DNA from: a virus
IMG/VR virus record: IMGVR_UViG_3300000228_000032
Coordinates: 1-28,106 of that record
DNA length: 28,106 nucleotides
Strand: one strand, 5' to 3'
Each line of letters starts with the position of its first letter. The stretch's first letter is position 1. The translations under genes were made by a program, and so were the position numbers. Shown one piece after another: positions 1 through 28,106 of the stretch. Under the pieces are notes generated by a model. It was not told the origin of the DNA. It ran no database searches and saw only the letters and a program-made list of their open reading frames with translations.

Positions 1-1359
1 AAGCATAGTTGAACGTTTGATAGCACCAGCATCGTGGGCACTAGTAACAGTTTCAGTAACCGTCTTACCAACGTTAGCTTTCTGTTCAGGTGTCATTTGC
101 CACAATGAAGTGAACTTGAACTGCATGTCTGTTGGACGTGGTTTTCCAAAACATGACTGGTATGCAACAGCTAGAATGCGTTCCATAGGTCTTCTAAAAT
201 CTGACTCCTGTTGTGCATTGATGTTATCATAGTAATTTCTAATGTCACTTTCACCAGTGCTGTTAAGGCCAGCAGGTGATTGACCAAACAACCTTACAAG
301 TGGAATGCCTGAAGCACCTGATAACTGCTGGCCGAACTGAAGCATCATGTCTGATAGACCTGCGAAGGAATAAGACGTGGTAGCAAACATGTCATTCTTA
401 TCAAGCAACGTAATGCCTTCGTTAGATTGAAGAAGGCGCATGTATTCAAACATTTTGATTAGACCTTCTTCAGCTTTACCACCTGAAGAAAGAATTTCAC
501 GAAGCCCGTCAACGCCAACAGTTCTAAGGTGTGCATGGTTGATAAGGTTTGCAGAACTCATGGTGGCAGTGTCAAAGGAAACAAGCCTATCATGAATGCG
601 CTCTAACTCTGACATACCCCAAAGCTGTTCAGTGATTGCTTGATAGAAAGGAAGCTTCACACCAATCTGACGAATCACACGTGAATGGTGAACTCTTATT
701 CCTGCGTCCATTTGAGCATTGACTACTCCAAAGTTCGCTTCACCGTTTTCATTTGTCTTACCATTCAGAAGTGTTTGAGTAGTGAGAATGTAGTAGTAAG
801 CAGGCAATCCCATGTCTGGCCCTGAAGGGATTACGTTCATAAGGTCAGGGAACAATTGCCACCGATCATAAACAGCAATACCACTGAACTGACCCTTACC
901 AATTGTTTCAATTCTAAGCGGTGTTGAAAGGTCTTGACCGTCAATCATGAGAACACCAATCGCACCACCATAAAGACGTGCCCACTTCTTAGTGTCACAA
1001 AGAGCAGACCATATTCCTAAGCGTGACATGTAAGCGTCCAGGTCAATCAAGTCTTCAGGTCTATCAGAAGACGTGATTGTAATTCCTGCCTTAGTCATGT
1101 CTTCAGCAATTGAATCAATCATTGAACCTACAATCCAACTTCCACGGTAGGCAGCTTCTAGTTGAATGCGGTTTCTAGTTAGAAGGTTGAACTCATAGAA
1201 ACCTTCGCTTAGTTGGTTGTCCATATTAGGGCCAGCACCAACACGTGAAGCGAAGTTTGCAAACCCGTCACCTATCTTCTTTTGAACCTGTTCACGTGCT
1301 ACTTTGATTCTCGCGTCCAAAGCTTTATGCACGTCTGCATGTTTGAGTTCGTCACTCAT
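1..1359 (-). CDS. Phage portal protein, DUF1073 family (C-terminus cut by window)
   Basis: This open frame runs without a stop from an ATG at 1359 to the window edge, giving 453 codons, so the C-terminus is missing. The portal forms the dodecameric ring at the capsid vertex through which DNA is packaged. Translation gives a DUF1073-like pattern: an N-terminal stretch with [20 protein letters not shown], a central PAYYYIL segment, and later [20 protein letters not shown], which is the family's most conserved block. The ATG overlaps the terminase stop as ATGA, the usual terL-portal order. Pfam describes DUF1073 as 'anti-CBASS Acb1-like N-terminal' because some members carry an Acb1 phosphodiesterase domain at the C-terminus; that part is outside the window. 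Confidence 0.9.
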
Positions 1360-2957
1360 ATTAAATTCTCCCATTGTTTAAGTTTGTTTTTATTAGATAG
1401 CAGTTTATCAATCGCGTCAACCATAGGGTCAATTTGATCGTCATGGTCATGGGTCATGGTGGCGTTGAATGCCTCACACTCATTTACAAAATCATTAGTG
1501 AAAGCAACACCTTCAGGAATAAAAACAAGACCAGCTTCAATATATGTGATTGCATCTATAACCCGACTAACCTTATCAATGTTCCTTTGAATTCCTTCAA
1601 TAGGAATTGGTTGACGGTTTTCATGTCTGTCTGGTTTAGCAAGCTGTTGAATTAAACCTGTTCCACTTGATTTATCTTCAACGTACATTTTTAATAGTGG
1701 GCCTAATAGTAATGCTTCCCACGGTTGACCTTTGTGTTTCTCCCAAAATGCTATTGCACGTTTTAAAAGTTCTGGTGCTTCCCACTTACCACGAATCATG
1801 TCTAGAAGATAAAGGTTACCATCGTCACCAAGTCCCCAACATTGAAACACTGAATAGTCATTATGCTCTTTAGTCTTTTGGGCAGTGTCAGCGAATATGT
1901 AACGTGCTTTGAGTTTTGGTAATATCTTCCAACGTTTTAACCACTCACCCTTGATAAGGTTACCACCAATAGGTTTTGGTGCTTGCATGTATTGGCCAGC
2001 GAATACTAGCTTGGAAGTTCTCGCACCGTCTTTGTCTTTGTGACTTCCTTCTTCCATTTGAAGAAGTGTTGCCAGTGGTTCCTTGTATGGCCAGTAAGAG
2101 AACCTACCCTTTTCATCCTGTTGTTCACCGTCAATCATTTCTATAATGTCAGGTGATAAGAACGTAAGAGCATTGTCTTGAATATACTGTTCATCAATGA
2201 GCGCAGGAATAGTGATTACTTCCCACTCACCAACTTCTTTTAGGTTTCCTGCTTTTATGAAACCTGTTGGGTCATTCTCAGCTAGACGTTGCATGATTAC
2301 TACAATGGGAGTTTCAGGGTTTGCCTTACGTGACTTCACTGTTGTCTGAAGAATCTGATTAGCGTTATCACGTTTAACTTTTGAATAAGCGTCTTCAGGC
2401 TTTAGTGGGTCATCAATGAGAATAGCACCTTGGAAACCTTCAACCATTCTACCGGCCCTAAACCCTGTTACCTGGCCACCAAGTGCAACAGCATAAACGC
2501 CACCAGCTTTGTGACCTTTATCGTCTATGATGTTCCAACGTGCTTTAGCTTTGTCATCATTAGAAACTTCCACTGGCCATAGTTCTTGGAATTCGTCTGA
2601 CTGAACAATGTCACGTGCTGTTTGTGAATTGAGTGAAGCTAGTGTGTCTGAATATGATAGGTGAAGAAAACGTGCATACTTGTTAAGTGCCACACCACGG
2701 GCCATAAAATTTATAACTACTTCTTCTGTCTTAGAACTTCCTGGTGGGACGTTGATAAGAAGGTTCTTAGTTGTTCCATTCATCACACGTTCAACAGCAC
2801 GTGCAAAGACATGATGGTGCCAATTCACTTTGAACTTGAAACCGTTACGTGCTTTGAAGAAATACCTGGTAAAGAATAAATGGGACGTTTCGCACTTCTC
2901 GCGTATGATTGCTAGTTTTAAATCACGGTCTTCGTCTTGGAGTTCTTCGCCTACCAC
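1356..2957 (-). CDS. terL: Terminase large subunit (packaging ATPase/nuclease)
   Basis: This is the DNA-packaging motor subunit, which docks on the portal, translocates DNA and cuts the concatemer. The 533-residue length is normal. Walker A is VPPGSSKT (about 70-77) and Walker B is AILIDDP (about 178-184). The C-terminal RNase H-like nuclease shows an acidic residue in IFADTAQ (about D357), the [10 protein letters not shown] motif (about 426-435) and a late acidic motif near HDHDDQID (about 504-511). The start is a GTG with AAAGG six bases upstream, and it overlaps the preceding microprotein stop. The stop overlaps the portal ATG as ATGA. An ordinary, intact gene. Confidence 0.95.
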
Positions 2958-3109
2958 TGCTTACCTTTAGGGAAGTCTATAAAACCCATAAGGAAGAAAA
3001 CAGTAACCACTATAACGAAGATAACAAATTGAACGTTCTTAGGATTGCATCTAGGACAATGCTTTAAGTGGTCTTCAAATTTCTTTAGGTCAATCTGTTC
3101 ACACGTCAT
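2951..3109 (-). CDS. 52-residue single-span membrane microprotein with CPRC motif
   Basis: I place the start at the ATG at 3109, not the further-upstream ATG at 3154, because 3109 overlaps the terminase small-subunit stop by only 11 bases, as elsewhere in this operon. The product begins [10 protein letters not shown], carries [10 protein letters not shown] (half a zinc-binding site) and then one hydrophobic span, [20 protein letters not shown] cytoplasmic CxxC head on a C-terminal membrane anchor is the likely layout. Its stop overlaps the terL start. No function recognised; position between terS and terL suggests translational coupling rather than a shared role. Confidence 0.6.
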
Positions 3110-3545
3110 CTTCAACTTCTTTGATTGCTGCTTTAAGTTTTTCTCTGTCTTCAAGCTTATCTTTAAGTGAAGTTATAACCTCAACACGGTTAGGAACTTT
3201 GCCTAACATAAACTCAGCTATCTCATAGAACTTGGAATAGTTACCATCTTCAGCAGCGTCTACAATCGCACGAAGAACAACCTTTTCAGGTAGTGAAAGG
3301 TTTCTGTCTTCAACCATTTTTTCAGCTTCTTCAATTGAAAGACCCATTGCCAGGTTGATAGCGTTTGTTAGTTGTGTGGCGGTGAATGCTTTGATTGCAC
3401 GTTTCTCTTTAGAGACACCATTGGGATTACCAGACTGACCTTTCTTAAATTGATGCTGCTTAGGGGGAACAGGAACGTACTTAGATTTTCTCTTAGTGAT
3501 TACTTTCTTCTTTGAAGTTTTCTTCGCTGTTACTTTCTTTGCCAT
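3099..3545 (-). CDS. DUF5681-type protein, candidate terminase small subunit
   Basis: This is 148 residues. The N-terminal ~30 residues are Lys/Ser/Thr rich, followed by HQFKKGQSGNPNG, which is the signature block of DUF5681, a family commonly encoded beside phage large terminases and inferred to be a small-subunit or packaging-associated DNA-binding protein. The rest is predicted mostly helical (SLPEKVVLRAIVDAAEDG). The basic tail would suit DNA binding. It is the first gene after the terminator at 3604-3644, so it probably heads the packaging/structural operon. The Shine-Dalgarno is poor: an AGGG abuts the ATG and another lies about nine bases further up. Function is inferred from context. 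Confidence 0.65.
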   Translation of the reverse strand: MAKKVTAKKTSKKKVITKRKSKYVPVPPKQHQFKKGQSGNPNGVSKEKRAIKAFTATQLTNAINLAMGLSIEEAEKMVEDRNLSLPEKVVLRAIVDAAEDGNYSKFYEIAEFMLGKVPNRVEVITSLKDKLEDREKLKAAIKEVEDDV

Positions 3546-3603
3546 CCCTGCTTATCCCTGAATGTAGTGATTTAATTCAGTATGAAGTAGGACGCACTAA
3601 AAG

Positions 3604-3644
3604 CAAAGACCCTTGAAGAGTCATAACTTCTTCAAGGGTCTTTG
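3604..3644 (-). terminator. Intrinsic terminator after the RHH gene
   Basis: A perfect 16-bp stem pairs 3604-3619 with 3629-3644 around a 9-base loop (3620-3628). Read on the minus strand the stem is followed by CTTTTAG, a short U tract. It lies about 45 bases past the stop of the RHH gene and before the DUF5681 gene, separating the replication-type minus genes from the packaging operon. The stem is symmetric, so it could also stop plus-strand transcription. Confidence 0.85.
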
Positions 3645-3687
3645 TTTCGATTCAGAATTGGGCCATGGAACTGAAACCCAATTGAGA

Positions 3688-3879
3688 TTATTTCTTAGGT
3701 GGCTTTGCTAACTCAGAAGCTTTAGGAACGTAATGTGAACCTGCATACCTCAACCATGCTGATAGGTTACCACCAGTGTAAAGGTTTGCATTGTCTTGAA
3801 GGTTCTGAAGTTCTTCAACCGATATTTTCAGGTTGATTGTTTTCAGTTCCTTCTTAGGTTTAATTTGTGCTTTCAACAT
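3688..3879 (-). CDS. Ribbon-helix-helix (CopG/Arc-like) regulator
   Basis: A small basic protein of 63-65 residues. After a Lys-rich arm it has TINLKISVEELQNLQ (strand then first helix) and NLSAWLRYAGSH (second helix), the size and order of an RHH DNA-binding domain, with a C-terminal PK-rich tail. RHH dimers bind short repeated operators and commonly repress their own promoter. Two in-frame ATGs exist, at 3885 and 3879. I use 3879 because the promoter just upstream places the predicted transcription start at about 3880, so the first ATG would not be transcribed. The mRNA would then be nearly leaderless. Three TATAC repeats overlap the promoter (see separate entry). Confidence 0.65.
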   Translation of the reverse strand: MLKAQIKPKKELKTINLKISVEELQNLQDNANLYTGGNLSAWLRYAGSHYVPKASELAKPPKK

Positions 3880-3886
3880 AACCATA

Positions 3887-3914
3887 ACTATACCTTTTGG
3901 TGTATACGAGTCAA
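3887..3914 (-). promoter_or_regulatory. Sigma70-type promoter for the RHH gene
   Basis: On the minus strand TTGACT (3914-3909) and TATAGT (3892-3887) each match the sigma70 consensus at five of six positions, separated by 16 bases. The -35 box overlaps the stop codon of the upstream 47-residue gene. Predicted initiation is near 3880, at the second ATG of the RHH gene. Confidence 0.65.
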
Positions 3915-3921
3915 TCTATAC
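3889..3921. repeat. Three TATAC direct repeats at 14-bp spacing (candidate RHH operator)
   Basis: TATAC occurs at 3889, 3903 and 3917, exactly 14 bases apart (about 1.3 helical turns), across the -10, spacer and -35 of the RHH promoter. The outer two copies are followed by C. A TATAC/GTATA inverted pair (3889-3893 and 3902-3906) is embedded. RHH proteins such as CopG and omega recognise short iterated repeats, so autoregulation is a reasonable inference. The same spacing recurs at 6344 and 6358. Confidence 0.5.
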
Positions 3922-4054
3922 CTAAAAAGTTTTTTATTGGGTTTCTAAGCATTAAGGCAATAAGTGCCCACGTAATCAGCGCAGTAAGAGCATTAAACAA
4001 AATTGCAGTTCTAAAAATGATTCTTGTTTCCATGTCTCTGATTAGGTCATTCAT
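3911..4054 (-). CDS. 47-residue single-span membrane microprotein
   Basis: Translation from the ATG at 4054 gives MNDLIRDMETRIIFRTAIL and continues to a TGA at 3911-3913. The ATG overlaps the stop of the preceding gene as ATGA, the coupling arrangement used repeatedly in this operon, which is the main support for it being real. Residues from about 12 to 36 form one hydrophobic segment with few charges (FRTAILFNALTALITWALIA), followed by a short basic tail. No family recognised; the length is typical of orphan phage membrane microproteins. Confidence 0.6.
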   Translation of the reverse strand: MNDLIRDMETRIIFRTAILFNALTALITWALIALMLRNPIKNFLGID

Positions 4055-4386
4055 AGGTTCTTCCCACACACTTTACAACGTTTTCTTATATAAGGTGGCC
4101 CAACAGTATTAATGTCAATAGTGAATGGGTGGCTACATTCTTTAGGTAAATCATTAGAATGATAACCAGCATGAAAAGCTTCAATGCGTTCTTTGCTTAT
4201 AAGTTCTGAACCACAAATTGTTATGACAAAATAAAGCAATTCTTCAAGCGTGTTGAATGTTTGTTTAGTTCTTTGAAGTAAAACCCTACCATCATAGCCG
4301 TCTTCACCATCTTCTAAAATGCAAACAGAATACCTATTATCAAAATCACGTTTCCATATTGTGATTGTTTCAATGTTGTTATTCAT
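4051..4386 (-). CDS. Unknown protein with C-terminal zinc-ribbon-like motif
   Basis: 111 residues. I do not recognise the N-terminal half (TITIWKRDFDNRYSV, GEDGYDGRVLL), which looks like a compact alpha/beta fold with an acidic turn. The C-terminus has CSHPF, then about 18 residues on RCKVCGKNL, giving C-x2-H-like and CxxC ligand pairs that fit a small zinc ribbon. It is sandwiched by 4-base ATGA overlaps with the ligase upstream and the membrane microprotein downstream. Zinc-ribbon accessory proteins are common beside phage replication genes, but no specific role is supported. Confidence 0.75.
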   Translation of the reverse strand: MNNNIETITIWKRDFDNRYSVCILEDGEDGYDGRVLLQRTKQTFNTLEELLYFVITICGSELISKERIEAFHAGYHSNDLPKECSHPFTIDINTVGPPYIRKRCKVCGKNL

Positions 4387-5534
4387 ACTTCTACCCTAAT
4401 GCGTTTAGCTTGGGGAAACCTTGGAACACCATTCTTACCAGTTAGCCCCTGGTATTCAACCGTCAGCATTTTACCAATCACTTTAAGCTTACCATCACGT
4501 GAAAGGTATTTCTGGTTTGCCTTCTTATCACCATTCATTGTGGCCTTAAACTTCTTACCATGTTCATTAACGCATTCAAAAATGACGGTACTATCTTTGC
4601 CAGCTTTGACACCTATAATTTCAAACTCAGCATCGTCTAATGGTTTTCTCTTCAGAAGATTCTTTGACCGTTTATGTTCATAGGAAGATTCTGACTTCCT
4701 AAACATTGACCCTTCATAGTGGTCATTAAGACATGCTTCATAAAACTTATCAGCTTCTTTCTTATTTTTTATTTCTTTGATTGGTATGACTTTAACAATC
4801 TTAGAGCGTGGCACTTTAGATGATAAGAACCAGTGACGGTTTATGAATACTTGTTTTTTAGCTTTCATTGTTTCAGGGTCATAAACCCCACAATCAAAAA
4901 GGTGTAATTGAATTTTTGCACTTTCAGGTGTTGGTTTCTTTTTCCTAACAGCAGACATGATAGCTTCAAAATTCTTTTTTCCTGCACCATGAATGTATAG
5001 TTCACCAACTAGGAATAGTTTGACGGTGTGATAAGGAAGAAGCTTATTAAGTTCTTTAATTATATGAGGGCATGACGTTATTTGTTTTCGTGAACGTGTC
5101 CATAATGTCCATTTCTTATTTGAACAAATGGCCTTGCAGAACTCGCCATCTAGTTTTGGTTGTGCAAGATAAGGGAAGTCACGTTTAACGTCTTCCCACT
5201 TCGCAGCTTTCATAGGAAGCATACCGCCCTTGATAACCTTATCAACCTTACCTTCACGTGCGGCCTTAAGAGACTTCACGTAACCAGACTTTAGTTTCTT
5301 ATTAAACTTTGATTGTGCTTCAGCTATGGCCTGTTCAATAGCTGTTGTGGCGTTTGAACGTCCTAAGTTCTTACCATCAAAAACAGATTGATTTTTTATT
5401 TGAAGCTTACCATCGTGTTCACCATATTCTATTTTGATGGTTGGTTGAAGGTCAGACTTGTTATGAACTTCAATCTTCCACTGTTCAATGGTTCCTTGAG
5501 TGTTAAGCTTATAAAGTGTGGGCCAGGTTTTCAT
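4383..5534 (-). CDS. ATP-dependent DNA ligase
   Basis: Seals nicks in duplex DNA through a lysyl-AMP intermediate, here serving phage replication and recombination. The adenylation core shows motif I PKLDGEF with the nucleophile at about K127, a TRSRK block (about 146-150), motif III LVGELY with E178, motif IV YEGSMFRK (about 273-280) and motif V LLKRKPL (about 293-299). The C-terminal ~70 residues form the OB-fold. The first ~75 residues (WPTLYKL, QWKIEV, IEYGEHDGKLQ) resemble a WGR-like module and are not part of the core. Start ATG 5534 has AGGTG nine bases upstream and overlaps the preceding stop as ATGA. All catalytic residues are present. Confidence 0.93.
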   Translation of the reverse strand: MKTWPTLYKLNTQGTIEQWKIEVHNKSDLQPTIKIEYGEHDGKLQIKNQSVFDGKNLGRSNATTAIEQAIAEAQSKFNKKLKSGYVKSLKAAREGKVDKVIKGGMLPMKAAKWEDVKRDFPYLAQPKLDGEFCKAICSNKKWTLWTRSRKQITSCPHIIKELNKLLPYHTVKLFLVGELYIHGAGKKNFEAIMSAVRKKKPTPESAKIQLHLFDCGVYDPETMKAKKQVFINRHWFLSSKVPRSKIVKVIPIKEIKNKKEADKFYEACLNDHYEGSMFRKSESSYEHKRSKNLLKRKPLDDAEFEIIGVKAGKDSTVIFECVNEHGKKFKATMNGDKKANQKYLSRDGKLKVIGKMLTVEYQGLTGKNGVPRFPQAKRIRVEV

Positions 5535-5707
5535 CGGTAGTCACCTATTCGTTTAAGTTTCATGTAGCGTCTAAGACGAGTTATATATGCTTCAGTTTCA
5601 ATGAACTTGAAATGCTTGCTAGTCCACTTCCATTTCTTCTTGCAGACAATCCGAGTAAGCAACACAATGTTGCCTTCAGTGTCTACATAGACAGAATCAA
5701 ACCGCAT
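5531..5707 (-). CDS. 58-residue basic protein, unknown
   Basis: The preferred start is the ATG at 5707 (MRFDSVYVDTEGNIVLL), which has AAGGAAG about eight bases upstream and overlaps the 50-residue gene by 11 bases; an upstream in-frame ATG at 5746 would bury the start deep in that gene. The product has an N-terminal beta-hairpin-like part and a Lys/Arg-rich second half (KKKWKWTSKHFKF, RLRRYMKLKR). No family recognised. Its stop overlaps the ligase ATG, so it is co-translated with the ligase. Confidence 0.65.
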   Translation of the reverse strand: MRFDSVYVDTEGNIVLLTRIVCKKKWKWTSKHFKFIETEAYITRLRRYMKLKRIGDYR

Positions 5708-5849
5708 TAGAAAACTTCCTTTCTTTAAGTTCTCTGAAGAATACATAACGTTGAAGTATGCTTACAAGCTTGAACCTTTCTTCGTCAGTAAAATGGTGAC
5801 GGTTTAAAAGGCTACGGCAAAACTTTACTTCATTGTCTATACTATCCAT
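5697..5849 (-). CDS. 50-residue helical microprotein, unknown
   Basis: Translation from ATG 5849 gives MDSIDNEVKFCRSLLNRHHF, then a charged amphipathic helix (TDEERFKLVSILQRYVFF, RELKERKFSNAV), ending in TGA at 5697-5699. A Shine-Dalgarno AGGTG sits six bases before the ATG. Both the Shine-Dalgarno and the ATG lie inside one arm of an 11-bp inverted repeat (5848-5858 with 5911-5921), so its translation may be controlled by RNA folding. The tight overlap with the next gene supports it being real. No family recognised. Confidence 0.6.
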   Translation of the reverse strand: MDSIDNEVKFCRSLLNRHHFTDEERFKLVSILQRYVFFRELKERKFSNAV

Positions 5850-5921
5850 TACACACCTACCCGTATATAAATTTCATTACGTATAGCATAAATCTAGTTC
5901 ACGGTGCAGAAGGTGTGTAAT
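5848..5921 (-). promoter_or_regulatory. Long-range RNA hairpin covering the ribosome binding site and ATG at 5849
   Basis: Perfect 11-bp inverted repeat: 5911-5921 pairs with 5848-5858, with 52 bases between. In the minus-strand transcript the downstream arm is AGGTGTGTAAT, which contains the Shine-Dalgarno and the first two bases of the start codon of the 50-residue gene; the upstream arm lies just past the stop of the 5933-6301 gene. The loop carries two GTATA elements and a possible extended -10 (TGCTATACG on the minus strand). Confidence 0.55.
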
Positions 5922-5932
5922 TTGTTCATGGT

Positions 5933-6301
5933 TTAAGCACCCCATTTTCTTTCATAGTAAGATTCAAGTTCATCACGTCTTTGCTGTTCACATGCAGCTA
6001 ACCAAGCTTTATAAAGTTTTGGTTTATATTTTTCTAAATATTCATCGTCAATTTCATCAACCACTTTATTACCCTTACACTCTTCACATGAAACGTCATA
6101 GACACCATTAAAATAGTTTTCTCTAAAATCAGGGTCGGCATCAAAATCTTCAGAAGAAATGCCATGGCCGTCAACGTTTGGGTTTACGTGGGTTCCTTCA
6201 CCTTTGCAACGTGGGCAGACAATACGTTTTGATGGCAATTGAACTTCTATGTCATACTTAAAAATAGGTGTGATAATCCAAGCAGAAATAGTTTTTGTCA
6301 T
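5933..6301 (-). CDS. DnaJ-type zinc-finger-like protein
   Basis: 122 residues. The middle carries IVCPRCKGEGTH (about 27-38) and, some 45 residues on, SCEECKGNKVVD (about 71-82): two CxxCxG pairs as in the DnaJ cysteine-rich domain, expected to bind one zinc. No J domain or peptide-binding domain is present, so this is not a chaperone by itself. The C-terminus is a charged helix (LEKYKPKLYKAWLAACEQQ). Its ATG has TTAGGAGAAT just upstream, the strongest Shine-Dalgarno in this operon, and its own promoter. Phages often carry such free-standing modules; a protein- or nucleic-acid-contact role is only a guess. Confidence 0.75.
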   Translation of the reverse strand: MTKTISAWIITPIFKYDIEVQLPSKRIVCPRCKGEGTHVNPNVDGHGISSEDFDADPDFRENYFNGVYDVSCEECKGNKVVDEIDDEYLEKYKPKLYKAWLAACEQQRRDELESYYERKWGA

Positions 6302-6325
6302 AAGATTCTCCTAAGTTAGACTTAT

Positions 6326-6334
6326 AGTATATCA
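6326..6334 (-). promoter_or_regulatory. Extended -10 promoter for the 5933-6301 gene
   Basis: On the minus strand TGATATACT is a TGn-extended -10 (hexamer TATACT) about 25 bases before the ATG at 6301. No good -35 is visible, as is usual for extended -10 promoters. TATAC repeats lie immediately upstream. Confidence 0.45.
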
Positions 6335-6343
6335 CAAAATGTA

Positions 6344-6374
6344 TATACTTGATTGTATATACTGAACTTTATAC
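6344..6374. repeat. TATAC repeats (second candidate RHH operator)
   Basis: TATAC starts at 6344 and 6358, 14 bases apart, with a third copy at 6370. The first two share the longer form GTATATACT. They occupy the -35 region of the promoter at 6326-6334, matching the motif and spacing seen over the RHH gene promoter at 3889-3921. Confidence 0.45.
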
Positions 6375-6375
6375 A

Positions 6376-6855
6376 CTATCTAACCAGCAGGTTTTTCAAG
6401 GGCCATATTATTTTATCGTTTTTGTCCTTAAAGGGGTCTAACCAGGTTCCAATGCTTTGAGAGCGCATTAAGGTTACACCAATGCCTTTGCACATAATGT
6501 CCTTACGGTGAACTGCCCAATCAAAGATAACCAGCTTACAGACCCGTTTATGGCCTTTACAGGCGTTGATTCTGATATAGACGAATAGAAAGGCGCGTCC
6601 ATTCCTTTTTACTATCGCGTCTAGTTCTATTGGTTGGTGTGGTTGAAAGACGTTCTTAGTTATCCCCTGCCACTTCTTTATTAGCTTCCCTTCAACGGCT
6701 ATGTAACGTCCCTTCTTTGAACACGCTACAATGTCATAGGGTTTGTTTGCGGTAAAACGTGAACCACGAATGTCAGGAATTTTGTAAGCTTTAAATCCAA
6801 AGTGCTTAAATGAATTTACCACTTCAGTGTTCCCATGCGCTTCCTTAAAACTCAT
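6376..6855 (-). CDS. RecU-like Holliday junction resolvase / PD-(D/E)xK nuclease
   Basis: Likely cleaves branched DNA intermediates during replication and packaging. In order, the 159-residue protein has an N-terminal acidic residue in GNTEVVNSF (E11), D41 in NKPYDIVAC, the ExK pair in AVEGKLIKK (E55, K57) and then FQPHQPIELD with HQ at 73-74 followed by GRAFLFVYIRI. That D...ExK...HQ...G-x-A/G-F order is the RecU/phage resolvase pattern. The RecU stalk is shorter than in Firmicute RecU. Start ATG 6855 overlaps the upstream stop as ATGA. It sits between the ligase group and the primase. A related PD-(D/E)xK nuclease with a different substrate is possible. Confidence 0.75.
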   Translation of the reverse strand: MSFKEAHGNTEVVNSFKHFGFKAYKIPDIRGSRFTANKPYDIVACSKKGRYIAVEGKLIKKWQGITKNVFQPHQPIELDAIVKRNGRAFLFVYIRINACKGHKRVCKLVIFDWAVHRKDIMCKGIGVTLMRSQSIGTWLDPFKDKNDKIIWPLKNLLVR

Positions 6856-7109
6856 TTTGTCACCTTATAGAAATAGTTTTCATCAATGAACTTAGAAACA
6901 ATCTTTGCCAGTTTCCTTTTTGTTCTTCTACACACTTTCTTTTTACCAGACTTAAGATATTTAAAAGTTCTTTTGTGAAGTTCATTTCTAAACTCTTCTT
7001 CAGTCATTTGAGTTTTCAATTCAACGTGAACAGTCACATCTACTTTTCTTGGTTTTATTTCTCTGTCTCCAATCTTTAAAACAGTGTCTTCAAAGTTATA
7101 GGTTTTCAT
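6852..7109 (-). CDS. Basic 85-residue protein, unknown
   Basis: Unrecognised. It starts MKTYNFEDTVLKIGDREIKP, then a beta-like stretch (KVDVTVHVELKTQ), then a strongly basic helical half (YLKSGKKKVCRRTKRKLAKI), suggesting nucleic acid binding. The ATG has AAAGGTG six bases upstream. It overlaps both neighbours by 4 bases, in the same cistron chain as the RecU-like nuclease, so an accessory role in replication or recombination is plausible but unproven. Confidence 0.65.
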   Translation of the reverse strand: MKTYNFEDTVLKIGDREIKPRKVDVTVHVELKTQMTEEEFRNELHKRTFKYLKSGKKKVCRRTKRKLAKIVSKFIDENYFYKVTK

Positions 7110-7312
7110 GATTCACCTTTAAAGAAATACTTATAAGCTTCATCAATACTTTTACCGTTATACTTCTTAACTACCCTTTCAACTAAATCAGTAAATGTTT
7201 TGTTATCACATTTTGAAAGACCTAAATCAACTTCACGAATAATTTTAACTAATACTCTTAAATCTTCTTGAACCATTTCAACTTGGACACTTTCTTCTAT
7301 ATTGTTTTTCAT
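7106..7312 (-). CDS. Acidic 68-residue helical protein, unknown
   Basis: Unrecognised. It begins MKNNIEESVQVEMVQEDLRV and is mostly amphipathic helix with a single Cys. AAAGGAAAATGA precedes the ATG, a good Shine-Dalgarno. It is the first gene after the 417-base repeat-rich gap, so it heads the minus-strand cistron that leads to the RecU-like and ligase genes. The pairing of a small acidic protein with the basic 85-residue protein right after it is suggestive of partners, but nothing in the sequence proves it. Confidence 0.65.
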   Translation of the reverse strand: MKNNIEESVQVEMVQEDLRVLVKIIREVDLGLSKCDNKTFTDLVERVVKKYNGKSIDEAYKYFFKGES

Positions 7313-7729
7313 TTCATTTTCCTTTGTTTAAAACACCATTTATTAAATTGCCCGATAGTAGAGTACAGTGGGGAGTAGGGCCAACTTCCCATATAGTATA
7401 TAAATACCCCCTATTTAATTTATATATTAATTTACTATCCCTTAAATTAAATACCCCTATTATTACTACTCTATTACTTTTACTACTCTACTCTACTACT
7501 TTTTACTATTTCTCCTATGAAAACATAATAAAAAATCAAGTAGAGTAGCAGAAATTTAGTAGGGCCACCAACACTACATTTTGGTGATTTTTAGTAACTT
7601 TCACTATTTTATTAAGAAGTAATTAGCGTTCAAAAAATTGCTTTTTAGGACGCTAATTAAAATCACTGTTTTTTCGATTTTACTAAAAATCATCATTCAC
7701 TACTCTACTTAGACTATTGGCCCTACTTA
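7313..7729. other. 417-base repeat-rich AT gap: candidate replication origin
   Basis: No credible gene lies here. It holds: (1) three composite elements joining AGTAGAGTA with AGTAGGGCCA, at 7357-7383, 7538-7567 and, on the opposite strand with the order swapped, 7700-7727; (2) a cluster of further CTACTCTA copies at about 7463-7500; (3) a direct repeat of AAATACCCC with flanks at about 7402-7416 and 7449-7461; (4) nested inverted repeats, 7586-7597 with 7680-7691 (12 bp) and 7620-7629 with 7650-7659 (10 bp); (5) a 6-bp hairpin 7566-7571 with 7581-7586; (6) long AT-only runs. Iterons, dyads and an AT-rich element beside the primase gene fit an origin. Promoters for the genes leftward must also be here. 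Confidence 0.5.
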
Positions 7730-10090
7730 TTAAACTTTGCCATTATAACGCCATTTCATTCTTCCATTTGAAGGGTAATTTTCTAACCCAAGTCTTCTTA
7801 AAGCATTACTTGCGTGTTGAAACTTATAAGGGTGTTTAGAAAATTCAAACAGCGGTGGTTTAATTTCTTCACCAAAGTCAGTGCTTAAAAACTCACCAAA
7901 CAGGTCTTCAAGTTTAAAAGAAAGCTTAGAAAGTTTTTGTCCTTCTTTAGCTTTTTTCTCACGTGACTTGATTACTTGTTTCCACCAACCTTTCAAGATT
8001 GAATACATAACGTCAGATTCATCTTCAATTACTCGTGAACCTTGCATGTCTTTAGACTGTTTCTCAGCTTCAGAACCTTGTGTGAAATAGTGTTTCTCGC
8101 CTAAGTCATAAGCTAGAAAAGCTTCAGCCAGTAACTGTTCTCTTTCAGCTTTCAAACCATCTAGATCAATCTCACTAACCTTGATAGGTAAGAAACGTCT
8201 ATTGCCACTTTTGTCTTTCAAGTATTCATAAGTGTTAGTAGTTCCAAAGAACACACACTGTCTTGAAAACTCAACAGGGTTTTCACCGTAAGGTGGCCTG
8301 AACTTATCAACAGTGCGAGTAAGGTAACTTTTAACAGTGTCAACGTCTGAACGTTTCAAAGAAGAAAGTTCTCCTAATTCAATGAACCAGTTACCTTGAA
8401 GAATTTGTGAAGCGTCTTTATCATGTAGGTCAGGAAGCTGGTCTAGAAACCATTTGTCTGTTGCTAGAATTTTACCGATGGTTGATTTTCCTAAACCCTG
8501 CATACCTTCAAAAATTACTGTTGTGTCAACCTTACAACCTGGTTCATATATCCTAGCGATTGCTGATATAAGAAACTTTCTTGAAACTTCAGACAAATAA
8601 GGTTCTGGTGCAATAGCATTCAGTAGGCGTTTCATCCAAGTAGACAATCTAGGAACACCATCCCATGCAGGCAAACATTCAAGGTGTTCTTTAACTGCGT
8701 GGAAACTATTCCTAGCACCAATGGCCCTAAATGCGTTTCCAATTTCTTTTAACACTGGTTCAATCTTAAACCCCGAATGGGCAAACCAAAGCCTGCAATT
8801 GATATAGTCAATGTCTTGAATCTTTTTTCCTACTTCAGACCCCCAAGGGTTTTCACAACCAAAGAAGAAAGAATGTGAAAATTCATCATACTTAATAAGA
8901 TTTTTCCCTACTGCATTTTCAAGTATAAGAACCACGTTTTTAGCAGTTGGTTTCACACTGTCGTGTTGGGTTCTATCAAGCTTCTTTCTCCAATCAACCT
9001 GACCTAAATCAGTGATGACCCTTTTAAGCTGCTTTTTCTTTTTCTCTTCAGGCAGGGTTTCATAAACTTCAACTTCACAATCAAACACGTGGGCCGCGTC
9101 TGCTTCCTGTCTAGCTTTTCTCACACAATAGTCATAGGCCCAACGTGCTGCCCTTTGACGGTTAGAAGTCTTCGCATGTTCAAAGGCAACAGACCCAATG
9201 AAGAAGTCATTGTTAGTAAGCACACCAAGAATTTGAGCGTCAGTAAACTTTGCCTTCACCATAGATAACGCTACACTTAGGCAGAATGAAGACCTATCTT
9301 CCACACCTTCACCGTCATAAATACCTTCCATGAGTGAAGGTCTTAGTTTCATTTCAAGCTGCATTTCTTCAACGTCTTCTATTTCAAATTTAGTTTTAGA
9401 ACTGCTTCCATTGGGTCTTCCTTTTGCTTTGGAAGAAGAAATGTTTTCAAGTGTTGAGCGTGTGATAATAGAAAGCTGTTCAGTGTCTTCAAGCACTCTT
9501 CCCCACCTATACGCCTTACCAGTGTCGGGGTGAATAGAAGGTGGTAAAACAACCTGCCTACCAGCACACATAAAATCAAGTTCCCATGCTGGCCTTGTTC
9601 TAATGCCTTTATCAGTCTTTTTCTTCCCAAGCTTTTCAATGTCATTCTTTGAAGGTTTAACTGAAGGCATGTGAACTTCAATTAGTTCTGAACTTGAAGT
9701 CAGCTTTCTACTATCCATCGGGTCTTGAACTAAACACCATATATGCTTTGACCCATTACCACGGCCCGAGTGTGTAACTGGTGCTGACCCTAATAAACCA
9801 GGGAAGTGTTTTTCAATCCACTCTTCAGCTTCTTTTCTGAAACGTTTATCAGTTCCCTTAATATCAACATCAATAACGGCCAGGTAGCAATCTTCAATCT
9901 TTGAAGGTTCACCAAGCTTGGTTCCAATGTTCATTCCAGTTTTATATTCTTTTAAAAGAGTTTTGATCGGTTCTCTTTTATTATCAGTCCAACCTGGTTT
10001 GAGTGGCACTTTAGAGTTTGGTCTAAGAAGGTGAACACCAAGTCCCATAGCGTGTAACCGCTTTAGTTCTCCAACTTTTGATAAACTCAT
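7730..10090 (-). CDS. Prim-pol / VirE-type primase-helicase
   Basis: A 786-residue bifunctional replication protein. The N-terminal ~210 residues form an AEP-type primase-polymerase domain: NIGTKLG (about 54-60), the catalytic DVD at about 74-76, and THSGRGNGSKHIW (about 106-118) with the conserved His. A linker of about 150 residues follows. The C-terminal half is a VirE-like P-loop ATPase: CLPAWDGVPRL (about 472-482), Walker A EGMQGLGKST (528-537), WFIELGEL as Walker B (about 568-575) and FFGTTN sensor (614-619) before GNRRFLPI. It should unwind the fork and make primers for the family A polymerase. Its ATG overlaps the HTH gene stop as ATGA. Complete, with all key residues. Confidence 0.92.
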   Translation of the reverse strand: MSLSKVGELKRLHAMGLGVHLLRPNSKVPLKPGWTDNKREPIKTLLKEYKTGMNIGTKLGEPSKIEDCYLAVIDVDIKGTDKRFRKEAEEWIEKHFPGLLGSAPVTHSGRGNGSKHIWCLVQDPMDSRKLTSSSELIEVHMPSVKPSKNDIEKLGKKKTDKGIRTRPAWELDFMCAGRQVVLPPSIHPDTGKAYRWGRVLEDTEQLSIITRSTLENISSSKAKGRPNGSSSKTKFEIEDVEEMQLEMKLRPSLMEGIYDGEGVEDRSSFCLSVALSMVKAKFTDAQILGVLTNNDFFIGSVAFEHAKTSNRQRAARWAYDYCVRKARQEADAAHVFDCEVEVYETLPEEKKKKQLKRVITDLGQVDWRKKLDRTQHDSVKPTAKNVVLILENAVGKNLIKYDEFSHSFFFGCENPWGSEVGKKIQDIDYINCRLWFAHSGFKIEPVLKEIGNAFRAIGARNSFHAVKEHLECLPAWDGVPRLSTWMKRLLNAIAPEPYLSEVSRKFLISAIARIYEPGCKVDTTVIFEGMQGLGKSTIGKILATDKWFLDQLPDLHDKDASQILQGNWFIELGELSSLKRSDVDTVKSYLTRTVDKFRPPYGENPVEFSRQCVFFGTTNTYEYLKDKSGNRRFLPIKVSEIDLDGLKAEREQLLAEAFLAYDLGEKHYFTQGSEAEKQSKDMQGSRVIEDESDVMYSILKGWWKQVIKSREKKAKEGQKLSKLSFKLEDLFGEFLSTDFGEEIKPPLFEFSKHPYKFQHASNALRRLGLENYPSNGRMKWRYNGKV

Positions 10091-10296
10091 TTCTTACTCC
10101 TAGAAGTCTCTTTGTAGATGACTTCAAAGTTCAATTCGCCTTTAGAAAGCCTTATGATTTCTTTGAGCGTTTTACTTCTTGGTGTAGCTTCCCCACGTAA
10201 CCAAACCCTTACTGAGTGGTCTGTTACTTTGAGTGCTTTAGCTAATTCAGGAATACCCCCGAATGCTTCAACCCATTCCTTTAGCTTTAATTGCAT
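10087..10296 (-). CDS. Cro-like helix-turn-helix regulator
   Basis: 69 residues. GGIPELAKALKVTDHSVRVW (about 13-32) is a clear HTH with the Ala and hydrophobic spacing of Cro/C1-type proteins, followed by RGEATPRSKTLKEII. It has one DNA-binding domain and no oligomerisation domain, which suits Cro rather than CI. The ATG has GAAGGAGAT six bases upstream. It is the first gene of the leftward replication operon, facing a 157-base control region full of TTTAC/GTAAA half-sites that it probably binds, thereby controlling its own operon and the divergent helicase gene. Confidence 0.8.
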   Translation of the reverse strand: MQLKLKEWVEAFGGIPELAKALKVTDHSVRVWLRGEATPRSKTLKEIIRLSKGELNFEVIYKETSRSKK

Positions 10297-10309
10297 AGTT
10301 ATCTCCTTC

Positions 10310-10397
10310 TAAACCTTAATGGTTTACTGCGTTATGCGTAAAATGATTTACCGTAAAATTATGTTACAAAAATGATTGACCTTTAGAAACCGTTAAG
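10310..10397. promoter_or_regulatory. Divergent control region with operator-like dyads
   Basis: Between divergent genes. TAAACC/GGTTTA forms a 6-bp dyad with 5-base spacer at 10310-10326. Half-sites TTTAC (10323-10327), GTAAA (10338-10342), TTTAC (10347-10351) and GTAAA (10353-10357) follow; the last two make an 11-base palindrome. AAACCGTTAAG at 10387-10397 is an inverted near copy of CTTAATGGTTT at 10315-10325 (one mismatch). These look like operators for the adjacent Cro-like protein. I cannot place either promoter confidently. Confidence 0.55.
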
Positions 10398-10453
10398 TCA
10401 GACTTTAAAAACTTTTTGATAAATTATTATTTTATTTAGTTGAGTGCAGTTAC

Positions 10454-12106
10454 ATGGAACTATCTGTCATCTATAAAAACGGTGCGTTTTTTACAATTGG
10501 GGAAACCCGTTTTGAGAACTCACCTTTTATGTTCCCTGAATATTTTCCTGGTTGGAAACAAACTAAGGAAGGTAACTACTTCACCACAAATTTAAAGAGT
10601 GCGTCCCTACTGCGTGACTATGCTGATGAAAGGGCAAAAAATATAATTAACCGCGCCTTCATTATTCACTCACCCTGGCCGGGCGCACTCACTTACCCTA
10701 AGACTTTAAAGCTTCTTCCTCACCAACCTGGTTCTGCTTACTACTCTTTATCACGTAATCGTTCTTACCTTGCACTAGCACCAGGTTTAGGTAAGACCAT
10801 TGTGGCGGCCTTGATAGCACGTGCAATGAACGTTAGATGCATTTATGTCTGCCCACCCTTTCTAACACTCAACACACTTGAAGAGTTTCAGAAGTGGGCA
10901 CCAGACCTTCACACCAGAATTCTTTCTAATGTTGATTGGGTTATACCTGACGTTTTGATTGTTCCTGATTCTCAGATAACCAATCCTTATGTGAGAAGTT
11001 ACATAAGAATGTTCTCACCTGAACTCTTCATAGGGGACGAATGGCACCGCTATAAAACTGATACTGCACAAAGGTCAAAAGCGGTTTTTGGGTTTAGAGA
11101 CAATAGACGAAAAGTTAAATACGTCCCTGGAATTATGGACGGTAAAGACTTGAAGAAGATTGTTCTCATGTCAGGCACTCCAATGCCTAACAGGCCCATG
11201 GAACTATTCAGCACCTTAAAGAAGTGTGCAGGTGAGTTCATTGACTTTAGAAGTAAGAATGATTTTGGTTTGAAGTATTGTGACGGGTTCCTAACCAAGA
11301 ATGAATGGACGGGCCAGGCCTACGGTTATGACTTCACGGGGTGTAACGAAAAAGAGTTCAAACTTCTAATGAACAAAGTGAAGTCTAAGGTTTCCTTCCA
11401 CTACCCTGATAAAGAAATTGAAACTTCTAACAATGGTTTCATGCTTCGTCTTGATAAAAAGATTCTTGGTTTACCACCACTCACTGAAGAGATAGTTATT
11501 CTTGGTGAAGACATGCCTAGAGCGTTGAAGGGAATGGACGCTGAAATGCTTAGGAAGTATTCACCTAAAGACCTTATCAAGTTGAGAATGAAAATACTTT
11601 TAGGTGAATCTGATGATGAAGAAGACATTCACCTAATGACCTATAGAAGAATGCTTGGTGAGTATAAAGTCAAACCAGCGTGTGAGTTCATTAAATCAAT
11701 CTTAGAAGAGACTGAAGAGAACCTTTTAATAGTGGCCATTCATAAAGAAGTGATTCGCGCCACCGCTGAACGTTTGAGTGACTACAACCCGTTAGTCATA
11801 ACTGGTGACACACCATCAATGAAGCGTCAGAAGATTGTTAAGGAATACCAGACCAGTAAGAAGAGAAGAATCATTCTAGGAAACGAAGACGCTATAGGTG
11901 TTGGGTTCACCATCACTAAAGCAAACAGAATACCCTTGATTGAATTTGACTGGTCACCTGGTAAGAACAGGCAGGTCATTGACCGTGCCCACCGTTACGG
12001 GTTAGAGCATGACCTGTTGGCCCAATACCTTTGTTTTAGAAACTCACTTGATAGAACCACAATTGAAACCCTTCTCTATAAAGAGAAGATAACTAGCTAC
12101 GTCTAA
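10454..12106 (+). CDS. SNF2-type DEAD/DEAH-box helicase
   Basis: A 550-residue superfamily 2 ATPase that heads the plus-strand operon. It shows motif I LAPGLGKTIVA (about 108-118), motif II GDEWH (194-198), motif III VLMSGTPMPNRP (237-248), and in the second RecA domain VITGDTPSMKRQ, ILGNEDAIGVGFT and motif VI QVIDRAHRYG. These are SNF2-like phage helicase features; likely roles are remodelling forks, replication initiation or recombination. The N-terminal ~85 residues (FMFPEYFPGWKQTKEGNYF) are a family-typical HARP-like lead-in. The Shine-Dalgarno is weak (GAGTG, about nine bases away), unlike the next genes. All motifs intact. Confidence 0.9.
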   Translation: MELSVIYKNGAFFTIGETRFENSPFMFPEYFPGWKQTKEGNYFTTNLKSASLLRDYADERAKNIINRAFIIHSPWPGALTYPKTLKLLPHQPGSAYYSLSRNRSYLALAPGLGKTIVAALIARAMNVRCIYVCPPFLTLNTLEEFQKWAPDLHTRILSNVDWVIPDVLIVPDSQITNPYVRSYIRMFSPELFIGDEWHRYKTDTAQRSKAVFGFRDNRRKVKYVPGIMDGKDLKKIVLMSGTPMPNRPMELFSTLKKCAGEFIDFRSKNDFGLKYCDGFLTKNEWTGQAYGYDFTGCNEKEFKLLMNKVKSKVSFHYPDKEIETSNNGFMLRLDKKILGLPPLTEEIVILGEDMPRALKGMDAEMLRKYSPKDLIKLRMKILLGESDDEEDIHLMTYRRMLGEYKVKPACEFIKSILEETEENLLIVAIHKEVIRATAERLSDYNPLVITGDTPSMKRQKIVKEYQTSKKRRIILGNEDAIGVGFTITKANRIPLIEFDWSPGKNRQVIDRAHRYGLEHDLLAQYLCFRNSLDRTTIETLLYKEKITSYV

Positions 12107-12117
12107 AGGAGACTTGC

Positions 12118-12624
12118 ATGAAATTCGCACTGACAGACCTGACTAAAGAAGAACTTGAAGCTGCCCAAGAAGCTGTTGAATCACTAAGTGGTTCTTCAAA
12201 GAAGACTTCTAAGAAAACTTCTAAAAAGGTTTCTAAGAAGAAAGTAGAAGAGGAAGAAGAGGAAGAGGAAGAAGTTGATTTTGACGAAGAAAATGAAGAA
12301 GAGGAAGAGGAAGAAAACGAAGAGGAAGAAGAGGAAGAGGGCGAAGAAGAGGAAGAAGAAGAAACTGAAGAAGAAGAGGAAGAAACTCCTAAAAAGAAAG
12401 TCTCTAAAAAGACTACTGGCAAAACAACTTCTTCAAAGGTTTCAAAAGAAGACGTGATGAATGCGTTTCAAGCTACACACAAACGTCTAGCTAAAAAGCT
12501 TAAGTCAGACGATAAGGCCCAAGCTAAATTGAATGCACTTCTTAAGAAGCACGGTGCGAAGTCTACACGCACACTAGACGCGAAGAAGTACGCAACAGTT
12601 ATGAAGGAACTTAAAGCACTTTAA
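12118..12624 (+). CDS. Low-complexity acidic/basic protein with small C-terminal domain
   Basis: 168 residues in four parts: a short N-terminal helix (LTKEELEAAQEAVESL), a basic KKTSKKTSKKVSKKK block (about 29-44), a Glu run of about 45 residues broken by Asn, Asp, Gly and Thr, a second KKKVSKK block, and a compact helical end (VMNAFQATHKRLAKKL to MKELKAL). AAAGGAG precedes the ATG. Alternating charge blocks suggest a disordered, DNA- or SSB-associated protein. The end of the Glu run and the following TPKKK are identical at DNA level over 30 bases to the tail of the SSB gene (12370-12399 and 17655-17684). No function recognised. Confidence 0.75.
   Translation: MKFALTDLTKEELEAAQEAVESLSGSSKKTSKKTSKKVSKKKVEEEEEEEEEVDFDEENEEEEEEENEEEEEEEGEEEEEEETEEEEEETPKKKVSKKTTGKTTSSKVSKEDVMNAFQATHKRLAKKLKSDDKAQAKLNALLKKHGAKSTRTLDAKKYATVMKELKAL
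12247..12399 (+). repeat. GAA/GAG low-complexity tract
   Basis: Purine-only GAA/GAG triplet run coding for the Glu block of the 168-residue protein. Its last 30 bases (12370-12399) are identical to 17655-17684 in the SSB gene. Confidence 0.85.
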
Positions 12625-12630
12625 CAATTA

Positions 12631-12762
12631 TAACTCACCATGAGAGTTCTGTTTTAGACTTAAAACGTGGGCATACAAAAGTGAGTTACCAGGGCGAAGA
12701 CCAGCGAAGTAACGTAACGTCTTAGGGCCTGAACACTAGCGCAGCTAGTACCCCTGGTTTTT
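12631..12762 (+). ncRNA. Structured intergenic RNA, family unknown
   Basis: The 152-base gap before 12777 folds into ordered helices: P1 12631-12638 with 12681-12688 (8 bp, perfect), enclosing a 6-bp hairpin 12651-12656 with 12661-12666; then P2 12689-12694 with 12752-12757 (CCAGGG/CCCTGG), enclosing P3 12697-12701 with 12719-12723 and P4 12735-12740 with 12744-12749 (loop GCA). P2 is directly followed by five T. P1 and P2 abut, so they may stack coaxially. The last element doubles as an intrinsic terminator, so this may be a riboswitch-like attenuator, a processed small RNA or an elaborate terminator. No known family recognised. Confidence 0.55.
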
Positions 12763-12776
12763 AAAAGGAATTTAAA

Positions 12777-13181
12777 ATGAACTTAGTAGACGAAAATGGA
12801 AAAGACTTAAGCACTATTCCAATGAAACTAACAGACGCTTCAGGTGAAGAACTTTCAAGTGAACCACCAAAGAAGATGACCACTAAAGAAATTGGTTCTG
12901 ACCTTGCGGCCCACATGTTGAACGCAGCTTTGAACATGCCAAACAATGAAGCAATCAATGGTCAGTTTGATGTTCTTTACCATGCAGCTTTAAACATTCT
13001 TGGGCATAGAATCTTAAACGTGGGTCTTGGGTTTGAGAATGCAAACAGCATTATTGAATGGGACGCTTCACGTGCTTTTGTTCATGAGAAGGAAGTTCAA
13101 GAAGATTTATCTAAATACGTTGAAGAATGGAAACAGAAGTTTATGAATGGTGAACTTCAATACCATGCTGGTAAGAAATAA
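12777..13181 (+). CDS. Unknown 134-residue protein
   Basis: Unrecognised. A hydrophilic N-terminus (NLVDENGKDLSTIPMKL) is followed by a helical core (SDLAAHMLNAALNMP, FDVLYHAALNILGHRILNVG) and a charged C-terminal helix (EVQEDLSKYVEEWKQKF). AAAGGA precedes the ATG, directly after the structured RNA at 12631-12762, so this gene is the likeliest target if that RNA regulates in cis. No signal peptide or membrane span. Confidence 0.75.
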   Translation: MNLVDENGKDLSTIPMKLTDASGEELSSEPPKKMTTKEIGSDLAAHMLNAALNMPNNEAINGQFDVLYHAALNILGHRILNVGLGFENANSIIEWDASRAFVHEKEVQEDLSKYVEEWKQKFMNGELQYHAGKK

Positions 13182-13206
13182 AATCTTTTAAACATGGAAG
13201 TTATGA

Positions 13207-13437
13207 ATGAAAACAGTAATACAAACTTCAAACGATGTTGGAAACTTTTTGAAAGCTGCTAGAGAAAAGGCAGGTATGACCCAAGACCAGGTTTCTAAAC
13301 GGTCAGGGTTCACCAATCAAACTATTTACAACATGGAAAATAACAAAGGCAGTTTGAACCTAAGCACCGTGCTTGCTATTGCAACGTCAATAGGTGTGAA
13401 GATTGAACTCAACTATGAAAAGGGATTATCAGCATGA
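13207..13437 (+). CDS. XRE-family helix-turn-helix regulator
   Basis: 76 residues, almost all one HTH_3 domain: VGNFLKAAREKAGMTQDQVS, then KRSGFTNQTIYNMEN as the recognition region, NLSTVLAIATSIGVKIEL as the closing helices. This is the HipB/antitoxin-like or phage repressor-like fold, without a second domain. The ATG at 13207 has GGAAG seven bases upstream. It overlaps the next gene by 4 bases. No toxin-like partner is next to it. It is the second HTH protein in the window, so it could modulate the plus operon, but no operator is evident. Confidence 0.85.
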   Translation: MKTVIQTSNDVGNFLKAAREKAGMTQDQVSKRSGFTNQTIYNMENNKGSLNLSTVLAIATSIGVKIELNYEKGLSA

Positions 13438-13832
13438 CAACAGAAGAAACACGTATTCCATTCACGTCACCACTTACTGACTATGAAATGGAACTTTTAA
13501 ACTACTCTGACTTTAAAGAGTTCAAGAAACAGTTTCCAGTTTCAACCACCATTGTAAATTTCATGAATATCTTTCTGGCCGTCAGAACCTATTTAGAAAA
13601 TGTCATGTCACAAACCTATGGTGAAGTTAGGGAAGGCCATAAGAAACACGCATGGTTGAATCAAAAGATTCATGACATGTTGAAATTCAATTCAGGTGCT
13701 TTAATGCAGCAGAAAATTTTGGAACATAGAAAACAAATTGAACAACCTTTTCCAGAAACAGCTTCAGAGCAAATTGCAGAAGACACAACAGGCGGAAGAA
13801 GATTTAACGTTGTTCCTGGTAGTGAAGTATGA
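13434..13832 (+). CDS. Unknown 132-residue protein
   Basis: Unrecognised. It begins MTTEETRIPFTSPLTDYEME and is mainly helical (SDFKEFKKQFPVSTTIVNFM, IFLAVRTYLENVMSQ), with a Gly/Arg-containing tail (DTTGGRRFNVVPG). It overlaps the XRE gene and the next membrane gene by 4 bases each (ATGA), so the three are translated together. No membrane span is convincing. Function unknown. Confidence 0.7.
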   Translation: MTTEETRIPFTSPLTDYEMELLNYSDFKEFKKQFPVSTTIVNFMNIFLAVRTYLENVMSQTYGEVREGHKKHAWLNQKIHDMLKFNSGALMQQKILEHRKQIEQPFPETASEQIAEDTTGGRRFNVVPGSEV

Positions 13833-14020
13833 AGTGTATAACATTCAGTATAACATTCAGTATAATATTATTTTTCAATGGTTTAATTTCTGGTTACTAC
13901 TCACATGAAATTATTCTTAAGCATAGAAAAAGTCAGTGTGAAATTAATGGTGGTTACTATGATGGTAAGTGTTTTAACTTTTCATTCCATAGAAAAACTA
14001 AGAAGGCGAATGACAAGTGA
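13829..14020 (+). CDS. 63-residue single-span membrane microprotein
   Basis: Residues about 3-22 (CITFSITFSIILFFNGLISG) form one membrane segment directly after the start, likely a signal anchor. The rest is basic and has a Cys pair (SQCEINGGYYDGKCFNF) resembling a small disulfide loop, which would be periplasmic if the protein is oriented Nin. A 12-base exact tandem duplication (13838-13861) encodes ITFS twice within the span. It overlaps neighbours by 4 bases on each side. No family recognised. Confidence 0.65.
   Translation: MKCITFSITFSIILFFNGLISGYYSHEIILKHRKSQCEINGGYYDGKCFNFSFHRKTKKANDK
13838..13861 (+). repeat. 12-base tandem duplication inside a coding region
   Basis: ATAACATTCAGT occurs twice head to tail, in frame, in the membrane span of the 63-residue protein. 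A recent slippage event is the simple explanation. Confidence 0.8.
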
Positions 14021-14787
14021 CAATTAACACCAACACTTCAGAAGAAAAGAAACATGCTGAGTTTGGGGGTTCCCAAGCTGAAAGAATTTTGAACTGCCCT
14101 GGCTCAGTTCGCCTTTCACGTGGCATTCCTAACAAAGATAATGAAGCTTCTAAGAAGGGAACAGACGCACACGCCTGCGTTGAATTCTTTATTAGAAACC
14201 ATAAGAAGCTTAATAACAAAACCCAGCGTAAAAAAGTCATAGAGAAGGCAGAAGAGAAGTGGTCAGAAGAAATGATAGACAACGCTCTAAACGCGCTTGC
14301 ATGGGTGAAAGACCAACTTCAACCTGCTTCTAAAGTATTTGTAGAAGCACACCTTGATTCTTCTGCCTTCACCACTGAAGGTCAGTTTTCAACACTAGAC
14401 ATTGCCATAGCAAACTTCAGGGCACGTGAACTTATCATTGCTGACTTTAAGAATGGAACTCACCCTGTTGAAGTTAAAAATAATTCTCAGTTGATTTACT
14501 ACGCGCTAGCCATGCTTATTAAGCTTAAAGGCTTTAAGAAGTTTGACCGTATTCGATGCGTGATTATCCAACCAAATGCCCACCACAAAGATGGTGAAAT
14601 TCGTGAATGGTATATAACTGTTGAAGACGCTATCAAGTGGGGTAAGCGTTTCAGGAAGACAGTTAAGATAGCGTTGAAACCAAAGGCACCATTAAAGTAT
14701 GGTGATAAGTGGTGTTTCTTTTGTCTCGCTAAAAAGAAGTGCCCGATTATAAAACAAAAACAAGCTGCAAAAGAATTTGCAGACTGA
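14017..14787 (+). CDS. DUF2800 RecB/Cas4-like nuclease with Fe-S-type cysteines
   Basis: 256 residues. Nuclease-core features in order: GTDAHACVE (H52), FVEAHLD (E110), STLDIA (D128), IADFKNGT (D143, K145) and QLIYYALA (Q158, Y161), the H...E...D...DxK...QxxxY pattern of RecB-family exonucleases. One Cys near the N-terminus (C27, ILNCPGS) plus C233-x2-C236-x5-C242 (WCFFCLAKKKCP) match the four-cysteine layout that binds a 4Fe-4S cluster in AddB, Dna2 and Cas4. It likely processes DNA ends for recombination with the SSB. The start is GTG at 14017 overlapping the previous stop (GTGA), with AAGG about ten bases upstream. Confidence 0.82.
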   Translation: MTINTNTSEEKKHAEFGGSQAERILNCPGSVRLSRGIPNKDNEASKKGTDAHACVEFFIRNHKKLNNKTQRKKVIEKAEEKWSEEMIDNALNALAWVKDQLQPASKVFVEAHLDSSAFTTEGQFSTLDIAIANFRARELIIADFKNGTHPVEVKNNSQLIYYALAMLIKLKGFKKFDRIRCVIIQPNAHHKDGEIREWYITVEDAIKWGKRFRKTVKIALKPKAPLKYGDKWCFFCLAKKKCPIIKQKQAAKEFAD

Positions 14788-14804
14788 ACATTATTAGGAG
14801 TTAT

Positions 14805-16643
14805 ATGGCAATCATGCAAACTTATCAATTTGACAATAGTGCAAACTATGTTTTGAACAACACTGTAACTGAAGGCAGTAAAGCTAAACTTGCTTTAATT
14901 CCAAACCCTGGCCAGGTATTCGCCCAAGACTTTTCAAGTGATGTTGGGTTCACCTATGACAACACTAAGGTTGAATTTGTAGGTGGGGTTATGAGGCAGA
15001 AAGACCAGACACCTACTAACTCTATTTTAGGTGGTAAGTTTTCTTCAACTAAGAATCTGAACTGGTTTAAAAACGGTGCTTCTACAACAGGTATTGAAAC
15101 AGGAACTACAACACTAACAGGTGGTAAGTTAAACTGTCTTGATTTTGGCAATAACTCAATGAGGTTTACCGATGCTTCAATTGGAAACCTTGGAGACATT
15201 GGAACACTTAAATTCAAATACACGCCAAACTATTCAGGAACACCAGCACAAAACGTTAACATGGTTGAAATGTCACCGCCTTCAGGTACTAACAGCACCA
15301 TGCTTATTTTTCACTCTTCAACAGGAACAGTGAGGTTAACAGCATACACTTCAGTAGGAACAGCTAAACATGCTGCTGTTGCCTTTGGTGCTGTATGGTC
15401 ACCTGTTGCTGGTACTGAATATGAAATTGAACTTGATTGGGACACGGTAGCAGGTCAGGTTAGATTATTTATAAATGGCGTTTTACAAGGTTCAATGGTG
15501 GTTTCTTCTTATGCACGTGGAACGTCAGCAACGCGAATATTTGTAGGTGCAGGAACAACTTACCCCGTAGCAAATGGTTCTTTCAGTGATGTTGTTTGTT
15601 TTTCTACTGTTCAACACACTTCAGGCTACACACCTGGTTACACTCTTCCTGCTTACATTTATCTTGGTTCACTCGTTAACGGGCCAAACTTCACTTATAC
15701 AGGTGTTGGGTCAGTTCTTTCAATTGATAGTGGGGACGTGTCTGAAGTAGGTGTTCCACGTTATATAATTGGTCTTAGGTATTGGAATGGCACCGCATGG
15801 GTTATTTCAAATAATTCTTATGCTCAGGCCAATGACTTTGCAACAGCACTTGCACACTTAGACGAGTTTGTAGCTTCAGGTGGGGTTCTGCCCTGGTCAG
15901 TTGTGTTCACTGATTCAAACCCTATTTCAAGCATTGATGAATTTGAAGTGGTTGTTACTGGTCAGAAATATTCACCAACAGGTTACCTTGAACCAGTGCA
16001 GGCCCTTCAGGTAGCAGAAATTCTTTCTTACTCCCATACAACAGTTGAAGACCTAGGCACGTCAGTCAAAGTCATTCTGAAAATAGATGGTGTGCTTAAG
16101 TATTGGAATGGAACAGCTTGGGTTACTTCTAATGGAACTGAAGCGCAAGCAAACACTGCTACTGACGTAAATGCTAACTTAGATGAACTAGATTTAGGAG
16201 TAAACTCTTCTGTCTTCATAAGATGGTTGTTATCAACATCGGTTGAAAATGATTCACCTGAAATTGATTCGTCAGTTGTCCATTACAACTTTGGTGCTGT
16301 TGAAACACCGCTTTCAACTTGTATTGTGTTCGGTTACTTGAAAGACATTACTGACACACCAGTAGTAGGTGCTTCAATTAAGTTTGAATTGAATCAGAAA
16401 AACAAGTTCTTCAAAGAAGCAAATAACAATGTGATTGGAACAGGAAGTGTAACTGTCACTACTGACGTGAATGGTTACTTCTCAGTTCCACTTGTTAGAT
16501 CAAGCGAGTTTGACGGTGAGACAACCTATAAGCTGACCATCACTATTGGTTCAATTGTCATCTTAAAGAACAGCGCAGGTTATATAACGTTCACTGTTCC
16601 TGATTCTGAAACAAAAGACATTACTGATTTAGTAGCAGCATAA
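14805..16643 (+). CDS. Large LamG-like, structural-looking protein
   Basis: I start at ATG 14805, which has TTAGGAG six bases upstream; an in-frame ATG 66 bases earlier lies inside the nuclease gene and lacks support. The 612-residue product has: an N-terminal all-beta part; a concanavalin/LamG-like domain (about residues 130-280: YEIELDWDTVAGQVRLFING); two related modules each containing YWNGTAWV (about 325 and 432); and a C-terminal Ig/carboxypeptidase-regulatory-like domain (SIKFELNQ, TTDVNGYFSVPL). This composition suits a fibre, decoration or receptor-binding protein. Yet it sits in the replication operon, on the opposite strand to the visible tail genes. Function inferred. Confidence 0.7.
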   Translation: MAIMQTYQFDNSANYVLNNTVTEGSKAKLALIPNPGQVFAQDFSSDVGFTYDNTKVEFVGGVMRQKDQTPTNSILGGKFSSTKNLNWFKNGASTTGIETGTTTLTGGKLNCLDFGNNSMRFTDASIGNLGDIGTLKFKYTPNYSGTPAQNVNMVEMSPPSGTNSTMLIFHSSTGTVRLTAYTSVGTAKHAAVAFGAVWSPVAGTEYEIELDWDTVAGQVRLFINGVLQGSMVVSSYARGTSATRIFVGAGTTYPVANGSFSDVVCFSTVQHTSGYTPGYTLPAYIYLGSLVNGPNFTYTGVGSVLSIDSGDVSEVGVPRYIIGLRYWNGTAWVISNNSYAQANDFATALAHLDEFVASGGVLPWSVVFTDSNPISSIDEFEVVVTGQKYSPTGYLEPVQALQVAEILSYSHTTVEDLGTSVKVILKIDGVLKYWNGTAWVTSNGTEAQANTATDVNANLDELDLGVNSSVFIRWLLSTSVENDSPEIDSSVVHYNFGAVETPLSTCIVFGYLKDITDTPVVGASIKFELNQKNKFFKEANNNVIGTGSVTVTTDVNGYFSVPLVRSSEFDGETTYKLTITIGSIVILKNSAGYITFTVPDSETKDITDLVAA

Positions 16644-16674
16644 GCTGCATAACACACTCACAAAGGAGAAACCA

Positions 16675-16815
16675 ATGAGTGAAGCAGAAAAGAAAGTTAA
16701 AAAGAAACCAGCAAAGAAAGTAGCGAAGAAGGCAGTTAAAAAAGCCTCTAAGAAGAAAGCTGCTAAAAAGGTGGCAAAGAAAATTGCGAAGAAGAAAGCA
16801 GTAAAAAAGTCTTAG
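16675..16815 (+). CDS. Histone-H1-like Lys/Ala-rich microprotein (46 residues)
   Basis: Translation from ATG 16675 gives MSEAEKKVKKKPAKKVAKK and continues as KKA/KKV repeats to a TAG at 16813-16815. About half the residues are Lys and most of the others Ala or Val; only three acidic residues, all at the N-terminus. AAAGGAG lies eight bases upstream, a strong Shine-Dalgarno. The PAKKVAKKA pattern is like the tails of histone H1, bacterial Hc1 and AlgP, which bind DNA without sequence preference. It directly precedes the SSB gene. Likely role: DNA compaction or charge partner of the acidic proteins nearby. Confidence 0.75.
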   Translation: MSEAEKKVKKKPAKKVAKKAVKKASKKKAAKKVAKKIAKKKAVKKS

Positions 16816-16824
16816 AAATTAAGC

Positions 16825-16885
16825 TAACAGTAGCGGTTCCTTCCCATACGTGTATGGGAAGACCTTACTGCTACTGTTACTTTTT
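16825..16885 (+). terminator. Strong two-part hairpin with U tract
   Basis: Outer stem 16825-16834 with 16870-16879 (10 bp), a short GGT/ACC helix, and inner stem 16840-16849 with 16852-16861 (CTTCCCATAC/GTATGGGAAG), followed by TACTTTTT. An efficient intrinsic terminator or a stable 5' structure of the SSB leader; it lies between the H1-like gene and the SSB gene. Confidence 0.75.
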
Positions 16886-16887
16886 AA

Positions 16888-16922
16888 ACGAGCAAAACAA
16901 CTAAAACGAGCAATACGAGCAA
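16888..16922 (+). repeat. ACGAGCAA repeats in the SSB leader
   Basis: ACGAGCAA occurs at 16888, 16906 and 16915, with a partial AAACGAAAA next. The run is U-poor and G/C-poor, so it should stay single-stranded, and it ends at the Shine-Dalgarno AAGGAAAAG of the SSB gene. This could be a translational operator for the SSB. Confidence 0.5.
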
Positions 16923-16940
16923 AACGAAAAGGAAAAGTGT

Positions 16941-17711
16941 ATGGCATTCAAACTGCACCCCAAGGCAAAGACTAAGGGAGAAATTGAAATTAAGGACGTG
17001 AAGTTAACAACAGGTGAACTTCGTTTATCTTACCCCCACCTATTCAAACCTAATAAGTTTGAAGGGTCAGATAAAGAATCATGGTCATGTCAGCTTCTAG
17101 TGTCTAAAGACGATAACATTGGAGAACTTGAAAGAATTGCACACAACGCTGCAATTAAAGAGTGGGGGCCTGACACTTCAAAATGGCCTTCAAAGAAAAT
17201 CAAGTCAAAGAAAAACCCTGGCAAATTTATCACGAAGTCACTGGTTAAAATGCCATTCCGTGATGGTGACGAAGAAAAGCCTGACCATCCTGAATATGAC
17301 AACATGACGTTCTTTTCAGCTTCAAAGAACACCATCAATTTTAAAGGTGAAGAAGTTGAAGCACCCCAAGTGGTTGACAGAAACAAAGAACCAATTGACC
17401 AAAAGAAAATCAAGGCCGGTGATTACGTCAGAGTTTCGATTATCGCTATCGCTTATGAAACTGGTAAGAACATCGGTGTTAAGTTCTATCTCAACATGGT
17501 TCAAAAACTTCGCAATGGTGAACCTCTAGGCAATTCTGGTTCACCTGATTCTGAGTTTGATGACCTTGAAGAACTTGATGAAGAGTTAGACGGGGAAGAA
17601 AACGAAGAAGAGGAAGAAGAAAACGAAGAGGAAGAAGAGGAAGAAGAGGAAGAGGAAGAAGAGGAAGAAACTCCTAAAAAGAAAACATCTAAGAAAAAAT
17701 ACAGCTACTAA
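16941..17711 (+). CDS. Single-stranded DNA-binding protein, DUF2815 family
   Basis: 256 residues. The OB-fold region runs from about 15 to 195: KDVKLTTGELRLSYPHLFKP, ESWSCQLLVSKDD, KWPSKKIKSKK, VKMPFRDGDEEK, YDNMTFFSASK, AGDYVRVSIIAIAYETG, IGVKFYLNMVQKL; this is the DUF2815 pattern known from phage SSBs next to DUF2800 nucleases. A Glu/Asp tail follows (about 205-244), the usual protein-interaction tail of SSBs, but it ends in a basic TPKKKTSKKKYSY instead of an acidic tip. It should coat single strands for the polymerase and the nuclease. AAGGAAAAG precedes the ATG. Its leader is unusual (see neighbours). Confidence 0.88.
   Translation: MAFKLHPKAKTKGEIEIKDVKLTTGELRLSYPHLFKPNKFEGSDKESWSCQLLVSKDDNIGELERIAHNAAIKEWGPDTSKWPSKKIKSKKNPGKFITKSLVKMPFRDGDEEKPDHPEYDNMTFFSASKNTINFKGEEVEAPQVVDRNKEPIDQKKIKAGDYVRVSIIAIAYETGKNIGVKFYLNMVQKLRNGEPLGNSGSPDSEFDDLEELDEELDGEENEEEEEENEEEEEEEEEEEEEEETPKKKTSKKKYSY
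17594..17684 (+). repeat. GAA/GAG low-complexity tract in the SSB gene
   Basis: Encodes the Glu-rich tail of the DUF2815 SSB. Shares an exact 30-base block with 12370-12399, extending past the Glu codons into the TPKKK coding part, so it is more than simple codon bias. Confidence 0.85.
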
Positions 17712-17719
17712 AGAAATTC

Positions 17720-17745
17720 GCGGTGGGGTAATTCCCACCGCTTTT
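17720..17745 (+). terminator. Intrinsic terminator after the SSB gene
   Basis: GCGGTGGG (17720-17727) pairs with CCCACCGC (17734-17741) over loop GTAATT, then TTTT. It is placed nine bases past the SSB stop and just before the next Shine-Dalgarno, so it probably makes the SSB mRNA more abundant than the downstream polymerase mRNA. Confidence 0.85.
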
Positions 17746-17756
17746 AAAGGAACAAA

Positions 17757-17969
17757 ATGATTAGCGGTGTGACTATAAAAACTTCTCAAGGCAGTGCTGC
17801 TTATTGTCTTGATTGCAAAGAATATAGATCAACAGTTTTAGTTCAAATGAACTTCAAACAGCTTGATAAAAACGAGTATAAGACCGTTATCAAATGTTCA
17901 GATTGCAATTCTCGAAACCTTAAAATACTTGAATCAAACACTGGTTTAAAAGCTAGAACGGAAACTTAA
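17757..17969 (+). CDS. 70-residue zinc-ribbon microprotein
   Basis: YCLDCKEYRS (about 16-25) and KCSDCNSRN (about 46-54) give two CxxC pairs about 27 residues apart, enough for one zinc ribbon, with beta-prone residues between (TVLVQMNF, EYKTVIK). AAAGGA precedes the ATG. The TAA is immediately followed by the polymerase ATG, so translation is probably coupled. No further family can be assigned. Confidence 0.75.
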   Translation: MISGVTIKTSQGSAAYCLDCKEYRSTVLVQMNFKQLDKNEYKTVIKCSDCNSRNLKILESNTGLKARTET

Positions 17970-20042
17970 ATGTACTCTGAAAAACAAGTATTCATGGTTT
18001 ACGATTATGAAACTTTTAGTGAAGTAGACTTAAAAAAATGTGGAAGTTGGGAATACTCTGTTCACCCTTCAACAGAAGTGCTTTGTGTTTCTTGGATGGT
18101 TGGCACCAGGAAGCAGCTTGAACGTCAATTAAAAAACAAAGTCAAAGCACAATCATGGGCACCAAAAAGAAAATGGAATGCCCACCGTAAAGATATAAGA
18201 AAGGGAAGAACCTTTGCTGGTCTTCTGAAAGATAAAACCATTATTAAAGTTGCCCACAATTCAATGTTTGAACAGGCCATTACAAGAAACGTTCTTCCAA
18301 GACATTTAAGTAAGTTCATTGGTAAAGTACCATTTATAATTCCTCATGAGCAGTTTCTATGCACTGCTGTTCAGTCAGCTTCACATGCTATTCCACGTTC
18401 CCTAGATGGTGCTACTGGTGCATTGAAGTTGAATCATGCAAAAGATAAAGACGGTCATAGGCTTATGCTTAAGTGGGCAAAGCCTAAGAAACCTTCTAAA
18501 GCTGACCCTTCAACTAGATATACAAAAGACTTTGATAGGCTTTTAAAATATTGTGAACATGACATTTATGCTGAAGTTGGATTGTTCACCAGACTTGATT
18601 TACCTACACCTAGTGAAAGGTCACTATGGTTGTTTGACCAGATTATAAACTTCAGAGGAATAAAGGTTGACCGTGATTTAGTTAAGAAGACACTCAAACT
18701 AATTGGTGAAGAGAAAGCACTTCTAACAAAAGACCTAAGACGTTTAACAAATAACTTTGTTCAAACAGCAGGGCAGAAGAAAGTTCTACATACCTGGTTA
18801 AAAACCAAAGGTGTTACTCTTCCAAACCTTCAAGGTAAGACAGTTGAAGCGGCCATTAAAGACGGGACTATTCAAGGAACAGCAAAAGCAGTTCTTCTAA
18901 TCTGTCAGAAGCTTAATAAAACTTCTCTTAAAAAATATACTGCATTCCTTCACCATACTGCTTCAGACGGTAGAATGCGCTTCAGTCTAAACTTCAATGC
19001 TACTGTTCACGGTAGGTGGGGTGGTGCTGGTGTTCAACCGCATAACTTCCCACGTGGAACTCTTAAATACAAAGATGAAAATGGTAATGAGCATGACCTT
19101 GCACCATACGCTGCTGAACTAATCAAGAAAGGCACTTCACTTGAAATGATTAGAACTCTGTTTGGTGACCCAACAGAAGTGTTTGTTTCATGCCTTCGCA
19201 CAATGATTATTCCTTCAGAAGGGAATGAACTATTTGTTTCAGACTTTTCTGCCATTGAAGCACGTGTTCTATTTTGGCTTGCAGACCATAAGAAAGGTGT
19301 AGAAGGTTTTAGAAATAAGAAAAAGTTTTATGAAGAACTAGCAGCAGTAATTTTCAACCACCCTGAAATTTTAGACGTTTTAAAAGATGAACGTTTTGTA
19401 GGTAAGCAAGCATTCCTTGGTTCCGGTTACGGTATGGGATGGAAGAAGTTTCAAAAAACATGTGAAGACTTTGGCCAGGCCATTACAGTTGAAGTAGCTA
19501 AAAAAGCTATTGAAGCTTATAGGAGACTACACAAACCAGTTGTTAAACTTTGGAACAACCTTGAACAGGCAGCAATCAAAGCAGTTCAAAACCCCGGAAA
19601 AACTTTTAAAGTGAACAATACTGAGTGGTTTATCAAAGGTAAGTTCCTGGTGTGCAGACTACCTTCAGCACGTTGCCTTTATTATTACGGGCCTCAAGTT
19701 AAGAGTCAGAGAACACCATGGGGTGCAAACAAACCTGTTCTTTATCATTGGACGGTTGATAGCAAAACAAAGAAGTGGGTGTTCACCAAAACGTGGGGTG
19801 GCGTTTTAACTCAAAACTGCGTAGGTGGTATTTCACGTGACCTGCTGGCCGCTTCAATGGTTAGACAGGAAAAGCATGGTTACAAAGTGGCACTGACTGT
19901 TCACGATGAAAACGTTTGTGAAAGAAAGAAAGGTGAAGGTAACATAGAAGAGTTCAATAAATTAATGCGTACAATACCAGCATGGGCACGTGGGGTTCCT
20001 ATGGCCGCGGAAGGTTTTGTAGGTGATAGGTATAGGAAGTAA
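17970..20042 (+). CDS. Family A DNA polymerase
   Basis: The 690-residue replicative polymerase with 3'-5' exonuclease. Exonuclease: motif I DYETFSEVDL (D12, E14), motif II AHNSMFEQ (N97; E101 where Pol I has D424), motif III YCEHD (Y194, D198). Polymerase: HGRWGGAGVQPHNFPRG (about 347-363), motif A SDFSAIEAR (D425, E430), motif B R475, K479 and Y487 in the O-helix, motif C TVHDE (H645, D646, E647). The residue at the position of E. coli Pol I F762 is Leu (L483). No 5' nuclease domain, as usual for phage Pol A. It pairs with the prim-pol/VirE primase-helicase and the DUF2815 SSB. Confidence 0.95.
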   Translation: MYSEKQVFMVYDYETFSEVDLKKCGSWEYSVHPSTEVLCVSWMVGTRKQLERQLKNKVKAQSWAPKRKWNAHRKDIRKGRTFAGLLKDKTIIKVAHNSMFEQAITRNVLPRHLSKFIGKVPFIIPHEQFLCTAVQSASHAIPRSLDGATGALKLNHAKDKDGHRLMLKWAKPKKPSKADPSTRYTKDFDRLLKYCEHDIYAEVGLFTRLDLPTPSERSLWLFDQIINFRGIKVDRDLVKKTLKLIGEEKALLTKDLRRLTNNFVQTAGQKKVLHTWLKTKGVTLPNLQGKTVEAAIKDGTIQGTAKAVLLICQKLNKTSLKKYTAFLHHTASDGRMRFSLNFNATVHGRWGGAGVQPHNFPRGTLKYKDENGNEHDLAPYAAELIKKGTSLEMIRTLFGDPTEVFVSCLRTMIIPSEGNELFVSDFSAIEARVLFWLADHKKGVEGFRNKKKFYEELAAVIFNHPEILDVLKDERFVGKQAFLGSGYGMGWKKFQKTCEDFGQAITVEVAKKAIEAYRRLHKPVVKLWNNLEQAAIKAVQNPGKTFKVNNTEWFIKGKFLVCRLPSARCLYYYGPQVKSQRTPWGANKPVLYHWTVDSKTKKWVFTKTWGGVLTQNCVGGISRDLLAASMVRQEKHGYKVALTVHDENVCERKKGEGNIEEFNKLMRTIPAWARGVPMAAEGFVGDRYRK

Positions 20043-20043
20043 A

Positions 20044-20175
20044 ATGGGTGACGTAATTAAGGGGTGGTTTAGATGTTTAAACTGCAACAGGATAATTAAG
20101 AAACTAACTTTTTGCCCAAGTTGTTTAGTAATCGCTATAGCTGCAAAAAAGGTAAAACATGGAAACAGGAATTAA
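20044..20175 (+). CDS. 43-residue zinc-ribbon microprotein
   Basis: From ATG 20044, one base after the polymerase stop, the frame reads MGDVIKGWFRCLNCNRIIKK, LTFCPSCLVIAIAAKK and ends with TAA at 20173-20175, overlapping the next gene by 17 bases. CLNC and CPSC are nine residues apart, a minimal zinc knuckle. The end of the polymerase gene (ATAGGAAG) supplies a Shine-Dalgarno. Too short for family assignment, but cysteine spacing this regular is unlikely by chance. Confidence 0.6.
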   Translation: MGDVIKGWFRCLNCNRIIKKLTFCPSCLVIAIAAKKVKHGNRN

Positions 20176-20353
20176 AATTAAGTCTGCTAGAAACATTCAC
20201 ATTGAAAAGATTTTCAAGTTTCTTGAGAACTTAAACATTAAGAGCAGGAAGACAGAAGAGTTCCTTGATTCAATTCAGGAATTTTATCTAGAAAAAGGTT
20301 TCTTAACTGATAAGCAGTATGAAGCACTGTTGAACATTTATGAACGTATTTAA
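20159..20353 (+). CDS. 64-residue helical protein, unknown
   Basis: METGIKIKSARNIHIEKIFK, then alternating charged helices (LENLNIKSRKTEEFLDSI, GFLTDKQYEALLNIYERI). The C-terminal LTDKQYEALLNI is a short helical module seen in many phage microproteins. AAAAGGTAAAAC precedes the ATG. No motif gives a function. Confidence 0.65.
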   Translation: METGIKIKSARNIHIEKIFKFLENLNIKSRKTEEFLDSIQEFYLEKGFLTDKQYEALLNIYERI

Positions 20354-20373
20354 AAAAATAAAAGGAGTTAGTC

Positions 20374-20604
20374 ATGACGTGCAAGGAAGTTCGTCTAGGT
20401 TGGGAAGAGTCACAAAAACACTATCACGCCATTAGTGAGATAGAAGATAAGCACCTACCACCTGACTATGTTAAAGTGTCTAAGAGTCAAAAGAAGAAAC
20501 TAGAAGTGAAAGTTCATAATGAAACGAATGAATATTTGCGAAGAAATGAAATGGTCTACCGTGATGGTGGGTTCTATATAACAGTGATGGTGAGTGATGA
20601 CTAA
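20374..20604 (+). CDS. 76-residue charged protein, unknown
   Basis: MTCKEVRLGWEESQKHYHAI, then a basic stretch (KVSKSQKKKLEVKVHNET) and an aromatic end (VYRDGGFYITVMVSDD). AAAGGAG lies eight bases before the ATG. It overlaps the next membrane gene by 8 bases. No family recognised. Confidence 0.65.
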   Translation: MTCKEVRLGWEESQKHYHAISEIEDKHLPPDYVKVSKSQKKKLEVKVHNETNEYLRRNEMVYRDGGFYITVMVSDD

Positions 20605-20758
20605 GTTTGATTTTTGGTTTGGATTGTTTTTATTTGTTTCTATCATGGGAATTAGCAGCAGACTTTCTTATATAGCAGGAATGCAATCTGAAAAGTTTGA
20701 CCGTGAACATGCAAACAAAAAGCTTCAAGACTGTATTGACGTTATAGTAAAGAAATAG
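20597..20758 (+). CDS. 53-residue signal-anchored microprotein
   Basis: From ATG 20597: MTKFDFWFGLFLFVSIMGIS, then SRLSYIAGMQSEKFD, REHANKKLQDCIDVIVKK and TAG at 20756-20758. One N-terminal membrane span followed by a charged, coiled-coil-prone helix with one Cys. The start lies inside the previous gene (8-base overlap, TGATGACTAA), typical coupling. It has the general design of a tiny inner-membrane spanin-like or signal-anchored protein, but it is far from the lysis cassette, so no role is assigned. Confidence 0.6.
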   Translation: MTKFDFWFGLFLFVSIMGISSRLSYIAGMQSEKFDREHANKKLQDCIDVIVKK

Positions 20759-20768
20759 TGGTGTGTAT

Positions 20769-20981
20769 ATGAAGGTATGTAAAGATTGCTATGCTGAACT
20801 AACTAAAGTTGAATTAGCGTTCAATACTGGTAAATGTTCCGACTGCCAACCATCTAAAAAGAAAGATGACTTCCCTAAAAACCCCAAGAAAGGTTTTGAA
20901 TGGTATGGCCCTAAACCAGGTGAAAAAGTTGTATGGGAAAACGTCCCTTCACCTTATAAGGCCTACAAAGATGGTGTTTAA
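20769..20981 (+). CDS. 70-residue zinc-ribbon microprotein
   Basis: I start at ATG 20769; a GTG two codons upstream is possible, and neither has a strong Shine-Dalgarno. MKVCKDCYAEL and TGKCSDCQPSKKK give CxxC pairs about 17 residues apart. The C-terminal half is Pro/Lys/Trp rich (GFEWYGPKPGEKVVWENV) and probably extended. The stop TAA shares its last base with the next ATG. Confidence 0.65.
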   Translation: MKVCKDCYAELTKVELAFNTGKCSDCQPSKKKDDFPKNPKKGFEWYGPKPGEKVVWENVPSPYKAYKDGV

Positions 20982-21190
20982 TGAATAAGAGTAAAGTTCT
21001 TATATGGCGTTATGGGAATAAAGAACCAGACGAATGCCCAATGGTCATAAGTCATGCTTCAGAAGAACTTCCTAAGTTCATTAAACTTGCTTCCTTTGAA
21101 CACTCTAATCTTCTTTATTTCAAACTCATTGATCTTATCATCGGTGGTCACCCCGTCTATTATGAAACATTTTGGAGTTCACAACCATGA
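20981..21190 (+). CDS. 69-residue protein, unknown
   Basis: MNKSKVLIWRYGNKEPDECP, then SHASEELPKFIKLAS and a hydrophobic segment (LLYFKLIDLIIGGHPVYY) too mixed to be a clear membrane span. It joins the previous gene through TAATG and the next through ATGA. Function not recognised. Confidence 0.6.
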   Translation: MNKSKVLIWRYGNKEPDECPMVISHASEELPKFIKLASFEHSNLLYFKLIDLIIGGHPVYYETFWSSQP

Positions 21191-21399
21191 CACCTTTTCA
21201 TGACCACCCTAATTTTAAACCATGCCACACTTGCAAAGAAAGAATGGCCCATGTTAGTGAATTGAACTGTCACCAATGCAAAGAAGATAAAAAGATAACT
21301 AAGTTCCTAGCACCATTCAAAGTTCCTGAAGGTAAGCTGTTAGATGAACACTTATTCCCTATAACCCAAAATGTTTTACCATTGACACCAAAGCAATAG
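21187..21399 (+). CDS. 70-residue zinc-ribbon microprotein
   Basis: The start is taken at ATG 21187, which overlaps the preceding stop as ATGA; an in-frame upstream ATG at 21172 would lie within that gene without a Shine-Dalgarno. KPCHTCKERM and LNCHQCKEDKK give CxxC pairs about 14 residues apart, then a Pro-rich, hydrophobic tail (LAPFKVPEGKLLDEHLFP). Another member of the short zinc-ribbon set that ends this operon. Confidence 0.65.
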   Translation: MTPFHDHPNFKPCHTCKERMAHVSELNCHQCKEDKKITKFLAPFKVPEGKLLDEHLFPITQNVLPLTPKQ

Positions 21400-21416
21400 T
21401 TTTAAAAACTCATGGG

Positions 21417-22016
21417 ATGAAAAAAACATTTATCCTATTGTTCTCTGTTCTTATTACTACTCAAACCGCTTTTTCACGTGGGTCACCCCCACCTGTTAAA
21501 GTGCCGCCTTCCCCACCAGTTAGTGTTCCTTCTGAAGTGGTAAAAGGAATTCGTTTTTCACCAGTGGTTAATTACACTACTGACGAAAAGGCAGTTCTGG
21601 CCGTTTCTGAAAAGCTTGCAAATGATCTAGTGCAGTCTTCTTGTTTTGAAAACTTTATGAAGATGCGAAGTCTCATAGACACAAATGGAATGACTGCTGA
21701 ACAAGTAGTGGTGAAGTTGAAGACAACTAACCTAGCTGTTCCTGTTGAAATGTATTACAAAAGATTTTCAAACGTTGTAGGTTACCGTCAACCACCGGCC
21801 CTTAACATTTACACAAATAGAAAATTCCATGCAGGTGCAACAGCATGTTCACGTGGTTCAAACCTAACCCATGAATGGTCACACTCAGTAGGCTTTGACC
21901 ATAGCTATCAGGCCACTGTCTTACGCCCAAGGTCTGTTCCCTATTCAATCAATGCTGCTTTTGAAGCGTGTTGTATTTGTGAGAAGAATTCAATTTTGAA
22001 ATGTTCAATTAAGTAA
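21417..22016 (+). CDS. Secreted metzincin-like zinc metalloprotease
   Basis: 199 residues with a Sec signal peptide (MKKTFILLFSVLITTQTAFS, predicted cut near residue 20), a Pro-rich linker (about 23-39), then a compact domain with ETWS-type zinc motif THEWSHSVGFDH (about 151-162), an exact HExxHxxGxxH signature of the metzincin superfamily. Cysteines near 76, 144, 185-188 and 196 could form disulfides outside the cytoplasm. A canonical Met-turn is not obvious in the short C-terminus (SVPYSINAAFEACC). It ends the plus operon. The Shine-Dalgarno is poor. Secretion implies action in the periplasm or outside: cell-surface proteins, superinfection or release. Unusual for a phage. Confidence 0.75.
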   Translation: MKKTFILLFSVLITTQTAFSRGSPPPVKVPPSPPVSVPSEVVKGIRFSPVVNYTTDEKAVLAVSEKLANDLVQSSCFENFMKMRSLIDTNGMTAEQVVVKLKTTNLAVPVEMYYKRFSNVVGYRQPPALNIYTNRKFHAGATACSRGSNLTHEWSHSVGFDHSYQATVLRPRSVPYSINAAFEACCICEKNSILKCSIK

Positions 22017-22021
22017 AAACA

Positions 22022-22062
22022 AAAACCCCCTTAAATGCCCTGCTAACATTTAAGGGGGTTTT
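22022..22062. terminator. Bidirectional intrinsic terminator between convergent operons
   Basis: A perfect 16-bp stem pairs 22022-22037 with 22047-22062 around a 9-base loop, with A and T tracts at its ends giving a U tail on both strands. It separates the protease gene (plus) from the endolysin gene (minus). Confidence 0.93.
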
Positions 22063-22095
22063 CATATTAACCAGGAAACTTCATGAGATAAAAGG

Positions 22096-22602
22096 CTAAC
22101 TTGGAAACCGTCTTACTGCAACCAATTCTTCAATCCTATATTTTGCAATGCACACACTGTTACTTTGATTACCCCCAAGACATTCCAGAACCACTTTTCC
22201 ATTCACCATTGTTTTAGCGTGTAGAAACGTCACGTGACGTGCCCTTGGGTTTGACCCGTCCTTACGTCTGAAAACGAGAATATCACCCCTTTCTGCCTTA
22301 TCTAGGTCTATTGCCAGCATACCTTTGTGGGTTTCCCAAGAAATAGCAGCAGCGGAACGTGTGGAAGGGTAACCCCCACCCATGGAAACAGCAGCACAAA
22401 CGAAGGCAGAACACCAAGGAGTTTCATCGTCAGTAGCGCGTAGCGTTGTAAATGAATGATACCAGACAATGCGCGGATTGTTCTTTTCAGGGCCAGGAAG
22501 TTCTTTGATGTTTGCTGCCCACTCTTTCTTTGCCCACTCATAGGGCCTTAAATGTCTTGGTGTAGTCTCAACACTCATAACTTCTTCACATTGATTCTTC
22601 AA
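22096..22602 (-). CDS. Endolysin, NlpC/P60- or CHAP-like cysteine amidase (TIGR02594-like)
   Basis: Cuts peptidoglycan at lysis. TPWCSAFVCAAV contains the catalytic Cys (about C64), RHVTFLHA the His (about H123), and LGGNQSN the third polar residue (N145). KNNPRIVWYHS and ERGDILVFRR are family-typical. There is no signal peptide, so a holin is needed for release. The start is uncertain: TTG at 22602 has AAAGGAG six bases upstream and overlaps the lipoprotein gene; ATG at 22578 (MSVETTPRHLRP) has only GAAGAAG. I give the TTG start because its Shine-Dalgarno matches other genes here. It is the last gene of the minus-strand lysis cassette. Confidence 0.85.
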   Translation of the reverse strand: MKNQCEEVMSVETTPRHLRPYEWAKKEWAANIKELPGPEKNNPRIVWYHSFTTLRATDDETPWCSAFVCAAVSMGGGYPSTRSAAAISWETHKGMLAIDLDKAERGDILVFRRKDGSNPRARHVTFLHAKTMVNGKVVLECLGGNQSNSVCIAKYRIEELVAVRRFPS

Positions 22603-22987
22603 TCAATTCTCCTTTGAGTTCTTGCACGTTAACAGTGAAACTTTCAACTTTGTCAGTGAAAGTTATGATCTTCTTTTTAGCATCGTAAGTGCATCGTTTA
22701 CTTACTTTGCATAATTTTAAAATGACTGCTGTTGTGTCAGTGAAGTTTCCAGCGTCAGTGCAAAGTTTCCCAAAACGGTGGTTAGGCCCAACAGCTATTG
22801 TGTTCCATACTTCAGGTTCTATTGTTCTGGTTGAACTATTGTGAGTGTTAAAACAGAAGGCACCTAATGGCCCTTTGTCACCGCACCATTCTTGGTTCTT
22901 AATTTTCACTCTAGCTATTCTTAAAATTGAACAGCTACCTAGTAGGAAAAGTGTTACCAAGATTAGCAAGCTTTTTGTCCATTTCAT
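22586..22987 (-). CDS. Lipoprotein of the lysis cassette (candidate outer spanin)
   Basis: 133 residues. MKWTKSLLILVTLFLLGSCS is a classic lipoprotein signal with lipobox LGSC (Cys about 19), so the mature protein is lipid-anchored. The mature part has several Cys (WCGDKG, AFCFN, LCTDAG, LCKVSKRC) and beta-prone stretches. Its start overlaps the upstream membrane gene by 53 bases in a different frame, like Rz/Rz1 arrangements, and it leads directly into the endolysin. It is longer and Cys-richer than Rz1, so outer-spanin function is only a proposal. Confidence 0.75.
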   Translation of the reverse strand: MKWTKSLLILVTLFLLGSCSILRIARVKIKNQEWCGDKGPLGAFCFNTHNSSTRTIEPEVWNTIAVGPNHRFGKLCTDAGNFTDTTAVILKLCKVSKRCTYDAKKKIITFTDKVESFTVNVQELKGELIEESM

Positions 22988-23306
22988 CCGATAGCCTTTT
23001 GAGTTCTTCTTTTGATAACTCAGTTACAGGTTTATTAATTCCAGCAGCTAGGTCATTTGCTGCGCTATAATACCTTTCACGCTTGATTGCTAGTTCAGCA
23101 CTTGTTATGCCAAAAAACATAAGCAGAACAGCTTCATCATAAACAATATCAATGAGAAAATTTAAAATCAAACCAAACACGGGGTTTACACCTGCCATTG
23201 CCAACCACGGTGCTTTAGCAATTGCACGTTTCATTAGCTGTTCATATATAAGTTTATCACGTGCTTTCTTCGCTAACATTTCTGCAAGGTCTGTAACTGT
23301 ACTCAT
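22935..23306 (-). CDS. Membrane protein of the lysis cassette
   Basis: 123 residues: a charged helix (LAEMLAKKARDKLIYEQL), a hydrophobic region of one or two spans (PWLAMAGVNPVFGLILNFLI, AVLLMFFGI), then a charged helical tail (TELSKEELKRLSDEMDKKLA). The tail overlaps the lipoprotein gene. It might be a holin-like or inner-spanin-like partner; topology is unclear. AGGAG precedes the ATG at 23306, and the gene follows a terminator, so it may also have its own start of transcription. Confidence 0.7.
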   Translation of the reverse strand: MSTVTDLAEMLAKKARDKLIYEQLMKRAIAKAPWLAMAGVNPVFGLILNFLIDIVYDEAVLLMFFGITSAELAIKRERYYSAANDLAAGINKPVTELSKEELKRLSDEMDKKLANLGNTFPTR

Positions 23307-23322
23307 TTCAAACTCCTAAAAT

Positions 23323-23348
23323 AAAAAGGCCGGAGATAAACCCCGGCC
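23323..23348 (-). terminator. Intrinsic terminator within the lysis cassette
   Basis: On the minus strand GGCCGG (23348-23343) pairs with CCGGCC (23333-23328), followed by TTTTT (23327-23323) and TATTTT. It lies between the 180-residue membrane protein and the 123-residue one, splitting the cassette and probably lowering endolysin expression until late. Confidence 0.8.
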
Positions 23349-23399
23349 AACCCTATTCGATGCTAACACGATGGTTGAAGCATTCTGTTGAAACGGGTT

Positions 23400-23942
23400 T
23401 TAAGATTGACCTTTTTTGGTCAACCATTGTTTGTAAGCTTGGTTCCCTAATAGAGAAAATGCTGCCAGTGACGAAGAGTGAACTATAGCAGCACCAAAAG
23501 AAACGTCTGCTACCATTAATCCTAGAACACCAACCACAACGTTTAACCCAAGTGCAATAAGTAGCTTCACACCACCTTTGAGCAATGAAGGGAAAATGTT
23601 AGAAAAGATTGGTGACAGTAGAAGCAGAAGAAGGAACTTTGAAATTACAAACGCAATCGCTAATGCGCTCGCACCCTTCAGGCCACCCATAGAAACTAAA
23701 AGGTGCTGAAGAAGGTCTTTGTCTTCGCACACTTTTGCGTTTCCCTGTTCATCCTTACAAAGCTTTGGTGCTTCTTCCACAATGGAAGGTTGAACTGCTA
23801 CTTCAGAACTTGGAACTGATTCAACCGCTACACTGTCTTGAGCATAAGCAAGTTGAAATGTGGTGGTTGATAGTCCCACTGTTAGAGTCATTGCAAGCAT
23901 TAACCCTGCAATAGTGATAGAAAGAAACCTAAACATTTTCAT
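23400..23942 (-). CDS. Signal-peptide-bearing multi-span membrane protein (holin candidate)
   Basis: 180 residues. An N-terminal signal peptide ends at AYA (about residue 34), then an acidic linker with two Cys (KLCKDEQGNAKVCEDKD), then two or three membrane spans (ALAIAFVISKFLLLLLLSPI; LIALGLNVVVGVLGLMV; a weaker AAFSLLG region) and a basic end (QWLTKKGQS). The mixture of a cleavable signal and spans differs from standard holins, but place and hydrophobicity fit a holin or holin-regulator. Overlaps the coiled-coil gene by 14 bases. Confidence 0.65.
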   Translation of the reverse strand: MKMFRFLSITIAGLMLAMTLTVGLSTTTFQLAYAQDSVAVESVPSSEVAVQPSIVEEAPKLCKDEQGNAKVCEDKDLLQHLLVSMGGLKGASALAIAFVISKFLLLLLLSPIFSNIFPSLLKGGVKLLIALGLNVVVGVLGLMVADVSFGAAIVHSSSLAAFSLLGNQAYKQWLTKKGQS

Positions 23943-24237
23943 TGTAAACTCCTTTTCGTGATAACTGCCCTTCTAAACGTGACAGTGATTTTAAAATTTC
24001 AGTATTCTGGTCTTTGATGGTGTCAATTTTATCCCAAACCATTCTTTCATTATCCTTTACATTTTTCTTATGGTCTTCCAATTCTTTTTTAGAATTGGTT
24101 TTATGGTCATCAAACTTATCACGAAGGCTTAGGTGATTCGCTTCTAGACGAATCAACCAAGCTACTAACATGATAACACCAATAAATATGGGCCATAGTC
24201 GTAAGACAATTTCAATGTCAGTAGGCGTAGGTGACAT
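23929..24237 (-). CDS. Signal-anchored coiled-coil protein (spanin- or XhlA-like)
   Basis: 102 residues: short N-terminus, one membrane span (LRLWPIFIGVIMLVAWLI, about 12-29), then about 65 residues of charged heptad-like helix (LRDKFDDHKTNSKKELEDH, DKIDTIKDQNTEILKSL). This is the architecture of inner spanins and of XhlA-type holin helpers. It is the first gene after the tail fibre genes. Start ATG 24237, two bases upstream of which the previous gene ends. Confidence 0.65.
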   Translation of the reverse strand: MSPTPTDIEIVLRLWPIFIGVIMLVAWLIRLEANHLSLRDKFDDHKTNSKKELEDHKKNVKDNERMVWDKIDTIKDQNTEILKSLSRLEGQLSRKGVYNENV

Positions 24238-24238
24238 T

Positions 24239-24712
24239 TCATTCCCCTAAAAACTTGATAAGTTTCAGCTTATCCGTTTCAGTGACAATAACCCCGTCAG
24301 CTTCAATTGCTTCAATCATCGAAATAGCTTCAGGTAATTTACCAATTAGAAGCATTTGAAGAACGGCCTGAAGTGAAGGGTTAGAAACCGCTTGAAGTTT
24401 TTGTTCTGAAGTCAGACCCTTCTTATCATTAAGAAGTCTGAAGAATGCAATTGCACGTTGACCTTTTTCAATATCAACTATGTAGCTTTGTGATTCTTCA
24501 ACTTCTTTTCTAAAAATTTCTTCTTCAGAAAGATTACGTTGAACAACTATAAATTCACCTTCAGCTTCTTGAACTTCAGCTAGTTCCAAGTCTATTTCTT
24601 CAGGAACTTCATAAGAAACCCCCTCACACCATGGGCCACCGAAAATTTGTTGGGTTTCATTTTGATATCTACTAACAATTTTATTTTCAAAAACATGAAC
24701 AAACTTTTTCAT
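24239..24712 (-). CDS. Tail-fibre-associated protein, unknown
   Basis: 157 residues, directly after the tail fibre and before the lysis genes, the usual place of fibre assembly chaperones. The N-terminus (MKKFVHVFENKIVSRYQNET) and an acidic middle (EEIDLELAEVQEAEGEF) resemble phage proteins with a fibre-associated N-terminal strand; the C-terminal half is helical (EKGQRAIAFFRLLNDKKGLT, LPEAISMIEAIEADG). No firm family match, so the role is from position. Confidence 0.65.
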   Translation of the reverse strand: MKKFVHVFENKIVSRYQNETQQIFGGPWCEGVSYEVPEEIDLELAEVQEAEGEFIVVQRNLSEEEIFRKEVEESQSYIVDIEKGQRAIAFFRLLNDKKGLTSEQKLQAVSNPSLQAVLQMLLIGKLPEAISMIEAIEADGVIVTETDKLKLIKFLGE

Positions 24713-24728
24713 TTAAAATTCTCCTTAA

Positions 24729-26015
24729 TTAAAGACGTGCGTTTGCAGTCCAATGTCCAACACCAATAGTAGCAAAACCAGGTGTTACAAGTGCCCCTGC
24801 AACAAATGTTAATTTAGTTGTAGAATTGGCTACCCCGTTAGCGTTTGGAACAGAATACATAATCCCGTCATTTGTATTGTAAAATTGCCAGTTCCCAGAA
24901 TTGTTTCCAAAAATTGCAACAGTAGGAACTGCCCTCATTGGTGCAGGTAAAGGTGATTTAATAGGTGTTGAATAAAAAATTGAAGTACCAGGACGCATTA
25001 GTAAAAAGGGTTCAGGGTTTCCTACAAAAGTTGTTATTGAACCACCATTTGCAGGTATTGTTTCGGTGTCAAAACTTTTGGAAAAGAATCTTTGGCAGTT
25101 TAAAAGTTCACCTTCCAAGCCATTACCAGACAAAGAGAAGTTAGTAGCAACAGAACCATATTCTAGTTTTATTTGAGCAATATCAAACGTTCCTGACTGT
25201 TGCCCAAGTGTGTCTGTTCTAGAATCATAGTTTGCACCAGCATCTTGCCAGAAATTTATTCCAGTGTAGTGGTTTTCATTTGTTCCTAGAACTTTTCCTG
25301 AAATAGAAGGCATTGTTACAGTTTTAGTGAACTGCTGCCACGATGTTGTTAAAGCATATTTTTGAACACCAATGGTGTTTACTTCAGCAGAAGGTGAACC
25401 GCCTGTTCCAAAGTTTTGAACAAACTCTAATGACATGTTTCTTGAAGAATCAGCTTTTGCCCAAAAAGAAATTGTAACCTGTTTTCCTGAAAGTTTTCTA
25501 ACGTCTTCAAGTGGTGTTGTGTCTCTGTTAAAGTTTGCAACGTTTACTGAACTAGTTACTGTTGAACGTTTAAAGAAACGTGCATTAAAAGATTCTGTTC
25601 CTGCTGTTGCTTGTCTAGACACAACAGAAGTTGAACCGGCCATACCAGTAAACCATTGGTCAGCAGTATAAGTTTTGTCAGCAGCAACGTTAAACGTTGT
25701 GTTTGATTGCCAAAAATCAAAATTTCCATTGATTACAAAGTTAGGGTTCACAAACCCGAATGTAAAAGCAGAAGTTATTTTTGCGAGAAGGGCAGCACTG
25801 TCATTATCATCTAAAACGTCACCACCAACACGTGCAATTAAGTATTCAGCAAAGGCGTTTGAAATGAAAGCGCATTGACGAAGAACTTTGTTTACCAGCT
25901 TTGAACGGGCAACACCTGGAACGTTACCGCTGTTCCTTTCAACGTCAGCGGCATACTCAGATTGGGTTAAGATGTTAGTGGCAGTGTCAGCAAACTTTAA
26001 AATTTCATTAGACAT
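24729..26015 (-). CDS. Tail fibre / receptor-binding protein
   Basis: 428 residues. The N-terminal ~85 residues (MSNEILKFADTATNILTQSE, DVLDDNDSAALLAKI) are the virion-attachment region common to phage fibres. A carbohydrate-binding-module-like beta domain follows (NFVINGNFDFWQSNTTF, TADQWF, QVTISFWAKADSS, WQQFTKTVTMP, IAQIKLEYGSVATNF), a well-known fibre block, then a C-terminal tip domain (PMRAVPTVAIF, GFATIGVGHWTANARL). It likely contacts the host glycan. AAAGGAGAAAT precedes the ATG at 26015. Confidence 0.88.
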   Translation of the reverse strand: MSNEILKFADTATNILTQSEYAADVERNSGNVPGVARSKLVNKVLRQCAFISNAFAEYLIARVGGDVLDDNDSAALLAKITSAFTFGFVNPNFVINGNFDFWQSNTTFNVAADKTYTADQWFTGMAGSTSVVSRQATAGTESFNARFFKRSTVTSSVNVANFNRDTTPLEDVRKLSGKQVTISFWAKADSSRNMSLEFVQNFGTGGSPSAEVNTIGVQKYALTTSWQQFTKTVTMPSISGKVLGTNENHYTGINFWQDAGANYDSRTDTLGQQSGTFDIAQIKLEYGSVATNFSLSGNGLEGELLNCQRFFSKSFDTETIPANGGSITTFVGNPEPFLLMRPGTSIFYSTPIKSPLPAPMRAVPTVAIFGNNSGNWQFYNTNDGIMYSVPNANGVANSTTKLTFVAGALVTPGFATIGVGHWTANARL

Positions 26016-26035
26016 TTATTTCTCCTTTAAAAGAA

Positions 26036-26704
26036 CTATGGTGTTAAAATATCGGCCCAGGCCCCAACGTCCCAACCGGATAGACCAGGATTATCTTCAG
26101 TGTCCCAAGCAAAAATTGGCCCTGTTACACCTGGAACTGCATAGTAAGAAACTCGCACACCTTCAGGTTTAAGTGGAATATAACCACCAGTAATAATCGC
26201 ACGTGTAAGAGCGTCTATAGCATCACCAGCAATTACTACTCCCATGCTCATGTCTTGATTGTCTTGAATGATAATGAAGTTATTAGCAAACAAGTTTTCC
26301 CACACGTCATAGGCAGCAGGAATAGAACCATCCCATTGATTAGCTGAAATTTTGGCCTTAATAAGAATTCTATAATAGGTGTCAGGAAGTTTTGTTATTC
26401 CAGTAGTGGGGTCAAAATCACCCTTCCAAAGACCACTATCCCAACCAACTACGGTGTCACCGTCCCATTCAAAGTAAATTCCTGAAAGGGGTGAATTGAT
26501 AAACCTGGAAACACCGGCCCACAAACCAACAGCGTCTAACTGAACACCAACAGCACTATCAACATCAAACTTTGAAGGAATTGAACTAAGAACATTCTGA
26601 AGGTGTGCTGAAAATTTATTGTTAGCACTAACCAATGCTAGAAATTTAGGTTTCCTATGTTCTGAAGTTACAAGACCAGTGTAAGTGTCAACAGTGTAGG
26701 TCAT
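26036..26704 (-). CDS. DUF2612-type baseplate protein
   Basis: 222 residues. LDAVGLWAGVSRFIN (about 56-70), WDSGLWKGDFDP, PDTYYRILIKAKISANQWDG and GGYIPLKPEGVRVSY are the DUF2612 pattern, a baseplate/fibre-connector protein placed between baseplate J and the fibre in myoviruses (same place as Mu gp48-type proteins). The C-terminus has a FAWDTED, WDVGAWAD repeat of the WD-type motif seen earlier in the protein. ATG overlaps the J stop as ATGA. Confidence 0.82.
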   Translation of the reverse strand: MTYTVDTYTGLVTSEHRKPKFLALVSANNKFSAHLQNVLSSIPSKFDVDSAVGVQLDAVGLWAGVSRFINSPLSGIYFEWDGDTVVGWDSGLWKGDFDPTTGITKLPDTYYRILIKAKISANQWDGSIPAAYDVWENLFANNFIIIQDNQDMSMGVVIAGDAIDALTRAIITGGYIPLKPEGVRVSYYAVPGVTGPIFAWDTEDNPGLSGWDVGAWADILTP

Positions 26705-27885
26705 GGCACCACCGTCACTGTTATGTCTGCAACGTCACAACTTGCAGCTTCATTAAATGCAATTACCACGTTACTTTCAGCGAGTGGGTCAGCACCACGT
26801 TTGATTTTAATAGTTAAAATGTCATACGTGGTTCCTGGTGTAGTTCCTGGTAGGTTTGCAGGAACATAAAGCTTTGTATAAAGAACGTCAGCACCAATGC
26901 TTAGAGAGTTAATTAAATCAGCAACAGCAGTTTTAATTAAATCAGCATACGCACTTGAGTAACCTGTATATGCGGTTAACCTCACTTCAACAGTTATGGG
27001 AACGTCAGTTGGCCTATAGAAGTTAATTGTGTTTGGCATTCCATAACGGTCAAAAACAACTTCGCTAGTTGTTCCGTAAGTTCTAGTTCCTGGTGTCTTC
27101 TTAATTGCAATGGCCGTGGCAATTTCTAAAGCGTCCCCACCTTCAACCACCATTGCAATTGAGTGTGCAGGAATACCGTCACCATCGGTTACACTGCTAT
27201 CATTCTCATAACCTTTGTAACGTGTAACACCTTCAACGTTTGCAACAGCACCAATAGTTCCTTCAAAAACAGACAGTGAAGGAAGTGCTGTTGAATCAGA
27301 TTGTCTAACTCTTAGTTCAGCGTCAGTTTCAATAGGCGCACCAGGTGTGGCAACAGCAGGGTTATTAACGGAAACCCAACCACGTGTAGGTGTAGAAATT
27401 TTAGTGATTGAATTTATTTGTGCGTTTATTGCACCTGCATTTTCAGCTTCAGCAGTAACAGTAATGTTTCCACTGATAGGAATAACAGTTGGTGAAGGTA
27501 GTAACCATTTAGTTCCTACCAGTTCGTCTTCTGCTACACCATCAATGATTGAAGTTCCCACTGCACCAGCAATGTCTAAATCAACAGTTGATTTAGTTGG
27601 AATTCTCTTTTTAATACCATTGATTTTAACTACACTTGCAAGCCCACTACCTTTAGCAGTAGCAGGTGAAAATGAGTTATAGACAGAAGCACCTAAAGCA
27701 GCACTGTCAAAAAGTGCTCGTGCCCTTACAGCTATGTCCTGGCCGTCTTGAGAATCAGCTTCTAGATAAACGTCAGCACCGAAAATTGCACGGTACTCTT
27801 CTTTAAGCCATTCTAGAAAGGTTGGATAATCCGCGTAGTGATAACCAGTTTCGTCAATATAAACGAGTTCTGAAAGTGTTGTCAT
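26701..27885 (-). CDS. Baseplate J-like protein (gp47 family)
   Basis: 394 residues. The family pattern is clear: GADVYLEADSQDGQDIAVRA near the start, then GSGLASVVKINGIKKRIPTK, GAINAQINSITKISTPTRGW, ETDAELRVRQSD, VANVEGVTRYKGYEN, FYRPTDVPITVEVRL. Baseplate J forms the inner wedge of contractile tails, which marks this phage as myovirus-like. Its ATG overlaps the preceding stop and its stop overlaps the DUF2612 start (both ATGA). Confidence 0.92.
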   Translation of the reverse strand: MTTLSELVYIDETGYHYADYPTFLEWLKEEYRAIFGADVYLEADSQDGQDIAVRARALFDSAALGASVYNSFSPATAKGSGLASVVKINGIKKRIPTKSTVDLDIAGAVGTSIIDGVAEDELVGTKWLLPSPTVIPISGNITVTAEAENAGAINAQINSITKISTPTRGWVSVNNPAVATPGAPIETDAELRVRQSDSTALPSLSVFEGTIGAVANVEGVTRYKGYENDSSVTDGDGIPAHSIAMVVEGGDALEIATAIAIKKTPGTRTYGTTSEVVFDRYGMPNTINFYRPTDVPITVEVRLTAYTGYSSAYADLIKTAVADLINSLSIGADVLYTKLYVPANLPGTTPGTTYDILTIKIKRGADPLAESNVVIAFNEAASCDVADITVTVVP

Positions 27886-28106
27886 GCTGCCACCTGAATA
27901 GTTGTTTCACCATATATGGTATCTATAGAAACTGAAAGATTCAACTTTCTGTTTTCGGGGTCGATTACTCCATCAAATGAAGTTATCTGAGTTACCCCCT
28001 GAGTGTTTAAGATGCGCGTCCTTAAGACCGTTTCCCTGGTCAATTCAGAGTGTTTTCCTATAACCCCTTGTAGCCATGGTGTTCCTTCGTCAACGTCTAA
28101 GAACCA
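27882..28106 (-). CDS. gp25/gp46-like baseplate protein (N-terminus outside the window)
   Basis: The last 74 codons of a gene entering from the right edge. It reads WFLDVDEGTPWLQGVIGKHS, then LRTRILNTQGVTQI, NRKLNLSVSIDTIYGET and ends with a TGA that overlaps the baseplate J ATG. The W-x-L-D-x-D-x-G-x-PW opening and TRI-x-x-T-x-GV pattern is that of small baseplate wedge proteins found immediately upstream of baseplate J. I cannot tell gp25 and gp46-type families apart from this fragment. Confidence 0.75.
   Translation of the reverse strand, partial: WFLDVDEGTPWLQGVIGKHSELTRETVLRTRILNTQGVTQITSFDGVIDPENRKLNLSVSIDTIYGETTIQVAA

Follow-up and report, generated by a model that had tools for sequence, protein, structure and literature searches.

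A terminator-like stem with a predicted branched interior downstream of the acidic gene of a phage contig

The window considered in this study is the whole of virus record IMGVR_UViG_3300000228_000032, a phage contig of 28,106 bases. Its plus strand carries a run of genes from 10454 to 22016 that includes those for a helicase, an acidic protein, a protein of 134 amino acids, an HTH regulator, an exonuclease, a Gp2.5-like SSB and a DNA polymerase. The element of interest lies in the 152-nt gap between the stop of the acidic gene at 12624 and the ATG of the 134-aa gene at 12777. The gene directly upstream (12118–12624, plus strand) is an open reading frame for an acidic/basic protein of 168 aa, whose C-terminal domain identifies this locus across related phages. 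The gene downstream (12777–13181, plus strand) falls in no family, and a weak homologue occupies the same position in the related phage L002 (26% identity over 106 aa, E = 4e-10). The ATG is preceded by the Shine-Dalgarno region AAAAGGAATTTAAA (12763–12776, plus strand), which abuts the T-run at the end of the element. This layout of hairpin, T-run, Shine-Dalgarno region and ATG is common to L002 and is seen again inside the window, with AAAGGAA, at 17720–17757. A search for tRNA and tmRNA genes found none. Farther along, GTATAACATTCA is repeated 2.8 times at 13836–13869, where it overlaps the promoter-like sequence that matched best (ATAACA-17-TATAAT).

The minimum free energy (MFE) structure of 12631–12762, on the plus strand, has a value of −36.2 kcal/mol and consists of two domains, the second of them built around a three-way junction. 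The first domain, P1 (12631–12688), forms with a pairing probability of about 1.0. It is closed by the inverted repeat TAACTCAC/GTGAGTTA (12631–12638/12681–12688), whose 8 bp are the longest unbroken helix of the element, and it encloses a GUUUUA/UAAAAC hairpin (GTTTTA/TAAAAC in the DNA, 12651–12656/12661–12666). GUUUUAGA...UAAAAC bears some likeness to CRISPR repeats, but this amounts to no more than a 16-nt hairpin. The second domain, P2 (12689–12757, a span of 70 nt), is closed as folded by CCAGGG/CCCTGG (12689–12694/12752–12757), within a 7-bp inverted repeat, ACCAGGG/CCCTGGT (12688–12694/12752–12758). Inside the junction are hairpins at about 12697–12723 and 12735–12749, the latter made by ACTAGC/GCTAGT (12735–12740/12744–12749). 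Five T's (12758–12762) follow the P2 stem directly. The coordinates, pairings and two-domain fold given in a preliminary description of this DNA are borne out by the inverted repeats and the MFE structure.

The same description took the complementarity to be more ordered than a plain terminator would have. This part is not supported. The z-score of 12631–12762 (−1.59) is near the range of shuffled sequence: 17 of 200 shuffles fold equally well, repeat runs give z from −1.4 to −1.8, and about 15% of the 132-nt windows in a scan of the contig reach z ≤ −1.6. Taken alone, P1 scores −2.4 to −2.6 and P2 −1.0, and the reverse complement of the element is as stable as the element itself (−36.5 kcal/mol, z −1.49). 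The modest global values, the value for P2 and the equally good fold of the reverse strand are what one might see if the gap were intergenic DNA without RNA function, its complementarity accidental or arising from DNA-level sites. I nonetheless consider such a chance fold quite unlikely, because hairpins recur at this site in related phages, as described below, and because the position of the stem relative to the T-run is unusual. By criteria picked after the sequence was seen, 0.4% of 3000 shuffles have a stem of 6 bp or more, 5 or more of them GC, that runs exactly up to the T-run, and 0.7% combine two top-level domains with a multibranched stem, again of 6 bp or more, that reaches the T-run. 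It is the rarity of a GC-rich stem ending exactly at a T-run that makes a terminator-like role credible, and here the preliminary description, which had the element ending like a terminator, was right.

Sequence and structure searches give the element no relatives. Rfam 15 produced no match at gathering score in the window and none at E ≤ 10 for 12600–12800, as expected from the earlier statement that it belongs to no recognised family. Blastn against phage DNA (two queries) and plasmid DNA collections returned nothing meaningful. Scanning IMG/VR for the P2 stem and its five T's, in the form ACCAGGG-N50-74-CCCTGGTTTTT, brought up 21 contigs, about the number expected by chance on a rough estimate, and none is alike beyond the pattern. 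A covariance model run over 122 sources, together about 1.3 Mb from related loci, recovered only the element itself, though a model built on one sequence detects only fairly close relatives. With no homologue from the structure, DNA or pattern searches, a new family of structured RNA is not supported. A type III toxin-antitoxin locus (ToxIN/AbiF-like) was also considered and rejected: such loci likewise place a structured RNA before a small open reading frame, but here the RNA has no tandem repeats, the 134-aa protein falls in no toxin family, and the homologue in L002 has no such RNA.

Two structured places in other contigs came to light in the course of this work. Positions 4750–4920 of L020 (the same in L021) contain a P1-like hairpin, a branched fold closed by CAGGG/CCCTGG and five T's, and are missing from the related L023; the plan is alike by eye, yet there is no match in sequence or to the covariance model, and the place was not accepted as a homologue. 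In L009, the stretch 7502–7762, between phage genes, holds a tRNA-Met gene (identified by Rfam and ARAGORN) and, behind it, highly structured DNA of about 180 nt with GGCTTTTT at its end; this second part has no Rfam match.

More is learned from the site itself in related phages. Scans with the helicase, polymerase, exonuclease and acidic genes found the acidic gene at high identity only in L002 and L004 (62% and 59%, respectively, over about 60 aa). The polymerases of these two closest relatives are 72% and 58% identical to that of the window, and L002 also has the HTH gene (36% identity). A scan of a genome collection with the helicase turned up distant relatives only. The 71-nt gap of L002 contains a single 12-bp hairpin, GTGGGGTGGGCTTGCTGGTTCACCCCAC, with arms GTGGGGTGGGC/TTCACCCCAC, followed by TTTAAAAAGGAATGTATG. 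In L004 there is again a simple hairpin, CTACACCGCTTTG/CAAAGCGGTGTAG, then TTTTTT; CTACACCGCTTTG...CAAAGCGGTGTAGTTTTTTGGGG stands ahead of the ATG in the arrangement T6-GGGG-ATG (the ATG, at 2246, was picked by hand since GGGG precedes it). Homologous gaps lacking compensatory changes had been named beforehand as evidence against a structured RNA, and these two syntenic gaps, with a simple hairpin instead of the fold, come close to that.

An HMM of the C-terminal domain of the acidic gene found the gene after a helicase in about 20 further phages, in many of which the next gene starts within a few bases. Thirteen phages, including that of the window, have 40 nt or more between the genes at this point, and in 10 of the 13 the gap holds a hairpin with z ≤ −2, as against 23% of 44 control gaps (other co-directional gaps in the same and related loci). 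The median hairpin z is −2.92 after the acidic gene and −0.65 in the controls (Mann-Whitney p = 9e-5); the window's own gap has the third weakest z of the 13. The sequences and shapes of the hairpins vary from phage to phage. In L136, the gap after the acidic gene (2427–2679, 253 nt; −93.8 kcal/mol, z −3.9) contains several successive strong stems, the first branched, and has no match in Rfam.

These observations point to an ordinary element of known kind whose branched shape, though unusual, is unproven: probably a leaky intrinsic terminator internal to the rightward operon, separating the acidic gene from the one that follows it. RNA polymerase, having transcribed the helicase and acidic genes, would meet the P2 stem and U5, where a fraction would stop, and the remainder would read on into the Shine-Dalgarno region of the 134-aa gene that directly abuts the U-run. 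The P2 stem would at the same time form the 3' boundary of the upstream mRNA, and the element may also be described as an mRNA boundary hairpin, which in this phage takes the form of a branched stem behind the acidic gene. P1 and the branching inside P2 are best read as a local embellishment of this phage, not as a conserved RNA.

The element resembles operon-internal or attenuating intrinsic (rho-independent) terminators in that a GC-rich stem runs straight into a T-run between co-directional genes, at a place where relatives carry ordinary hairpins. It differs from them in that P2 closes a three-way junction and not a small loop, that a 58-nt hairpin domain abuts it on the 5' side, and that termination here, with its efficiency and its role in setting (lowering) downstream expression, is predicted. 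P2 lacks the compact hairpin (loop of 3–8) of the consensus, and a consensus terminator scan omits it. Since such a loop is typical of terminators but not obligatory, the claim made here is that the element would work like a terminator. Also against termination are the length of the T-run, only five, and a competing hairpin of nearly equal energy that forms before P2.

The mixed quality of the T-runs among relatives bears on a different account, in which P1 and P2 would serve as a double-stranded site or as a barrier just ahead of the Shine-Dalgarno region, trimming the mRNAs on either side and protecting them. The RNase III sites between the early genes of T7 are double-stranded processing sites, and like them the element is a structured intergenic one just before a ribosome-binding site, with irregular stems. 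Several of the syntenic hairpins, moreover, are followed by poor T-runs (L008, L015, L023, L002), for which reason some of them may be processing or stability hairpins and not terminators. For the element itself this account is unlikely: a T-run lies directly 3' of the stem here and in L004 and L017, and the helices are short, with nothing like the long irregular duplex of the T7 sites. A literature search on branched terminators and T7 RNase III sites yielded nothing usable.

The competing hairpin is an alternative stem, CAGG/CCTG (12690–12693/12728–12731, plus strand), which excludes P2 and forms earlier during transcription, being present by 12730 in folds of the growing transcript. Its fold is nearly isoenergetic with that containing P2 (−35.7 vs −36.2 kcal/mol). 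With the native sequence to 12776 included, the comparison becomes −37.6 vs −36.2, the MFE structure lacks P2, and the probability of P2 goes from 0.90 (folding to 12762) to 0.47. This competition could make the terminator leaky.

A regulated switch through the CAGG:CCTG alternative is only a possibility. It would take the form of a phage-specific regulatory leader, with CAGG:CCTG as antiterminator and P2 as terminator, in which a ligand, a protein or ribosome stalling decides whether transcription stops or reads through into the 134-aa gene. As in terminator/antiterminator riboswitches and leaders, the two folds exclude each other and one of them has a stem at the T-run; their energies lie within about 1.5 kcal/mol, and P1 forms a stable domain of its own. 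Chance RNA, however, often has alternatives of nearly equal energy, and the element, unlike the known riboswitches and leaders, has no Rfam match, no conserved aptamer and no homologue with its fold, while the syntenic gaps of L002 and L004 have simple hairpins. I therefore regard such a leader as very unlikely, and still more so a riboregulatory leader in which the early antiterminator and the branched terminator are tuned in this way to control the downstream Cro/CI-type regulator as well as the 134-aa gene. The switch originally proposed, in which AGGG (12724–12727) would compete for the 3' strand of P2, fails on energy: pairing of AGGG with CCCT is about 7 kcal/mol worse and has a probability of 0.0. 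Its partner would, besides, be the CCCCTGG strand that P2 uses beside the T-run, so AGGG would itself build a terminator-shaped stem and not an antiterminator.

If the terminator reading is correct, it shows no more than that diverse environmental phages keep a hairpin or terminator behind one conserved acidic gene although the sequence and shape of that hairpin change freely. This would help to annotate the operons of these phages and would counsel caution before a lone branched fold is named a new RNA family. A switch, if there is one, would give the phage a regulatory RNA that has no known relative.

The contig scan also shows places in the window with stronger folds, for example 3521–3652 (z −8.8), 7569–7700 (z −6.8) and 16765–16896 (z −5.4). 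Positions 3546–3687 form a very strong hairpin (z about −8.8 in the scan) whose stem, AAAGACCCTTGAAGA/TCTTCAAGGGTCTTT, is almost perfect; it is probably a terminator between minus-strand genes. The AT-rich gap of 290 nt at 7437–7729 has repeated TAGTAGAGTAGT-like motifs, long inverted repeats on the minus strand and TRF arrays at 7457–7508, and is possibly a replication origin or a regulatory region. At 16826–16927, before the Gp2.5-like gene, a AACAGTAGC...GCTACTGTT hairpin and a T-run are followed by about 4.7 copies of AAACGAGCA.
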